Of a DNA stretch of 64,000 bases, positions 1 to 64,000 are shown one piece after another. The translations under genes and the position numbers were made by a program. The first letter of the stretch is position 1. Every line of letters starts with the position of its first letter. The notes beneath the pieces were generated by a model. That model did not search any database. It was not told the origin of the DNA and was given only the letters and a program-made list of their open reading frames with translations. Location of the stretch: positions 5,339,369 through 5,403,368 of the forward strand of contig NZ_JAUETR010000001.1 in NCBI RefSeq assembly GCF_032484785.1, written 5' to 3'. Source of the DNA: Bradyrhizobium sp. SZCCHNS1050 (GTDB taxonomy: Bacteria; Pseudomonadota; Alphaproteobacteria; Rhizobiales; Xanthobacteraceae).

Positions 1-1
1 C

Positions 2-841
2 AAGTTCGGCTACGGTCAGACCGTGACACCACAGGCCGTGAGGATCGGCATCGAGCGTTGCAAGAAGAGCGGCTTGGCTGCGTTGGCGCTGCGCAATTCC
101 GGCCATCTCGGCCGGGTCGGCGACTGGGCGGAAATGGCCGCCGCCGAGGGGCTCGTCTCCATTCATTTCGTCACGGCCGCAGGTTCACTGCTGGTGGCGC
201 CCTATGGCGGAGTCGAGAAGCGGTTCTCCACCGCGCCCTATTGTGTCGGCATCCCGCGCCAGGGAAAGGATCCCATCGTGCTCGATTTCGCGACCTCGAT
301 CGTGGCCGAGGGCAAGGTCTTGGTGGCGAGCCGCGGCGGCAAGAAGCTGCCCAAGGGCGCCTTGATCGATGCCGACGGGACGCTCAGCGAGGATCCGGCG
401 GTGCTCTATGGACCCTATGAGGCCGAGGGGACGCGCGACCACACCAAGGGGACGGGAGCGATCCGCGCCTTCGGCGAGCACAAGGGCTCCGGTCTCGCCT
501 TCATCTGCGAGCTGCTCGGCGGCGCCTTGACCGGCACCGGGGCGACGTCGGCAAATCGGCGCTTTGCCAACGGCATGCTCGCGATCTACATCGACCCGAA
601 GGTGGTCGATCCGGCGAGCTTCTTTGATGGTGAGATCACCCGCTACACGGATTTCATCCGGGCGACCAAGCCGGTCTCCGGCGTTGATCAGGTGCTGGTG
701 CCGGGCGATCCCGAGCGCAAGATGCGGGCCGAGCGTACGGCCAATGGCGTGCCCTTGCCCGATGACACCTGGGCGGCAATAGTGAACACGGCACGCGAAG
801 TGGGTGTCAGCGAAGCGAGCATTCAGCGGGCGACATCGTGA
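2..841 (+). CDS. Ldh2-family malate/lactate-type dehydrogenase, 5' end outside window
   Basis: The reading frame is open through the left edge, so the N-terminus is missing; a GTG at 23 is internal. The protein resembles the Ldh2/YlbC/ComC family of NAD(P)-dependent malate, lactate and ureidoglycolate dehydrogenases. Supporting segments are NSGHLGRVGDWAE near the left edge (family active-site region), the LDFATS segment and the HKGSGLAF region near the middle. It is followed by an HpaI-type aldolase and a UxaA-type dehydratase, so it probably oxidises a hydroxy-acid in the same sugar-acid pathway. Substrate cannot be told from sequence. Confidence 0.85.
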   Translation, partial: KFGYGQTVTPQAVRIGIERCKKSGLAALALRNSGHLGRVGDWAEMAAAEGLVSIHFVTAAGSLLVAPYGGVEKRFSTAPYCVGIPRQGKDPIVLDFATSIVAEGKVLVASRGGKKLPKGALIDADGTLSEDPAVLYGPYEAEGTRDHTKGTGAIRAFGEHKGSGLAFICELLGGALTGTGATSANRRFANGMLAIYIDPKVVDPASFFDGEITRYTDFIRATKPVSGVDQVLVPGDPERKMRAERTANGVPLPDDTWAAIVNTAREVGVSEASIQRATS

Positions 842-972
842 AATCAGTGTGACTGCGGGTGGTGCGAAGCATCCATGCTCAGATTGAGCGGGATTGCATT
901 GCGTTGCGCCATCGGCGAGAACGAATTCTAACGAGACGGATCGGTTGAACAACAAGGGAAGGAAACGCAGTC

Positions 973-1752
973 GTGGCGAACAATAAGGTCAAGCAACTCT
1001 GGGCCGAAGGCAAGACGGTGGTGAATGCCTGGCTCGCGATCCCCTCGGGCTTCTCCGCGGAGGTCGTGGCTCAGTGCGGCTTCGACAGCGTCACCGTGGA
1101 CATGCAGCACGGGGTGCAGGACTATCTGTCGATGGTGCAATGCTTCCAGGCGATGCATGGCCATCCGGTCACGCCGATGGTGCGCGTGCCGTGGAATGAG
1201 CCCGGCATCATCGGCAAGGTGCTCGATGGCGGTGCCTATGGTGTCATCTGCCCGATGGTCAACACAGCGCAGGAAGCGCGCAACCTCGTTTCCTATTCCA
1301 AATATCCGCCGAAGGGTGTGCGCTCCAACGGTCCGATCCGCTCGGGCATGTATGGTGGTGCGGGCGAGTATCAGAAGACGGCCAACGACGAGATCGTGCT
1401 GCTGCCGATGATGGAGACCAGGACCGCGGTCGAGAACATGGAAGCCATTCTCGATGTCGAAGGCATCGACGGCGTCTATATCGGGCCCTCCGATCTCGGC
1501 TTTTCCTATGGCCTGGTGCCGAAGCTCGATCGTGACGAGCCGGAAATCCTCAAGATCTATGAGAAGATCGTGAAGGAGTGTGGCAAGCGTGGGCTCAATC
1601 CCGGCATTCACTGCAGCGGCGCCGAGGGTGCGGTCCGCGCCATCAACATGGGCTTCAAGCTCGTGACCTTGTCGAACGAGGTCGGCCTGATGCAGGTCTA
1701 TGCCCGCCAGCAGGTCGCGCAGACCCGCAAGGAATCCGGCGGCAAAGCGTAA
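973..1752 (+). CDS. HpcH/HpaI-family class II aldolase
   Basis: A 259-residue protein of the HpcH/HpaI aldolase / citrate lyase beta family, which cleaves 2-keto-3-deoxy sugar acids or related hydroxy-keto acids with a divalent metal. Visible family features are VTVDMQHG in the first third, PMVRVPWNEP, a central metal-binding glutamate region (LPMMETRTAVEN) and IDGVYIGPSDLG. The GTG start at 973 sits behind an AAGGAAAG-like purine stretch. Gene order (dehydrogenase, aldolase, dehydratase) suggests breakdown of a hexarate or hexonate through a 2-keto-3-deoxy intermediate to pyruvate plus an aldehyde. Exact substrate is inference. Confidence 0.88.
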   Translation: MANNKVKQLWAEGKTVVNAWLAIPSGFSAEVVAQCGFDSVTVDMQHGVQDYLSMVQCFQAMHGHPVTPMVRVPWNEPGIIGKVLDGGAYGVICPMVNTAQEARNLVSYSKYPPKGVRSNGPIRSGMYGGAGEYQKTANDEIVLLPMMETRTAVENMEAILDVEGIDGVYIGPSDLGFSYGLVPKLDRDEPEILKIYEKIVKECGKRGLNPGIHCSGAEGAVRAINMGFKLVTLSNEVGLMQVYARQQVAQTRKESGGKA

Positions 1753-1759
1753 CGAGAAA

Positions 1760-1820
1760 GGCGAGTGGCGAGGAGGGCGTAGCGAACGGGGATCCGTCCA
1801 TTCGCTATGCGCCGCTCGCC
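1760..1820. repeat. Imperfect palindrome in the aldolase-dehydratase gap
   Basis: The gap holds paired arms GGCGAG..GTAGCGAA and TTCGCTAT..CTCGCC that can fold into a hairpin. Short palindromes built from gcgagtagcgaa-like words are common between genes in rhizobial genomes as far as I recall. Confidence 0.5.
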
Positions 1821-1868
1821 ATTCGCATATGTGTTCGCGATCGTCGTATTGATACGAGAGAGACAGCC

Positions 1869-3392
1869 ATGGCTCCCACCCCCGTCATCCGTCTTCATCC
1901 CGAGGACAGCGTCCTGATCGCGCGCGCCAGCCTGCCCCCGGGGCTGTCGATCGCCGATGGGGTCACCACGACCGACCGGATTCCGGCCGGTCACAAGGTC
2001 GCGGTGCGTCCGATCGCACAGGGCGAGCCCATCCGCCGCTACGGCCAGATCATCGGCTTCGCGACCGCGCCGATCGCGCCCGGGCAGCACGTTCATACGC
2101 AGAACTGCGGCATGGGCGATTTCGCCAAGGACTACGCCTATGGCGTTGACGTGAAGCCGACGCCGAATTTCGATCTTCCGGCGACGTTCGAGGGCATTCG
2201 CCGGCCCGATGGCCGGGTCGCGACCCGCAACTACATCGGCATTCTGACCTCGGTGAACTGCAGCGCGCATGTCGCGGGCCTCGTTGCCGACGTGTTCAAG
2301 CGCAATCCCTTCACCGGTGACGATCCGCTCGCCGACTTCTCGAACGTCGACGGCGTCGTGGCGCTGACGCACAAGACCGGCTGCGGCATGACGCTCGACG
2401 AGCCGTTGAAGCTGCTGCGGCGAACCCTCGGCGGCTACGCGCGGCACGCGAACTTCTCTGCGGTGATCGTGCTCGGCCTTGGTTGCGAGGCCAATCAGAT
2501 CGGCGGATTGATGGAGGAGCAGAAGCTCGCCGGCCGCCTGCGCGCCATGGACATCCAGGAGGTCGGCGGCACCCGCAAGACCGTCGAGGCCGGCATCGCT
2601 TTCGTCAGGGAAGCGCTCACCGACGCCAACAGGGTCAAGCGCGAGACGGTTCCGGCCAGCGAACTGACGGTCGCCCTTCAATGTGGTGGGTCCGACGGCT
2701 ATTCCGGCATCTCGGCCAATCCGGCGCTCGGTGCGGCAAGCGATCTGCTGGTGCGACATGGTGGCACAGTGATCCTGTCGGAGACGCCCGAGACCTACGG
2801 CGCCGAGCATCTGCTGACGCGCCGCGCAGTCAGCCGCGACGTCGGCGAGAAACTCGTCTCCCTGATGCGCTGGTGGGAAGAGTATACGGCGCGCGAGGGC
2901 GCGGAGATGAACGCCAATCCCAGCCCGGGCAACAAGGCCGGCGGCCTGACGACGATTCTCGAGAAGTCGCTCGGCGCGATGGCCAAGGCCGGCAGCACCA
3001 ATCTGGTCGACGTGCTGCATTATGCGGAAGCCGTCACCAAGAAGGGCTTCGTGTTCATGGACACGCCCGGTTACGACCCGGTTGCGGCGACGGGGCAGGT
3101 GGCCGGCGGCGCCAATCTCGTCTGCTTCACCACCGGCCGCGGCAGCGTGTTCGGCTGCAAACCGGCGCCGTCCATCAAGCTCGCGACCAACACGCCGATG
3201 TACAAGCGGATGGAAGACGACATGGACGTGAATTGCGGCACCATCCTCGACGGCGAGGAGACGGTGCAGGAATGCGGCCAGCGCATCTTCGAATTGATGT
3301 TGAAGACCGCCTCGGGGCAGCCGACCAAGAGCGAGAGCTTCGATTTCGGCGGGGCCGAGTTCGCGCCCTGGGTGCTCGGCGCGACGATGTAG
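1869..3392 (+). CDS. uxaA: UxaA-family altronate/galactarate-type dehydratase
   Basis: A 507-residue protein with the two-part layout of the UxaA/GarD family: an N-terminal SAF-like domain (residues about 1-95, starting RLHPEDSVLIA) and a large catalytic domain. The latter contains GYVRPDGR-like text (here GIRRPDGRVATRNYIGI), HKTGCGM, LGLGCEANQI, LQCGGSDGYSGI and the late TGRGSVFG segment, with conserved cysteines typical of this iron-dependent dehydratase. The ATG at 1869 is chosen because it begins the SAF domain; the frame is open further upstream through the preceding repeat. It likely dehydrates a sugar acid to a 2-keto-3-deoxy acid that feeds the upstream aldolase. Confidence 0.9.
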   Translation: MAPTPVIRLHPEDSVLIARASLPPGLSIADGVTTTDRIPAGHKVAVRPIAQGEPIRRYGQIIGFATAPIAPGQHVHTQNCGMGDFAKDYAYGVDVKPTPNFDLPATFEGIRRPDGRVATRNYIGILTSVNCSAHVAGLVADVFKRNPFTGDDPLADFSNVDGVVALTHKTGCGMTLDEPLKLLRRTLGGYARHANFSAVIVLGLGCEANQIGGLMEEQKLAGRLRAMDIQEVGGTRKTVEAGIAFVREALTDANRVKRETVPASELTVALQCGGSDGYSGISANPALGAASDLLVRHGGTVILSETPETYGAEHLLTRRAVSRDVGEKLVSLMRWWEEYTAREGAEMNANPSPGNKAGGLTTILEKSLGAMAKAGSTNLVDVLHYAEAVTKKGFVFMDTPGYDPVAATGQVAGGANLVCFTTGRGSVFGCKPAPSIKLATNTPMYKRMEDDMDVNCGTILDGEETVQECGQRIFELMLKTASGQPTKSESFDFGGAEFAPWVLGATM

Positions 3393-3599
3393 CTGGATAA
3401 CTCAGCTATTCGGCGGCCCCTATCGGGGCTGCGGTCCGGTGCCCCGGCATCTGATCGCAGCTGAGATCGCAAGTTAACTGAGACTGGATCGCAACTGAGA
3501 TCAGATGACAGGTGAGCGCGCCGCCACGGGCTGGCTGTCGTGGGCAGTCCGTCATGGGCTGGCCCTGCCGACGCTCGCGTGACAGCGGCGCCGAGCAAT

Positions 3600-3797
3600 T
3601 TACCGCTGGTGGCCCAGGCCGATGCCGAGCGCCAGAGCCTTCTGACGGAGCGAGCCTTCGGTCCGCTTCATCGCCTTGGCGATCTTGGCGACCGGGGTCT
3701 TGGACTTCGAGTGCTGCTTCAGCAGCTTGATGTCGGCGGGCGTGTAGGGTTTCCGCGCCAACTTCTTGGTAGCTGCCTTCTTAGCTGTCTTCGCCAC
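3600..3797 (-). CDS. Small basic SANT/HTH-like protein
   Basis: 65 residues, very lysine-rich at the N-terminus (MAKTAKKAATKKLARK), followed by a compact helical part (PYTPADIKLLKQHSKSKTP, then KIAKAMKRTEGSLRQKALALG). The second part reads like a small helix-turn-helix of the kind seen in rhizobial nucleoid-associated or SANT-like mini-proteins: KIAKAMKRTEGSLRQKA fits a trihelical DNA-binding unit. A GGAGAA ribosome-binding site precedes the ATG. Function unknown; DNA binding is inference. Confidence 0.7.
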   Translation of the reverse strand: MAKTAKKAATKKLARKPYTPADIKLLKQHSKSKTPVAKIAKAMKRTEGSLRQKALALGIGLGHQR

Positions 3798-4230
3798 TTG
3801 ATTCTCCTTTTGGCAATGATGGTCCTAAATAGCATGTGTAGTCGAGCTATCAAGCGATTGCGGCAAATGCAACGCTATTAGTTCTTGTTAGTTCATCATT
3901 CGGGGTTAATCCCTGCTTTGAGGGACTGGTCAATCTTCCGTGAGCGCCGGCGGCGCCTTCCTGTGGACAACTCTTGCCGACGCGGCTGGAGAGGTTGTTT
4001 GTTCTTCTCTCGTTCTTCGTGACGGGCCTGATTGAGGCGCGCAGCGGCCGGAAAGCGACCGGTGCGTGCAGCGGAGACACCTGATAGGGCGGCTCAACTG
4101 GACCGGCGCGGTCCAAATGCCGCCTTTTGGGCTTAGGATCGTCCAATAGGCAGCTCTGCCCTTTGTTAGTGCTTGATCCCTAAGCACAGCAATGTTCTGC
4201 TTAAAAAAGTTGCTGGAGCGCCGAAGCCTC
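3798..4230. other. Intergenic region without a recognised gene
   Basis: 433 bases between a small leftward gene and the rightward transglutaminase operon. Only short overlapping frames without family resemblance are present. The region should hold two divergent promoters; no clear sigma motif was identified. Confidence 0.5.
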
Positions 4231-7545
<3,315 letters not shown>

Positions 7546-7575
7546 TGGCACGGAGTTTGTGCGGAGGACCAGGGT

Positions 7576-10107
7576 ATGGACGGCTCGAGCGGCCAGGACC
7601 AGGGAGCGAGCGCCGCCGGTCGGCCGGCGGCACGTTCTCCGCTGCGCCGGGCCGAGCATTGGGCCCGCGACTATGCCCGGCTCCCCGGCATCCCCGATGA
7701 GTTCATCGGGGCCGACGGCCGTCCGCGACCGGTCTGGACCCGCTTTGCCGAGACCTTCGCCGCACTCGCGCCGAGTGACATCGAGCGCCGCTTCGCCTCC
7801 GCCGATCGCCATCTGCGCGAAGCCGGCGTCACCTATCGCTCGCCGGGCGACAACGCCGAGCGATCGTGGCCGCTGAGCCATCTGCCGCTGCTGATCGACG
7901 AGTCCGAATGGGCGCAACTGTCCCAGGGCATCGTCCAGCGCGCCGAACTGTTCGAACGGGTGCTGCAGGACATCTATGGCGAGGGACGGCTGGTGGCGAG
8001 CGGCGCGCTGCCGGCAGCCGCCGTCGCCGGGTCCAGCGAATATCTGCGCCCGGTCTGCGGCGTCAAACCGCCCGGCGGCCGCTTCCTCAGCATCTACGCC
8101 GCCGATATCGGCCGCGGGCCCGACGGCGGCTGGTGGGTGCTCAACGACCGCACCCAGGCGCCGTCCGGCATGGGCTATGCGCTGGAAAATCGGCTCGTGC
8201 TGTCGCGCGCCTTCTCCTCGATCTACAAGTCCATGAACGTGGAGCGGCTCGCGCCGTTCTTCGAAGCATTCCGCGATGCTCTGCGCGCCAGCGCCGATCG
8301 TGACGAGCCGCGCATCGGCGTGCTCACGCCGGGCATGTTCAGCGAGACCTATTTCGAGCACGCGACGCTGGCGCGCTATCTCGGCTTTCTGTTGGTCGAG
8401 GGCGACGATCTCGCTGTCAGCGGCGACCGCGTGCATATCCGCACCGTCGCCGGCCTGAAGCGCGTCGACGTGCTGCTGCGGCGGCTCGATTCCAACTCGC
8501 TCGATCCGCTCGAACTCGATGCCGGCTCGCGACTCGGCGTCGCCGGCCTGATGGACGTCGTGCGCAAGGGCGGTGTGGTGATCGCCAACATGCCGGGTTC
8601 TGGTGTGCTCGAGGCGCGCGCGCTGCTCGGCTTCCTGCCGAGCCTTGCGCGGCGCGTGCTCGGTGAGGATCTCAAGATCCCGCACATCGCGACCTGGTGG
8701 TGCGGCCAGAAGTCCGCACGCGACGAGGTGCTGTCGCGGCTCGAGGAGTTCGCGATCGAAGGCGCCTATGGCCGCGCCGTGCCGGGCTTCGCAAGCAGCG
8801 GTCCGGTGCTGGCTGGTGAGCTCTCGGCCGCCGAGCGCGAGCGGCTGCGCGCTGCGATCAGCCAGCGCGGCATCGATTATGTCGGACAGGAGGTGGTGCG
8901 GCTGTCGACCACGCCGGTGTGGGAGGACGGTCGGATCGCGCCGCGGCCGTTCGTGCTGCGGGTGTTCGCGGCCGCCACGCCCGACGGCTGGACCGTCATG
9001 CCCGGCGGCTTCTGTCGCATCGCCGACAAGCTCGATGCGCGCGCGGTGTCGATGGGCGATGGCGCGCGCGCCGCCGACGTCTGGGTGGTCGCCGACAAGG
9101 CGGTGGCGGCGCGCACCTTGCTGCCGGGCTCCGACAATGTGCGGATACGCCGCATCGCCGGCGTGCTGCCGAGCCGCGCCGCCGACAATCTGTTCTGGCT
9201 CGGACGCTATCTGGAGCGCGCCGAGGCCACCGTGCGGCTGATCCGGGCGCTCGCAGCCCAGCATCGTGATCCCGGCAAGGGATCGCCGGCGCAGCTCAAC
9301 ACCTCCGAGCGTATCCAGCGGCTGTTGCTGGCGTGGGGCGCGGTTGAGCAGACCTCGCGCAGCAAGGGATTTCAGGTGGCGGCTGAGGCCCTGCAGGCCG
9401 AGGCGCAGTTCGGCTCGGCGCTGTCGCTGCTCAGATCGGCTCAGCGCACCGCGACCTCGCTGCGCGAGCGCCTCTCGCCCGACGCTTGGCAGGTCATCAC
9501 CGAGATGCCGAATCGCCTGGCGCAGGAGGCCGAGGATGAGGACGCCGTCGTCAGCATCGCCGAGCTCACGCTCGACCGGCTTGCGAGCTTCGCCGGCCTT
9601 GCCCAGGAGAACATGAACCGCGCCGCCGGCTGGCGCTTCCTCGACATGGGGCGCCGCGCCGAACGCGCCATCAACACCGCGCGGTTCGCGCGGCAGTTCG
9701 GCTATGACGAGGCGACGCCCGAGGATCTCGACGTCCTGCTCACGCTGGTCGACTGCCAGATCACCTACCGCTCGCGCTATTTGATCGGCCCGTCGCTGGC
9801 GCCGATCCGCGATCTCGTCGTGCTCGACCTCTACAATCCGCGCTCGGTCGCGTTCCAGGTCGAGCTGCTCAACGAGCACATCGCGAGCCTCCCGGTGCTG
9901 AAGGAGAACGGGCTGATCGAGCGGCCGCAACGCCTCGCGATCTCGCTGGGCGCGCGGCTGACCGCGGCGGAGGCGGCCCATCTCGATGGCCGCGCCTTGT
10001 TTGCACTGGAGCAGGACCTGCTCAATCTGGCGGAGGCGATCGGTCAGCACTACTTCCCACACGGTCCGAACGCGACGCGGCCGGAAAAGCTGACGGGCCT
10101 CGCGTGA
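7576..10107 (+). CDS. Circularly permuted type 2 ATP-grasp + alpha-E domain fusion
   Basis: 843 residues. The N-terminal part (about 1-490) resembles the circularly permuted ATP-grasp family (DUF404/DUF407): visible are FERVLQDIYG, RPVCGVKPPGG, YAADIGRGPDGGWW and VLNDRTQAPSGMGYALENR. The C-terminal part (about 530-843) is an alpha-E (DUF403) helical domain beginning LPSRAADNLFWLGRYLERAE. In many genomes these are two separate genes, so this is a fusion. It lies 30 bases after the transglutaminase gene and overlaps the next gene by four bases, so it is translationally coupled. Predicted ATP-dependent ligase acting with the flanking transglutaminase-like proteins; the reaction is unknown. Confidence 0.9.
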   Translation: MDGSSGQDQGASAAGRPAARSPLRRAEHWARDYARLPGIPDEFIGADGRPRPVWTRFAETFAALAPSDIERRFASADRHLREAGVTYRSPGDNAERSWPLSHLPLLIDESEWAQLSQGIVQRAELFERVLQDIYGEGRLVASGALPAAAVAGSSEYLRPVCGVKPPGGRFLSIYAADIGRGPDGGWWVLNDRTQAPSGMGYALENRLVLSRAFSSIYKSMNVERLAPFFEAFRDALRASADRDEPRIGVLTPGMFSETYFEHATLARYLGFLLVEGDDLAVSGDRVHIRTVAGLKRVDVLLRRLDSNSLDPLELDAGSRLGVAGLMDVVRKGGVVIANMPGSGVLEARALLGFLPSLARRVLGEDLKIPHIATWWCGQKSARDEVLSRLEEFAIEGAYGRAVPGFASSGPVLAGELSAAERERLRAAISQRGIDYVGQEVVRLSTTPVWEDGRIAPRPFVLRVFAAATPDGWTVMPGGFCRIADKLDARAVSMGDGARAADVWVVADKAVAARTLLPGSDNVRIRRIAGVLPSRAADNLFWLGRYLERAEATVRLIRALAAQHRDPGKGSPAQLNTSERIQRLLLAWGAVEQTSRSKGFQVAAEALQAEAQFGSALSLLRSAQRTATSLRERLSPDAWQVITEMPNRLAQEAEDEDAVVSIAELTLDRLASFAGLAQENMNRAAGWRFLDMGRRAERAINTARFARQFGYDEATPEDLDVLLTLVDCQITYRSRYLIGPSLAPIRDLVVLDLYNPRSVAFQVELLNEHIASLPVLKENGLIERPQRLAISLGARLTAAEAAHLDGRALFALEQDLLNLAEAIGQHYFPHGPNATRPEKLTGLA

Positions 10108-10982
10108 TCTACGACATCCGCCATGTCACCACCTACGAATACGGGAGTGCCGTCAGCTTCGCGCGCTGCTCGCTGCGCCTGGAGCCGCTCAGCGGCGACG
10201 GCCAGGAGTTGATCTCGCACAGCGTTGACATCCGCCCGCGTCCCTCGGAGCGGACGGCGCGGCGCGATTTCTTCGGCACACTGACCGAGAGCATCGTGAT
10301 CGACACTCAGCACCGCCACCTGCGCATCGACTCGCGCTCGCGGGTGAAGCTGTCGCGCACGCCGCCCGAGCGCGATGCGCCGAGTGCGGAGTGGGAGCAG
10401 GTGCGCGATGCAGCTTTCGAGGCGACGAGCCTCGGCCCGTCGTCGCCGATCGGCTACGTCTTCGCCAGCGCGCTGGCGCCGGTGCTGGAGCCGGTGACGG
10501 ACTACGCCGCGGCGAGCTTCTCCGCCGAGACGGGGATCGTAGCCGGCGCCGCCGATCTGATGCGGCGCATCCGCAAGGAGTTCAGATACGATCCGAAGGC
10601 GACCGTGATCTCGACCCCGCTGCGCGAGGTGTTCGACAATCGCCACGGCGTCTGCCAGGACTTTGCTCACGTCATGATTGCCGGCCTGCGCGGTCTCGGT
10701 CTCCCCGCGGCCTATGTCAGCGGCTATCTGCGCACCATCCCGCCCGAGGGCCGGCCGCCGCTGCAGGGCGCCGACGCCACCCATGCCTGGGTGTCGCTGT
10801 GGTGCGGCGACGACCTCGGCTGGATCGGCTTCGATCCGACCAACGATCTCCTGGTCGGCAATGATCACATCATCCTCGGCATGGGCCGCGACTTCTCCGA
10901 CGTCTCGCCGGTCGATGGCATCATCGTCGGCTCGCGCAAGCAGAAGCTCGGCGTCGCCGTCGATGTCGTGATGGTCGAGTAG
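10104..10982 (+). CDS. Transglutaminase-like family protein
   Basis: 292 residues. The N-terminus (IYDIRHVTTYEYGSAVSFARC) is a bacterial transglutaminase-like N-terminal region, followed by a transglutaminase core with Cys in HGVCQDFAHVMIAGLR, His in DATHAWVSLWC and Asp in WIGFDPTNDLLVG. The start is a GTG inside the stop region of the ATP-grasp gene (four-base overlap). This is the shorter of the two transglutaminase-like partners in the operon; it could be a protease, amidase or cross-linking enzyme. Confidence 0.9.
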   Translation: MIYDIRHVTTYEYGSAVSFARCSLRLEPLSGDGQELISHSVDIRPRPSERTARRDFFGTLTESIVIDTQHRHLRIDSRSRVKLSRTPPERDAPSAEWEQVRDAAFEATSLGPSSPIGYVFASALAPVLEPVTDYAAASFSAETGIVAGAADLMRRIRKEFRYDPKATVISTPLREVFDNRHGVCQDFAHVMIAGLRGLGLPAAYVSGYLRTIPPEGRPPLQGADATHAWVSLWCGDDLGWIGFDPTNDLLVGNDHIILGMGRDFSDVSPVDGIIVGSRKQKLGVAVDVVMVE

Positions 10983-11090
10983 GGTTCCCTGACCGGGAAC
11001 GGTCGGAACATTTTTCCCGCATCGCACTTGATCCGCCCGAGGGGCCCGAATGGGGGCTGGCTGACCCTTTCGAGCGATGGAGTGATCGAC

Positions 11091-11462
11091 ATGAAACGTG
11101 TTGCAATCGTCATTGGCCTGGTCGGCGCCTGCGTCGCCGGCAGCGCCTCGGCCCAGCCGAGTGCGAACCTCACCGGCACCTACCGCTGCATCCAGATGTG
11201 CCGCGACGGAATGATCGGCGCGCCGGCCTTCGTGACGCAGAACGGCGATGCCGTGAACCTGACCACCGAAACCGGCGAGTCCCTCCAGGCCTGGCCGGAC
11301 TGGAATGCTCCCAATAGCCGGCTTTGGATCGACGCACGTGACGAAAGCGCAGTGTATTCGCCCGACGGCATGCGCATCCAGTTCGACGACGGCCGTGTCT
11401 GGGAGCGCGACCTGCCGCCGCCGCTCATCGTGCGCCGCGCGCCGGTGGTGTACGGGCGATAA
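11091..11462 (+). CDS. Small secreted protein of unknown function
   Basis: 123 residues starting at ATG 11091 with a clear Sec signal peptide (KRVAIVIGLVGACVAGSASA, cleavage expected after SASA). The mature part contains GTYRCIQMCRDGMIG, with two cysteines that could form a disulfide, and a short beta-rich body. An upstream ATG-like start at 11028 would put a hydrophilic stretch before the signal peptide and is disfavoured. No function recognised. Confidence 0.7.
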   Translation: MKRVAIVIGLVGACVAGSASAQPSANLTGTYRCIQMCRDGMIGAPAFVTQNGDAVNLTTETGESLQAWPDWNAPNSRLWIDARDESAVYSPDGMRIQFDDGRVWERDLPPPLIVRRAPVVYGR

Positions 11463-11694
11463 GCGATCGCCATTGCTATCGAGGCTCTCGCGCACGCGGG
11501 GGCCTTGATTTGCGGGTGAGATGAAAGGTGCCGGCCTCACGATCCAGTACTCGCCGGAAGGGGTGATGAATCGAGACGCCGCGGCGTACCGGATGCCCGC
11601 CTGCGCGGACATGACACGGGGTACGGGGCGGCGTTCTCGCGACACGATCTGTCCGAGTCATGAAGGATAGCTCGAACCCTCTGAGAACAAGAGG

Positions 11695-12121
11695 GCGCAG
11701 GGAATGCCGGGTGATGGCCTCACCCATGGCCCGCCTGCGAAAAGAATGCAGGCGGCAGGAACCACAGGTGCAGCCGGATCAACCCGGCATTCCCTGCGCG
11801 ATGGCTTTACGGCTTATACGTGGTCTCCCTGGTGCGCCGGGCTTTCTGGCCACCATCCCCAGCGCGATCGTATTGCGCCAGGTTGACACCAGCATCGGGG
11901 TGTCGGGACATCACGACTTCACCGTGCGCATCATGCCGTTCGTCCGCGCGACTGATCACGCTGCAGCACCACACGCCCACCGCTCCCCAGGCTCCACGTT
12001 CGTGACGATCGCGATACGCCCCTCTCACGAGCCCGGGATGGCCGGAAACATCGGTCTGATGTGCCCGACGACACAAGTGGGCAAGCGTGCGACAAACTGG
12101 CACGACGGGCAATTCGGGCAT
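11695..12121. repeat. Degenerate intergenic repeat element with 18-bp inverted arms
   Basis: The stretch 11463-12195 holds no convincing gene. It contains exact 18-bp inverted arms at 11695-11712 and 11782-11799 (GCGCAGGGAATGCCGGGT and its reverse complement). The following bases to about 12120 read like the decayed remainder of a dispersed repeat that I recall near many Bradyrhizobium genes, often mis-annotated as small proteins containing GDGLTHGPPA. Confidence 0.55.
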
Positions 12122-12195
12122 GGCGGATATGCGCGATCTATTAGTTGTCGTTCAGACAGCGAGCGCCATGCTGAATCCGGCACCAGCAGAGAAGC

Positions 12196-13128
12196 TCAGC
12201 ACTTCCGCATCTGCAAACAATGCTCTCGCCCCTCGACATCAGTCCGAAACGACTCGATGAAGCCGCCCTGGCGCTGGGTCACATACACGGTCTTGCCGTC
12301 GCTGCCGCCGAAGGCGAGGTTGGTCGGCTCCCTGGCTTTCAGCGCGATCTCCCGGATCATGCGCCCATCCGGCGCCAGCATGGCGATGCTGCCCTTGAGG
12401 ATGTGCGCGACCAGCAGCCGGCCGCTGGCGTCGGTGCGCAGTCCGTCGATCGTGTTCGGCTCGAAGGTCTTGATCAGCTTGGGCCGTGTCAGCGCGTCGC
12501 CGTCGATCGCATAGGACCAGAGCTCGCCGCTGTTGGATTCGCCGACATAGAGCGTGCGGCCGTCTGGGCTGAGATCGATGCCGTTGGCGGTGCCCATGGC
12601 ACGCGGCGCCGACATGGCTGCGCCTTGCAGGGATCCGTCGGGTCCTTTCGCGATCCGCCAGATGCGGCCGCTGCGCGCCTTCCAGTTGGGATCGCTCGCA
12701 TAGATCGTGCCGTCGCGCGCCAGCGTGATGTCGTTGGGCTGGCTCATGTCATCGGCATGGAAGACGAGGCGGGGCTCGGTCGTGCCGGGGGCGATGGCGA
12801 AGATGTTGTGGCGCTTGTAGTCGGCGACGAACATCGTGCCCGTGGCGTCGATGCGGATGGCGTTGCCAATGCTGTTGTCGGGCAGCTCGGTGAACTTTTC
12901 GGAGGCCGTCGCCTCCGGCGCGAGCTTGCCGATCGTGCCGGCCTTGCCGAGATTGACGACGAACAGATTGCCGTCGCGGTCGACGGCGGGCCCCTCGATG
13001 CCGAAGGTGTATTCGCCGGATGGAGTGAGCTGGGTGCTCTCGAACAGCTTTGGTGCGGCGAGGGTGGGCGCGCTCGCAAGCAAGAGCATGAGAACAGTCG
13101 CCAAACCCGAGATGCGTAGGGTGGACAA
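12196..13128 (-). CDS. SMP-30/gluconolactonase-like beta-propeller protein
   Basis: About 310 residues of SMP-30/gluconolactonase/LRE type: repeated beta-propeller blades such as GPAVDRDGNLFVVN, GTMFVADYKRHNIF, QPNDITLARDGTIYASDP and ANGIDLSPDGRTLYVGES. These include the Asn and Asp metal-ligand positions of the family. A hydrophobic signal-like segment (ISGLATVLMLLLASAPTLA) precedes the propeller, so it is probably periplasmic. The start is uncertain: TTG 13128 gives a sensible signal peptide but lies inside a palindromic repeat, ATG 13260 would translate that repeat, and ATG 13089 leaves a very short signal. Lies just downstream of the sorbosone-dehydrogenase-like gene on the same strand and may form an operon with it. 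Confidence 0.8.
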   Translation of the reverse strand: MSTLRISGLATVLMLLLASAPTLAAPKLFESTQLTPSGEYTFGIEGPAVDRDGNLFVVNLGKAGTIGKLAPEATASEKFTELPDNSIGNAIRIDATGTMFVADYKRHNIFAIAPGTTEPRLVFHADDMSQPNDITLARDGTIYASDPNWKARSGRIWRIAKGPDGSLQGAAMSAPRAMGTANGIDLSPDGRTLYVGESNSGELWSYAIDGDALTRPKLIKTFEPNTIDGLRTDASGRLLVAHILKGSIAMLAPDGRMIREIALKAREPTNLAFGGSDGKTVYVTQRQGGFIESFRTDVEGREHCLQMRKC

Positions 13129-13253
13129 AGGCGCAGGGCGACGCCGCTTGCGCCCGAACGCACGCTCGTTCGCGCCGTGCCCACCAGCATCAGCACCGGT
13201 GCGCGCGGCCGGTGGGCACGCGCCGCCTGCGGCGGTCGCTTTGCCCGCCCTAC
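13116..13253. repeat. Palindromic repeat (GTAGGGTGG...CCGCCCTAC) at the 5' end of the SMP-30 gene
   Basis: Outer arms GTAGGGTGGACAAAG and CTTTGCCCGCCCTAC are inverted with two mismatches, and the interior contains further arms (CGTGCCCACC / GGTGGGCACG). The same word family (GGTGGGCAAAGGCGC..GCCGTGCCCACC) recurs at 41127-41158. Confidence 0.75.
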
Positions 13254-13270
13254 GGGCCATTGCAAGCCGG

Positions 13271-15319
13271 TCAGAGCGGCACCAGAAACTGCTGTTGGAT
13301 GTAATAGCCATTGTCGTCCGTACAGGTGCCGTTGAGGTAGGTATCGGCGGGCCGGAAGAAACGGCTGAAGCCGGGCTTATTGACGGCAGACCTCTCGGTC
13401 ATCACGACGACCTTGCCGAACGGGATCTCGCCGCATTCGCGGCCGTCGCCGGCGAAGAACTTGCGATGCGGAGGGCCGCCCGGTTTCACCCGCATCCTGG
13501 TTCCTGGAATCATGCGCGCGACCAGATCGTCCGCCACATCAAGCACCCTGGCGTAGCCTGGTTCCGTCTTGATGAGGTTGGCGCCCGGCGGCATCTGCCG
13601 CTCGGCACCCAATCCGCGCAATCGTTGACGCAGCCGGCCGGCTTCGGGATCGCCCGGGTAGATCCAGCCGTCTTGCGCCAGCATGAAGCGCAGCACGGCG
13701 CGGTCCTTGTCGTCATCGGATTGCCCGGCCTTGAGGCCGAAATCCGAATGGCAGCCGCTGCAATGTTTTTCGATCAGGCTCCTGCGCACGGTCGTGAGCC
13801 GCGCGCGACTCGCCGCGTCCTGCATCACGAAAGCCGCGAGCCGGTCGATCAGCGCCTCGTTCCTGATGTCGCAGGGCAGGGGGTCGGGGGCCGCCTCGCC
13901 TGAGCGGTCGATGCGGATCACGGTCTGGTTCTTGTCCTCGACCAGCCAGATCGCGCCGTCGTCGGCGATGGTCATGCCGACCGGCGCGCCCTGCGGCCGG
14001 ATGCCGTTGACGCGATGCCACCCCGTGATGATCTCGTCGAACGCCGCGGCCGGCGCGGGACCGGCTGCGGTCTGGAAAGCGCGGCTTGGCTCGGCGGCGC
14101 AGCTCACATGGTAGCGCACCGGCGCCGGGCTCAGCTTGGGGAAGCCGTGGTCGTCGACCTCGAAGGCGAGTAGCCGGCTGCCGGTCGGCCGATAGCCATG
14201 CAGGCCGACCAGCAGCTTGCCCTTCAGGTCGTCGAAGCGATCGCCGGTGTAGTAGAGCATGCCGAGCGGCGCGCCATGCGGCGGCAGCAGCGACCAGGGC
14301 TGCTTGTAGAGCGTGGTGGTGTTGCAGAGGTTCTTGAGCGCGCCGGACTGCAGCACACGCTTGAATTCCGGGCTCGGCGTCGTCAGGTCGTAGCAATAGG
14401 GCCAGCCATAGTGGCGGCCTTGCTCGATCGCGTTGATCTCCTCGTTGGGCGCGAAGATGTCCTGCAGGTCGCGCGCGTTCTCGCCCTGCAGGAACGCGGT
14501 GCCGGGATCGGGAAAGCGCGGATGCAGCGCCAGCGCCATCGAGTTGCGCAAGCCGCGCGCGAACACCTCATGAGGCGGAGCGGAATCGCCGGGTTTCAGC
14601 GCTGGAAAGAGGTCGCCGGCGGGCGGCGTGAACAACCAGATGGAAGCCAGCGGCGAGGTGCCGTCGCCCGCCGCGCAGGGGCGCGTGATCGGCGCCGGCG
14701 ACAGGCAGTTGTCGCTGTGCGAGCCGATGTTGACGAACAGCCGCCCATTGCGGTCGAAAGCGAAGGCCTTCAGCGGATGCGCACTCTCCGCGATCCGGGT
14801 GCCGTCCGGCAAGGTCAGGCGGCGCCCAGGCAGATCGCGGATGATGGTCTCGATGGTCGCTCTCGGGTTCGCGGCGAGCGGATCGAAGCGGAAGATCGCG
14901 GTGTCGGTCGAGGCGTAGATCCTGCCGTCGAGGCCCGCGGCGAGGCCGAATGGATAGGACAGTCGCGTGACCGCCTCGCGGATGCGCTGGCCCGCGGGCG
15001 CTACGGGATCGAGGATGAGGAGGCGGCCGTCGTCATGGCCCCAGCCGCCCATGTCCGCGACCACGAACAGTTGATGGCCGGGAATCTGCACGATGCTGCG
15101 GGGAAATCGCAGGCCGTCGTCGCGACTGGCGACGAGGCCGGCGCAGAAGCCGGGCTTCATGTCGATCTGGAGGCGCGGAAAGGTGAGGGCGCCGTCGCCG
15201 CAACTGGCCGGGCCGAGCGCGTAGCCGCTGCGGATCGTCGCGTCGTCGGCGTGGCCAGCTCCGATGCCGATGAGCATGGCGGTCGCGACGGCTGCAAGAC
15301 TGTGCCACGACCATTCCAT
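13271..15319 (-). CDS. Sorbosone dehydrogenase-like protein with C-terminal cytochrome c site
   Basis: 682 residues. ATG 15319 begins a Sec signal peptide (WSWHSLAAVATAMLIGIGAGHA). The central part is a PQQ-type glucose/sorbosone dehydrogenase propeller (PFGLAAGLDGRIYASTD, GLRNSMALALHPRFPD, NEEINAIEQGRHYGWPYC, APVGMTIADDGAIWLVEDKN). The C-terminal section has a heme c motif CSGCH and a later MPPG that could supply the axial Met. This suggests a periplasmic dehydrogenase that hands electrons to its own heme. Neighbour is an SMP-30/lactonase-like protein, fitting sugar oxidation followed by lactone hydrolysis. The substrate is inferred only. Confidence 0.85.
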   Translation of the reverse strand: MEWSWHSLAAVATAMLIGIGAGHADDATIRSGYALGPASCGDGALTFPRLQIDMKPGFCAGLVASRDDGLRFPRSIVQIPGHQLFVVADMGGWGHDDGRLLILDPVAPAGQRIREAVTRLSYPFGLAAGLDGRIYASTDTAIFRFDPLAANPRATIETIIRDLPGRRLTLPDGTRIAESAHPLKAFAFDRNGRLFVNIGSHSDNCLSPAPITRPCAAGDGTSPLASIWLFTPPAGDLFPALKPGDSAPPHEVFARGLRNSMALALHPRFPDPGTAFLQGENARDLQDIFAPNEEINAIEQGRHYGWPYCYDLTTPSPEFKRVLQSGALKNLCNTTTLYKQPWSLLPPHGAPLGMLYYTGDRFDDLKGKLLVGLHGYRPTGSRLLAFEVDDHGFPKLSPAPVRYHVSCAAEPSRAFQTAAGPAPAAAFDEIITGWHRVNGIRPQGAPVGMTIADDGAIWLVEDKNQTVIRIDRSGEAAPDPLPCDIRNEALIDRLAAFVMQDAASRARLTTVRRSLIEKHCSGCHSDFGLKAGQSDDDKDRAVLRFMLAQDGWIYPGDPEAGRLRQRLRGLGAERQMPPGANLIKTEPGYARVLDVADDLVARMIPGTRMRVKPGGPPHRKFFAGDGRECGEIPFGKVVVMTERSAVNKPGFSRFFRPADTYLNGTCTDDNGYYIQQQFLVPL

Positions 15320-15332
15320 GCGTCGGTCCCGC

Positions 15333-16616
15333 TCAGTGAAGCAGATTGTATTGGATGATGTAGGCGGCGGCGCCGGCAAAATAGCCGAGCAGGGCGATGC
15401 CGCTGATGCGGCGCACGTACCAGAAGAAGTGGATGTTCTCGAGCCCCATCGCGGCGACGCCGGCCGCCGAGCCGATGATCAGGATCGAGCCGCCGGTGCC
15501 GGCGCAGTAGGCGACGAACTCCCACAGGAAACTGTCCGGCGGAAACTGGCTCAGGCTGTACATGCCCATGGATGCTGCGACCAGCGGCACGTTGTCGATG
15601 ACCGCGCTGGCGAGGCCGAGCACGATCACGATCAGGTCGAGCCGGCCGACGGTGCGATCGAGCCATTGCGCCAGCGCCTGCAGGATGTGGGTGTGCTCCA
15701 GCGCTGCGACGGCCAGCAGGATGCCGATGAAGAACACGATCGAGGGCATGTCGATGCGGGTCAGCGCATGTACGAGCGTCAGGCGCTGCTTCTGCTCCGA
15801 GGCCTTCTCGCGATGGATGATCTCGCCGACCATCCAGAGCAGGCCGAGGCCGAACAGGATGCCCATGAACGGCGGCAGGTGCGTCAGCGCCTTGAACACC
15901 GGCACGGCGACCAGGATGCCAAGGCCCATGAAGAACATCAGATTGCGCTCGAACGGCAGGATCGGGCTGATCGAGGCGAGCCCTGCGCTCGCCGGAGGCG
16001 CGAGCTGCTTGCCGCGCAGCGTGACGCTGACGACCGCGAGCGGCACCAGCAGGTTCAGGAGCGAGGGGATGAAGACCGACTTCATGATCGCGAGCGGCGT
16101 GATCTGGCCGCCGATCCACAGCATGGTGGTGGTGACGTCGCCGATCGCCGACCACGCGCCGCCGGCATTGGCGGCAATCACGATGATGGCGGCGAACACG
16201 AGACGATCTTCGTCACGCCCCGACAGCTTCTTCATCAGCGACACCATCACGATCGCGGTGGTGAGGTTGTCGAGCATGGCGCTGAGGAAGAAGGTCACGA
16301 AGCCGACCAGCCAGACCAGCGTGACCTGATTCCTGGTGCTGATCAGCGAGGTCACGACCTCGAAGCCGTTGTGCGCGTCGATGACCTCGACGATGGTCAT
16401 CGCCCCGATCAGGAAGAAGATGATCTGCGCGGTCGAGGCCACGGACTCGTTGAGTTCAGCCGCAACGGCCGGTGCGGTCCCGCCCATGACGGCGTAGATG
16501 GTCCACATCAGGCCGGCACCGACCAGAGCGGTGGCTGCCTTGTTGATCCGGAACGGATGCTCCAGCGCCACCACGGCATAGGCGAGCGTGAAGACGGCGA
16601 CGATGGCGGCGGTCAT
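15333..16616 (-). CDS. NhaD-type sodium:proton antiporter
   Basis: 427 residues, strongly hydrophobic with about 11-12 membrane segments. It resembles the NhaD / ion transporter superfamily: an N-terminal TM (TAAIVAVFTLAYAVVALEH), the segment FLSAMLDNLTTAIVMVSL and the later ASAVIDNVPLVAASMGMY, each with the conserved D-N pair of inverted-repeat helical hairpins. It lies only 13 bases upstream of the dehydrogenase gene on the same strand. Likely exports sodium in exchange for protons. Confidence 0.88.
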   Translation of the reverse strand: MTAAIVAVFTLAYAVVALEHPFRINKAATALVGAGLMWTIYAVMGGTAPAVAAELNESVASTAQIIFFLIGAMTIVEVIDAHNGFEVVTSLISTRNQVTLVWLVGFVTFFLSAMLDNLTTAIVMVSLMKKLSGRDEDRLVFAAIIVIAANAGGAWSAIGDVTTTMLWIGGQITPLAIMKSVFIPSLLNLLVPLAVVSVTLRGKQLAPPASAGLASISPILPFERNLMFFMGLGILVAVPVFKALTHLPPFMGILFGLGLLWMVGEIIHREKASEQKQRLTLVHALTRIDMPSIVFFIGILLAVAALEHTHILQALAQWLDRTVGRLDLIVIVLGLASAVIDNVPLVAASMGMYSLSQFPPDSFLWEFVAYCAGTGGSILIIGSAAGVAAMGLENIHFFWYVRRISGIALLGYFAGAAAYIIQYNLLH

Positions 16617-16729
16617 GGGCAGGGCATTCCGGGCTGGATCGGCGGGAGACGGATGGAACTGCCCAAGATATGACCGATCGGCGTCCGGCCAGCAAGCCGT
16701 GAGCGCTGTTCAGGCTGGACGAACGCCGG

Positions 16730-18256
16730 TTACACCAGGGCCGACGCGATCGCGTCGGCGTGGCTCCGGATGGCGCGGATCTCCGCCGCGCTGCGGCGCT
16801 CGAGATTGACGTACTGGTTGCGCATGCGGCCATTATTGGCGAAGCGCCGGCGGTGCTTGGCAAGGAAGCTCCAATACAGCGTCGTGAGCGGGCAGGCCCT
16901 GTCGCCGGTCGCCTGCTTCGGATCGTAGCGGCAGTTGCGGCAATGGTCGCTCATGCGGTCGATGTAGTGGCCCGACGCCGCATAGGGCTTGGTGCCGACC
17001 ACGCCGCCGTCGCCATGCTGGCTCATGCCGAGCGTGTTGGGCAGCGACACCCAGTCGATGGCGTCGTGAAACATCGACATGTGCCAGAGGTGCACATCGT
17101 AGGGCCGGACGCCGAGCAGCATCGCGAACAGGCCGAGCACCATCAGCCGCTCGATGTGATGCGCATAGGCGTGATCGATGGTATGGCCGATCGCCTGCGC
17201 CAGGCAGCGCATCTCGGTCTCGCCGGTCCAGTAGAAGCGCGGCATCGGCAGGCCGGCGTCGAGCGCGTTCTCATCGGCGTAGTGAGGCATGCGCTGCCAA
17301 TAGATGCCGCGCACGAATTCCCGCCAGCCGATGATCTGGCGGACGAAGCCCTCGAGCGCGTTCAGCGGCGCGTTGCGGCTCTGAAGCGCGGCCGCGACCA
17401 CTTCGCGCGGATTCAGCATGTGCAGGTTCAGCGCGCCCGACAGCCGCGAGTGATACAGGAACGGCTCGTCGCTCAGCATCGCGTCCTGATAGGTGCCGAA
17501 CAAGGAGAGGCGCCAGGCGACGAAATCGGAAAGCTCGGTCAGCGCGTCGACGCGCGACACCGGCAGGTCGAAGCGGTCGAGCTTGCCGGGACTGTTGGAG
17601 AAGCGCGCCGCGACCAGCTTGAGCACGTCGCGCGTGATCGCGTCGGGCGCATAGGATCTGGCGACGGGGATCGGCGGGCGCGACTTGCCGAATCCCTTGC
17701 GGTTCTCGGCGTCGAAATTCCAGCTGCCGCCGACCGGGCGGCCGCTCTCGTCGATCAGGATGCCGGTCTTGCGCCGCATCGCGCGGTAGAACGTCTCCAT
17801 GATCGGGCGCGGATGGCGCTCGGTGAAGGCGTCGAACTCCTCCGCCGTGCACAGGAAGTGGCGGTCGGCGCGGATGTCGGGCCGCTGCGGCAGCTTGCGC
17901 AAGCCCTCGCGCACGCGAAAATCGCCGGGCTCCAGCACGATGGTCGCCGCAGGCCGCAGCGCCGCCTGATGCCGCGCGATCTCGCTGTCGAGTGCGCCGG
18001 TGTTGGCGGGATCATCGAGCCGGACGTAATGGACGGTGCGGCCGCGGCTCTCGAGATCGGCGCGGAAGTGGCGCATCGCCGCGAAGAAATACGCGATGCG
18101 CATCTTGTGCTGCGGAACGTAGCTGGCCTCGTCGCTGACCTCCATCTGCAGCACGGCGTCCTGCTCCGGGTCGAAGCCGTCGAAGGCCGCCGAGTCCGCA
18201 TCGAGCTGGTCGCCCAGCACGATGACAAGGTGTCTTACGGCACGTGTCCTGGTCAT
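16730..18256 (-). CDS. FeS-type (6-4)/cryptochrome-B photolyase family protein
   Basis: 508 residues of the FeS-BCP group (deoxyribodipyrimidine photolyase-related proteins; PhrB of Agrobacterium is the model). The N-terminal antenna domain starts HLVIVLGDQLD. Four cysteines at 351, 439, 442 and 455 match, with a constant offset of one, the 4Fe-4S ligands I recall for PhrB (350, 438, 441, 454). The FAD-domain text HHIERLMVLGLFAMLLGVRP, HLWHMSMFHDAIDWV is typical. These enzymes use FAD plus a lumazine antenna and repair UV (6-4) photoproducts. It starts 30 bases after the sigma-factor frame and would be co-transcribed from the TGATCC promoter at 18913-18940. Confidence 0.93.
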   Translation of the reverse strand: MTRTRAVRHLVIVLGDQLDADSAAFDGFDPEQDAVLQMEVSDEASYVPQHKMRIAYFFAAMRHFRADLESRGRTVHYVRLDDPANTGALDSEIARHQAALRPAATIVLEPGDFRVREGLRKLPQRPDIRADRHFLCTAEEFDAFTERHPRPIMETFYRAMRRKTGILIDESGRPVGGSWNFDAENRKGFGKSRPPIPVARSYAPDAITRDVLKLVAARFSNSPGKLDRFDLPVSRVDALTELSDFVAWRLSLFGTYQDAMLSDEPFLYHSRLSGALNLHMLNPREVVAAALQSRNAPLNALEGFVRQIIGWREFVRGIYWQRMPHYADENALDAGLPMPRFYWTGETEMRCLAQAIGHTIDHAYAHHIERLMVLGLFAMLLGVRPYDVHLWHMSMFHDAIDWVSLPNTLGMSQHGDGGVVGTKPYAASGHYIDRMSDHCRNCRYDPKQATGDRACPLTTLYWSFLAKHRRRFANNGRMRNQYVNLERRSAAEIRAIRSHADAIASALV

Positions 18257-18286
18257 GGGACCTTGGTCATCACGCCATGCAGCCGA

Positions 18287-18886
18287 TCAGGCGGCCGCCG
18301 CGGTAACCGCGTGGGCCTGGCCAAGACAGTCCTTGCGCACCGTGAGCAGGCTGCGATGCAGCCAGGTCTTGATGGTGCCGACCGGCACGCCAAACCGTTC
18401 CGACAGACGCGTCCGGCTTTCGCCCTCGAGATAGGCGAGCGCCAGCAGCCGTCGGCGCTCCTCCGGCAGCCGCCCAAGCGCCTCGCGGGCGATCGGTTCC
18501 GCCAGCGCGTAGTCGAATTCGTCGGCGGCGCTGTCGGCGGAATCGGGGATCGCGAGGGCCTCATCGAGCTCCGAGGTCGGCACGCCGGTGGCGCGCAGCG
18601 CGTCGATCGCGGTGTTGCGCATGATGCTGCACATCCAGGTGATGGGCGAGGCGCGCGTCGGGTCGAAGCTCGCGGCATGCCGCCAGATCTTCAGGTAGCC
18701 ATCCTGCAGGATGTCGTCGAGGTCAGCCGCGGACGGCAGCAAGGCGCGCACGGTCTTCCGCATCTTCAAGATCGTTGCAGCATGGAGCTCGGCAAAGGCT
18801 TGCTCATCGTTGCGTCAGGCACGGGCCAGCAGGCTGCCAAGATGCGCGACGCAACCCTTCTGATCCGCGCTTGCTGATCGCATCAT
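18287..18886 (-). pseudogene. ECF/SigK-type sigma factor with in-frame TGA near the N-terminus
   Basis: A strong start (GGAGGAGA followed by ATGATG, ATGs at 18886 and 18883) opens a frame MRSASADQKGCVAHLGSLL ending in LARA, then TGA at 18817-18815. The same frame then continues RNDEQAFAELHAATILKMRK without further stops to 18287. Downstream are region 2 (DDILQDGYLKIWRH, TWMCSIMRNTAIDALR) and region 4 (LPEERRRLLALAYLEGESRT, GVPVGTIKTWLHR), as in SigK-like ECF factors. The stop falls just before conserved region 2.1. Either the gene is inactivated, or translation restarts at TTG 18769 and yields a factor lacking the start of region 2, or the stop is a sequence error. Confidence 0.8.
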
Positions 18887-18912
18887 TCTCCTCCATGCGC
18901 TCTCTCTGAACG

Positions 18913-18940
18913 GAAACGGGGCAGAGTCAGATGCGGATCA
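18913..18940 (-). promoter_or_regulatory. ECF-type promoter TGATCC-N16-CGTTTC ahead of sigma/photolyase operon
   Basis: On the minus strand TGATCC (18940-18935), 16 bases, CGTTTC (18918-18913), about 27 bases before the ATG. Identical layout occurs ahead of rpoE-chrR and folE. The -35 word is the one I recall for R. sphaeroides RpoE. Confidence 0.75.
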
Positions 18941-19038
18941 CCGCCAGCGTGCTGTCGGTATCGCGCGGAGGGAAGTGGCGAATCGTCCAGCCGATCTAGC
19001 TCGTCTTGATTGCTCCGCGGCGGCACGCCACGATGCGA

Positions 19039-19689
19039 TCAGAGCCGGACGAAGGGGCTGATGAGGCGGCCGAGCAGGCCGTGCATGCGCAGGTCGCCGG
19101 TCATGGCGACGAGGCAGAGGCAGGGGCCCTCGTCACCGACCACCGGACGATGGTCGACCTCGTCGTCGCCATAGTCGAAGTCGCCGGGTCCGTAATAGCC
19201 GCCGAGATGGCTGAAGCTGCCCTTCAGCACGCAGGTCAGCTCATTGCCGGAATGCGTATGCTCCAGCATCCGCGCCCCTGGCTCCGAGCGCAGCAAGAAG
19301 GCGCGCGATTTGCCGGTGCCAGGCAGCAGGATCGGGCGCATGCTGATGCCGGGTGCCACGCGCCGGCGCTTGCCGATCTTGCAGCGCTTGACCATCTCGG
19401 GCAGGTCCGCGAGCTCGGGATCGTGCTCGGCGACCTCGCTCACCTGCGGCGCCGCCTGCGGGCGTCGATCGATGCGGGCCATCACGGCATCGAAAGCATC
19501 CGCGCCCGTCGCGATCGGCTCGGCCGCGTCCAGCGAGGCGCCGGCGAGCTGCTCGATGGCGCGGACGAAGCGCTGGCATCGGCCGCAATCGGCGACATGG
19601 ACACCGACGACCAGCCGCTCGGCCTCGTCGAGCGCACCAGTGGCGAAGTCGGCCAGCAGGTCTTCCGGCGGGTGGTGGCTGATCGTCAT
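19039..19689 (-). CDS. chrR: ChrR-type zinc anti-sigma factor with cupin domain
   Basis: 216 residues. The N-terminal anti-sigma domain has the zinc ligands His6, His31, Cys35 and Cys38 at exactly the positions described for Rhodobacter sphaeroides ChrR (HHPPEDLLADFATGAL, VGVHVADCGRC). The C-terminal cupin (about 100-200) carries LEHTHSGNELTCVLKGSFSH, and a later DHRP, which provide metal-type His/Glu ligands. ChrR holds RpoE inactive until singlet oxygen or organic peroxide triggers release. The start overlaps the rpoE stop by four bases, so the pair is coupled. Confidence 0.94.
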   Translation of the reverse strand: MTISHHPPEDLLADFATGALDEAERLVVGVHVADCGRCQRFVRAIEQLAGASLDAAEPIATGADAFDAVMARIDRRPQAAPQVSEVAEHDPELADLPEMVKRCKIGKRRRVAPGISMRPILLPGTGKSRAFLLRSEPGARMLEHTHSGNELTCVLKGSFSHLGGYYGPGDFDYGDDEVDHRPVVGDEGPCLCLVAMTGDLRMHGLLGRLISPFVRL

Positions 19690-20261
19690 GTCGCGTCGTC
19701 CAACAGGTCTCTCAGGCGATTCATCGCCAGTCTGATTCGTGACTTTACCGTACCCAGCGGCAGGCCGAGCACCGCCGCGATTTCCGAATGCGGTCGTTCC
19801 TCAACGAACGACAGGCGGATCACGGTGGATTGCTCCGCCGATAATCTTTCGATCGCGGCCGCTACCCGTGTGGCATCTTCGACACGCGAGACGATCTGGT
19901 CGGCTGCGAGCGTCGGATCGGCTTCCTCGTCGCGCCCCACTTCTCTGCTCAGCCGGCTGTCGCGGGCGGCCTTGCGCACGGCGTCGATCCGCTGGTTGCG
20001 CGCGATCGTGAAGATCCAGGCGGCCGCGCCGGCCGTCGACGGATCGAATTGCCCCGCCTTCGTCCACACCGCCACCATGGTGGATTGGGCGATTTCCTCG
20101 GCGTCGTCGGCGTTGCAGCCGGTCTTGATGAGGAAACCTTTGATGCGGGGCGCAAAATGCGCGAACAGGGCCTTGAACGCCTCGCGGTCGCCGCGCGCGG
20201 CGACGCGTCCGATCAATTCAGCCCAATCCACAGTCGCCTTCGGCCCTCTGCTCACATTCAC
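19686..20261 (-). CDS. rpoE: ECF sigma factor RpoE (ChrR partner)
   Basis: About 191 residues from GTG 20261. Region 2 reads NADDAEEIAQSTMVAVWTKA and AAWIFTIARNQRIDAVRKAA; region 4 reads LSAEQSTVIRLSFVEERPHS and LGLPLGTVKSRIRLAMNRLR. Pairing with ChrR assigns it to the ECF11-like, singlet-oxygen-responsive group. The frame is open to an ATG at 20369, but that would start nearly at the -10 element; GTG 20255 is also possible. A TGATCC-N16-CGTT promoter at 20382-20409 suggests autoregulation. Confidence 0.92.
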   Translation of the reverse strand: MNVSRGPKATVDWAELIGRVAARGDREAFKALFAHFAPRIKGFLIKTGCNADDAEEIAQSTMVAVWTKAGQFDPSTAGAAAWIFTIARNQRIDAVRKAARDSRLSREVGRDEEADPTLAADQIVSRVEDATRVAAAIERLSAEQSTVIRLSFVEERPHSEIAAVLGLPLGTVKSRIRLAMNRLRDLLDDAT

Positions 20262-20381
20262 CTTGGTACGGGCGCCCAAGGCCCGTGCAAATCGATGCCG
20301 GGACGATGCCACGTTCCATTGCGCTAATCCAGCCGCTCTCATCGCGTGGTCATGGTCCCCGGCACGCATGCTTGATCCCGG

Positions 20382-20409
20382 ATAACGTGGCTCATGGACG
20401 GCTGGATCA
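20382..20409 (-). promoter_or_regulatory. ECF-type promoter TGATCC-N16-CGTTAT ahead of rpoE-chrR
   Basis: Minus strand: TGATCC at 20409-20404, 16 bases, CGTTAT at 20387-20382. It matches the elements at 18913-18940 and 21078-21105 in both words and spacing, so RpoE autoregulation is likely. Confidence 0.75.
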
Positions 20410-20436
20410 CAGCGGGCGGACGATTTTCCGTGCCCC

Positions 20437-21057
20437 TCAATCCTTCAGGTCGGAATTGACCATAGCCAGGAACTCCTGGCGGCTCATCGGGTCGGTGCGG
20501 AAGCAGCCGAGCATGCGGCTGGTGGTGAGATCGACGCCGTGCTTCTTGACGCCGCGCGAGCTGATGCAGTGATGGGCTGCCTTGATCACGACCGCCACGC
20601 CCTGCGGCTGCAGCACCTCGTCGATGATGTTGGCGATCTCGGCGGTCATGCGTTCCTGGATCTGCAGCCGGCTGGCATAGGCCTCGACGACCCGGGCGAG
20701 CTTGGAAATCCCGACCACGCGGTTGCGCGGCACGTAGCCGACCCAGGCGCGGCCGATGATGGGCGCCATGTGGTGCTCGCAATGGCTCTGGAACGGGATG
20801 TTCCGCAACAGCACCATCTCGTCGTAGCCGGCGGTCTCCTCGAACGTCTTGCGCAGATACTCCTCGGGGTTCTGCTCATAGCCGGAAAAATAGCTCTTGT
20901 AGGCCCGCGCGACGCGGGCCGGGGTCTCGGAGAGACCCTCGCGTGACGGGTCCTCGCCGATCCAGGTCAGGATGGTGCGGATGGCGTCCTCGACGTCATC
21001 CTGGGTGACCTCAACCGGGTCGCAGGCGAACGGAAGTTTCTTGGCTGTCTGGCGCAC
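20437..21057 (-). CDS. folE: GTP cyclohydrolase I
   Basis: 206 residues, full family length, from GTG 21057 with GGAG nine bases upstream. Signature blocks are [20 protein letters not shown] (zinc Cys/His), [33 protein letters not shown] and [20 protein letters not shown]. It converts GTP to dihydroneopterin triphosphate, the first step to tetrahydrofolate and pterins. An RpoE-type promoter lies about 20 bases upstream, placing pterin synthesis in the photo-oxidative stress response; a link to photolyase or other pterin use is inference. Confidence 0.96.
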
Positions 21058-21077
21058 GATGGCTCTCCAAAAACCAA

Positions 21078-21105
21078 GAAACGGTTCCGGTGTCGGAACG
21101 GATCA
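21078..21105 (-). promoter_or_regulatory. ECF-type promoter TGATCC-N16-CGTTTC ahead of folE
   Basis: Minus strand TGATCC at 21105-21100, 16 bases, CGTTTC at 21083-21078, giving a short leader before GTG 21057. Third copy of the motif within 2.2 kb. Confidence 0.75.
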
Positions 21106-21147
21106 CGTCTTGTGGGGGCGATTTCCGCAACCGATGGCTCGCCGCCG

Positions 21148-22884
21148 TCAGCTCGCCTTGCGCAGCCGCATCTCCGCAGACGGACCCGAGCGCAGGTTCT
21201 GGAAGAACTTCTCGACCTCGTTAGCGAGCGTCTGCGCGGTCGCGTTGAGGTCGCCGGACGCCGACAGGACGGAGGCGGCGGCCGTCGAGGTCTCGCTGAT
21301 GGCGTCGCGCAGCGAGTCGATGTTCATGACCAGCGTCTGGTTGCCCTGGGCGGTCGACTGCGCGTTGGTCGAGATCTCCCGCGTCGCCTGGTCCTGCTGC
21401 TGGATGGCATTGGAGATGTTCGAGGTGATCTCGTTGATGCCGCGGACCGCCTGGCCAATCTCGCGGACGGCGTCGACCGCGGTCTTGGTCGAGGCCTGGA
21501 TCAGGCCGACGTTCTGGCTGATCTCCTCGGTCGCCTTGGCCGTCTGCCCGGCCAGCGCCTTGACCTCGTGAGCGACCACGGCAAAGCCACGGCCGGCCTC
21601 GCCGGCGCGGGCGGCCTCGATGGTCGCATTCAGCGCGAGGAGATTGGTCTGCTCGGCGATGGTCTGGATCAGGGTCAGTACGCCGTCGATGCGCTGGGTG
21701 GCGGCGGCAAGGCCCTCGATCTCCGTGACCGACTTCTCGGTGCGTTGGCCGGTCTGCTCGACGGCGCCGGCCGACTGCCGGATCTGCCGGCCGATCTCCT
21801 CGACCGACGTCGACAGCTCCTCTGCGGCGCTGGCGACGGCGGAGACGTTGGTCGAGGCCTGCGACGTGGCGCCGGCCGCGGTGACCGCGCGCTCGTTGGC
21901 GTCGGCCGTCAGCCGCGTGATCATCTCGGCGGTTTGGCGCATCGCGGCGGCGTTCTCGGTGACGGTCCGCATCACGCTGCCGATCGCGGTGCGGAATTGC
22001 TCGACCGCGGTCTCGATGTGGCGGGCCCGGGCTTCGCGGATTTCCGAGTCCTGCGAGACCTGGACATTGAGGTCGCGGTTATGGGCCATCGCCTGCTGGA
22101 ACACGCCGATGGCGCGGGCGAGCTCGCCGATCTCGTCGGCCCGTCCGGCATGCGGCACCTCGACGTTCTCGGCGCCGGTCGCGACCTGGCGGATCGTATC
22201 GGTGATCTGCGACAGCGGCCGAGCGATCGAGCGGGCGATGATCACCACGCCGGCTGCGACCAGAACCAGCATCAGGCCGCCAAGACCGGTCAGCACGAGC
22301 GAGAGCTTGTTGTTCAGCGCCGTTTCCTCGGCGATCTTTCCTGCGCGCTCGACATAGACTTTGGACAGCGCCTCGAGATCCGTGTTGAGCGCCTTGCGCA
22401 CGGAGCGATTGGCATCGTTGTCGCCCCACTCGCGTCCCGCAGCCGGGCTGATTTCATTGGCGCGGCGGACCAGTTCGGCGCGGAATTCGACGAATTGCTC
22501 GATCCGCTTCTTGAACGTTGCGAATTGCTGGGCGTCGTCGGCCTGGACGATCGCCTGCCACTTGTCGACGACCTTCAGGATGTCGGCATTGAACTTGAGC
22601 AAGCCGTTGCCGTATTGCTTCACGACGGCGGGGTCTGTCGACATATAGACGCCGCGCGACTCCATGACGACGGCATAGACAAGGCCGTTGACCAGCTGAA
22701 CGTTGTGAGCGGCGAGATTGGCTGTCTCGATGGCTTTGATGAGCTCCGTGGCTCGCCGCGAGTTGTAGTCGGACAGCCAGGTGATTGCGGCGGTCAATAG
22801 CGCAAACAACGCAAAGATTGCGTAGAGCTTGACTGCGATGGATTGGCGCGTGGCCGTCTTCGTTGACGTCGGGCTTGAGGTCAT
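21148..22884 (-). CDS. Methyl-accepting chemotaxis protein
   Basis: 578 residues. TM1 lies at about 17-37 ([20 protein letters not shown]). A helical periplasmic ligand domain of about 150 residues follows, then TM2 at about 195-217 ([20 protein letters not shown]), then HAMP ([20 protein letters not shown]). The C-terminal methyl-accepting coiled coil carries the hairpin tip [20 protein letters not shown] and [20 protein letters not shown]. It signals to CheA/CheW; no chemotaxis genes are adjacent. No C-terminal NWETF-like methylation tether is visible. Ligand unknown. Confidence 0.95.
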
Positions 22885-23466
22885 GAGGTGAGATACCGCG
22901 AGTTTTTGCTACGACGGAGGAGGCGCTTGATTGTTAATAGTTATGCAAAACCTTCATGGAGAAAGCGTTAAGTGGACACCGTCAGTATTATGCAACCACA
23001 GCGTACTTTGCTTGGCGTTTCAATCGATTAGTTGGTGCTCCGCAGCAGGGGAGGGCGTCGGGGCATCCGGTCGACTACGGAGGGCATGCGCCATTTCGAG
23101 GCTCCTCGTTCCCCTGCAAATGCATTGCAAACCAGTGGCCGCGCACGCGCGCTCCGCAATTGGTTCGTCGGTCGGAGACAGGCGGGAGCAGTCGTCGCGC
23201 TCGACCGATCAATTATCCATCCGATTGGAACTTTGGATCGCCCTTCGCATTCCGCCATCCGTATTGCGATGCATCGGATCAGGTCGCCTCGTCAGGTCGC
23301 GTCTGATCATGCCAGGCAGCGTGAGCATCTGGCACGCGGCGGGGACGTCGCGCCTTGCGACAGGAGCGGAAGGCGCGATCGCACTCAACTTTTCCGGAAG
23401 GGGTAGCGAAGCCTTATCTTCGGCCGTAAGGTAACCGGTTAGCGGGTTTGTCGCGAGGGGCAGTCG
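22885..23466. other. Intergenic region between divergent chemoreceptor and hpnP
   Basis: 582 bases without a convincing gene. It must carry the promoters of the leftward chemoreceptor gene and rightward hpnP. An AT-richer patch at 22900-22990 may be the chemoreceptor promoter. A near-match to the EcfG motif, GGAAC-N16-CATT at 23227-23251, is one base off consensus and 216 bases from hpnP. Confidence 0.45.
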
Positions 23467-25053
23467 ATGAGATTCGAGGGCATCGAAACGGTACGTCGCA
23501 TTCTCTGTGTGTTTCCGCGCTACACCTCGTCGTTCGGAACCTTCGAGCATGCCTATCCGCTCACCGACGGCATCCAGGCTTTCATGCCGCCGCAGGGGCT
23601 GCTGCTGATCGCGGCCTATCTTCCGGGTTCCTGGCAGGTGCGCTTCATCGATGAGAACATCCGCCCGGCGCAGGACGAGGATTTCTCATGGGCCGAAGCG
23701 GTGTTCGTCAGCGGCATGCACATCCAGCGTCAGCAGATGAACGACATCTGCCAGCGGGCGCACGCGTTCGACCTGCCGGTCGCGCTCGGCGGCCCCTCGG
23801 TCAGCGCCTGTCCGGACTACTACCCGAGCTTCGACTATCTGCATGTCGGCGAGCTCGGTGATGCGACCGACGAGCTGATCGCGCGGCTGGCGCGGGATCC
23901 GTCACGGCCTGCGCAGCAGGTCGTGCTGCGGACCAACGAGCGGGTGGCGATGACGGATTTCCCGGTGCCGGCCTACGAGCTCGCCGAGGTGAAGAAGTAC
24001 TTTCTCGGCAGTATCCAGTATTCCAGCGGCTGCCCCTATCAGTGCGAGTTCTGCGACATCCCCGGCCTCTATGGGCGCAACCCGCGCATCAAGTCGCCGC
24101 AGCAGATCATCGCCGAGCTGGACAAGCTCAGGGAATGCGGCGTCACCGGCTCGGTCTATTTTGTCGACGACAACTTCATCGGCAACCGCAAAGCCGCGAC
24201 GGAGCTGCTGCCGCATCTGATCGAATGGCAGAAGCGCACCGGCTATGTGATGCGGCTCGCCTGCGAGGCCACGCTCAACATCGCCAAGCGGCCCGAGATC
24301 CTGGAGAAGATGCGTGAGGCCTATTTCATCACCATCTTCTGCGGCATCGAGACGCCCGATCCGGATGCGCTGACGGCGATGCAGAAAGATCACAACATGA
24401 TGGTGCCGATCCTGGAGGGGATCAGGACCATCAACAGCTACGGCATGGAGGTCGTCTCCGGTATCATCATGGGGCTGGACACCGACACGCCGCAGACCGC
24501 GGACGCGCTGCTGCGGTTCGTCGAGGAGAGCCGGATCCCGCTGCTCACGATCAATCTGCTGCAGGCGCTGCCGAAGACGCCCCTGTGGGACCGCCTCGAG
24601 CGCGAGGGTAGGCTGGTCCACGATGACGGTCGCGACTCCAACGTGAAATTCCTGATGCCCTATGACGAGGTGGTCACGGCGTGGCGGCGCTGCATGGAGG
24701 TGGCCTATGAGCCGGAGCGGCTGTTCGCGCGCTACAAGCACCAATGCGACACCACCTACGCCAACCGTATCGAGGTGCCGGTCAGCGACGAGATGAAGAG
24801 TTGGCCGAACATCAGGCGCGGCCTGGTCATGATGGGCAAGATTTTCTGGAAGGTGGGCGTGCTCGGCGACTACAAGCGGCCGTTCTGGCGCTTTGCCTGG
24901 AGCCAGCTCAAGCGAGGCGAGATCGAGAATTTCATCGCCGTGGCGCTGATCGCGCATCACCTCATCATGTTTGCGCGCGCCGCCTCGCGCGGGCATCAGA
25001 ACGCGTCGAACTACTCGATCCGGCTGCGCGAGGCCGCCCTTCCCGCAGGGTGA
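23467..25053 (+). CDS. hpnP: Hopanoid C-2 methylase (B12-binding radical SAM)
   Basis: 528 residues. An N-terminal cobalamin-binding-like domain (FMPPQGLLLIAAYLP, ALGGPSVSACPDYYPSFDYL) precedes a radical SAM core with Cys189, Cys193 and Cys196 (CPYQCEFC). Length and sequence fit HpnP, which methylates the A-ring of hopanoids at C-2 in Rhodopseudomonas palustris and Bradyrhizobium. Position at the head of the hopanoid locus supports this. HpnP is reported to be under EcfG general-stress control in R. palustris; here only a weak EcfG-like match is seen upstream. Confidence 0.93.
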   Translation: MRFEGIETVRRILCVFPRYTSSFGTFEHAYPLTDGIQAFMPPQGLLLIAAYLPGSWQVRFIDENIRPAQDEDFSWAEAVFVSGMHIQRQQMNDICQRAHAFDLPVALGGPSVSACPDYYPSFDYLHVGELGDATDELIARLARDPSRPAQQVVLRTNERVAMTDFPVPAYELAEVKKYFLGSIQYSSGCPYQCEFCDIPGLYGRNPRIKSPQQIIAELDKLRECGVTGSVYFVDDNFIGNRKAATELLPHLIEWQKRTGYVMRLACEATLNIAKRPEILEKMREAYFITIFCGIETPDPDALTAMQKDHNMMVPILEGIRTINSYGMEVVSGIIMGLDTDTPQTADALLRFVEESRIPLLTINLLQALPKTPLWDRLEREGRLVHDDGRDSNVKFLMPYDEVVTAWRRCMEVAYEPERLFARYKHQCDTTYANRIEVPVSDEMKSWPNIRRGLVMMGKIFWKVGVLGDYKRPFWRFAWSQLKRGEIENFIAVALIAHHLIMFARAASRGHQNASNYSIRLREAALPAG

Positions 25054-25447
25054 TGGTCCTCTGTGGAACTGGGGGCGGCGGGTGGTGCTCGCCAGCACCG
25101 GCTCGCGGCCTGCCCAGAGCAAGGGACGGCTCGGTCGGATACCGGTCCTTGAGTCGTTCAGGTTTCGAGGCCCCGCGTCCGTCGGGGCCATCCACGCTCT
25201 TTTCAAGCACGGCAGAATCGTGGCGTGATCGGAAGCCGTGGCGGCTCGCCGTATTGTGTGGCCGCGCATGGTTGCGGCCGGGGAGTGAACCCTGCTAGAT
25301 CGCCTCGACGAATTTTCACGTGTTTTCAAGGATTAGCTTGGGCTGCGGGCCACAATGCGGTCATCTCTGCTTCGCTGAGCGGCCTTATTTCTGCCCTATG
25401 CGCTCAGGCCCTCAGAATTGGGCCGCACCCCAACCACTGGACACCGC
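25054..25447. other. Gap between hpnP and RND gene
   Basis: 394 bases without a gene. Parts of it (about 25120-25320) read like another decayed dispersed repeat; I cannot confirm this. No terminator or promoter could be assigned. Confidence 0.4.
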
Positions 25448-27805
25448 ATGCTGGAAGTCAGGCACGACAACGAAGTCCATGTCGAGAAGGTCGAGCACCG
25501 GCCGGCCGACAGCATCGCTTTTGGCATCGAACGACTCGGCCTCCTCGCGGTCAAGGCGCCGATCTTCTCCTGCGTCGTCCTGCTCGTCCTCATCGTGGCG
25601 GCGGTGTTCGGCATCAAGCGCATCCAGATCGACGATTCGCTCAGCCAGCTGTTTCGCTCCGACAGCAAGGAATTCCACCAGTACGAGGAGGTGACGAAGA
25701 AGTTCCCGGCCGAGGAATTCGACGTCCTCGTCGTGGTCGAGGGCAAGACCCTGCTGGCCCGCCAGAACCTCGAGAAGCTTCGTGACTTCGTGACCGACCT
25801 GCAACTGGTCGAGGGTACCCGTGGCCTGGTGTCGCTGTTCTCGGCCCGTCAGGCGCCGGCGCCCGGCAAGCTGCCGGCCGCGCTGTTTCCGTCGGATCTG
25901 CCGGAGGGCGAGGCCTACGACAAGTTCATCGAAACGGTGAAGTCGAACGAGATCATCCGCGGCAAGCTGTTGTCGGAGGACGGTACGCTCGCCCTGATCG
26001 TGCTGTCGCTCGAGCCCAAGGTGGTGGCCTCGAACGATCTCGGGAAGGTGGTGGGCGACATCCGGAAGCTGATGGCGGAGGACCTCGGCGACACCGGCCT
26101 GAATGTCCAGCTTTCCGGCGTGCCGGTCATGCAGCTCGAGATCCGCAACGCGGTGGAACGTGACGGGCTGACCTACAACATTCTCGGCATTCTCGCCGGC
26201 TGCATCATCGCCATCATCTTCTTCCGCAAGGTCTCCTTCATGATCGCAGCGGCGTTTCCGCCGCTGATCGCGATCATGCTCGCGCTCGGCGCGCTCGGCT
26301 GGGCCAATTTCAATCTCAACATGTTCCTGAACGTGATGACGCCGCTCATCATGGTCATCAGCTTCTCCGATTCGATGCAGCTTACCTTCGCCGCCCGCGA
26401 CCGCCTGATCGCGGGGCAGGACAAGGTGACGGCGTTCAAGAACGCCGTGCTGGTCGTCGGCCCGGCTTGCGTGCTGACCCACGCCACCGCCGGCATTTCC
26501 TTCATCGCCCTGCAGTTTTCCGACAGCGACCTGATCCGCAAGTTCGGCGAGGCGGGGCTCGCAGCCACCATCATCGCGCTGGTCGCGGTGCTGTCGCTGG
26601 TGCCGGTGTTCGGCGTGCTGCTGGTGCGCAACGAGAAGACATTCGCGGTCAAATTCCAGGGCGCCGACGCCGGCGTCCAGGCGCTGCGCAATTTCTGCTA
26701 CTGGATCGCGGTGCGCATGGTCGGCCGTCCCGGCCTGTTCAGCCTGATCGCGGTGCTGTTCGTCGGCTCGCTCGCGGTGGTGTATTCGACCCTGGAGCCG
26801 CGCTATCGCCTCGCCGACCAGGTGCCTGACAAGCAGCAGGCGGTTGCAGCGAGCAACCGGCTCGATGCCAAGCTGACCGGCGCCAATCCGGTCAACGTGC
26901 TCATCCAGTTTCCGAAGGGCGCCTCGCTCTATGCGCCGGAGACGTTGCAGGCGATCGCCGACGTCCATGCCACCGTCGAAAAGACCGCTGGTGTCGGCAA
27001 CGTCTGGTCGGTCGAGACGCTCCGGCGCTGGCTGGCCGAGAAGGCCGGCTCGTCGGATACGGCGACGTTGCAGGAATATGTCAATCTGATCCCCAAGCAC
27101 CTCGTGCGCCGCTTCATCGACAAGGAACAGGATGCCGTGGTGGTCGCCGGCCGCGTGCCGGATGTCGATTCCAGCCAGCTGCTGCCGGTGGTCGACAAGC
27201 TCGACCGCGAGCTCGATGCGGTGAGAAAGAAGCATCCCGGCTATGAAATCGCCGTTACCGGTCTCGCCGCCATCGCCGCGCGCAACTCCGCCGGCATGAT
27301 CGAAAAGCTCAACCATGGGCTGACGATCGAGTTCGCGCTGGTCGCGATGTTCATCGGGCTGGCCTTCCGCTCCTGGGTGGTGATGCTCGCCTGCATCCTG
27401 CCCGGCATTTTCCCTGTCGTGATGTCGGGCACCGTGCTGTGGGCAATGGGTGAGGGGCTGCAATTTGCCAGCGTGGTGGCGCTCACGGTCTCTTTCGGCC
27501 TTGGCCTGTCGGCGACTATCCACTTCCTGAACCGGCTGCGGATGGAAAGCGCGCCCGGCGTCAGTGCCGCCGTCGCAGTGGAGCGCGCCACCGTGCTGGT
27601 CGGACCGGCGCTGATCCTCACCACCGTGGTGCTGGCCTGCGGCCTGGTCGTCACCGTGTTCTCGGATCTGCCGTCGCTGCGGCTGTTCGGTTGGCTCAGC
27701 GCGTTCTCGATGGTGGCGGCGCTGTTTGCCGACCTCTTCATCCTCCGCCCGACCGCGATGTTCCTGATCAACCTGTCGCAGAAGCTGAAGCGCAAGCCGC
27801 TTTAG
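25448..27805 (+). CDS. MMPL/RND-family transporter
   Basis: 785 residues from ATG 25448 (a TTG at 25418 is an alternative). The layout is that of an MMPL/RND lipid transporter in two halves: TM1 at about 35-60 (FSCVVLLVLIVAAVFGIKRI), a large periplasmic loop, TM cluster at about 240-400 including NLNMFLNVMTPLIMVISFSD, a second TM at about 430, a second loop, and a final TM cluster (VVALTVSFGLGLSATIHFLN). It follows hpnP and precedes hpnC, and is a different protein from HpnN at 36333. It may move hopanoids or other lipids between membranes. Confidence 0.85.
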   Translation: MLEVRHDNEVHVEKVEHRPADSIAFGIERLGLLAVKAPIFSCVVLLVLIVAAVFGIKRIQIDDSLSQLFRSDSKEFHQYEEVTKKFPAEEFDVLVVVEGKTLLARQNLEKLRDFVTDLQLVEGTRGLVSLFSARQAPAPGKLPAALFPSDLPEGEAYDKFIETVKSNEIIRGKLLSEDGTLALIVLSLEPKVVASNDLGKVVGDIRKLMAEDLGDTGLNVQLSGVPVMQLEIRNAVERDGLTYNILGILAGCIIAIIFFRKVSFMIAAAFPPLIAIMLALGALGWANFNLNMFLNVMTPLIMVISFSDSMQLTFAARDRLIAGQDKVTAFKNAVLVVGPACVLTHATAGISFIALQFSDSDLIRKFGEAGLAATIIALVAVLSLVPVFGVLLVRNEKTFAVKFQGADAGVQALRNFCYWIAVRMVGRPGLFSLIAVLFVGSLAVVYSTLEPRYRLADQVPDKQQAVAASNRLDAKLTGANPVNVLIQFPKGASLYAPETLQAIADVHATVEKTAGVGNVWSVETLRRWLAEKAGSSDTATLQEYVNLIPKHLVRRFIDKEQDAVVVAGRVPDVDSSQLLPVVDKLDRELDAVRKKHPGYEIAVTGLAAIAARNSAGMIEKLNHGLTIEFALVAMFIGLAFRSWVVMLACILPGIFPVVMSGTVLWAMGEGLQFASVVALTVSFGLGLSATIHFLNRLRMESAPGVSAAVAVERATVLVGPALILTTVVLACGLVVTVFSDLPSLRLFGWLSAFSMVAALFADLFILRPTAMFLINLSQKLKRKPL

Positions 27806-27829
27806 CCCAGGCTATTGCGTAAACCAGGC

Positions 27830-28004
27830 CGTCATCACCCGTGAAAGCGGGTGATCCAGCACGCCGCGGCCTATCGGTTCAATCAGGACAGCCTCTGGAA
27901 TACTGGAGCGCCCGGTCCCGTCTGCGCCTTCGGCTTCGACGCGGCTATAAGTTCAAGGGCGCGCCGGAGCTTTAGCGAAGGCGGCAAGCCGGGCGACGAC
28001 AGCG
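27830..28004. repeat. Dispersed repeat containing an ATCACCCG hairpin
   Basis: Starts with CGTCATCACCCG and ends CGGGCGACGACAGCG; a perfect small hairpin ATCACCCG..CGGGTGAT is at 27834-27855. I recall close copies of this element between Bradyrhizobium genes. It encodes no credible protein. Confidence 0.6.
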
Positions 28005-28050
28005 GCGGGTCTCATTCGTATCCGAGGGCTGCGGAAGCACCGCAAAACAA

Positions 28051-28077
28051 AACGGCCCTGACATTGTCAGGGCCGTT
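28051..28077 (-). terminator. Rho-independent terminator after the 28125 gene
   Basis: AACGGCCCTGAC / GTCAGGGCCGTT stem of 12-13 bp with a 3-base loop, followed on the minus strand by TTTTGTTTTG. Confidence 0.85.
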
Positions 28078-28124
28078 TGCGCATTCGACTGCCCGTGAGC
28101 GCGCGACACGCTCCGGTCCAAGGA

Positions 28125-28619
28125 TCAGGTCTTCGACATCGTGATGTTGACGCCGCGGATCTCGCCCTTGGAGGAAATCTGCACGACCTGCTTGTTGCCG
28201 CTGGTCCTCAGGGTGATGCTGGCGGCGAAGCCGGCGGCCTGCACGAACACGTCGATCTGGCCGTTGCCGGCGGTGCCCTGCAATTCGCCGTTCACGTTGC
28301 GGCTGGATTCGCTCCAGTTGCCGGAGATGCGGTCGCCCTGGCTGGTGACGTCACTGGACAGGAGGAACTTGTAGCTGTCGCTGGCGCATTGCAGGCTCTG
28401 CTTCAGATTGGCGCCGGCCACCTTGTAGCTGGCCTTGCAGCGGATGCGCTCGGTGGTGCCGTCCGACAGCGCGACCGTGCCGTTGCCCGACCACGAGCCG
28501 TCGAAGCCGGCGAACGGGCCCGACTGAGCCTGAACTGCGGTCGCCGCCACGAACAGTGCCGCTCCGAGACCGGCGGCCTTGATGACGTGCCCCGAGAAAG
28601 ATGAGCCGAACAGTTTCAT
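28125..28619 (-). CDS. Secreted protein of unknown function
   Basis: 164 residues from ATG 28619 with a Sec signal peptide ending about AATAVQAQ. The mature part starts GPFAGFDGSWSGNGTVALSD and contains two cysteines (RIRCKASYK, SLQCASDSYK) and beta-rich repeats, as in small lipocalin-like or YceI-like periplasmic proteins of this clade. Family not recognised by name. It stands alone between an RND gene and hpnC, on the opposite strand from the hopanoid genes, with its own terminator. Confidence 0.75.
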   Translation of the reverse strand: MKLFGSSFSGHVIKAAGLGAALFVAATAVQAQSGPFAGFDGSWSGNGTVALSDGTTERIRCKASYKVAGANLKQSLQCASDSYKFLLSSDVTSQGDRISGNWSESSRNVNGELQGTAGNGQIDVFVQAAGFAASITLRTSGNKQVVQISSKGEIRGVNITMSKT

Positions 28620-29095
28620 ATCGAGTTTCCCATCCAAAATGACACCGCTGTGTCGGCGTATGCCGCCGCTTCGAACACTTGGTGTTCTCGCCGAAGGTTA
28701 GGTTCAAATGACGGCCGGTCGGGCGCTGCGACCGGATGCCATGATGCCCGCCGACACCGTGCGACGGGTCGGCGCCGAATGGTCGTCCTCGCAAGACGGC
28801 TGCACGCAAGCCGCCTCGACGGCGCTGCATCTAACGGTCCGCGCGGCAAGCTTGCAACAGCCAAATGCGAAAAACGTGTTCCGAGAATAACGCCCTAGTA
28901 TCAACGCCTTGTTTGTGCCAAAGCTGTGATCTCCGAGCTTGATCCGCTCGGGATCATAGGGCGCAAATTTGGCCGCATTTGGCAGCGTACCTCCGGCGCT
29001 GGGGGGCTTGCGGTCCTTGCCAAACCAAACAGGTGTTTCCCGGGCAGCATCGGCGATCCGGGAGGTCTCCTCTGCTGTCAAAATGAAGGAACACG
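28620..29095. other. Intergenic region, no gene recognised
   Basis: 476 bases between two divergent secreted-protein genes. Only low-quality frames are present. Promoters for both neighbours are expected here. Confidence 0.4.
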
Positions 29096-29332
29096 ATGCG
29101 TAAGATTTTCCTGGCACTTTCCCTGCTGTCGTCGGTGTCCGTTTCCACCGGTGCGTTCGCGCAAGGCCGCGGCGGCACGCCCGAAGAGCAGGCGGCCTGC
29201 ACGCGTGACGTTCAGAAGTTCTGTCGTGCCGTCATCGATCAGGGTGACTTCACGATCCTTGCGTGCCTGAAGGAGAACCGCCCCAAGATCAGCCCGGCCT
29301 GCGATCAGGTGCTGAAGACCCACAACCAGTAA
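29096..29332 (+). CDS. Small secreted cysteine-rich-repeat protein
   Basis: 78 residues with a clear signal peptide (LALSLLSSVSVSTGAFAQ) after GAAGGAACACG and ATG. The mature part holds three cysteines in the order ACTRDVQKFC .. ILACLKENRPKISPAC (four in all), resembling the GLG1/cysteine-rich-repeat family found as short periplasmic proteins in alphaproteobacteria. Function unknown. It lies upstream of hpnC but is separated by 223 bases. Confidence 0.8.
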   Translation: MRKIFLALSLLSSVSVSTGAFAQGRGGTPEEQAACTRDVQKFCRAVIDQGDFTILACLKENRPKISPACDQVLKTHNQ

Positions 29333-29555
29333 GTGGTTGCCGTTCGGAACGGTTGTTTCCGAACTCTTTTGGTTAACGACCGCCGGCCCGCCCCTCGGGG
29401 GAGGGCGGCGGTTCGATCCTATGGGCTGCCCGACATCGATTGCATTGGTTTTGGCTGGATCTTCGCCTATATGGGGGCGAGCAATCCGTTCGCATGAGCG
29501 AAGCGGCGGGCATTGTTTTCGGTAGCGCCCTTTCAACCTGATAGCTGTTTCGTCC

Positions 29556-30434
29556 ATGACCACCGCGAGCGATTTGCGATCCGGCAAGACACACCGGGAC
29601 GAGAACTTTCCGGTGGCGTCGTGGATCATCCGTCCCGAGCACCGGGCGCTGATCCTCGCCTTCTACAATTTCGTGCGCACCGCCGACGACATCGCCGACC
29701 ACCCGAGCCTGCCGGGTGAGGAGAAGCTGCGGCTGCTCGATCTGCTCGAAGCCGAGCTGACCGGGACGGGCGAGACCCAGGACGTCGCCGTCAGCCTGCG
29801 CCGGGCGCTCGCCGAGCGCGGCATGCCGCCTCGGCACGCGCTCGATCTGCTGGTTGCCTTCCGGATGGACGTGACCAAGCTGCGCTACGAGAACTGGGAC
29901 GAGGTCATCCACTACTGCCGCTACTCGGCGATGCCGGTCGGCCGCTTCATGCTCGACGTGCACGGCGAGTCCACCGCGACCTGGCCGGCCTCGGACGCGA
30001 TCTGTGCGGGCCTGCAGATCAACAACCACCTGCAGGACTGCGGCAAGGACTACAAGGCGCTCAACCGCGTGTATCTGCCGCGCGATGCGCTGGCGGAAGC
30101 CGGCGCGACCGTCGAGATGCTCGGCGAGGCCAAGTCGCCGCCGCCTCTGCTGGCCTGCCTGCAGAAGCTCGCGGTGCGCAACGCGGCGCTGCTCGATGAG
30201 GGCAGGGACCTCAACAGCGGCGTCAAGGATTTCCGCTTCGGACTGGAGATCGCCGTGATCCAGGCTTTCGCCGACCGCATCGTGGCGTTGCTGAAGGTGC
30301 GCGATCCGCTGAGCGAGCGCGTGCACCTGTCGCCCGTCGGCATGCTCGGCCTCACCTTCACGTCGGTCATGGGCGAGATCGGCCGCCGCGTGGCCGGGCG
30401 TCATCCCGTCACCAAATCGGCAGCCGGCGCATGA
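29556..30434 (+). CDS. hpnC: Hydroxysqualene synthase HpnC
   Basis: 292 residues of the squalene/phytoene synthase family. First Asp-rich site: FVRTADDIADHP; second: QINNHLQDCGKDYKALNRVY. In the HpnCDE route HpnD makes presqualene diphosphate, HpnC converts it to hydroxysqualene and HpnE reduces that to squalene. It overlaps hpnD by four bases, so the three genes form a coupled operon. The order C-D-E is canonical for hopanoid loci. Confidence 0.95.
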   Translation: MTTASDLRSGKTHRDENFPVASWIIRPEHRALILAFYNFVRTADDIADHPSLPGEEKLRLLDLLEAELTGTGETQDVAVSLRRALAERGMPPRHALDLLVAFRMDVTKLRYENWDEVIHYCRYSAMPVGRFMLDVHGESTATWPASDAICAGLQINNHLQDCGKDYKALNRVYLPRDALAEAGATVEMLGEAKSPPPLLACLQKLAVRNAALLDEGRDLNSGVKDFRFGLEIAVIQAFADRIVALLKVRDPLSERVHLSPVGMLGLTFTSVMGEIGRRVAGRHPVTKSAAGA

Positions 30435-31270
30435 CCCTCGAGGCAACCGCAGACAATATCGATCACGGCACGGCGGCCTCCGGCAGCTCGTTCTATGCCG
30501 CCATGCGCATCCTGCCGCGCGCCCAGCGCGACGCGATGTTCCAGGTCTACAGCTTCTGCCGCGAGGTCGACGACATCGCCGATTCCGACGGCCCGCGGCC
30601 CGAGCGGCTGGCGGCGCTGCAGAAATGGCGCGACGACATCGACGCGCTGTACCAGGGCAACCCGCCGCCGCGGCTGCGCGACTATGTCAGCTCGGTGAAG
30701 ACCTTCGGGCTGAAGCGCGAGGACTTCCTCGCCATCATCGACGGCATGGAGATGGACGTGCCGCAGGAGATCCGCGCGCCGGATCTCGCGACGCTCGACC
30801 TTTATTGCGACCGCGTGGCGAGCGCGGTCGGCCGCCTCTCGGTGCGCATCTTCGGCATGCCCGAGGAGGACGGCATCCTGCTCGCGCACCATCTCGGCCG
30901 CGCGCTGCAGCTCACCAACATCCTGCGCGACATCGACGAGGATGCCGGCATCGGCCGGCTCTATCTGCCGCGCGAGGCGCTGCTGTTCGCCGGCATCACC
31001 GGCGACGATCCGGTCAAGGTCACGCAGGAGCGCGCGCTGCCCAAGGTCTGCAACTCGGTTGCGGTCAGGGCCAAGACGCATTTCGAGAAGGCCGACGAGA
31101 TCATGCGGCGAAATCGCCGGCGCGCCGTGCGGGCGCCGCGGATCATGTCAAAATATTATCGTGCCGTGTTCGACCTCTTGCTCGAACGAGGCTTCGCGCC
31201 GCCGCGCGAGCCTGTCCGCGTGAGCAAGCTCACGAAGATCGGCATCATCCTTCGTTACGCAATCATCTGA
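30431..31270 (+). CDS. hpnD: Presqualene diphosphate synthase HpnD
   Basis: 279 residues of the squalene/phytoene synthase family, first site SFCREVDDIADSDGP and second site QLTNILRDIDEDAGIGRLYL. It condenses two farnesyl diphosphates to presqualene diphosphate. The stop codon TGA overlaps the ATG of hpnE by one base. Confidence 0.95.
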   Translation: MTLEATADNIDHGTAASGSSFYAAMRILPRAQRDAMFQVYSFCREVDDIADSDGPRPERLAALQKWRDDIDALYQGNPPPRLRDYVSSVKTFGLKREDFLAIIDGMEMDVPQEIRAPDLATLDLYCDRVASAVGRLSVRIFGMPEEDGILLAHHLGRALQLTNILRDIDEDAGIGRLYLPREALLFAGITGDDPVKVTQERALPKVCNSVAVRAKTHFEKADEIMRRNRRRAVRAPRIMSKYYRAVFDLLLERGFAPPREPVRVSKLTKIGIILRYAII

Positions 31271-32520
31271 TGCAGAAGACAGCTCACATCATCGGCGCCG
31301 GCGTGTCCGGCCTTTCCGCCGGCGTGCGGCTCGCCAATGCGGGCTACATCGTCCATGTCCACGAGGCGACGCAGCAGCTCGGCGGCCGCTGCCGGTCCTA
31401 TTACGACGCCGCGACCGACCTGGTGATCGACAACGGCAACCATCTGCTGCTGTCGGCCAATCATCACGTGTTGGCCTATGCCCGCGCGATCGGCTCGGAG
31501 GCGGGGCTCGTGGGGCCGGCGAAGGCAGAGTTCGCCTTCGTCGACATCCGCAGCGGCCAGCGCTGGCTGCTCGATCTCGGCAACGACCGGCTGCCGCTGT
31601 GGGTGTTCGACGAGGGCCGCCGCGTGCCGGATACCAAGCTCGGCGACTATCTCGCGCTGTCGCCGCTGATCTGGGCCGGTACGTCCAGGACGATCGGCAG
31701 CACGATTCCCTGCAAGGGTACGCTGTATGACCGTCTGGTGCAGCCGCTGCTGCTTGCGGCGCTCAACTGCGATCCGCCGGAGGGGTCGGCGGGGCTGGCC
31801 GGCGCCATCGTCCGCGAGACCTTGCTCGCCGGCGGCCAGGCCTGCCGGCCGTTGATCGCGCGCGACGGCTTGTCGGGCGTGCTGATCGATCCGGCCGTGA
31901 AATTCCTGGAAGGCAAGGGCGGCAGCGTGCGGATCGGCCGCGAGCTGCGCGGCCTCGACGATGGGGGCGGTCGCGTCACCGGGCTCAGGTTCGGCGGCGA
32001 TGAAACCGTCGCGCTCGGTCCTTCCGATGTCGTGGTGCTCGCCGTGCCGCCGCGGCCGGCGATGGCCCTGCTGCCGGGGCTCACGGGGCCGACGAAATAT
32101 CGTGCCATCGTCAATGCCCATTTCCGCATCACGCCGCCGCGCGATGCACCAGCTCTGCTCGGGGTGGTCGGCGGCCTGGTCGAGTGGCTGTTCGCCTTCC
32201 CGCAACGGCTCTCGGTCACCATCAGCAATGGCGATCGCCTCGTCGACATGCCGCGCGAGGAGCTCGCCGCCGCGATCTGGGCCGACGTCTGCAAGGCCGC
32301 CGGGATCACGGCGGAGCTGCCGCCGTGGCAGATCGTGCGCGAGCGTCGCGCCACCTTCGAGGCGACGCCCGAGCAGAACGCGCTCCGACCGGGAGCGAAG
32401 ACGGCGTTCGGCAATCTCGCTCTGGCGGGGGACTGGACCGATACCGGCCTGCCGGCAACCATCGAAGGCTCGGTGCGCTCCGGCGACCGCGCTGCGAATC
32501 TCCTGCTCGGGCACGGTTGA
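31270..32520 (+). CDS. hpnE: Hydroxysqualene dehydroxylase HpnE
   Basis: 416 residues, an amine-oxidase-type FAD enzyme. The dinucleotide fold starts at the N-terminus (HIIGAGVSGLSAGVRLANAG, then HEATQQLGGRCRSYY), and the C-terminus has LALAGDWTDTGLPATIEGSV, the second FAD contact. It reduces hydroxysqualene to squalene. The next gene in the usual order, shc/hpnF, is absent: hpnE is followed by 343 non-coding bases. Confidence 0.94.
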   Translation: MQKTAHIIGAGVSGLSAGVRLANAGYIVHVHEATQQLGGRCRSYYDAATDLVIDNGNHLLLSANHHVLAYARAIGSEAGLVGPAKAEFAFVDIRSGQRWLLDLGNDRLPLWVFDEGRRVPDTKLGDYLALSPLIWAGTSRTIGSTIPCKGTLYDRLVQPLLLAALNCDPPEGSAGLAGAIVRETLLAGGQACRPLIARDGLSGVLIDPAVKFLEGKGGSVRIGRELRGLDDGGGRVTGLRFGGDETVALGPSDVVVLAVPPRPAMALLPGLTGPTKYRAIVNAHFRITPPRDAPALLGVVGGLVEWLFAFPQRLSVTISNGDRLVDMPREELAAAIWADVCKAAGITAELPPWQIVRERRATFEATPEQNALRPGAKTAFGNLALAGDWTDTGLPATIEGSVRSGDRAANLLLGHG

Positions 32521-32863
32521 CCCGCGCAGGGGCGGCCGAATCTGCCCGCGCCGTCATGCCGCCTGCCGTGAGTCTCACATTTTCGTGGCGTGGTTCTTGC
32601 TTAAAGTTCCACGCCCGGTGGCACCGGCGCAATCTGTTCCAGGACGGAACAGGGATCGGCGGGGCCAAATGGCAACACCGGGCAAAAAACGCATCAGGTG
32701 CCGGTGCAGTGCGGCGCAAACGGGGTTTCCTCGCGGATTTTTTCTGCGTAATCCTCGGTTTGTTAAGGCCTTTCCGCTCTGGCGCCGCCGTGGCTGAGGC
32801 TTTGGAACAAGAGACGGAGACGTCGGATCACGCGACGTCCGAGAAGGTGTCAGGGGTCGGATT
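32521..32863. other. Gap where squalene-hopene cyclase (shc/hpnF) is normally found
   Basis: 343 bases with no recognisable gene and no QW-motif or DXDD remnants in any frame I read. A cyclase gene needs about 2 kb. The gap probably holds a promoter for hpnG. It contains CCACGCCCGGTGGCACCGGCG-like GC patches and an AT-rich patch around 32690-32770, but no sigma motif was assigned. Confidence 0.6.
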
Positions 32864-33628
32864 GTGAAGTTGGGGATGGGGGACGACACGTCCGCGGATC
32901 GCCCGATTGATTCGCGGCCGGTCTTGGTCGTGACGGGCTTGGTGCAGGAGGCCCGGATTGCTGCCGGGCCCGGCATGATGGTGATCTGCAGCTCGAGCGA
33001 CCCCAGGCAGTTGCGCTCGCTGCTCACCGTGTTCGATCCGACCTCGATCCGCGGCGTCGTCAGCTTCGGCGTGGCCGGCGGTCTCGATCCGAGCCTCAAG
33101 GCCGGCGACATCGTCGTCGCCACCGAAGTGACCGCCGGCGATGCCCGCTGGCTGTCGGGCCTGTCGCTGCGCGAGGAGCACATCGCCCGCGCCGCCCTGA
33201 AGAAGCGCCGCGTTGTGCGCGGCGTGCTCGCCGGGGCCGAAGAGGTGGTGGTGGCCCAGGCCCGCAAGGCGGCGCTGCGCATGAAGACCGGTGCGGCCGC
33301 GGTCGACATGGAGAGCCACATCGCCGCCGCCTATGCCGCCGAGTACGGGCTGCCGTTCGCGGCGCTGCGGGTGATCTCCGATCCCGCCCATCGCACCCTC
33401 CCGTCGCTTGCCAAGGACGCCATCAAGCCCAACGGCGACATCGACCTGCCGATGATCCTGCGCGGCGTCGCCCGCAATCCGGCCGTGCTGCGCGGCCTGG
33501 TGTCGACGGGCATCGAGTTCAATCGCGCCCTGCGCTCGCTGCGCGGCGCCCGCGACCTGCTGCTGAGCGGCATGCTGGCGGCTGAGCATTTCCTCGAGAC
33601 CGAGACGCTGGCCGCTGCCGAGGCGTGA
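32864..33628 (+). CDS. hpnG: Adenosylhopane nucleoside phosphorylase HpnG
   Basis: 254 residues of the purine-nucleoside phosphorylase type: VLVVTGLVQEARIAAGPGM, GVVSFGVAGGLDPSLKAGD, AAAVDMESHIAAAYAAEYG, ALRVISDPAHR. It removes adenine from adenosylhopane to give ribosylhopane. GTG start at 32864, with ATG 32876 as an alternative. A bidirectional terminator follows. Confidence 0.93.
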   Translation: MKLGMGDDTSADRPIDSRPVLVVTGLVQEARIAAGPGMMVICSSSDPRQLRSLLTVFDPTSIRGVVSFGVAGGLDPSLKAGDIVVATEVTAGDARWLSGLSLREEHIARAALKKRRVVRGVLAGAEEVVVAQARKAALRMKTGAAAVDMESHIAAAYAAEYGLPFAALRVISDPAHRTLPSLAKDAIKPNGDIDLPMILRGVARNPAVLRGLVSTGIEFNRALRSLRGARDLLLSGMLAAEHFLETETLAAAEA

Positions 33629-33685
33629 GCCGTTTGCTCATCGCGGAGCGTAGCGTCCATCCCGATCCACAGATCAGTTCAATGA

Positions 33686-33715
33686 AAAAGGCCGCCGATC
33701 ACTCGGCGGCCTTTT
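33686..33715. terminator. Bidirectional terminator between hpnG and hpnH
   Basis: AAAAGGCCGCCGA / TCGGCGGCCTTTT, 13-bp stem with a 4-base loop, A-run on one side and T-run on the other, between convergent genes. Confidence 0.9.
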
Positions 33716-33736
33716 GATTGATCAGAGCCGTGAAGA

Positions 33737-34885
33737 TCAGGCGGCCGTCGAGGCCTTCTGCTGCGCCTCGATCGCCTCGTCGTGACGGATCTCGGAGAGG
33801 CGCTTCTGCACCTCCGACGAGAACACGTACTGCGCCGGGCGCTGCTTGGAGAGGTCGATCTCCGGCGCCATCGGGCCTTCGGTCTTGATGCCGCGCAGCG
33901 ACACGAACATCGCCTTGATCGGGTTGGTCAACGCCGCATTGGCGGCGGTCGCCTCGTAGCCGCAATGCGCCATGCAGTCGGCACACTTCTCGTACTTGCC
34001 GGTGCCGTAGGAGTCCCAGTCGGTGGTCTCCATCAGCTCCTTGAAGGTCTTGGTGTAGCCTTCGCCGAGCAGATAGCAGGGCTTCTGCCAGCCGAAGATG
34101 TTGCGCGCAGGCATGCCCCAGGGGGTGCACTCGAACTCCTGGTTGCCGGCCAGGAAGTCGAGGAACAGACCGGAATGCATGAAATTCCACTTCTTGCCCT
34201 TGCCGAGCTTGAAGACGTCGCGGAACAGCTGCTTGGTCTTGGTGCGGTTGAGGAAGTGCTCCTGGTCCGGCGCGCGCTCATAGGCATAGCCGGGCGACAT
34301 GGTCACGCCGACGCCGAGCTCGGTCGTGAAGTCCAGGAACTTGGCGATCTCCTCGGCGGGATGGCCGTCGAACACCGTGGCGTTGACGTTGACGGTGAAG
34401 CCGCGCGCCTTGGCGGCCTTGATCGCGGAGACGGCGCGGTCGAACACGCCCTTCTGCGACACCGCCTTGTCGTGATGCTCGCGCAGGCCGTCGAGGTGCA
34501 CCGAGAAGAACAAATATGGCGACGGCTCGAACAGGTCGAGCTTCTTCTCCAGCAGCAGCGCGTTGGTGCAGAGCGAGACGAACTTCTTGCGGGCGACCAG
34601 GCCGCGCACGATCTCGCCGATCTCCTTGTGGATCAGCGGCTCGCCGCCGGGGATCGCGACCATCGGCGCGCCGCACTCGTCGGCCGCGTCCCAGCACTCC
34701 TGCGCGCTCATGCGGCGGTTGAGGATCGCGTCGGGATAGTCGATCTTGCCGCAGCCGGCGCACGCCAGGTTGCAGCGGAACAGCGGCTCCAGCATCAGCA
34801 CGAGCGGATAGCGTTTCCGGCCGAGAAGCTTCTGCTTCATCAGATAGGCCCCGATACGCAGTTCCTTATGGAAGGGGATTGCCAT
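33737..34885 (-). CDS. hpnH: Adenosylhopene synthase HpnH (radical SAM)
   Basis: 382 residues from ATG 34885 (the open frame continues to 35083 but that part is shadow of ispH). Radical SAM cluster CNLACAGC (CxxxCxxC), then GKIDYP and MVAIPGGEPLIHKEI. A C-terminal cysteine-rich tail CADCMAHCGYEA is present. HpnH attaches the 5'-deoxyadenosyl group to diploptene, starting bacteriohopanetetrol side chain synthesis. It is convergent to hpnG and lies 34 bases after ispH on the same strand, in a likely ispH-hpnH operon. Confidence 0.95.
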   Translation of the reverse strand: MAIPFHKELRIGAYLMKQKLLGRKRYPLVLMLEPLFRCNLACAGCGKIDYPDAILNRRMSAQECWDAADECGAPMVAIPGGEPLIHKEIGEIVRGLVARKKFVSLCTNALLLEKKLDLFEPSPYLFFSVHLDGLREHHDKAVSQKGVFDRAVSAIKAAKARGFTVNVNATVFDGHPAEEIAKFLDFTTELGVGVTMSPGYAYERAPDQEHFLNRTKTKQLFRDVFKLGKGKKWNFMHSGLFLDFLAGNQEFECTPWGMPARNIFGWQKPCYLLGEGYTKTFKELMETTDWDSYGTGKYEKCADCMAHCGYEATAANAALTNPIKAMFVSLRGIKTEGPMAPEIDLSKQRPAQYVFSSEVQKRLSEIRHDEAIEAQQKASTAA

Positions 34886-34919
34886 TACGTCTCTTCTTTC
34901 TGGACCAAACGAGGACCGA

Positions 34920-35861
34920 TCAGCCCGCGACCAATTCGGCCGGCAGGCGGAATTCGATGTTTTCTTCCCGCCCCGGGACCACCGCGACCTCGACCGGTCC
35001 GATGCGCCGCAGGGCTTCGATGACGTCGTCGACGAGAACTTCGGGAGCCGAGGCGCCGGCGGTGATGCCGACGGCCTTGGCATCCTTCAGCCAAACCGGA
35101 TCGAGCTCGCTGCCATCAGCGATCAGATAGCTTGCGACCCCGGCCTCGGTGCCGATCTCGCGCAGTCTGTTCGAGTTGGAGCTGTTGGCGGCGCCCACCA
35201 CCAGGATGACGTCCACCAGCTTGCTTAAGTCCCTTACCGCAGATTGCCGGTTCTGTGTCGCATAGCAGATATCCCGGATATCGGGACCTTGAAGGTCTGT
35301 AAAGCGGGCTTGGAGGGCTAAAATGATGTCTCTTGTGTCGTCCACGCTGAGCGTAGTCTGGGTAATATAGGCCAGCGGGGTATCGACCGGCAGGGGCAGG
35401 GTGGCCACATCGGCCACGTTCTGCACCAGGTGGACCGGGCCGGGAACCTGGCCCATGGTTCCCTCGACTTCCGGGTGGCCGGCATGGCCGATAAGTACCA
35501 GGGTACGGCCTTTGGACATGTAGCGCTTGCCCTGGTTGTGGACCTTCGTCACCAGCGGGCAGGTGGCATTGAGCACCGGCAGCCCGCGGGCGGCCGCTTC
35601 CTCCTCCACCGTCCGGGCGACGCCGTGGGCGCTGAACACGGTGACGGCGCGCGGGGGGACCTCGGAGAGGTCCTCGACGAAGATGGCGCCCTTGGCCTTC
35701 AGGCTCTCGACCACGTGCTTGTTGTGGACGATCTCATGACGCACATAGACCGGCGGGCCATACTTCTCCAGCGCGCGCTCCACGATCTCGATCGCACGCA
35801 CGACTCCAGCACAAAAACCGCGCGGCTGCGCGAGATACACCTGCATTGGACGTCCAGCCAC
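34920..35861 (-). CDS. ispH: 4-hydroxy-3-methylbut-2-enyl diphosphate reductase
   Basis: 313 residues, full length. The three FeS cysteines lie in [11 protein letters not shown] (Cys17), [11 protein letters not shown] and [12 protein letters not shown]; the active-site glutamate motif GTMGQV and [13 protein letters not shown] are present. It makes IPP/DMAPP at the end of the MEP pathway, supplying isoprenoid units for squalene, which explains its place in the hopanoid locus. Confidence 0.96.
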
Positions 35862-36332
35862 GTTGCCTCACTTTCGACCTGGCACCTCCGTGCGTGCGAC
35901 AGGGTTGCAATAATCGCACCAGCGAATGCCCAATGGCCCGCCACACGGATGGAAACGCAGGACTTTGTGTCAAAAATCGAGCGAAGAAGAAAGCCGGTCT
36001 GCAAGTGGCTCGCATGTGACACGTCGCACACAGCCCGCAATAGGTCACCGGTAATTTAGTAATTATAAATTAGATCAATCAATTGAGTTGGTTATGCTCT
36101 CACTCGTTCGTCACTTTACCGCCGAGAACAGCCGCTATATCAGCCGCCCCGACGGTTCCGTGCATCGTTCGACCTGATCCGCCGTCGACGGACCACCCTC
36201 GTCTTCAAGGTTGGGCCAGGCCGGGTCGGGGCGCCGCTCAGGATGTGTGCGTCCGGGGCTCGCCCTGATCGGGGAACTCCGCCATGAAGCGGACGTTTCC
36301 GCCCAGCTCTCTAAACATTAGAAAGTCACGAA
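35862..36332. other. Divergent promoter region between ispH and hpnN
   Basis: 471 bases without a gene. It contains a strongly AT-rich stretch at 36050-36090 (likely ispH or upstream promoter) and an EcfG-type promoter at 36274-36298 for hpnN. Confidence 0.6.
36274..36298 (+). promoter_or_regulatory. EcfG general-stress promoter GGAAC-N16-CGTT ahead of hpnN
   Basis: GGAAC at 36274-36278, 16 bases, CGTT at 36295-36298, and the hpnN GTG at 36333. This is the alphaproteobacterial EcfG consensus with correct spacing and position. Confidence 0.75.
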
Positions 36333-38933
36333 GTGCTGACCACGTTTGTCGTCTCGATCGTCAAGGCCTGCACCCGGTTTGCCTGGCCGACATTGATTGC
36401 GGCCCTGCTGCTCTCCGTAGGTGCGGGCTTCTATACGGCGCGTCATTTCTCGATCAATACCGACATCAACAAGCTGATTTCGCCTGATCTCGACTGGCGC
36501 AAGCGCGACCAGCAATATGAGCAGGCCTTCGATCGCGATCGGATGATCCTGGCGGTGGTCGAAGCGGCGACGCCCGAGATGACAGGTGTGGCGGCCGATG
36601 CGCTCGCCAAGAAGCTCAAGGGCGACACCGCGAACTTCTCATCGGTCGAGTTGCTCGGCGGCGGCGAGTTCTTCGCCAGGAACGGCCTGCTGTTCCTGCC
36701 GACCGAGGAGGTCAAGCAGCTCACGGACCAGTTCGCGGCGGCAGCGCCGCTCGTCGAGATCATGGCCGGGGACCCCTCGATCCGCGGCCTGACCGGTGCG
36801 CTGGAGACCGGCCTTGCCGGCGTCAAGCGCGGCCAGGTCAAGCTCGACAATGCCGCACGGCCGTTCGACTACATCTCCCAGACGGTGGAGACCGTGCTCG
36901 ACAAGGGTGATGCGACCTTTTCCTGGCGCCAGCTGATCTCCGACAAGCCGCTCGAAGACAGCGACAAGCGCGCCTTCATCCAGTTCAAGCCGATCCTCGA
37001 CTACCAGGCCCTGGAGCCCGGCAAGGCCGCCACCGATGCGATCCGGCAGGCCGCGGCCGAGCTCGATTTCCCCAACCGCTTTCACGCGCGCGTGCGGCTG
37101 ACCGGTCCGGTGCCGATCGCCAACGAGGAATACGCCACCGTGCAGGAGGGCGCCGTCGTCAACGGCATCGGCACCGTGGTCGTCGTGCTGATCATCCTGT
37201 GGCTGGCGCTGCATTCGGCCAAGATCATCTCGGCCGTGTTCATCAACCTGTTCATCGGCCTCGCCCTCACCACGGCCGTCGGCCTGATGATGGTCGGCTC
37301 GCTCAATCTGCTGTCGGTTGCGTTCGCCGTGCTGTTCATCGGCCTGGGCGTCGATTTCGGCATCCAGTTCAGCGTGCGCTACCGCTCCGAGCGGTTCAAG
37401 AACGACAATCTGCCGGAGGCGCTGGCGGAAGCCGCGCGCCGCTCCGCGGTGCCGCTGTCGCTCGCGGCGATGGCGACGGCTGCCGGCTTCCTGTGCTTCC
37501 TGCCGACCGACTACAAGGGCATCTCCGAGCTCGGCGCCATCGCCGGCGCCGGCATGATCATCGCGTTCCTGTCGTCGATCACGGTGCTGCCGGCGCTGCT
37601 GAGGATTCTCAATCCGCCCGGCGAGAAGGAGCCGGTCGGCTATGCCTTCCTGGCGCCGGTCGATCATTTCCTCGAGAAGCACCGCGTGCCGATCATCGTC
37701 GGCACGCTCGGCCTGGTCGTCGCCGGCCTGCCGCTGCTCTACTACATGAAGTTCGACTTCAACCCGATGAACCTGCGCAATCCGCGCGCCGAGTCGATCG
37801 CGACCTATCTCGACCTGCGAAAGGATCCGAACACGGGCGCCAACGCGATCGACGTGCTGACGCGCTCCGAGACCGAGGCCAAGGCGATCGAGGCCAAGCT
37901 CGGGAAACTCCCCGAAGTGGCGCGCGTGATGTCGCTCGACAGCTTCGTTCCCGAGGACCAGCCGGCCAAGCTGAAGCTGATCGCGCAGGGCGCGAAGGTG
38001 CTGGGGCCTGCGCTCAATCCGGATCAGGTCGATGCGGCGCCGAGCGACAAGGAGAATGTCGACGCCCTGAACTCGACCGTCGACAATCTCCGGCGCACCG
38101 CGGGCGAGAGCAATGGGCCGGGCGCGGTCGCGTCGCGGCGGCTCGCAGATGCGCTTGCCAGGCTCGCGGGCGCGAGCGAGGCGGTTCGCAACAAGGCACA
38201 GGCGGTGTTCGTCGAGCCGTGGAAGATCACGCTGACGCAGCTCAGCGCCACCCTGCAGGCGCAGCCGGTCAGCCTCGCGAACCTGCCGCCGGAACTGGTG
38301 TCGCAGTGGAAGAGCAAGGACGGACTGATTCGGGTCGAGGCCCAGCCCAAGGGCGATCCGAACGACAACGACAATCTCAGGCGATTCGCCAACGCCGTCC
38401 TGACGGCCGAGCCCAACGCGATCGGCGGGCCGGTCTCGATCCTGAAGTCCGGTGACACGATCGTGAAGGCATTCATCCACGCCGGCATCTACTCGCTGGT
38501 CGTGATCAGCCTGCTGCTGTGGGTGACCTTGAAGCGCTTCACCGACGTGCTGATGACGATCGTGCCGCTGCTGGTCGCAGGCGCCGTGACGTTGGAGATC
38601 TGCGTGCTGATCAAGCTGCCGCTGAACTTCGCCAACATCGTCGCTCTGCCGCTCCTGCTTGGCATTGGCGTCGCGTTCAAGATCTACTACGTGGTGGCGT
38701 GGCGCGGCGGCCGCACCAATTTGCTCCAGACCAGCCTGACCCGGGCGATCTTCTTCAGCGCGCTGACGACGGCGACCGCATTCGGCAGCCTGTGGCTGTC
38801 GAGCCATCCCGGCACGTCCAGCATGGGCAAGCTGCTGGCGCTGTCGCTGGTCACCACGCTCGCCGCCGTGCTGCTGTTCCAGCCGGCCCTGATGGGCAAG
38901 CCTCGCGAGGTCAAGGAGCAAGAGGGCTCTTGA
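36333..38933 (+). CDS. hpnN: Hopanoid transporter HpnN (RND/MMPL family)
   Basis: 866 residues from GTG 36333. TM1 about 15-35 (FAWPTLIAALLLSVGAGFYT), then the HpnN-like N-terminal loop text FSINTDINKLISPDLDWRKR, a TM cluster at about 270-420 (SVAFAVLFIGLGVDFGIQFS), a second TM at about 450, a second loop and a last TM group ending near residue 855. HpnN moves hopanoids to the outer membrane in R. palustris. Here it follows an EcfG-type promoter and precedes a bidirectional terminator, so it is a single-gene unit. Confidence 0.92.
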   Translation: MLTTFVVSIVKACTRFAWPTLIAALLLSVGAGFYTARHFSINTDINKLISPDLDWRKRDQQYEQAFDRDRMILAVVEAATPEMTGVAADALAKKLKGDTANFSSVELLGGGEFFARNGLLFLPTEEVKQLTDQFAAAAPLVEIMAGDPSIRGLTGALETGLAGVKRGQVKLDNAARPFDYISQTVETVLDKGDATFSWRQLISDKPLEDSDKRAFIQFKPILDYQALEPGKAATDAIRQAAAELDFPNRFHARVRLTGPVPIANEEYATVQEGAVVNGIGTVVVVLIILWLALHSAKIISAVFINLFIGLALTTAVGLMMVGSLNLLSVAFAVLFIGLGVDFGIQFSVRYRSERFKNDNLPEALAEAARRSAVPLSLAAMATAAGFLCFLPTDYKGISELGAIAGAGMIIAFLSSITVLPALLRILNPPGEKEPVGYAFLAPVDHFLEKHRVPIIVGTLGLVVAGLPLLYYMKFDFNPMNLRNPRAESIATYLDLRKDPNTGANAIDVLTRSETEAKAIEAKLGKLPEVARVMSLDSFVPEDQPAKLKLIAQGAKVLGPALNPDQVDAAPSDKENVDALNSTVDNLRRTAGESNGPGAVASRRLADALARLAGASEAVRNKAQAVFVEPWKITLTQLSATLQAQPVSLANLPPELVSQWKSKDGLIRVEAQPKGDPNDNDNLRRFANAVLTAEPNAIGGPVSILKSGDTIVKAFIHAGIYSLVVISLLLWVTLKRFTDVLMTIVPLLVAGAVTLEICVLIKLPLNFANIVALPLLLGIGVAFKIYYVVAWRGGRTNLLQTSLTRAIFFSALTTATAFGSLWLSSHPGTSSMGKLLALSLVTTLAAVLLFQPALMGKPREVKEQEGS

Positions 38934-38945
38934 TCACCGAATAGA

Positions 38946-38975
38946 AAAAGCGGCCGATCTCTCGGCCGCTTTTTT
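38946..38975. terminator. Bidirectional terminator between hpnN and DUF2147 gene
   Basis: AAAAAGCGGCCGA / TCGGCCGCTTTTTT, 13-bp stem with a 4-base loop and A/T runs on both sides, between convergent genes. Confidence 0.9.
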
Positions 38976-38995
38976 GTTCGGGTGACGGACGCCAA

Positions 38996-39622
38996 CTAGC
39001 GGGCGCGCGCAATATCGGGCAGCAGGCAGATATCGCCGACCTGGTCCGCGGGCTTGTGTCCCGGCTTGGCCGATGCGGTTGCGCCACTGCCGACGCCGGT
39101 CGTGGTCTTGGCCGCCGGGGCAGGGGCCGGCGCGATTGGTTTCTGTGTACCTTTGGCCATGCTGTTTACGGGGCTCGACGGGATCGGCGGAGCAACCCGC
39201 GTCCAGGTCTCGCCGCCGCACAGGAAGCCGAGCACGCAGCCCTTGATCTCCAGGTGATCGGGGTCGACCGGCGTGATGGTGGAGCTGTAGAGCTGCCCAT
39301 CCTTGGCGTTGTAGACTTGGCCTTCCCACGCGTCTGCGCCGGGCTTCTTCTTCATGTCGATCAGGATCGGCATGCCGAGCGTCGGCCGGCTCTGGCGGGC
39401 CGGATCGGGGTTGTTGCTGTCGCGTCCGCCCGGGGTCTTCTCCCAGGCCACGACGCCCCACATGCTGCCATTACATTGTGCGACTCGGATGTTAGCGACG
39501 CCGTCGGCGACCCGCCAGTCGCCGGTGGGGTCGGCCGCGAGCGCGGAAGAAATTCCTGCTGCGAACACGACTGCGGAGTATGCTAGTGTCGTCGACATGA
39601 GATATCTAAGGCGATGCAACAT
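38996..39622 (-). CDS. Secreted DUF2147-type protein
   Basis: 208 residues with a signal peptide (TLAYSAVVFAAGISSALAAD). The mature part opens with PTGDWRVADGVANIRVAQCN and GMPILIDMKKKPGADAWEGQ, VYNAKDGQLYSSTITPVD, CVLGFLCGGETWTRV, as in DUF2147 proteins. A Pro/Ala-rich linker and a short tail with one further Cys follow. An internal ATG at 39598 is an alternative start. Function unknown; it separates hpnN from hpnO. Confidence 0.85.
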   Translation of the reverse strand: MLHRLRYLMSTTLAYSAVVFAAGISSALAADPTGDWRVADGVANIRVAQCNGSMWGVVAWEKTPGGRDSNNPDPARQSRPTLGMPILIDMKKKPGADAWEGQVYNAKDGQLYSSTITPVDPDHLEIKGCVLGFLCGGETWTRVAPPIPSSPVNSMAKGTQKPIAPAPAPAAKTTTGVGSGATASAKPGHKPADQVGDICLLPDIARAR

Positions 39623-39723
39623 TGGCAGAAACCCGTGCTTGCTTTGATGGTGCGAATGAGGGCAAAACGCCGCATTGCGCGTTTTCAGTTGACGTCACGT
39701 CCATCAACCGAAGTATGTAGCCG

Positions 39724-41115
39724 ATGCTAAAACCCAATCTAGACGTTTCCGAGATGTTTGTGGAGCGCCAAGCGCAGCGCAGCACGATGCACTCTCGGCA
39801 TCTGAACGAGCAGCTTGTCCGCGTTCTAAAGACGATTGGATATGATGTTGGGTTCCAGAAGGGACAAGGGCAATATCTCTACGATCGTGATGGCGCCCGT
39901 TATCTTGATCTGCTCAGCGGTTTTGGCGTCTTTGCAATCGGCCGCAATCATCCGACGCTGCGTGCCGCGCTGAAAAGCGTCCTCGACACCGATCTGCCGA
40001 ATCTCGTTCAGCTCGACGTCTCGACCTTGGCGGGCGTTCTTGCCGAGCGGCTGCTGGAATATGTCCCGTATCTGGACAAGGTGTTCTTCGCCAATTCCGG
40101 CGCCGAGACGGTGGAAGCCGCGATCAAATTCGCGCGTGGCGCGACCGGCCGGCCCGGCATCGTCTATTGCGGGCACTCCTATCACGGTCTCACCTACGGC
40201 GCGCTGTCGCTGACCGATGATTCGAACTTCCGCAACGGCTTCGAGCCGCTGCTGCCGGGCTGCACGGCGATCCCCTTCAACGATCTCGCCGCGCTCGAGC
40301 AGGCGCTGTCGTCGCGCGAGATCGCAGCGTTCATCGTCGAGCCGATCCAGGGCAAGGGCGTCAACATGCCCTCCGACGAGTTCCTGCCCGGCGCCGCGGC
40401 GCTCTGCAAGAAATACGGCACCATCTTCATCGCCGACGAGATCCAGACCGGCATGGGCCGCACCGGGCGGTTCCTTGCGGTGGAACATTGGAACGTCGAA
40501 CCCGACATGGTGCTGCTGTCGAAGGCGCTGTCCGGGGGCCATGTTCCGGTCGGCGCGCTGCTGACGCGCAAGCAGATCTTCGACAAGATCTTCAACCGCA
40601 TGGACCGCGCCGTGGTGCACGGCTCGACCTTCGCCAAGAACGACCTCGCGATGGCCGCCGGCATTGCCACGCTCGAGGTGATGAAGGCCGAGAAGCTGGT
40701 GGAGGCCGCAGCCAAGCGCGGCGCCGAGCTGCGGCTGGCGCTGACGCGGATGGTGCCGGGCTACGAGCTGCTCAAGGAAGTGCGCGGCAAGGGACTGATG
40801 ATCGGCGTCGAGTTCGGTCCGCCGAAATCGCTGCGCCTCAAGGCGTCGTGGACCATGCTGGAGAGCGCCAACAAGGGCCTGTTCTGCCAGCTCATCACGG
40901 TGCCGCTGTTCAAGGATCACAAGATCCTGACCCAGGTCGCCGGCCACGGCTTGCATACGATCAAGCTGCTGCCGCCGCTGACCATCACCGAAGAGGACTG
41001 CGCCTGGATCGAGCGCGCCTTCGACGACGTCATCGCGCAGAGCCACAAGGTCCCCGGCGCGATCTGGTCGCTCGGCAAAACCCTGGTCGACAACGCGATC
41101 CGCAAGTCCGCGTGA
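39724..41115 (+). CDS. hpnO: Hopanoid aminotransferase HpnO
   Basis: 463 residues of the class III, PLP-dependent aminotransferase family (ornithine/acetylornithine type). Visible are FANSGAETVEAAIKFARGAT, the PLP Asp in FIADEIQTGMGRTG, and the Schiff-base Lys in LLSKALSGGHVPVGA. In hopanoid loci this is HpnO, which aminates the C35 aldehyde to give aminobacteriohopanetriol. Own promoter region (39623-39723) upstream. Confidence 0.9.
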   Translation: MLKPNLDVSEMFVERQAQRSTMHSRHLNEQLVRVLKTIGYDVGFQKGQGQYLYDRDGARYLDLLSGFGVFAIGRNHPTLRAALKSVLDTDLPNLVQLDVSTLAGVLAERLLEYVPYLDKVFFANSGAETVEAAIKFARGATGRPGIVYCGHSYHGLTYGALSLTDDSNFRNGFEPLLPGCTAIPFNDLAALEQALSSREIAAFIVEPIQGKGVNMPSDEFLPGAAALCKKYGTIFIADEIQTGMGRTGRFLAVEHWNVEPDMVLLSKALSGGHVPVGALLTRKQIFDKIFNRMDRAVVHGSTFAKNDLAMAAGIATLEVMKAEKLVEAAAKRGAELRLALTRMVPGYELLKEVRGKGLMIGVEFGPPKSLRLKASWTMLESANKGLFCQLITVPLFKDHKILTQVAGHGLHTIKLLPPLTITEEDCAWIERAFDDVIAQSHKVPGAIWSLGKTLVDNAIRKSA

Positions 41116-41126
41116 TGTTCGCATCG

Positions 41127-41158
41127 GGTGGGCAAAGGCGCGTGGCGCCGTGCCCACC
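41127..41158. repeat. GGTGGGCA palindrome, second copy of the 13116 repeat family
   Basis: GGTGGGCAAAGGCGC..GCGCCGTGCCCACC arms pair around a short loop, directly after hpnO. The word GGTGGGCAAAG..GTGCCCACC is shared with the element at 13116-13253. Confidence 0.7.
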
Positions 41159-41225
41159 GTTTCAGTTCGTCTCCGGACAGACCGTGGGCACGCTTCGCTC
41201 GCAATGACTGAAGCGCAAGAGCGCG

Positions 41226-42017
41226 TCACCCCTCCTTGTTCGCACCCATCGCGCGCTCGAACCGCTCGCCGAACTCGTTGAGTTCGTCGGCGCCGATATC
41301 GCTGACCGCCCAATAGCTCAGGCCGCGGTCGCGCCAAGAGCGGATGTTGAAGCCCTGGATCGTGTCCATCCGTGCGGCGCGGCGCTCGGTGGACGAGGTC
41401 TGCGCCACGAACAGGTTGATGATGTGCTGGCGGCGGCGATAGACCACCGCGCCGATCGCGCGTGCGTCGACGTAATCGAGCCGCCCGCCGATGAGGGTGA
41501 AGCCCTGCGCGGTCAGATCGATCACCGGCGGCGCGACGTCGAGCTTGCCGTTGAACCAGGGCTTGACGGTGTGCTGGTCGGTCGAGATGACGTCGGTGAG
41601 GTGGCCGGCCTGTAGCGAGCGCAGATGCGCCGAGACGATCTCGGCCTCGATCCGCTGCTGGTCGTCATTGCGCAGCACGATGGCGACGAGGCCGGTGGCG
41701 GCCAGCGCCGACACCGCCGAGCCCAGGGCGAAGCCTCGCAGCAGCGTGCGGCGGCTCGGCGGCACGGCAGCGAGCGGGATGATGGAGGCCGCATCGGCCG
41801 GCGGCAGGGCGGCTTCGATGCGCTGGCGCAAGGCAGGGGACGCCCTGTAGCCGAGGTCGGTGCCGGCGAGCATCTGCTTCATCTGCCTGACCGCGGCAAG
41901 CTCCGCGGCGCAGCGCGGGCAGGTCGCAACATGGGCTTCGACCTCACGAGCGTGGCCGGCATCGAGCTCGCCATCGGCCAGCGCGTGGATCAGGATCTCG
42001 GCTTCATCGCAGGTCAT
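41226..42017 (-). CDS. Membrane anti-sigma factor
   Basis: 263 residues. The N-terminal zinc-finger-like anti-sigma domain has CDEAEILIHALADGELDAGH and HVATCPRCAAEL (HxxxCxxC). A single TM segment follows at about 92-112 (RGFALGSAVSALAATGLVAI), then a C-terminal periplasmic domain. It lies three bases after the ECF sigma gene on the same strand and is its likely inhibitor. No signal for activation is apparent. Confidence 0.9.
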   Translation of the reverse strand: MTCDEAEILIHALADGELDAGHAREVEAHVATCPRCAAELAAVRQMKQMLAGTDLGYRASPALRQRIEAALPPADAASIIPLAAVPPSRRTLLRGFALGSAVSALAATGLVAIVLRNDDQQRIEAEIVSAHLRSLQAGHLTDVISTDQHTVKPWFNGKLDVAPPVIDLTAQGFTLIGGRLDYVDARAIGAVVYRRRQHIINLFVAQTSSTERRAARMDTIQGFNIRSWRDRGLSYWAVSDIGADELNEFGERFERAMGANKEG

Positions 42018-42020
42018 GGC

Positions 42021-42569
42021 TTAAGGCTCCTCCTGCGCGAGCCAGGCGGCGCGCAGCATCGCGCGGGCGCGGGCAAGACGCGACATCACGGTGCCGACCG
42101 GCACGCCGGCGGCCTCCGCGATCTCGCGATAGGACAGATTGTTGACCTCGCGCATGACGAACGTCTCGCGAAACGGCTCGGCCAGCGTGTCGATCAGCCG
42201 GCGGATCGCCGAGGCATCACGTTCCCGCAACACGGCGCCTTCCGGCGTCTCGGCGCTCTCCTGCCACAGCGGGGGCTGCTCGGCCGCTTCCGGCGCGTCA
42301 TCGAGCGCCTTGACCGGCGCGCCGGCCCGGCGCGCGAATTCGGCGTGGCAGACATTGCGCAGGATCGCGAACAGCCACGGTTTCATCGCCGGGCCGCGAT
42401 AGGTGTCGAAATGCTTCAGCGCGCGCAGGTAGCATTCCTGCACCGCGTCCTCGGCGTCGGCGGCGTTGCGCAGCAGATAGCGCGCCAGCGTGTAGGCATC
42501 GTCGAGATAGGGCAGCGCCGCCTCGCGGAAGCGTCGCGCCTTCTCGGGATCGTCACTGGCTGTCGTCAC
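42021..42569 (-). CDS. ECF RNA polymerase sigma factor
   Basis: 182 residues from GTG 42569, which has GGAG nine bases upstream; ATG 42650 is an alternative that would add 27 residues. Region 2: YLLRNAADAEDAVQECYLRA, MKPWLFAILRNVCHAEFARR. Region 4: LAEPFRETFVMREVNNLSYR, EAAGVPVGTVMSRLARARAM. Partner of the following anti-sigma gene. Upstream neighbours on the same strand encode a cupredoxin and a Tat-exported metallophosphoesterase, so all four may form one operon. Confidence 0.92.
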   Translation of the reverse strand: MTTASDDPEKARRFREAALPYLDDAYTLARYLLRNAADAEDAVQECYLRALKHFDTYRGPAMKPWLFAILRNVCHAEFARRAGAPVKALDDAPEAAEQPPLWQESAETPEGAVLRERDASAIRRLIDTLAEPFRETFVMREVNNLSYREIAEAAGVPVGTVMSRLARARAMLRAAWLAQEEP

Positions 42570-42666
42570 CGGCGAGGTCTCCGGCCCGGTTCGCGGTCGC
42601 ACGGCGCGGCCGGCGGTACGCCGCCGACCGGCCCATCCGACGATGCTCATGCCCTGGTTCGCGATG

Positions 42667-42984
42667 CTACTCAACCTTGACCAGCCCCGTCATGTGCGGA
42701 TGCAGCGAACAGAAATATTTGTAGTCGCCGGCGGCTGCGAACGTGAAGGAGAAGCTGTCGTCGGTGTCGAGCGTTTTCGATCGGTATTTCCCGGCCGACA
42801 CCACCGTGTGCGGAATGTCGTCGTGGTTGGTCCAGGTGACGGTGTCGCCGACCTTCACCGTCACTTCGGTCGGGGTGAAGGTGAAATTGTCGATCGTGAC
42901 CTTGATGGTCTCGGCGCGCAGCGGCGTGGCGCAAACAAGCAGTACGGCGGCCAAGCCGGCACCGCGAAGAACAGGCTGGATCAT
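42667..42984 (-). CDS. Periplasmic cupredoxin (plastocyanin/azurin type)
   Basis: 105 residues with a signal peptide (AGLAAVLLVCATPLRA). The mature domain is a small blue-copper fold: VTIDNFTFTPTEVTVKVGDT, VTWTNHDDIPHTVVSA and DYKYFCSLHPHMTGLVKV. Ligands are the first His (IPHTV), Cys, the His after it (CSLHPHM) and the Met. It likely carries electrons in the periplasm. It sits between the metallophosphoesterase gene and the ECF sigma gene. Confidence 0.92.
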   Translation of the reverse strand: MIQPVLRGAGLAAVLLVCATPLRAETIKVTIDNFTFTPTEVTVKVGDTVTWTNHDDIPHTVVSAGKYRSKTLDTDDSFSFTFAAAGDYKYFCSLHPHMTGLVKVE

Positions 42985-42998
42985 CGCGTTTTCGTCCC

Positions 42999-43949
42999 TC
43001 AGCCCGCAAGCGGCGTGTCGATGATCGCGAGCCGCTCGTCACCGACCTTGAAGTCGATACTGGCGATGCCGAGCAGGCTGCGCAGCCTGGCGTCCTCGAC
43101 CTTCATCGGGCCGGGCGAGGGCGCCGTGCCCGGCGCCGGCTGCGGAAAGGCGGTCGAGCGCGCGGTATGGAAGGTGACGTTGCCTTCGACCTTCTGCATC
43201 ACCTGATGGATATGGCCGTTCAGCACCGTCACCGAGCCGAAGCCCTTCAGGCTGTCGAGCGCGCGCCCGCCATCCTCGGTCCCCCAGCCCCATTGCGGAT
43301 ACACCGTCCACAGCGGGATGTGCGCGAACACAACGATCGGCGTCGATTTCGAGCGGCCCTTGAGATCCTGCTCGAGCCAGGCAAGCTGCTCGGCGCCGAG
43401 ATTGCCGAGCCCGCCGGCCTTGAGATCGACCACGTTGACGAGCCCGACGAAGTGCACGCCATTGGCATCGAACGAATACCAGCCGGAACCGCGCGTGCCC
43501 TTGCCGTAGCGCTCCTTGTAGAGCTTGACGTCCTCGTCGAGGAAGTCGTGCTCGCCCGGCACGTAGTGCACGTCGAGCCTGGACTGCGAGATGATGCGGT
43601 CGGCATCGTCGAACTCGGCTGCCTTCGACAGATGCGAGATGTCGCCGGTATGGATCATGAAGGCGGGCTTCACCGGCATCGCCTTGATGCGGTTGACGGC
43701 CTCCTCGAGCGTGCCGGTCGCGTTGGGATTGGCTGGCTTGTCGAAGCCGACATGGCTGTCGCTGATCTGCAGGAAGGTCAGGCCGGGCGCGGGCTGCTCG
43801 GCCGCCCGCGCCGCGTCGACCAGGCCGAGCGAACGTGGCACGCCGCCCGACAGCGTCCAGAGCACGCCCGTGCCCGCCCATGTCATGCACTCCAGCACCT
43901 TGCGGCGGCTGACGCCGTTCTCGTCATGATCACCAAGGCTCATCGTCAT
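42999..43949 (-). CDS. Tat-exported metallophosphoesterase
   Basis: 316 residues. The N-terminus carries a twin-arginine motif SRRKVLECM and a hydrophobic stretch, so export in the folded state is likely. Metallophosphoesterase motifs in order: ISDSHVGF, IHTGDISH, YVPGEHDF (GNHD variant with Glu for Asn), VVFAHIPLW and LNGHIHQVM. The Asn-to-Glu change in the third motif is notable. First gene of the unit with the cupredoxin, ECF sigma and anti-sigma genes. Confidence 0.9.
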   Translation of the reverse strand: MTMSLGDHDENGVSRRKVLECMTWAGTGVLWTLSGGVPRSLGLVDAARAAEQPAPGLTFLQISDSHVGFDKPANPNATGTLEEAVNRIKAMPVKPAFMIHTGDISHLSKAAEFDDADRIISQSRLDVHYVPGEHDFLDEDVKLYKERYGKGTRGSGWYSFDANGVHFVGLVNVVDLKAGGLGNLGAEQLAWLEQDLKGRSKSTPIVVFAHIPLWTVYPQWGWGTEDGGRALDSLKGFGSVTVLNGHIHQVMQKVEGNVTFHTARSTAFPQPAPGTAPSPGPMKVEDARLRSLLGIASIDFKVGDERLAIIDTPLAG

Positions 43950-44165
43950 CTCCCGTTGCCCGTCATCGGGCTTGCGGGTGAGAAGAGCGGTCGCGGCCCG
44001 GTTTTATTCCCGGCTTCTCGCGATCGAAACGCGATGACGTGTTCGTGATCATGCCGGCCATGGCTGGCGGCTCACCTGGTCACGCAGGATGTGGCGCAGG
44101 GCCGCGCGAATGACATGAGCGGCGCGCGCCGCCGAGGGGCGGCTGATGGACTGGATGCGACGTCG

Positions 44166-45338
44166 ATGCATGAGCGCGTGACCCCGACCCTGCAACGAAC
44201 CGAGACGTCGCGCGATCGGATCGTGCTGCTCGACCGCGCCAGGACCTTCATCACGCTCTCGGTCGTGCTCTATCACTCCGCCATCAACTACACCGATTTC
44301 GGCCAGGGCGGCGACCGCATGCACTGGCTCGGCTTCGATCTCGTCGCGCTGTTCAACGACAGCTACTTCATGTCGTGCATGTTCTTCATCTCCGGCCTGT
44401 TCGTGCCGGCAAGCCTGGCGGGCAGGGGCGCGTCGGACTATGTCGGGCGCCGTGCGCTGCGGCTCGGCGTGCCCTATATCGTGTCGATCTTCGTGATCAT
44501 GCCGATCGCCTACTACCGCTACTACGTGGCGGAGGATCAGTTCAGCGCGGTGTGGTGGCGGATGATCAGCGAGGGGCCGTGGCCGTCCGGCTCGGCCTGG
44601 TTTCTCGGCGTGCTGCTGGGGTTTGATATGCTGGCTGCGCTCGTCTGGGTCCTGGCACCGCAGGCGGTCGGCGCACTCGGGCGTTGGGCGGGAATGGTGC
44701 TGCACTATCCGCTCACTGGCTTCCTGATCTTCCTCGTGATCGCCAACCTGGTCTATCTGCCGCCGCATCTCGGCTTCGGTGACGGATTCTGGTTCATGCC
44801 CGGACATTTTCCGCTGCCGCTGCAGGCGAGCCGGGTGCTGCTCTATCCGGCCTTCTTCGTCGGCGGCGTCGCGATCGGCGCAGCCGGGCTGCGGACGGGG
44901 CCGTTCGCAGCCGACGGCGCGCTGGTGCGGCGCTGGTCGATCTGGTTCGGTCTTTCCTACGGCTGCTATGGCGCGATCCTTTTGCTGGCCTACGCGCATC
45001 ACAACTGGATCGCCGATTTCGATTCCCCGCCACTGTGGTGGCGCGCGGCCTATGGCATGGCGGTGGCGAGCTTCTGCGCCGCGATGGCGTTCGGCGTGCC
45101 GACCTTCTTCCTGCGCTGGGCGAAGGCACCGCTGGCGCTGATGGATCGCCTGCAGCCGTCGGCCTACGGCATCTACCTGCTGCACTTCCTGCCGCTGCTG
45201 TGGCTGCAATATCTGGTCTACGACCCGGCGTGGCCGGCGGGAGTGAAGTTCGCGATCGTGCTGATCGGCACGCTGTCGGTGAGCTGGCTCGCAGCAGCAC
45301 TGTTGCGCCGGGTTCCGCTGGTGGCGCGGATCATTTGA
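44166..45338 (+). CDS. Acyltransferase-3 family membrane protein
   Basis: 390 residues from ATG 44166. The N-terminal segment RIVLLDRARTFITLSVVLYH carries the conserved family His after Leu-Tyr, and the FNDSYFMSCMFFISGLFVPA segment follows. About ten TM segments run to the C-terminus (YGIYLLHFLPLLWLQYLV). Enzymes of this family put acyl groups on polysaccharides or lipids, for example OpgC (glucan succinylation). Substrate not predictable. Confidence 0.88.
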   Translation: MHERVTPTLQRTETSRDRIVLLDRARTFITLSVVLYHSAINYTDFGQGGDRMHWLGFDLVALFNDSYFMSCMFFISGLFVPASLAGRGASDYVGRRALRLGVPYIVSIFVIMPIAYYRYYVAEDQFSAVWWRMISEGPWPSGSAWFLGVLLGFDMLAALVWVLAPQAVGALGRWAGMVLHYPLTGFLIFLVIANLVYLPPHLGFGDGFWFMPGHFPLPLQASRVLLYPAFFVGGVAIGAAGLRTGPFAADGALVRRWSIWFGLSYGCYGAILLLAYAHHNWIADFDSPPLWWRAAYGMAVASFCAAMAFGVPTFFLRWAKAPLALMDRLQPSAYGIYLLHFLPLLWLQYLVYDPAWPAGVKFAIVLIGTLSVSWLAAALLRRVPLVARII

Positions 45339-45381
45339 AGCTGAACCTCTCTGACGTCAAAGGCCACCGTTCATTGATGGT

Positions 45382-45467
45382 GTCATTGCGAGCGAAGCCG
45401 ACGAAGCAATCCAGAGTCGGGACGGGGCTCTGGATCGCTTCGCTTCGCTGCTTCGCTCCCAATGACG
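45382..45467. repeat. GTCATTGCGAGCGAAGC palindromic element
   Basis: Arms GTCATTGCGAGCGAAGC..GAAGCAATCCAGAG and CTCTGGATCGCTTCG..GCTTCGCTCCCAATGAC form an imperfect inverted repeat between two convergent genes. The same GTCATTGCGAGCGA word appears at 57188-57201. Confidence 0.7.
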
Positions 45468-45494
45468 GCAGCGGTGGTTGTTGGACGTGAGCGC

Positions 45495-47120
45495 CTAGCG
45501 CCCATCCTCCAAGATCATCGACGCCGCCTTCTCCGCGATCATCGCCGTCGGCGTGTTGGTGTTGCCTGACGTGATCGTCGGCATGATCGAGGCATCGGCG
45601 ACGCGCAGGCGGTCGATGCCGCGAAAGCGCAGCCGCTCGTCGACCACGGCCATCGGATCATCAGCGGAGCCCATCTTCGCCGTGCCGACCGGATGAAAGA
45701 TCGTCGTGCCGATGTCACCGGCGGCCTTGGCCAGCGCCGCGTCGTCGTCGCCGACGGACGGGCCCGGCAGGTATTCCTCCGGCCTGTAGGCGGCGAGCGC
45801 ATTCTGCTTCATCAGCCGGCGGGTGACGCGGATGGCGTCGGCCGCCACCTGGCGGTCGTCCTCGGTTGCCAGGTAGTTCGGCGCGATCGACGGCGCGTCG
45901 TCGATCCCCGCCGAGCGGATGCGAACGGTGCCGCGCGAGGTGGGGCGCAGGTTGCAGGCGCTGACCGTGATCGCGGGAAAGCGATGCAGGGGATCGCCGA
46001 ACTTGTCGAGCGACAACGGCTGCACGTGGAACTGGATGTTGGCGCGGTCGCGCGTCGCATCCGAGCGCGTGAAGATGCCGAGCTGCGACGGCGCCATGGT
46101 CAGCGGCCCGCGGCGCCGGAACGCGTAGTCGAGACCCATCAGGCCGCGGCGCACCAACGAGTAGTAGGTCTCGTTCAGCGTCTTCACGCCCGTGACCTTG
46201 TAGATCGCGCGCTGCTGCAGATGGTCCTGCAGGTTGCGTCCCACGCCCGGTCTGTCGAGGACGACATCGATGCCGAGCTCGCCGAGCCAGTCGGCCGGGC
46301 CGATGCCCGAGCGCTGCAGCACCTGCACCGAGCCGATCGAGCCGGCGCTGAGGATGACCTCGCCCCTGCTGCGCGCCTCGATGGTCTCGCCGTTCTGCCG
46401 GTAGCGCACGCCGACAGCGCGGCCGTTCTCGACGATCAGGCGATCCACCAGCACCTGCGTTTCCAGCCGCAGGTTCGGCCGGCTCAGCGCCGGCTTGAGA
46501 AAGCCCCGCGCGGAGGACCAGCGCCGGCCGCGCTTCTGGTTGACGTGGAAATAGCTGATGCCTTCGTTGTCGCCGGTATTGAAGTCGGGGATGCGGCGGA
46601 GGCCCATCTGCTCGGCGGCATCGCCGACCGCGTCGAGCACCGCCCAGGACAGCCGGGGCGCCTCGATGCGCCAGCCGCCGCCGGTGCCGTGATGCTCGCT
46701 CTCGCCGAGAAAATGATCCTCCAGCCGTTTGAACACCGGGAGCACGTCGGCATAGCTCCAACCGGCGAGACCGAGCTGGCGCCAATGGTCGTAGTCAGCG
46801 GCCTGGCCGCGCATCGAGATCATGGCGTTGATCGCCGAGCAGCCGCCGATCACCTTGCCGCGGGGGTAGGCCAGCGAGCGGCCGTTCAGCCCCGGCTCGG
46901 CCTCGGTGCGAAACATCCAGTCCGAGCGCGGATTGCCGATCGCGAAGAGGTAGCCGACCGGAATATGGAACCAGATCCAATTGTCATTGCCGCCGGCCTC
47001 GAGAATCAGGACGCGGCGCTTCGGATCGGCCGACAACCGGTTGGCGAGGATGCAGCCGGCGGTGCCGGCGCCCACCACGATATAGTCGTAATCCCCCTCG
47101 AGCTGTCTCGGCATCGGCAT
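45495..47120 (-). CDS. GMC-family oxidoreductase
   Basis: 541 residues, choline/alcohol dehydrogenase-like. The FAD fold is at the N-terminus (DYIVVGAGTAGCILANRLSA), followed by PRGKVIGGCSAINAMISMRG, the GMC signature ILSAGSIGSVQVLQRSGIGP and the C-terminal FHPVGTAKMG (catalytic His) with NTNTPTAMIAEKAASMI. Full length, no truncation. Substrate alcohol unknown. Confidence 0.92.
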   Translation of the reverse strand: MPMPRQLEGDYDYIVVGAGTAGCILANRLSADPKRRVLILEAGGNDNWIWFHIPVGYLFAIGNPRSDWMFRTEAEPGLNGRSLAYPRGKVIGGCSAINAMISMRGQAADYDHWRQLGLAGWSYADVLPVFKRLEDHFLGESEHHGTGGGWRIEAPRLSWAVLDAVGDAAEQMGLRRIPDFNTGDNEGISYFHVNQKRGRRWSSARGFLKPALSRPNLRLETQVLVDRLIVENGRAVGVRYRQNGETIEARSRGEVILSAGSIGSVQVLQRSGIGPADWLGELGIDVVLDRPGVGRNLQDHLQQRAIYKVTGVKTLNETYYSLVRRGLMGLDYAFRRRGPLTMAPSQLGIFTRSDATRDRANIQFHVQPLSLDKFGDPLHRFPAITVSACNLRPTSRGTVRIRSAGIDDAPSIAPNYLATEDDRQVAADAIRVTRRLMKQNALAAYRPEEYLPGPSVGDDDAALAKAAGDIGTTIFHPVGTAKMGSADDPMAVVDERLRFRGIDRLRVADASIMPTITSGNTNTPTAMIAEKAASMILEDGR

Positions 47121-47287
47121 TCCCTTCCCATCGTTGCCAGCTTTTAGTCAGCTCAGACGGGACCGGACAAGCGCCACGTTCATGGCTGGTTGACCGAGCC
47201 ATGAGACGGGCGCAGCCCTTATCTTGGGCGGTGCGGCTTTTGCATGCTAAACAGGCGCAAAGTCCCACCGGAGTTACGAGATTCCCC

Positions 47288-48457
47288 ATGCCCATCGTCA
47301 ACCGCGTCGCCGATCTGCAGCCCGATATCCAGGCCTGGAGGCGGGATATCCATTCGCATCCGGAGCTGCTCTACGACGTGCACCGGACGGCGGCCTTCGT
47401 CACCGAGCGGCTGCGCGAGTTCGGCTGCGATGAGGTCGTGACGGGCCTCGGCAAGACCGGCGTGGTCGGCGTCATCAAGGGCCGCAAGCCCGGCCACGGC
47501 GAGGTGAAGGTGCTCGGACTGCGCGCCGACATGGACGCGCTGCCGATCGAGGAGGCGACCGGGCTGCCCTATGCCTCGAAGACCCCGGGCATGATGCATG
47601 CCTGCGGCCACGACGGTCACACCGCGATGCTGCTCGGCGCCGCGCGCTATCTCGCCGAGACCCGCAACTTCGCCGGCGAGGTCGCGGTGATCTTCCAGCC
47701 CGCCGAGGAGGGCGGTGGCGGTGCGGACGCGATGATCAAGGACGGGCTGATCGACCGTTTCAAGATCGACCAGGTTTACGGAATGCACAACGGGCCCGGC
47801 CTGCCGGTCGGCGCGTTTGCCATTCGCCAGGGCCCGCTGATGGCATCGACCGATGCGGTCGACATCGCGATCGAGGGCCATGGCGGTCATGCCGCCAAGC
47901 CGCACAATTGCATCGACTCCCTGCTGGTCGGCGCCCAGCTTGTCACCGCGCTGCAGCAGATCGTGTCGCGCAGCGTCGACCCGCTGGAGGCCGCGGTGTT
48001 GTCGATCTGCGAGTTCCACGCCGGCAATGCCCGTAATGTGATTCCGCAGAGCGCGGTGCTGCGCGGCACCGTGCGGACGCTGACGCCGAAGGTACGTGAG
48101 CTGATGGAGAAGCGCGTGCGCGAGGTCGTGACCGGCGTCGCCCAGATGACCGGCGCCAAGATCGACCTGAACTATGCACGCGGCTATCCTGTCGTCATCA
48201 ATCACGCCGAGCAGACCGAGATCGCGATCCGCGCCGCCAGGGAGGTCGCGGGCGACGCCAATGTGCACGAGATGCCGCCGATGATGGGCGGCGAGGACTT
48301 CGCCTACATGCTCGAGGCGCGCCCCGGCGCCTTCATCTTCGTCGGCAATGGCGACAGCGCCGGCCTGCATCACCCCGCCTACAACTTCAATGACGAGGCG
48401 ATCGTCTACGGCACCTCGTTCTTCATCAAGGTGGTGGAGAATACGCTGGCGGCGTGA
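47288..48457 (+). CDS. M20-family amidohydrolase (hippurate-hydrolase-like)
   Basis: 389 residues from ATG 47288. Metal-site motifs: LGLRADMDALPIEEATG, HACGHDGHTAMLLGAA, VAVIFQPAEEGGGGADAM (catalytic Glu), GMHNGPGLPVG and MGGEDFAYMLEARPG. Resembles amidohydrolases such as hippurate hydrolase or N-acyl amino acid deacylases. A terminator follows at 48515. Confidence 0.92.
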   Translation: MPIVNRVADLQPDIQAWRRDIHSHPELLYDVHRTAAFVTERLREFGCDEVVTGLGKTGVVGVIKGRKPGHGEVKVLGLRADMDALPIEEATGLPYASKTPGMMHACGHDGHTAMLLGAARYLAETRNFAGEVAVIFQPAEEGGGGADAMIKDGLIDRFKIDQVYGMHNGPGLPVGAFAIRQGPLMASTDAVDIAIEGHGGHAAKPHNCIDSLLVGAQLVTALQQIVSRSVDPLEAAVLSICEFHAGNARNVIPQSAVLRGTVRTLTPKVRELMEKRVREVVTGVAQMTGAKIDLNYARGYPVVINHAEQTEIAIRAAREVAGDANVHEMPPMMGGEDFAYMLEARPGAFIFVGNGDSAGLHHPAYNFNDEAIVYGTSFFIKVVENTLAA

Positions 48458-48514
48458 GGCTCGCGGCCGCGTGCAGCGGCACCGCCGCGATCAGGCACGA
48501 AAGTGGACTGGCAG

Positions 48515-48541
48515 GGCCCGTGCGATGAGCGCGGGCCTTTT
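48515..48541 (+). terminator. Terminator after the amidohydrolase gene
   Basis: GGCCCGTGC / GCGCGGGCC stem (one G-T pair), followed by TTTTGCTTT. Confidence 0.75.
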
Positions 48542-48934
48542 GCTTTCCATATGCACGTCGAGCTTCATGAGCTACGCGAGAATGTGCGCTGCCGCGGAAT
48601 GAGGTGCGACAATATGCCTGGCGGGTGACATCCGAGAGCGCAAGACGTCATCACGCGTGGTCACTGCCGGCCTGAGACGACCGCAGTGCGTCGCTCATTC
48701 GAGCAATCAACAGGTGTATCTGACAAACTACTCTATTGTTAAAGAACTAGCTTCATGTTAGTTTTTTTCTGGCTTCGACGACTGGCGAATTGGGACAGCC
48801 TGAGCGAAGTGCTTAGCACAGCTACATTGCTTCAGGTTCTGTGAGTTCAGGGCGCGAGATCACAGAGCTTGTACCGGGACGTTGCTATTTCCTTTCTGAA
48901 CGATGGCGGTTCTCAACCGACTGGGAGTATAGGA
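48542..48934. other. AT-richer leader region upstream of the RiPP precursor gene
   Basis: About 390 bases without a gene. The stretch 48700-48790 is markedly AT-richer than the rest of the window and contains TTGTTAAAGAACTAG and GTTAGTTTTTTTC, so the promoter of the RiPP cluster is probably here. No known sigma consensus was assigned. Confidence 0.5.
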
Positions 48935-49282
48935 ATGGCTGATCGCGATCCGGCGGAAATGCGCAAGAAGGTCGATCTGGCGCTGAAATCCGTAGTCGAC
49001 TCAGAGATCGCACGCGCGTCTCTGAAGATCGACATCATGGCAGAAGGCGTTCCATTCTCGCGTGGAGCGATCTTCAGCAAGACCAATCCATTCTCGCGCG
49101 GCATCGTCTTCAGCCGCCTTGCGGCGATGGAGCGTCCGGACGAGATGGAACGTGAAATCGCCAACGATCCCGCGGTGTTGGGGGCTCTTGCGGAGCGTCT
49201 CACGCAGGTACGGGCGGTGAAGGACCTCAAGGGTCAATTTAGCGTGCCGCAGGCGGGGGGCGCGCCGAAATCGGTCAGGTGA
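48935..49282 (+). CDS. Candidate RiPP precursor with four xFS(R/K)xx repeats
   Basis: 115 residues from ATG 48935 (GGGAG seven bases upstream). The N-terminal part (1-38) is charged and helical. Residues 40-63 consist of four tandem six-residue units: PFSRGA, IFSKTN, PFSRGI, VFSRLA, with Phe-Ser in each and Arg/Lys next. The unit pair repeats at period 12 (P40-K49 and P52-R61; DNA 49052-49117). A charged follower region (64-115) ends KSVR. The core is therefore in the middle, not at the C-terminus. It lies immediately upstream of HExxH, radical SAM, YcaO and TfuA genes on the same strand, which makes it the natural substrate. No named family recognised. Confidence 0.7.
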   Translation: MADRDPAEMRKKVDLALKSVVDSEIARASLKIDIMAEGVPFSRGAIFSKTNPFSRGIVFSRLAAMERPDEMEREIANDPAVLGALAERLTQVRAVKDLKGQFSVPQAGGAPKSVR

Positions 49283-49314
49283 ATGGATCGATCGTTCGGC
49301 TAAGACGGAGCGAA

Positions 49315-49363
49315 GCGGGCCTGCGATGTCGGATCTTTCCGACGTGACGTGTCGTGGGCCCGC
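49315..49363 (+). promoter_or_regulatory. Predicted nested hairpin between precursor and biosynthetic genes
   Basis: Outer stem GCGGGCC/GGCCCGC (49315-49321, 49357-49363) and inner stem GTCGGA/TCCGAC (49328-49333, 49338-49343). It could let precursor mRNA outnumber mRNA of downstream genes by partial termination or 3' protection. Confidence 0.4.
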
Positions 49364-49521
49364 CCGCGACTCGCTGGTGCGGATGACGGGCAATGGTCGC
49401 CGTCATCAGCGTGACCTTTCCTGATAGCTGCTCTTGATTCCGGCATCGGTTGCGGTCCTGTCTGACGGCGGGACAGCTTGCGGCCGGCTTCGTTGGCGTA
49501 TTTCCGGAGGCATGCTCGATC

Positions 49522-50553
49522 ATGAGTGACGCGTGGACCTGGCGACCGTCGAAATCTGCCTGGCATGAAAAATTCAACGACAGGATCCTGAGATGGCAGC
49601 CGGAGGATCGCCTCGGCCTCGACTGCGAGCCGCTCAAGGCGTCGCTCATCGAAGCCAACGCGCGTGAAGCGGACTGGCTTCGTCATCCCTGCATGAACTC
49701 CATCACCTATGAGGGGCATGACAAGAGCCCGCAGCGTGATCTGCAGGTGGCGATCTGGACGGCGGCGAATGCGCCGACCGCATCCACCTCGCTGACGACG
49801 CCGGAGCCGCTGACCTTGTGGTCGCCGGTCGGAGGCTACCGGATCGAGGCCGGCAGCTATGACCTGAACGAGCTCGCTGGGCTGCTCCCGATGAAGGAAT
49901 GGCCCTACGACATATCGGTCGACGTGGGGTGCCACTCCCTCGGATTTCCGATTCCCGACACCTGGGCCGAGCACACCGATCTCTCGGCCGACGAGCAGGC
50001 CCGGATGACGCGCGAGGTGACGAACGCGCTCGAGATCCTCGTGACCGCCGCGAAGAAGTTTCCCGAGTGCGTGAATTGGGTGTCCGATGTGACGCGGGTC
50101 CTGATCCCCCTGCGCAGCAGCGAGCGATCCTATTTCCGCAGCGGGTCGCAAGCCGATGTGCCCGGGATGGTTTACGCCGACCTGTTCGGCGGCCTGATGC
50201 AGGTGATGGAGGCCATCGTCCACGAATCCGCGCATCTGCATCTGTTCATGGCGGAGGCGTCGGGACCCCTGGTGGATCCGCAGCACCAGGGGCGCTACGC
50301 ATCGCCGTTGCGGCCGGAGCCGCGGCCCTTGCGCGGGATCCTGCTGGCCTTTCACGCCATCGCCTATATCTGCGCCTTCTATCGTGAGGCCGAGAAGCAA
50401 GGGTTCGGCGGATCAGCCGAGTATCAGGCCGAGCTTGCCAATATGCTGACCAAGCTCAAGGAGGCGCAGGTCGTACTGGACGGTGCCCGGCCGTTCCTGA
50501 CCGAGGACGGCCGCATCTTCGTCGATCGCACCGCCGAGATTGCGTACCAATGA
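49522..50553 (+). CDS. HExxH-motif peptide-modification-type protein 1
   Basis: 343 residues from ATG 49522 (GGAGG 11 bases upstream). The motif HESAH is at 234-238, within EAIVHESAHLHLFMAEA. About 25 residues later comes RYASPLRPEPRPLRGILLAF with a further His, a layout typical of the mod_HExxH family found next to FxsB-type radical SAM enzymes. HExxH binds a metal (Zn or Fe), so the protein could be a peptidase or a peptide-modifying oxygenase. The stop overlaps the next gene by four bases, so it is coupled to the radical SAM enzyme. Confidence 0.8.
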   Translation: MSDAWTWRPSKSAWHEKFNDRILRWQPEDRLGLDCEPLKASLIEANAREADWLRHPCMNSITYEGHDKSPQRDLQVAIWTAANAPTASTSLTTPEPLTLWSPVGGYRIEAGSYDLNELAGLLPMKEWPYDISVDVGCHSLGFPIPDTWAEHTDLSADEQARMTREVTNALEILVTAAKKFPECVNWVSDVTRVLIPLRSSERSYFRSGSQADVPGMVYADLFGGLMQVMEAIVHESAHLHLFMAEASGPLVDPQHQGRYASPLRPEPRPLRGILLAFHAIAYICAFYREAEKQGFGGSAEYQAELANMLTKLKEAQVVLDGARPFLTEDGRIFVDRTAEIAYQ

Positions 50554-51755
50554 ACGACGGTCCCCATCTTCACTTCGTGTTCAAGGTCGCGTCGCGCTGC
50601 AATCTGAACTGCTCCTATTGCTACGTCTACAACAAGGGCGACAGCACGTGGAGAGAGCGGCCCGCGATCATGGATGATGAGGTCGTCGAGATCGCGATCG
50701 ACCGCATCCGCCGCCATTGCCAGGCAACGGGTCAGAGCTATCTGACGATCACCTTTCATGGCGGCGAGCCGTGCCTGGTCAAGCAGGAGCGGTTCAGCTC
50801 ATGGTGCCGGAAGATCAAGGAGGGGCTGTCGGGCGTCGCGCGGGTGCAGCTCTGCATGCAGACCAACGGCACGCTGCTCGACGACGGCTGGGCCGAGATC
50901 ATCAAGAGGTTCGACATCGATCTCGGGATCAGCATCGACGGAACCCCCGAGGTGCATGATGCCTTGCGCGTCGATCATGCCGGGCGTGGCTCCTATCGCG
51001 ATGTCGAGCAGGGCCTTGCCGTGCTGCGCCGCGCCGGGATTCCGCTGCGCTTCCTGTCGGTGATCCAGCTCGGGGCGAGCGGTGCCGCGGTGCATCGCCA
51101 TCTGACGAGCCTGGGCCCGGCCTCCATCGACTATCTGCTGCCGGATTTCACCCACGACACCATCGCGGCGGTTCGCGACCGGTATGGACCGACACCCTGT
51201 GCCGATTTCCTGATCCCGATCTTCGAGGATTGGTGGCGGGACGGCACGCTGGATCTCCGGATCAAGATCTTCTGGAACATCGCTTGGCTGGTCCAGGGCG
51301 GGGAGAGCCGCATCGACATGCTCGGCAACCAGCCGCTGACCTTCCTGTTCGTCAACACCGATGGCGAGATCGAAGGGCTGGATGTGCTGCGGGTCTGCTA
51401 CGACGGCGCCGCGCGCACCGGCCTGAATGTGCGGACGTCCGACTTCATGGACGTCCGGCACGCCGGCGAATTCCATCGTGCGGCGGTGTTCGAGGGCATG
51501 CCGCTGCCCGACGGCTGTCGCGCGTGCCGCGAGCGCGACACGTGTGCCGGCGGCTATCTTCCGCATCGCTATGCATCGCGGACGGGCTTCAACAATCCGA
51601 CGGTGTGGTGCGCCGATCTCCTGAAACTGTTCGATCACGTCCGCGAGCGGCTGGGAACGTCGGTGGAGGAAACCAAGCTGCGCCGGGCTCATCTCCTCGA
51701 CACCGCCCTGCGGCGGGCGGTGGGGCTGCAGCAGGAATCTCCGGCCATCGGCTGA
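50550..51755 (+). CDS. FxsB-like radical SAM peptide-modifying enzyme
   Basis: 401 residues. Radical SAM cluster Cys17, Cys21, Cys24 (CNLNCSYCYVYNKGD) near the N-terminus and TFHGGEPCL as the SAM-binding GGEP motif. The C-terminal auxiliary-cluster region has Cys283 (RVCYDG), Cys323, Cys326, Cys332 (CRACRERDTC, followed by AGGYLPHRY) and Cys354 (NNPTVWCADLLKLF). The text GGYLPHRY..GFNNPTVWCADL is characteristic of the FxsB family. FxsB-type enzymes form three-residue cyclophanes (triceptides) on FxS-type peptides, and the precursor here has repeated Phe-Ser-(Arg/Lys). The product is inference. Confidence 0.88.
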   Translation: MNDGPHLHFVFKVASRCNLNCSYCYVYNKGDSTWRERPAIMDDEVVEIAIDRIRRHCQATGQSYLTITFHGGEPCLVKQERFSSWCRKIKEGLSGVARVQLCMQTNGTLLDDGWAEIIKRFDIDLGISIDGTPEVHDALRVDHAGRGSYRDVEQGLAVLRRAGIPLRFLSVIQLGASGAAVHRHLTSLGPASIDYLLPDFTHDTIAAVRDRYGPTPCADFLIPIFEDWWRDGTLDLRIKIFWNIAWLVQGGESRIDMLGNQPLTFLFVNTDGEIEGLDVLRVCYDGAARTGLNVRTSDFMDVRHAGEFHRAAVFEGMPLPDGCRACRERDTCAGGYLPHRYASRTGFNNPTVWCADLLKLFDHVRERLGTSVEETKLRRAHLLDTALRRAVGLQQESPAIG

Positions 51756-51848
51756 GGTCGGACCTCGATCGCCGACTTATGCGCGCTGTCGCGCGGGCCT
51801 GCTGCAAGGCGGCGTGGTCGAGAGTGGAACGTGGAAGGAGTGCGCACG

Positions 51849-52964
51849 ATGACGATCACCCTGATGCCTGACGTTCTGCGCTGGAATGACTACGAGGCGG
51901 TGTGTGACGGCGTGCTTGCGACCTATGGCGACCGGCTCGCGCAGAAGCTGGGCGAAGCCCTCGGCGAGATCGGCCGCGACGACCCTGCGGGCGGGGACGA
52001 ACTGCGCAGCCTGATGGATCGCGTGGCGGACGACGGCTTCATGCGGGTTCTCGATGCCCCCGAGACCTCGTTCCGTCTGCTGTCGGCGCCGGGCCGGTAC
52101 GCCGAGGACAAGGGACGATTTCTGCGCGATTCATTCGTGGCTGAGGCCTTGCGCCAGGGACTCGAGATCACCGCCGATCGGGAGGTGTGGACCGCGCTCG
52201 GCGATCGCGGCTATCGGCGTGACGGCGCCTGCATCTGGCCGCAGATCGAGGGCATGCCCGTGACCGATTACGGCAGCCCGCATGCGGTCAAGGTGGATCT
52301 GTCCGGCCAGGACCGGCCGGTCCCGCCGCAGCGCCCGCCGTTCTCCGAGGACGAAATCGACCGGCTGCGTGATCTGCTGCGCCGGTCGCGGGCGGCGCTC
52401 GAACGGACCGAAGCGGGGCTTCCCCGCTTCGTCGCGCGCTTCAACATCGCGCTCATCCTGCAGAAGGATCCGGAGAGCCCGGGCAGCTTCTCGTCAGGAT
52501 CGAACGGCTACTACATCGGCCGCACCTTCCTCGCCAACCCGCATCTTCCCGAGATCGACGAATCCCACATCGCCGATGCGCTCGTCCATGAGGGCATCCA
52601 CGCGCTGCTCTACATGCAGGAGCAGGAACAGCCCTGGTTCCTCGATTCGACGGCGAAGGGCTCGCTGCCGCGCATCACCTCGCCCTGGAGCGGCAGCCGG
52701 CTGCCGTTTCCGTCCTTTCTACAGGCCTGTTTCGTCTGGTACGGCCTGCTGCACTTCTGGAGCCTGGCGATGCAGTCCGGCGCGTTCGAGCAGGGCGTCG
52801 CGATGAAGCGCATCCAGCTCTGCCTGCGCGGCTTCTGCAAGCAGCCGTTGCTCGACAGCATCGCGGAGTTTTCGTCGGTGGTCGACGCCGACGTGCAGAA
52901 GACGATCGAGGAGATGCAGAACGTCGTGGTCGGCGCCTTTGCCGATGTCCGCCGTGCGGGCTGA
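51849..52964 (+). CDS. HExxH-motif peptide-modification-type protein 2
   Basis: 371 residues from ATG 51849 with GGAAGGAG nine bases upstream. HEGIH at 247-251 within DALVHEGIHALLYMQEQEQP, followed by ITSPWSGSRLPFPSFLQACF and a later His, the same layout as protein 1 but with low overall similarity. It is the second HExxH protein of the cluster. Two different HExxH enzymes in one cluster suggests two substrates or two sequential steps, or that one is a leader/follower peptidase. Confidence 0.78.
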   Translation: MTITLMPDVLRWNDYEAVCDGVLATYGDRLAQKLGEALGEIGRDDPAGGDELRSLMDRVADDGFMRVLDAPETSFRLLSAPGRYAEDKGRFLRDSFVAEALRQGLEITADREVWTALGDRGYRRDGACIWPQIEGMPVTDYGSPHAVKVDLSGQDRPVPPQRPPFSEDEIDRLRDLLRRSRAALERTEAGLPRFVARFNIALILQKDPESPGSFSSGSNGYYIGRTFLANPHLPEIDESHIADALVHEGIHALLYMQEQEQPWFLDSTAKGSLPRITSPWSGSRLPFPSFLQACFVWYGLLHFWSLAMQSGAFEQGVAMKRIQLCLRGFCKQPLLDSIAEFSSVVDADVQKTIEEMQNVVVGAFADVRRAG

Positions 52965-53003
52965 TGCGACGACGTCAGCGGCGGTTGAGTGTGGAGGCTG
53001 CGG

Positions 53004-54293
53004 ATGGCGAATGGAACGGCACTGCATCGGGATCGTCTGGCGCGTCCGGTCCCGAAGAGCTTTCGATGGGGAACTCAGCGGTCGGTGCCGCCGTCGCAGA
53101 CGGTCGAGCGGGTGCGTCCGTTCCTGGGAGAAATGGGAATCACGCGCATTGCTGACGTCACGGGTCTCGACCGCGTCGGCATTCCCGTCACCATGGTCTG
53201 CCGGCCGAACTCGCGCTCGGTCTCGGTGTCGCAGGGCAAGGGGCTGACCCTGGATGCTGCGAAGGCGTCGGGCGTGATGGAATCGATCGAGCTGTTTCAC
53301 GCCGAGACGATCACATTGCCGCTGAAGCTTGCGACCTATGCCGAGCTGATCAGCGACCATGAGGTGGTCGACGTGGCGGACTTGCCGCTGATCGCCGGCG
53401 GGCGTTTCCATCCCGATCTGCAGATGCTGTGGATCGAAGGGCGCGATCTCATGGCCGATGCCGACGTCTGGGTGCCGTTCGAGATGGTGAACCTGTCGAC
53501 CTCGCGGCCGGAGATGCCGGCCGGCAGCTTCATCTCGTCGTCGAACGGGCTGGCGTCCGGCAACCAGCTGATCGAGGCGGTCCTGCACGGCATCTGCGAG
53601 GTCGTGGAGCGCGATGCGACCACGCTCTGGCACCTCCGCAGTCCGGACGAGCAGCAGAGCCGGCGCGTCGCGCTCGAGACGGTTCAGGACGAAGGCAACC
53701 GGCGGCTCCTGGAGATGTGCGAGCGCGCGGGCCTCGAGGTCGTGGCGTGGGACATCAGCTCCGATGTCGGGCTCGCCGCCTGCCAGTGCCTGATCTTCGA
53801 TCGTGACGAGGAGCTGGGGCGGGATCTCTACGCGGCGTTGGGCATGGGCGCGCATCTGTCGCCAGAGATCGCCTTCCTGCGGGCGCTGACGGAAGCCGCG
53901 CAGAGCCGGCTGACGCTGATCGCGGGCGCGCGCGACGACGTGTTCCGCGAGGAATATGACGAGAAGGCGTTGGCCGCACAGTTTCTCGGCGAGCAGCGGG
54001 CGCTGCTGCGGAACAGCCCGCCGACGCGAAGCCTGCGCGAAACTCCGTCGCTGGCAGCGGAGACGTTCAACGATGATCTCGCCGTGGTTCTCGAACGGCT
54101 GCAATCCGCCGGTGTCCGGCAGGTGATCGCGGTCGATCTCACCAAGAGCAGGTTCGAGATCCCCGTGGTGAGGATCATCATTCCGGGGCTCGAAACCTTC
54201 GACAAGAATCCTGACTACAGCCCGGGGCGCAGAGCGCGGGCCTTCGCCGGCGATCAGATCTCGCGGCATCAGCCATCGGGGCATCCGCTATGA
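53004..54293 (+). CDS. YcaO-family ATP-dependent peptide cyclodehydratase/thioamide enzyme
   Basis: 429 residues from ATG 53004 (GGAGG seven bases upstream). YcaO ATP/Mg motifs are Ser89-Glu96 region (ASGVMESIELFHAE), NGLASGN (181-187) and CEVVERDAT (Glu199, Glu202). It directly precedes and overlaps a TfuA gene by four bases. TfuA-paired YcaO proteins install thioamides in thioviridamide-type peptides and in archaeal McrA, whereas others make azolines. The C-terminus lacks the Pro-rich tail of YcaO enzymes that act with E1-like partners. A thioamide-forming role is inferred from the TfuA partner. Confidence 0.88.
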   Translation: MANGTALHRDRLARPVPKSFRWGTQRSVPPSQTVERVRPFLGEMGITRIADVTGLDRVGIPVTMVCRPNSRSVSVSQGKGLTLDAAKASGVMESIELFHAETITLPLKLATYAELISDHEVVDVADLPLIAGGRFHPDLQMLWIEGRDLMADADVWVPFEMVNLSTSRPEMPAGSFISSSNGLASGNQLIEAVLHGICEVVERDATTLWHLRSPDEQQSRRVALETVQDEGNRRLLEMCERAGLEVVAWDISSDVGLAACQCLIFDRDEELGRDLYAALGMGAHLSPEIAFLRALTEAAQSRLTLIAGARDDVFREEYDEKALAAQFLGEQRALLRNSPPTRSLRETPSLAAETFNDDLAVVLERLQSAGVRQVIAVDLTKSRFEIPVVRIIIPGLETFDKNPDYSPGRRARAFAGDQISRHQPSGHPL

Positions 54294-55645
54294 CGTGCAT
54301 CGTATTCACCGGGCCGACGCTGCATCCGCGCGACGCGGCGCTCGAATTGGAGGCCGAGTATCTCCCGCCGGTGCAGCAGGGCGACGTCTATCGTGCTGCG
54401 CTGGCGAAGCCTGCGGCGATCGGAATCATCGACGGCTATTTCGAGCAGGTGCCCTCGGTGTGGCACAAGGAGATCCTGTGGGCGATGGCCAACGGCATCC
54501 ACGTGTTCGGCAGCGCCAGCATGGGCGCGCTGCGCGCGGCCGAGCTGCACGCGTTCGGCATGGAAGGCGTCGGCAAGGTGTTCGCGGCGTATCGCGACGG
54601 CGTGTTCGAGGCCGACGACGAGGTCGCCCTGATTCACGGACCGGCTGAGCTCGGCTTTCCCGCGCTGTCCGAGCCGCTGGTCAACATCCGCTTCACCCTG
54701 CAGAAGGCGGTCGACCATGGCGTGATCTCGGAGGCGTCCCGCCTGGTCCTGGAGGCGCTCGGCAAGGCAAGCTTCTATCCCGAGCGCAGCTACCCGGCGC
54801 TGCTGCAGGGCGCGCGGTCCGACGGCAGCCTAGCCGCGCAGGAGATCGACGCGCTGGAGGCGTGGCTGCCGGATCACCGCGTCGACCAGAAGCGCGAGGA
54901 TGCGCTGGAGATGCTGCAGACGATGCGGCGCCGGTTTGCCGGAGACACGGTGCCCAAGGCGGTCGATTACGCCTTCGAGCACACCCAGCTATGGGACGGC
55001 CTGATGCAGGACGCGCAGCGTTCGGCGGCCGCAGCGCGCGAGACGGTGATGCCGGACGGAACGCCGCACCTGCTGGACGAGCTGCGCCTGCTGGCCGTGC
55101 GCGGCAGCGACCTGTCCGACAAGGCGATCGCGCGATTTCTCGCGGCATCGGAGGCGAAGCGCCGCGGCATCAGGGTCGACGCCCAGGCGCTGAGCGCGGA
55201 GATCATCCGGTTTCGGCAGAGCAGGGATTTGATGGACCCGGCCGAGCTCGAGGCATGGATCGCGCGCAACGGCCTGACCCGGTCGGAATTTCTGGAGCTG
55301 ATGCTGGACGAGGCGCGCATTCGATCGTTCAGGAAGGGGCTCAACGGCTCGGCCCTGAATGCGCTGGCCGACTGGGCGCGGATCGACGGCCATTTCGAGG
55401 ATCTGCTGGCGCGCGCGCGCGACAAATGCGACGTGCTGAAGCAGACGGAGCTCGACGGCGGTGGCAGTCCGGCGGACTATGGCCTCGGCGAGGACGAGCT
55501 GATGGCGAGATACCTGCCCGCGATGCAGGCCGGCGCACCCGACCGGGACGAGACGGACGTGGCGGTGTCGCTCGGCTTTCCCGACCGAGCAGCGCTGATC
55601 CAGGCCTTGCTGCGTGAGCACGTCTACACGTCGCGCAAATCCTGA
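54290..55645 (+). CDS. TfuA-like partner of YcaO
   Basis: 451 residues. The N-terminal TfuA core has CIVFTGPTLHP, IIDGYFEQVPSVWHKEILWA (residues 46-65) and GSASMGALRAAELHAFGMEG (74-93). A C-terminal extension of about 200 residues with further helical repeats makes it longer than the minimal TfuA core. TfuA proteins occur next to YcaO in thioamide RiPP systems and in trifolitoxin production in Rhizobium; they are thought to supply sulfur or activate YcaO. Last gene of the candidate cluster; no transporter or immunity gene follows. Confidence 0.88.
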   Translation: MTCIVFTGPTLHPRDAALELEAEYLPPVQQGDVYRAALAKPAAIGIIDGYFEQVPSVWHKEILWAMANGIHVFGSASMGALRAAELHAFGMEGVGKVFAAYRDGVFEADDEVALIHGPAELGFPALSEPLVNIRFTLQKAVDHGVISEASRLVLEALGKASFYPERSYPALLQGARSDGSLAAQEIDALEAWLPDHRVDQKREDALEMLQTMRRRFAGDTVPKAVDYAFEHTQLWDGLMQDAQRSAAAARETVMPDGTPHLLDELRLLAVRGSDLSDKAIARFLAASEAKRRGIRVDAQALSAEIIRFRQSRDLMDPAELEAWIARNGLTRSEFLELMLDEARIRSFRKGLNGSALNALADWARIDGHFEDLLARARDKCDVLKQTELDGGGSPADYGLGEDELMARYLPAMQAGAPDRDETDVAVSLGFPDRAALIQALLREHVYTSRKS

Positions 55646-55693
55646 GGCCCCGTTGTCGCGTGGGGGCGGCCCGGTCGAGGCCATGCCGGCCCG

Positions 55694-57175
55694 TCACGCC
55701 GCATGTGCGCGCCTGATCGCGGCCGCGGCAATCTTCAGGTCCTCGACGAAGCGCTCATATTCTCGCGCCTTGGCGTCGGCATCCGGCAGCCGCAGCAGGT
55801 AGGACGGGTGCACCGTCACCATCGCCTTGGGGCCGTCGGGCAGGTCGGCGACGTGACCGCGGTTCTTGGTGACCTGCGTGATCTTGCCGAACACCGCTTG
55901 CGCGGCGGTCGCGCCCATCGCCACCACCAGTGCCGGGCGCACGGCGGCAAGTTCGCGCTCGTACCATTGCCGGCAGGCCTTGATCTCCGGCGTGTTCGGC
56001 TTCTGGTGCAGCCGGATCTTGCCGCGCGGCACGAACTTGAAGTGCTTCACCGCATTGGTGACGTAGACCTTGGACCGGTCGATGCCGGCCTCTTCAAGCG
56101 CGCGGTCCAGCATCTGGCCGGCCGGGCCGACGAAGGGATGGCCGGCGAGGTCCTCCTTGTCGCCGGGCTGCTCGCCGACCAGCATCAGCGGCGCATGCGC
56201 GGGGCCTTCGCCGAACACGGTCTGCGTGGCGTCCTTCCACAGCGGGCAGGCGCGGCAGGAAGCGGCTTCTTCGCGCAAGGTCTCAAGATCGGTGGCCTCG
56301 ACATCACGTGAGGTCTCAGCAGCGGGCGCGTGGGCTTTCGGCTTGCGGCTCATCGCGGTCTCCTCGACGCGTTTCTGCGGCTTGTGGGGTTCAGTGCCGG
56401 CTTCGGCGATCATCGATGACGTGCGCCTGGAGGCGGCCGCGATCAGCGGCTGGATCAGCTTGGCCTCGGGCAGGTTCTGCCAATATTTCTTCGGCATCTC
56501 CTTTTCCATCGCCTTCACTTTCAGCCGTGCCGGATTGAAAATGCTGGCATAGTAACGCAGCCAGACCTCTTCGAGCCGGTCCTCCGACGGCGCTTCAGCC
56601 TTGCTCACACCGGGCGTGAAGCTGACGCGGCTGCCGTCCCAATGCGCACAGAGTTCGGGCGTCAGGATCGACCACGGCATGTCGGCGAAGCGGCGGGCGA
56701 AAAATGGCGCGGCGCGCTCGACGATGTGGTGCTCGGGCTCGAACCAGGCGACGTAGCGCGCCTCGCGCTCGCGGCCGACCTCGCGGAAGCGGACGAAGGC
56801 ATGCATCTTGTGGACGTCGCGGCGCACCGCCCGCGCCAGCGCGTTGGCCTGGGCGACATCAGGATCGGTCGCGATCTCCATGAGATCGTGGTTGGTCCGC
56901 AGACGCCACAGCAGCCGGTAGAGCAGGGCGAAGCGGTTGGGATCATTGTGCAGAATCGCGCTCTCGGCGAGCTCCATGAAGCTCGCCGGCACTGAGAACG
57001 CGCCCTTTGGCACCTCGGGAAGCTGCGTGTCGGCCTGATCGTCGAACAGGTCGGGCGCTGCGCCCTTGACGCGCCAGCTGACGTCGGCCGGCTTGACGTC
57101 GTTCATCGCCAGCGCCCGCGCCGCCTGACGCCAGCCGTCGAAATCAGTGTCGCTGTCGAGGGTTACGACGTGCAT
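55694..57175 (-). CDS. UdgX-type uracil-DNA glycosylase fused to DUF4130 domain
   Basis: 493 residues in two parts. N-terminal (about 1-260) DUF4130-type domain, containing DVHKMHAFVRFREV; the C-terminal (about 290-493) UdgX-type domain has CRACPLWKDATQTVFGEGP (FeS cysteines), MLVGEQPGDKEDLAGHPFVG, and RGKIRLHQKP with the His that in UdgX forms a covalent bond to uracil-DNA. The C-terminus has VTVHPSYLLRLPDA. It is paired with the radical SAM DNA-repair gene at 57290, the usual neighbour. Both may belong to the SOS/DNA-repair block. Confidence 0.9.
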   Translation of the reverse strand: MHVVTLDSDTDFDGWRQAARALAMNDVKPADVSWRVKGAAPDLFDDQADTQLPEVPKGAFSVPASFMELAESAILHNDPNRFALLYRLLWRLRTNHDLMEIATDPDVAQANALARAVRRDVHKMHAFVRFREVGREREARYVAWFEPEHHIVERAAPFFARRFADMPWSILTPELCAHWDGSRVSFTPGVSKAEAPSEDRLEEVWLRYYASIFNPARLKVKAMEKEMPKKYWQNLPEAKLIQPLIAAASRRTSSMIAEAGTEPHKPQKRVEETAMSRKPKAHAPAAETSRDVEATDLETLREEAASCRACPLWKDATQTVFGEGPAHAPLMLVGEQPGDKEDLAGHPFVGPAGQMLDRALEEAGIDRSKVYVTNAVKHFKFVPRGKIRLHQKPNTPEIKACRQWYERELAAVRPALVVAMGATAAQAVFGKITQVTKNRGHVADLPDGPKAMVTVHPSYLLRLPDADAKAREYERFVEDLKIAAAAIRRAHAA

Positions 57176-57209
57176 TTCACCTCTCTCGTCATTGCGAGCG
57201 AATCCGCCG

Positions 57210-57252
57210 CGTCATTCCGGGGTTCGATGCTTCGTATCGCCCCGGAATGACG
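57210..57252. repeat. CGTCATTCCGGGG palindrome (REP-like)
   Basis: Arms CGTCATTCCGGGG and CCCCGGAATGACG are perfect inverted 13-mers around a short loop. The left arm recurs inside dnaE2 at 63914. A GTCATTGCGAGCGA word of the 45382 family precedes it. Confidence 0.85.
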
Positions 57253-57289
57253 GCTGTTTCCTGGCTTCGGTCTTCGCCACGACGTTCAA

Positions 57290-58528
57290 TTAGAACCCAA
57301 ATCCCAGCTGCTGCGGTTTGGGCCGCAGCCGGGCTCTGAGGCTGGCACCGTCGAGCAGGGACGGCTGTGGCCGGTGGTCGGAGAGAACGATGAACGGCAG
57401 GACCTTGTTCCGGATCACGTTGAGCCGGGCGAGATCCGCAAAGCGGATCGTGGTGGTGCGGCGGGTGGCGAGGATGCGCTGCACGGTGCGGGTGCCGAAG
57501 CCGGGCACGCGCAACAGCTCCTCGCGGCTCGCTTTGTTGATGTCGAGCGGGAAGCGGTCGCGATGGCGCAAGGCCCAGGCGAGCTTGGGGTCGATGTCGA
57601 GCGGCAGCATGCCTTCGTTCTCCTCGACGATCTCGTCGGCATCGAAGCCGTAGAACCGCATCAGCCAGTCGGCCTGGTACAGCCGGTGCTCGCGCACCAG
57701 AGGCGGTGCCTGCAGCGGCAGCGCGCGGCTGGCATCGGGGATCGGGCTGAAGGCGGAGTAATAGACGCGCTTGAGCTTGTAGGCGCCGTAGAGATTGGCC
57801 GAGGTCGACAGGATGACGCGGTCGTTGGCGTCGTCGGCGCCGACGATCATCTGCGTGCTCTGGCCGGCCGGCGCGAAGCGCGGCGGCCTGGCCCGGCGCA
57901 CCGTCTTCTTCGCCTCCGCCGTCTCGTCGAGCTTGAGCCGGAGACGGCCCATGGTGCGGCGGATGGCGCGCTGGTCCTTTTCCGGCGCGAGCGTCGTCAG
58001 GCTCGCCTCCAGCGGCGTCTCGATGTTGATGCTGAGCCGGTCGGCATAGCGGCCGGCCTCGGCGATCAGCGCCTCGTCAGCCTCCGGAATCGTCTTCAGA
58101 TGGATGTAGCCGCGGAAGCGATGCTCCTCGCGCAATTTGCGCGCGACGCTCACGACCTGCTCCATCGTGTAGTCGGGGCTGCGGATGATGCCCGACGACA
58201 GGAACAGTCCCTCGATGTAGTTGCGGCGATAGAAGTCGATGGTCAGCTTCACCACCTCGTCGACCGTGAAGCGCGCGCGGGCCACGTTGGAGGAGGCGCG
58301 GTTGACGCAATACAGGCAGTCGAAGTTGCAGGCATTGGTCAGCAGAATCTTGAGCAGCGAGATGCAGCGTCCGTCCGGCGCATAGGAATGGCAGATGCCC
58401 ATGCCGGGCGAGGTCGAGCCGAGCCCCTTGCCGTCGCGGGAATCCCGCATCTCGGTACCGCTGGAGGCGCAGGACGCGTCGTACTTGGCGGCATCGGCCA
58501 GGATCTCCAGTTTGCGCAACAGCTCCAT
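57290..58528 (-). CDS. Putative DNA modification/repair radical SAM protein
   Basis: 412 residues from ATG 58528 (ATG 58552 is possible; the frame is open far upstream through imuA). Matches the radical SAM proteins that co-occur with UdgX: MELLRKLEILADAAKYDASC at the N-terminus, CHSYAPDGRCISLLKILLTN, radical SAM Cys in CNFDCLYCVNRASS, and a helix-hairpin-helix near the C-terminus (INKASREELLRVPGFGTRTV). Cys-rich N-terminal part plus HhH indicate a nucleic-acid substrate. It is divergent from imuA with a LexA box between them. Confidence 0.9.
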   Translation of the reverse strand: MELLRKLEILADAAKYDASCASSGTEMRDSRDGKGLGSTSPGMGICHSYAPDGRCISLLKILLTNACNFDCLYCVNRASSNVARARFTVDEVVKLTIDFYRRNYIEGLFLSSGIIRSPDYTMEQVVSVARKLREEHRFRGYIHLKTIPEADEALIAEAGRYADRLSINIETPLEASLTTLAPEKDQRAIRRTMGRLRLKLDETAEAKKTVRRARPPRFAPAGQSTQMIVGADDANDRVILSTSANLYGAYKLKRVYYSAFSPIPDASRALPLQAPPLVREHRLYQADWLMRFYGFDADEIVEENEGMLPLDIDPKLAWALRHRDRFPLDINKASREELLRVPGFGTRTVQRILATRRTTTIRFADLARLNVIRNKVLPFIVLSDHRPQPSLLDGASLRARLRPKPQQLGFGF

Positions 58529-58613
58529 GGCTTTGAATCCCTTTGATTCCATTCGTTGAATCACACCCGGGTCAATCCCGATTGACTCTCTCGAAGGCGT
58601 TAGCTTTATATTA

Positions 58614-58628
58614 GAACGTATCATGAAC
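58614..58628. promoter_or_regulatory. LexA (SOS) box GAAC-N7-GAAC
   Basis: GAAC at 58614-58617, seven bases, GAAC at 58625-58628: the alphaproteobacterial LexA operator (GTTC-N7-GTTC on the other strand). It lies midway between the divergent starts of the radical SAM repair gene (58528) and imuA (58712), so it can control both. Confidence 0.88.
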
Positions 58629-58711
58629 AAAGAGGGTCGTCGCGGGTTCACTGCCTGATCACTGAAACAACGGCAGCGCCCGCACGATGGATTGAAGAGG
58701 AGCGGCGACGG

Positions 58712-59506
58712 ATGACCGGCGCACGCATGGATACGCTCGCGCGTCTGCGCGGCCGCATTGCCCGTCTCGAGGCGGGAGATGGCGCACATGATTTGCGCCG
58801 GGTCGCGCTCGGCCATGACGAGGCCGACGCGACCTTGCAGGGCGGGCTCGCGACCGGCGCGCTGCACGAGGTGTTCGCCGAGACCGGCCGCCAGGCGGCA
58901 GCCGCGACCGGCTTCCTGTGCGGGCTTGCCGCGCGTGTCGCCGCGCACCGGCCCCTGATCTGGATCCGGCAGGATTTCGCCGAGCGCGAGATGGGCGCGC
59001 TGTCGATGAGCGGGCTCGCCGAGCTCGGCCTCGATCCGCGCCGCATCGTCATCGTGTGCGCGCCCGATCTCGACCACGCCTTGCGCACCGCCGCCGACGC
59101 GCTCGCCTGCGATGCGCTCGGCAGCGTGATGCTGGAGGTGTGGGGGGAGACGCAAAAGCTCGATCTCGTCGCCAGCCGCAAGCTGACCCTGGCGGCGCAG
59201 GAATCCGGCGTCACCGCGCTCATGTTGCGCATTGCGGCTGCGCCCGAGCCATCGACCGCGGAGACGCGCTGGATCGTGCGCACCGCGCCGTCACCGCTCG
59301 TTGCCCCGTGGATGGCGTGGGGCGCGCCGCGCCTCGATGTCGAGCTCATTCGCAACCGTCACGGCCAGACCGGACGATGGATCATGGAGTGGACCCCCGA
59401 TGCATGCCGTTTCAACGAACCGGCGGCGGATCCTCAGCCTGTGGCTGCCGCGCCTGCCCATCGATCGCATCAAAAGACAGCGGGCACTCACAGGCGCTCC
59501 GCCTGA
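58712..59506 (+). CDS. imuA: ImuA (SulA/RecA-like accessory mutagenesis protein)
   Basis: 264 residues. N-terminal LARLRGRIARLEAG, then LATGALHEVFAETGRQAAAA, LIWIRQDFAEREMGALSMSG and a RecA-like core fold. First gene of the imuA-imuB-dnaE2 SOS cassette, which performs translesion synthesis. The 3' end overlaps the imuB start by 107 bases in another frame. Confidence 0.92.
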   Translation: MTGARMDTLARLRGRIARLEAGDGAHDLRRVALGHDEADATLQGGLATGALHEVFAETGRQAAAATGFLCGLAARVAAHRPLIWIRQDFAEREMGALSMSGLAELGLDPRRIVIVCAPDLDHALRTAADALACDALGSVMLEVWGETQKLDLVASRKLTLAAQESGVTALMLRIAAAPEPSTAETRWIVRTAPSPLVAPWMAWGAPRLDVELIRNRHGQTGRWIMEWTPDACRFNEPAADPQPVAAAPAHRSHQKTAGTHRRSA

Positions 59507-60989
59507 GAGCAAGCCGCAGGTCGTCGTCATCAAGGACGCCAATGCGCTCTTGATCCATTCGCTGGACGAAGCGGCGGCGTGCCACGGTGTGTCGCTCGAC
59601 CAGCCCTTGGCGAATGCCCGCGCGGTCTGTCCCGACCTCGTCGCGCACGAAGCCGATTTGGCGGCTGATGCAAAGATGCTGGAGAGCATCGCCGACTGGT
59701 GCGACCGCTTCACGCCGCTGGTGGCGCTCGACCCGCCGCATGGGTTGTCGCTCGACATCACCGGCTGCGTGCATCTGTTCGGCGGCGAAGCCAGGCTGAT
59801 GCAGTCGGTCTGCGACGCGCTGACCGCGCATGGCCTCATTGTGTCGGCGGCGATCGCCTCCAACGCCGTCTGTGCGCGTACGCTGAACCGCCAGGTGCAT
59901 GGCCGCATCGTGCCCGACGGCGAGGAGGCGGCCGCGGTGGCGCCGCTGCCGGTGGCCGCCCTCGGCGGCAGCGAGGCCATTACGCTCGGCCTGCGCCGAG
60001 CCGGCCTCAAGACCATCGGCGACGTCGCCGCGCGCGGCCGCAACGAGATCACCGCGCGGTTCGGCGCCGCCTTCACCCGCGTGCTGGCGCAGGCGCTGGG
60101 CGAGGCCGATGCGCCGATCAGCCCGCGCAAGGTCCCGCCGGACTACATCGTCGACAAGCGTTTTGCCGAGCCGGTCGCGACCGACACGGTGATTGCGGCC
60201 AGCCTCTCCCGTCTGGCCGCGATGCTGGTGGCGGCGATGGCGCAGCAGGGCAAGGGCGCGCGGCGGCTGGAGGCCTGCTTCTTCCGCACCGATGGAATGG
60301 TGCGCGTGATCACGGTCGACACCGGCCAGCCGGTCACCGAGGCCGCAATCATCGACCGGCTGTTCCGCGAGCGGCTCGAGGCGCTGAACGATCCGCTCGA
60401 TCCCGGCTTCGGCTTCGACATGATCCGGCTCGCTGCTGGCCGCAGCGAGATCGTGGTGCAGCAGCAGCGCGATCTCGATGCCCATGTCCACGACAATGAC
60501 GAGCTGTCGGCACTGATCGACCGCATCGCCGCGCGCATCGGCGGCAAGCGCGTGGTCGTGCATCTGCCGGTCGATACCCATGTTCCGGAGCGCGTGGCGC
60601 TGCCGCTGCCGGCGCAGCAAAATCTCGCCGCCGCCACTGCTGCCGCCTGGCCGGAGCGCGCCGAGGGCGAGCCGCCGCTGCGACCTCTGCGGCTGTTCGC
60701 GCACCCCGAGGCGATCCAAGTCATTGCCGGCGTGCCGGACGGCCCGCCCGCGCGCTTCGTCTGGCGCCGTGCCGCGCATGCCGTGGTCCGCGCCGAGGGC
60801 CCGGAGCGCATCGCGATGGAATGGTGGCGGCCGGACGGGCAGGGCCTCACGCGCGATTATTTCCGCGTCGAGGACGAGCACGGCCTGCGCTTCTGGCTCT
60901 ATCGCGACGGGTTGTATGACCGTGAGTTCGAGCAGCCTGAGGGCCCGCCGGTGCAGCCCGCCTGGTACATGCATGGCCTGTTCGCATGA
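59400..60989 (+). CDS. imuB: ImuB (catalytically inactive Y-family polymerase)
   Basis: 529 residues from ATG 59400 (frame open further upstream, but RILSLWLPRLPIDRI is the usual N-terminal start). Y-family-like core: LDITGCVHLFGGEARLMQSV, FGAAFTRVLAQALG; a C-terminal little-finger/ImuB domain follows. ImuB lacks the full set of catalytic acidic residues and links ImuA and DnaE2 to the sliding clamp. Its start lies within the imuA coding region. Confidence 0.92.
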   Translation: MHAVSTNRRRILSLWLPRLPIDRIKRQRALTGAPPESKPQVVVIKDANALLIHSLDEAAACHGVSLDQPLANARAVCPDLVAHEADLAADAKMLESIADWCDRFTPLVALDPPHGLSLDITGCVHLFGGEARLMQSVCDALTAHGLIVSAAIASNAVCARTLNRQVHGRIVPDGEEAAAVAPLPVAALGGSEAITLGLRRAGLKTIGDVAARGRNEITARFGAAFTRVLAQALGEADAPISPRKVPPDYIVDKRFAEPVATDTVIAASLSRLAAMLVAAMAQQGKGARRLEACFFRTDGMVRVITVDTGQPVTEAAIIDRLFRERLEALNDPLDPGFGFDMIRLAAGRSEIVVQQQRDLDAHVHDNDELSALIDRIAARIGGKRVVVHLPVDTHVPERVALPLPAQQNLAAATAAAWPERAEGEPPLRPLRLFAHPEAIQVIAGVPDGPPARFVWRRAAHAVVRAEGPERIAMEWWRPDGQGLTRDYFRVEDEHGLRFWLYRDGLYDREFEQPEGPPVQPAWYMHGLFA

Positions 60990-61028
60990 GGGTCGGGATC
61001 GCACATCTCTCGCGGCGATCTCGCTGCT

Positions 61029-61232
61029 CACCCTCCCCTGGAGGGGGAGGGTCGGCTCGCATGCGCGCATGCGAGCCGGGGTGGGGTGACGGAGCATCCG
61101 CACCTGCGGTGCTCGTCGAAGCCAACTCACGCACGGCTGAGAAGAGCGGGCCCAATGACGACCGGTTGCTGGGCTCACCCCACCCCGCCGCGCGCTGTGC
61201 GCGCGTCGACCCTCCCCCTCCAGGGGAGGGTG
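61029..61232. repeat. Long inverted repeat between imuB and dnaE2
   Basis: Exact 26-bp inverted arms at 61029-61054 and 61207-61232, a perfect 24-bp palindrome at 61054-61077 (GGCTCGCATGCG core) and further inverted GGGGTGGGGTGA / TCACCCCACCCC arms inside. The element of about 204 bases could fold into a long hairpin and is probably a dispersed mobile-type repeat. Confidence 0.8.
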
Positions 61233-61314
61233 GGCAGCTGCGCAAGCCGCTTGGTGAGGGGCTGTCTTTCGTATCGCATGGGCAACGCGCCGCCCCAGCC
61301 TTCGCAGCCGCGCC

Positions 61315-64000
61315 ATGACTCCCATCCCCTATGCCGAGATCGGCGTCACCACCAATTTCTCCTTCCTGCATGGTGGTTCGCATCCGCAGGACTATGTGCA
61401 CCAGGCCGCCGAATATGGCCTCACCGCCATCGGCATCGCCGACCACAACACGCTGGCCGGCGTCGTGCGCGCCTATAGCGAGCTGAATAACGACCGGCTC
61501 AGCTACAAGCCGAAGCTGCTCTACGGCGCGCGGCTGGTGTTCACCTGCGGCACGCCGGACATCCTGGTCTATCCGCGCGACCGCGCGGCCTACGGCCGGC
61601 TGTGCCAGCTGCTCACCCGCGGCAAGCGCGGCAGTGACGCGGACAAGGTCGCCAAGGGTGATTGCCGCCTGAGCTTCGAGGACCTGTTTGAGTTCATCGA
61701 GGGACAGTTGCTGGTGCTGATGCCGCCGCATCGCTTCGACGAAGCCGCGCTCACCACCATTCTCACGCGGCTGAAAGACAGCCCCGCCGAAGGCGTGTGG
61801 CTGGCCGGCAGCCTGCTGTATCGCGGCGACGATCGGCGCCGGCTGGCGCGGCTGTCGCGCCTCGCAGCTTCCAGCAAGGTGCCGCTGATCGCCACCAATG
61901 ACGTGCTCTATCATCATCCTCGACAGCGGATGCTGCAGGATGTGCTGACCTGCATCCGCGAGAAAGCCTCGATCGAGGCCATCGGCCGAAGGCTCCAGGC
62001 CAATGCCGAGCGCCATCTCAAGCCGGGACACGAGATGGCGCGGCTGTTCCGTGACCACCCCGACGCTGTGACCGAGACGCTCCGTTTCACCGACCGCATC
62101 GTGTTCTCGCTCGACCAGCTCAAATATCAATATCCCGACGAGCCGGTGCCGCCGGGCAAGACCGCGCAGGGGCATCTGCAGGATTTGACCTGGGCCGGCG
62201 CCAAGACCTATTTCGGCGACCATCTCGATGACAAACTGCGCGCTGTCCTCGACAAGGAGCTGGCGCTGATCGCCGAGCTCAACTACGCGCATTACTTCCT
62301 CACCGTCCACGACATCGTGCGCTACGCCCGCAGCCAAGGCATCCTGTGCCAGGGCCGTGGCTCGGCGGCGAACTCGGCCGTGTGCTACGTGCTCGGCATC
62401 ACCTCGGTCGATCCGACCAAGATCGATCTGCTGTTCGAGCGCTTCATCTCCAAGGAGCGGCTGGAGCCGCCCGATATCGACGTCGATTTCGAGCATTCGC
62501 GACGCGAGGAGGTGATGCAATATGTCTATCGCCGCTACGGCCGGCACCGCGCGGCGATCATCGCCACTGTCATCCATTATCGTCCGCGCAGCGCCATTCG
62601 CGACGTCGGCAAGGCGCTGGGCCTGACCGAGGACGTCACCTCGGTGCTCGCCGACACCGTGTGGGGCAGCTGGGGCGACGGCCTCTCCGACATGCAGGTG
62701 CGCCAGGCCGGGCTCGATCCCGCCAATCCGATGATCCGCCGCGCCGTGGAGCTGGCATCGGAGCTGATCACCTTCCCGCGTCATCTGTCGCAGCATGTCG
62801 GCGGCTACGTGCTGACGCAGGATAGACTTGATAGTTACGTCCCGATCGGCAATGCCGCGATGGACGACCGCACCTTCATCGAATGGGACAAGGACGACGT
62901 CGATGCGTTGTCGATGATGAAGGTCGACGTGCTCGCGCTGGGCATGCTGACCTGCATCCGCAAATGCTTCGACCTGATCGCCGATCACAAGGGCAAGCGA
63001 TACGTGCTCTCCGATATCCGCTCGGAGGACGATAACGAGGTCTACCGGATGCTGCAGCGAGGCGAGTCGCTCGGCGTGTTCCAGGTCGAGAGCCGCGCGC
63101 AGATGAACATGCTGCCGCGGCTGAAGCCACGCACCTTCTATGATCTCGTCATCGAGGTCGCGATCGTCCGGCCCGGGCCGATCCAGGGCGACATGGTGCA
63201 TCCCTATCTGCGCCGCCGCAACAAGCTGGAGAAGGTGAGCTATCCGTCGCCGTCGCCGGATCACGGCCCGGCGGACGAACTCTACAAGGTGCTGCACAAG
63301 ACGCTCGGCGTGCCCTTGTTCCAGGAGCAGGCGATGCGGATCGCGATCGAAGCCGCCAAATTCTCGCCCGAGGAGGCCAACGGTCTGCGCCGCGCGATGG
63401 CGACCTTCCGCAACGTCGGCACCATCGGCTCTTATGAAGAGAAGATGGTCAGCAGCATGATCGCGCGCGGCTACGATCCCGCCTTCGCCAAGAGCTGCTT
63501 CGACCAGATCAAGGGCTTTGGTTCCTACGGCTTTCCGGAAAGCCATGCCGCGAGCTTCGCCCAGCTCGTCTATGTCTCGTCCTGGCTGAAATGCTTCCAC
63601 CCCGACGCGTTCTGCTGCGCGCTCTTGAACTCGCAGCCGATGGGTTTCTATGCGCCGGCCCAGATCGTCGGCGACGCCCGCAAGAACGGTGTCGAGATCC
63701 GCAACATCGACGTGTCCTACAGCTTCGCCGACAACACGCTGGAGGAAATGGGTGGCAAATACTGCGCCGTTCGCCTCGGCTTCCGCCAGATCGACGGCTT
63801 CCGCTGGATCGACCGCGACGAGGAGCGGATCAGGAAATTGTCGGAGGCGCTGCGGAGGAAGGCGCAGCCTGCTCCAACATCTTCAAAAGGTGCTGGGGAG
63901 GCTCTCTCCCCATCGTCATTCCGGGGCGCGCGCAGCGCGAGCCCGGAATCCATACTCCCGATCGTGGTTATGGATTCCGGGCTCGCCCTCCGGGCGCCCC
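61315..64000 (+). CDS. dnaE2: Error-prone DNA polymerase DnaE2, 3' end outside window
   Basis: ATG 61315, 895 codons to the window edge with no stop. N-terminal PHP domain ([34 protein letters not shown]) and C-family polymerase core: [37 protein letters not shown] (catalytic Asp), [51 protein letters not shown]. Part of the SOS mutasome with ImuA and ImuB. From codon 867 onward (63914) the frame reads through a palindromic repeat, where a helix-hairpin-helix region is normally expected. Confidence 0.93.
63914..64000. repeat. CGTCATTCCGGGG palindrome inside the dnaE2 reading frame
   Basis: Left arm CGTCATTCCGGGGCGC..GAGCCCGGAATCCATA, then TATGGATTCCGGGCTCG..GCGCCCC to the window edge; the outer arm would continue beyond 64000. 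Same 13-base arm as at 57210-57222. It contains no stop in the dnaE2 frame. Confidence 0.8.

Follow-up and report, generated by a model that had tools for sequence, protein, structure and literature searches.

A candidate RiPP gene cluster uniting a radical SAM enzyme, two HExxH proteins, YcaO and TfuA

A compact RiPP-type cluster of six genes is predicted in the 64,000-nucleotide stretch of Bradyrhizobium sp. SZCCHNS1050 DNA analysed here (the window). The genes, all on the + strand, encode a precursor peptide, an HExxH protein (HX1), a radical SAM/SPASM enzyme, a second HExxH protein (HX2), YcaO and TfuA, in that order (Table 1). The set, with its recognisable enzyme families and a single precursor family carrying a conserved mid-peptide core, recurs in unrelated genomes. 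By analogy with characterised systems, Phe-to-Arg/Lys cyclophanes, hydroxylation and Gly thioamides are probably all placed on one core. Every enzyme type is already known; a literature search found no paper reporting this enzyme set or product combination.

Table 1. Features of the cluster and their positions in the window
Feature	Position	Strand	Basis
Insert with the whole cluster	48458..55693		Flanked by convergent M20 amidohydrolase and UdgX/TIGR03915 genes
Precursor peptide, 115 aa	48935..49282	+	Open frame; listed among 80 proteins by profile search
Precursor core, residues 41-61, FSRGAIFSKTNPFSRGIVFSR	49055..49117	+	Read from sequence; motif counts
HX1, putative aKG-HExxH-type peptide hydroxylase, 343 aa, HESAH 234-238	49522..50553	+	TIGR04267; ChlH profile match; AlphaFold/Foldseek
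Radical SAM/SPASM enzyme, 401 aa	50550..51755	+	PF04055; ChlB 9gm3; conserved cysteines
HX2, second aKG-HExxH-type protein, 371 aa	51849..52964	+	TIGR04267; ATG start, GTG 51831 also possible
YcaO	53004..54293	+	PF02624, 275.4 bits; start ATG 53004 or GTG 52989
TfuA, 451 aa, domain about 1-214 plus C-terminal extension	54290..55645	+	PF07812, 160.4 bits

The initial annotation had described six tightly spaced genes on one strand, opening with a small repetitive peptide and including two four-base overlaps, and this layout was recovered in full. The overlaps lie at 50550-50553 (HX1/radical SAM) and 54290-54293 (YcaO/TfuA), the remaining intergenic gaps measure 239, 93 and 39 bp with the preferred starts, and the first open frame carries the repeats PFSRGAIFSKTN and PFSRGIVFSRLA. 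The insert spans 7236 bp, while in the genus relative G006 (locus L050) the same convergent pair is separated by 167 bp between open frames. It should be added that an M20 gene lay within 1.5 kb of a UdgX/TIGR03915 gene in only one of the 15 genus relatives examined.

A gene-neighbourhood search, proposed in the initial annotation as the check on its reading, with a lack of co-occurrence as refutation, found the six genes together in two phyla and two arrangements and so left the reading unrefuted. The cyanobacterium Phormidium tenue has the complete set, as do Sphingomonas pituitosa, Sphingobium nicotianae and one more genome from the Sphingomonas genus search; in a Sphingomonas MAG (L008) five of the six genes are present, on a contig that ends inside YcaO. 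Patterns derived from HX2 alone retrieved 16 loci, four of them with HX1, precursor and YcaO and three of these four also with TfuA, and L040, found via HX1, contains the full set. A precursor of the same family stands directly 5' of HX1 in L007, L008, L009, L010 and L040. The YcaO-TfuA pair is operon-terminal in some loci and divergent in others, the window sharing its order with L009, and L010 having the divergent form. Among metagenome contigs of equal size, as an indirect measure of co-location, the HX1 and HX2 protein lists shared 16 (chance mean 0.8, maximum 5), HX1 and precursor nine, HX2 and precursor eight, and all three lists four. The set is nevertheless rare, as the HX1 profile matched one of 385 genomes of the class, the window's own; in Streptomyces, HX1 matches were partial and in long frames (6 of 246 genomes).

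Because the same genes recur in unrelated genomes, the set goes beyond chance. That these are merely neighbouring enzyme genes and no RiPP cluster is scarcely credible: nothing in favour of it was found, and both the gene set and the adjoining precursor recur. It is also very unlikely that the substrate of YcaO-TfuA is a different one and that the pair simply adjoins a triceptide-like cluster. Such pairs can indeed modify large proteins like McrA (PMC5589413), but YcaO is present in the window and in all five other loci with HX1 and precursor, across both phyla and both arrangements, and so is TfuA with the exception of the truncated L008. Moreover, TfuA was absent from the genomes or records of eight related loci without the precursor motif. 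All five loci with YcaO contain a gene bearing the strict core motif, and none of the 20 related radical SAM or HExxH loci that lack YcaO does; in this comparison the five reference plasmid loci L042-L046 were judged from partial gene tables. It should also be mentioned that L041 encodes an HX1-like protein and has no YcaO or TfuA match.

The precursor family comprises 80 proteins listed by profile search, including the window's own and actinobacterial ones from Actinoplanes derwentensis and Streptomyces. Its mid-peptide core reads aromatic-Ser-Arg/Lys ... Gly-x-x-Phe-Ser-Arg/Lys and is doubled in the window, giving four Phe-Ser-Arg/Lys triplets at six-residue spacing (F41, F47, F53 and F59) and two glycines (G44 and G56), with two Ser in each core unit. 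The motif aromatic-S-[RK]-(Sx)-G-x-x-F-S-[RK] is present in 78 of the 80 members; the outlier P0284 has differing middle residues and keeps aromatic-x-[RK] triplets (FDR, HDR, FGK, FDR). The search pattern behind the glycine count, which itself fixes that count, fits 79 of the 80. As the family was collected via shared 5-residue words, its core conservation is partly selected for, a bias from which the five genome loci are free. Aromatic-x-[RK] occurs 177 times in 1305 core residues versus 74 times in 6976 residues elsewhere, in a biased comparison where the motif defines the core window. No curated model was found for the family, the precursor has no NCBIfam match at E 0.1, and of ten relatives scanned with NCBIfam nine matched nothing and the tenth gave a chance hit only. 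It ends in PKSVR, with the core at residues 41-61 of 115, and so differs from FxSxx-COOH precursors, which have FxSxx at the C-terminus.

The radical SAM enzyme had been annotated as FxsB-like. The likeness stands, and by the curated NCBI cut-off the protein is not FxsB: it scores 301.5 bits on TIGR04269 (FxsB) against the required 370, and its closest solved relative is ChlB (PDB 9gm3, 1.5e-58). It is also under the YhhB and XyeB cut-offs, and the radical SAM tree, in which an FSR group has 96/94 support and the deep forks are weak, places it outside the FxsB and YhhB references. The CxxxCxxC and SPASM cysteines of triceptide enzymes are present, with C17, C21, C24 and the C-terminal C323, C326, C332 and C354 kept in all 11 relatives compared. 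The window thus shares the radical SAM/SPASM enzyme type and the aromatic-x-x core triplets (four FS[RK]) with triceptide systems (XncB, OscB, MscB, HaaB, YhhB), and differs from them in the sub-cut-off enzyme scores, the mid-peptide core and the added thioamidation pair. In known three-residue cyclophanes the crosslink connects an aromatic residue with the beta-carbon of the second residue after it, Arg being among the partners (PMC11002830), and darobactin has a Trp-to-Lys crosslink of equal spacing (PMC9055067); among the cyclophane examples consulted in PMC11002830, no Phe-to-Lys or Phe-to-Arg triplet was found. By analogy with the characterised crosslinks, the bond formed here likely runs from Phe to the beta-carbon of the Arg/Lys two positions further along.

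Both HExxH proteins of the initial annotation were confirmed and their reading was revised: the preferred assignment for each is an alpha-ketoglutarate peptide hydroxylase, adding a third chemistry to the cluster. On TIGR04267, the NCBI model for such hydroxylases (cut-off 40 bits), HX1 scores 93.7 and HX2 passes narrowly with 44.8, and the family profiles match ChlH (8s5f) at 7.4e-11 for HX1 and 2e-6 for HX2. The AlphaFold model of HX1 (pLDDT 93.6) has SjiH and ChlH as best Foldseek matches, and all five PDB chains at E<=0.001 are one or the other; the ChlH-type fold pertains to the HX1 model, and the HExxH motif is intact in both proteins, its histidines and Glu being invariant in alignments A1 and A2 (H253, E254 and H257 of HX2 in the 43 rows of A1). 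ChlB/ChlH of Chlorogloeopsis is therefore the nearest solved relative of the radical SAM enzyme and, with SjiH, of HX1; there a cyclophane is formed and then beta-hydroxylated (PMC12636437). ChlB/ChlH is a fusion of radical SAM and aKG-HExxH parts, whereas the window encodes separate proteins, two HExxH enzymes and, additionally, YcaO-TfuA. Cyclophane formation would come first, because ChlH requires a preinstalled cyclophane, and hydroxylation of the core, once cyclised, is the likely task of both HExxH enzymes.

It is somewhat unlikely that at least one HExxH enzyme instead cleaves the backbone oxidatively and frees the core. Such cleavage, known for the HEXXH enzymes PflC and PosC (PMC12636437), would account for an insert in which the six proteins include no exporter or dedicated protease family, and for a core situated mid-peptide; but PMC12636437 presents ChlH as a hydroxylase, and no shared site resembling the ARMD motif was seen by eye in the precursors.

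YcaO and TfuA both exceed the Pfam gathering scores and form an adjacent PF02624-PF07812 pair. The best NCBIfam model for YcaO is TIGR03266 (260.2 bits, under the cut-off of 365), and its best solved relative is MJ1094 (6pe3, 9.7e-36). TfuA scores 226.3 on NF033432, under the cut-off of 235.2 which the L009 protein passes with 238.4, and matches 6xp8 across residues 3-214 (2e-41). McrA glycine thioamidation (MJ1094-type YcaO, archaeal TfuA) accordingly supplies the closest models and solved relatives of the pair, although the window's substrate would be a small peptide, both cut-offs are missed and TfuA has an extra C-terminal part. The pair likely converts backbone amides to thioamides, most probably at the conserved Gly; as both proteins score under the McrA-glycine equivalog cut-offs, Gly is a presumptive site. 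Adjacent YcaO and TfuA genes are common to the window and thioamidated RiPPs, and we know of no YcaO-TfuA thioamidated RiPP with three-residue cyclophanes or aKG-HExxH enzymes. Those described include thioviridamide-like peptides, thiovarsolins, thiopeptides, chimeric lanthipeptides and std, whose YcaO-TfuA modifies Asn (PMC13174530). A genome survey also noted uncharacterised TfuA clusters with other radical SAM genes (PMC8120280).

The initial annotation had further proposed one peptide bearing both crosslinks and thioamide or azoline changes. Co-occurrence strengthens the pairing of cyclophanes with a YcaO-TfuA change, and azolines appear unlikely because YcaO and TfuA are nearest to glycine-thioamidating pairs and no E1/ThiF-like partner or dehydrogenase was matched among the six proteins (Pfam, NCBIfam). 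Azoline formation at the core Ser in place of thioamides, for which two Ser per unit would be available and YcaO scores 139 bits on the SagD-type cyclodehydratase model TIGR03604, is a quite improbable reading: the cut-off of 219.25 is missed, both the top-scoring model for YcaO and its nearest solved relative belong to the thioamidation type, and TfuA adjoins YcaO in the window, L007, L009, L010 and L040. The TfuA extension aligns to its end in L009 and is shorter in L007, L010 and L040. It bears weak SurA-N/TIGR04500 similarity; since AlphaFold modelled the protein poorly (mean pLDDT 66.8), a SurA-like reading would draw on Pfam matches below cut-off in one of five members and on weak TIGR04500 matches.

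Each reaction and site of the preferred scheme, and its order with cyclophanes first, is taken from characterised relatives. The doubled core unit would leave room in the window for as many as four cyclophanes and for thioamides at two Gly. No exporter or protease gene was recognised within the insert (Pfam and NCBIfam on the six proteins; insert gene content), so export and trimming would rely on genes elsewhere. It is somewhat unlikely that the modified peptide instead escapes excision and persists intracellularly, leader and follower helix included, as a small hypermodified protein. The missing exporter and protease would fit, as would a segment C-terminal to the core that by eye is also common to the precursors; trimming by genes elsewhere, however, has precedent (PMC12636437), that of darobactin was demonstrated in E. 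coli lysate (PMC9055067), and the follower may serve only as an enzyme-binding segment.

Tentatively, the cluster may represent a new RiPP class, thioamidated triceptides, with the core [F/H]-S-[R/K]-...-G-x-x-F-S-[R/K] (hexad repeats in the window). In it all aromatic-Ser-basic triplets would be converted into strained cyclophanes bearing hydroxyl groups, and all linking Gly residues into thioamides. The class would be encoded by a portable six-gene module, free of exporter or protease, that moved between proteobacteria and cyanobacteria. If this chemistry is true, one short core bears three unrelated changes; rigid peptides that resist proteases would then be reachable by a natural path, and the cluster would be a ready test case for cyclophane, hydroxylation and thioamidation enzymes sharing one substrate. 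It would also assign a substrate to proteobacterial TfuA-YcaO pairs, for which a survey predicted more than 1000 thioamidated-peptide clusters in proteobacteria (PMC8120280). The conserved core and repeat count yield exact, falsifiable mass predictions.

A mobile or defence role of the cluster was unsupported by searches of viral contigs, plasmids and PADLOC. Patterns from the HX1 alignment found no relatives in viral contigs, the precursor P0228 had no match among plasmids, HX1 gave one weak partial plasmid match, and in PADLOC the sole resemblance was to viperins, through radical SAM similarity. PMC7159879 deals with FxSxx peptides that belong to conflict systems. As separate observations, a SIR2-domain gene adjoins the relative locus L009, and Piwi-domain and NACHT genes lie beside some relatives of the cluster.

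The six-gene cluster of the window, which encodes a precursor peptide, two aKG-HExxH-type proteins (HX1 and HX2), a radical SAM/SPASM enzyme (rSAM), a YcaO and a TfuA protein, is a real and recurrent module of RiPP type, and what is new in it is the combination of three known chemistries, as predicted here, in one module. Its genes overlap by 4 bases at the HX1/rSAM and YcaO/TfuA junctions.

Coordinates of the cluster and of related features (L-numbers, loci in other genomes or plasmids)
Feature	Record	Position	Strand
Precursor, HX1, rSAM, HX2, YcaO, TfuA (in this order)	Window	48935-55645	+
Precursor, 115 residues	Window	48935-49282	+
C-terminal extension of TfuA, ~235 residues	Window	54932-55645	+
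DNA-repair block adjoining the cluster: UdgX/TIGR03915 fusion, TIGR03916 radical SAM repair protein, DNA polymerase IV-like protein	Window	55694-60989	
Frame in the DNA-repair block that we take to be ImuA-like	Window	58712	
HemK/PrmC-like methyltransferase, divergent, beside precursor	L007	4575-6032	
Frame resembling the L007 methyltransferase, beside precursor	L040	14439-16163	
SIR2-domain protein, then further HExxH-type gene	L009	13850-16596	
Two radical SAM matches and HX1-like protein	L041	4938-9287	
rSAM relative and HExxH partner	L024, L025	~6000-11500	

Co-occurrence of the genes, the check proposed in the initial annotation, was examined by running two peptide patterns drawn from the HX2 alignment against genomes of 84,980 species, which returned 42 stretches and 16 confirmed loci, a number restricted to relatives carrying the exact patterns. 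In tblastn searches with the six window proteins, HX1, rSAM, HX2 and YcaO were all present in Sphingomonas pituitosa (L007), a Sphingomonas MAG (L008), Phormidium tenue (L009) and Sphingobium nicotianae (L010), and TfuA in three of these four, the exception being L008, whose contig stops inside YcaO; in the examined stretches of the remaining 12 of the 16 loci rSAM and HX2 were matched and YcaO and TfuA were not found. The full set was present in L040 (genome G762), reached via the HX1 profile. A TfuA search across genomes or records of 12 loci, which took in neither L040 nor six of the 16 pattern loci, was positive for L007, L009 and L010 only. The gene order is common to the window and L009; an extra HExxH gene sits between HX1 and rSAM in L007 and L040, and YcaO-TfuA lies upstream and divergent in L010, as does the YcaO piece of L008. 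A third HExxH gene occurs in all five other loci and is absent from the window. Since the linkage persists through rearrangement and across two phyla, it argues for joint function of the set. In L009 the cluster runs on with a SIR2-domain gene whose frame overlaps that of TfuA.

Nearest HX1 and HX2 proteins were from Bradyrhizobium isolates (86-96% identity), which makes a Bradyrhizobium host very probable. HX1 had a strong match only in its own genome among 195 of the genus (four others were partial and weak), and profiles likewise matched the own genome alone for HX2 (1/265 genus genomes) and HX1 (1/385 class genomes). Elsewhere the HX1 profile matched 3 of 295 genomes in the genus of S. pituitosa (S. 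pituitosa, G762 and, more weakly, L041). In the order to which P. tenue belongs, its only match among 63 genomes was P. tenue itself, and in the S. nicotianae family three of 397 genomes matched (S. nicotianae, the L008 MAG and one weak match). L041 is a different kind of locus, in which YcaO and TfuA had no match.

In 5/5 loci HX1 is immediately preceded by a small gene for a peptide related to the window precursor, and four of the five peptides were aligned with it; the position of the gene was not selected for, because the loci were found through enzymes. The strict core motif occurred in one open frame in each of these loci and in 0/20 other radical SAM/HExxH loci (L011-L022, L024, L025, L041-L046); a looser pattern added one chance frame each in L007 and L024. 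Profile search yielded 80 proteins, 78 of which carry the core aromatic-S-[RK]-(Sx)-G-x-x-F-S-[RK] (88 units, doubled in ten proteins including the window's), with variants such as EFSKGAFFSR, AFSRGILFSR and HSRSKGFFFSR. In family member P0226 the second triplet has L in place of F, and P0284, the weakest match, has Ser replaced by D or G and retains FDR, HDR, FGK and FDR triplets and a Gly. Phe residues of the window core (residues 41-61) stand at exact six-residue steps (F41, F47, F53, F59), Gly 44 and Gly 56 falling between them, and by eye the core is less variable across the family than leader and C-terminal follower. The family has no curated model: the window precursor matched no Pfam or NCBIfam model, and nine of ten relatives had no NCBIfam match, the tenth being a chance one.

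rSAM shares its CxxxCxxC cluster, and four further cysteines in the C-terminal part, with 11/11 aligned relatives, and ChlB is its best solved relative. Its top models, FxsB and YhhB, were each below cut-off, and FxsB membership is withdrawn. A tree of 25 proteins placed the six enzymes from loci with an FS[RK]-core precursor in one group (support 96/94), next to L012 and a pair of enzymes from Rhizobium plasmids (99/98) and outside the FxsB and YhhB references, with the fork between the halves at 60/86 and several long branches. The Rhizobium enzymes, nearest outside the group, lie on conjugative plasmids (L024, L025) whose records hold neither TfuA nor the core motif.

Both HX1 and HX2 scored above the aKG-HExxH peptide hydroxylase cut-off. 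The confident HX1 model (pLDDT 93.6) matched only SjiH and ChlH at E<=0.001, with TM-score 0.5-0.6 and an rmsd of 7.9-9.8 A, which indicates that the domains are placed differently. The cluster is flanked by an M20 amidohydrolase gene and a UdgX/TIGR03915 DNA-repair gene, which converge in a genus relative (G006, L050), their open frames separated by 167 bp versus 7236 bp in the window; insert boundaries thus match the six genes and leave little space in which an exporter, protease or regulator could be encoded. The M20 gene was within 1.5 kb in only 1/15 genus relatives examined, and the empty site is therefore one genome's evidence. GC of cluster and window is alike (0.658 and 0.657), and lower (0.562) over 477 bases 5' of the precursor. 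One HExxH enzyme might cut the backbone rather than hydroxylate and so supply the missing protease step, for which PflC and PosC offer precedent (PMC12636437).

Closest solved relatives were MJ1094 for YcaO and 6xp8 for TfuA, and NCBI glycine-thioamidation families ranked first for both, yet below cut-off (the L009 TfuA was above it, those of L007 and L010 below); these affinities make the azolines initially suggested unlikely. The TfuA extension, weakly similar to SurA-N and TIGR04500 (peptide maturation), is possibly a precursor-binding part. Hybrid modification of one peptide, as first proposed, stands, with hydroxylation added. In characterised three-residue cyclophanes an aromatic residue at position i is bonded to the beta-carbon two positions on (i+2), the listed pairs including Trp, Tyr or His with Arg and Phe with Asn or Ser (PMC11002830), and darobactin has a Trp-Lys crosslink of the same spacing (PMC9055067); rSAM would likely cyclise the F-S-[RK] triplets. 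Hydroxylation would likely follow, ChlH acting on Asp and His only once the cyclophane is installed (PMC12636437). YcaO-TfuA pairs introduce thioamides into the peptide backbone, at Gly for McrA (PMC5589413) and at Asn for the std cluster (PMC13174530), and we infer the linking Gly, the most conserved candidate, as the putative site.

Open-licence full text combining TfuA and HEXXH yielded only the std cluster paper, with HEXXH solely in its reference list. A 2021 survey notes uncharacterised clusters in which TfuA is accompanied by other radical SAM genes, of B12-type in Bradyrhizobium (PMC8120280). Further radical SAM genes of triceptide type lie near Piwi-domain and NACHT genes on the reference plasmids L042 and L046, hinting at a link to defence islands.
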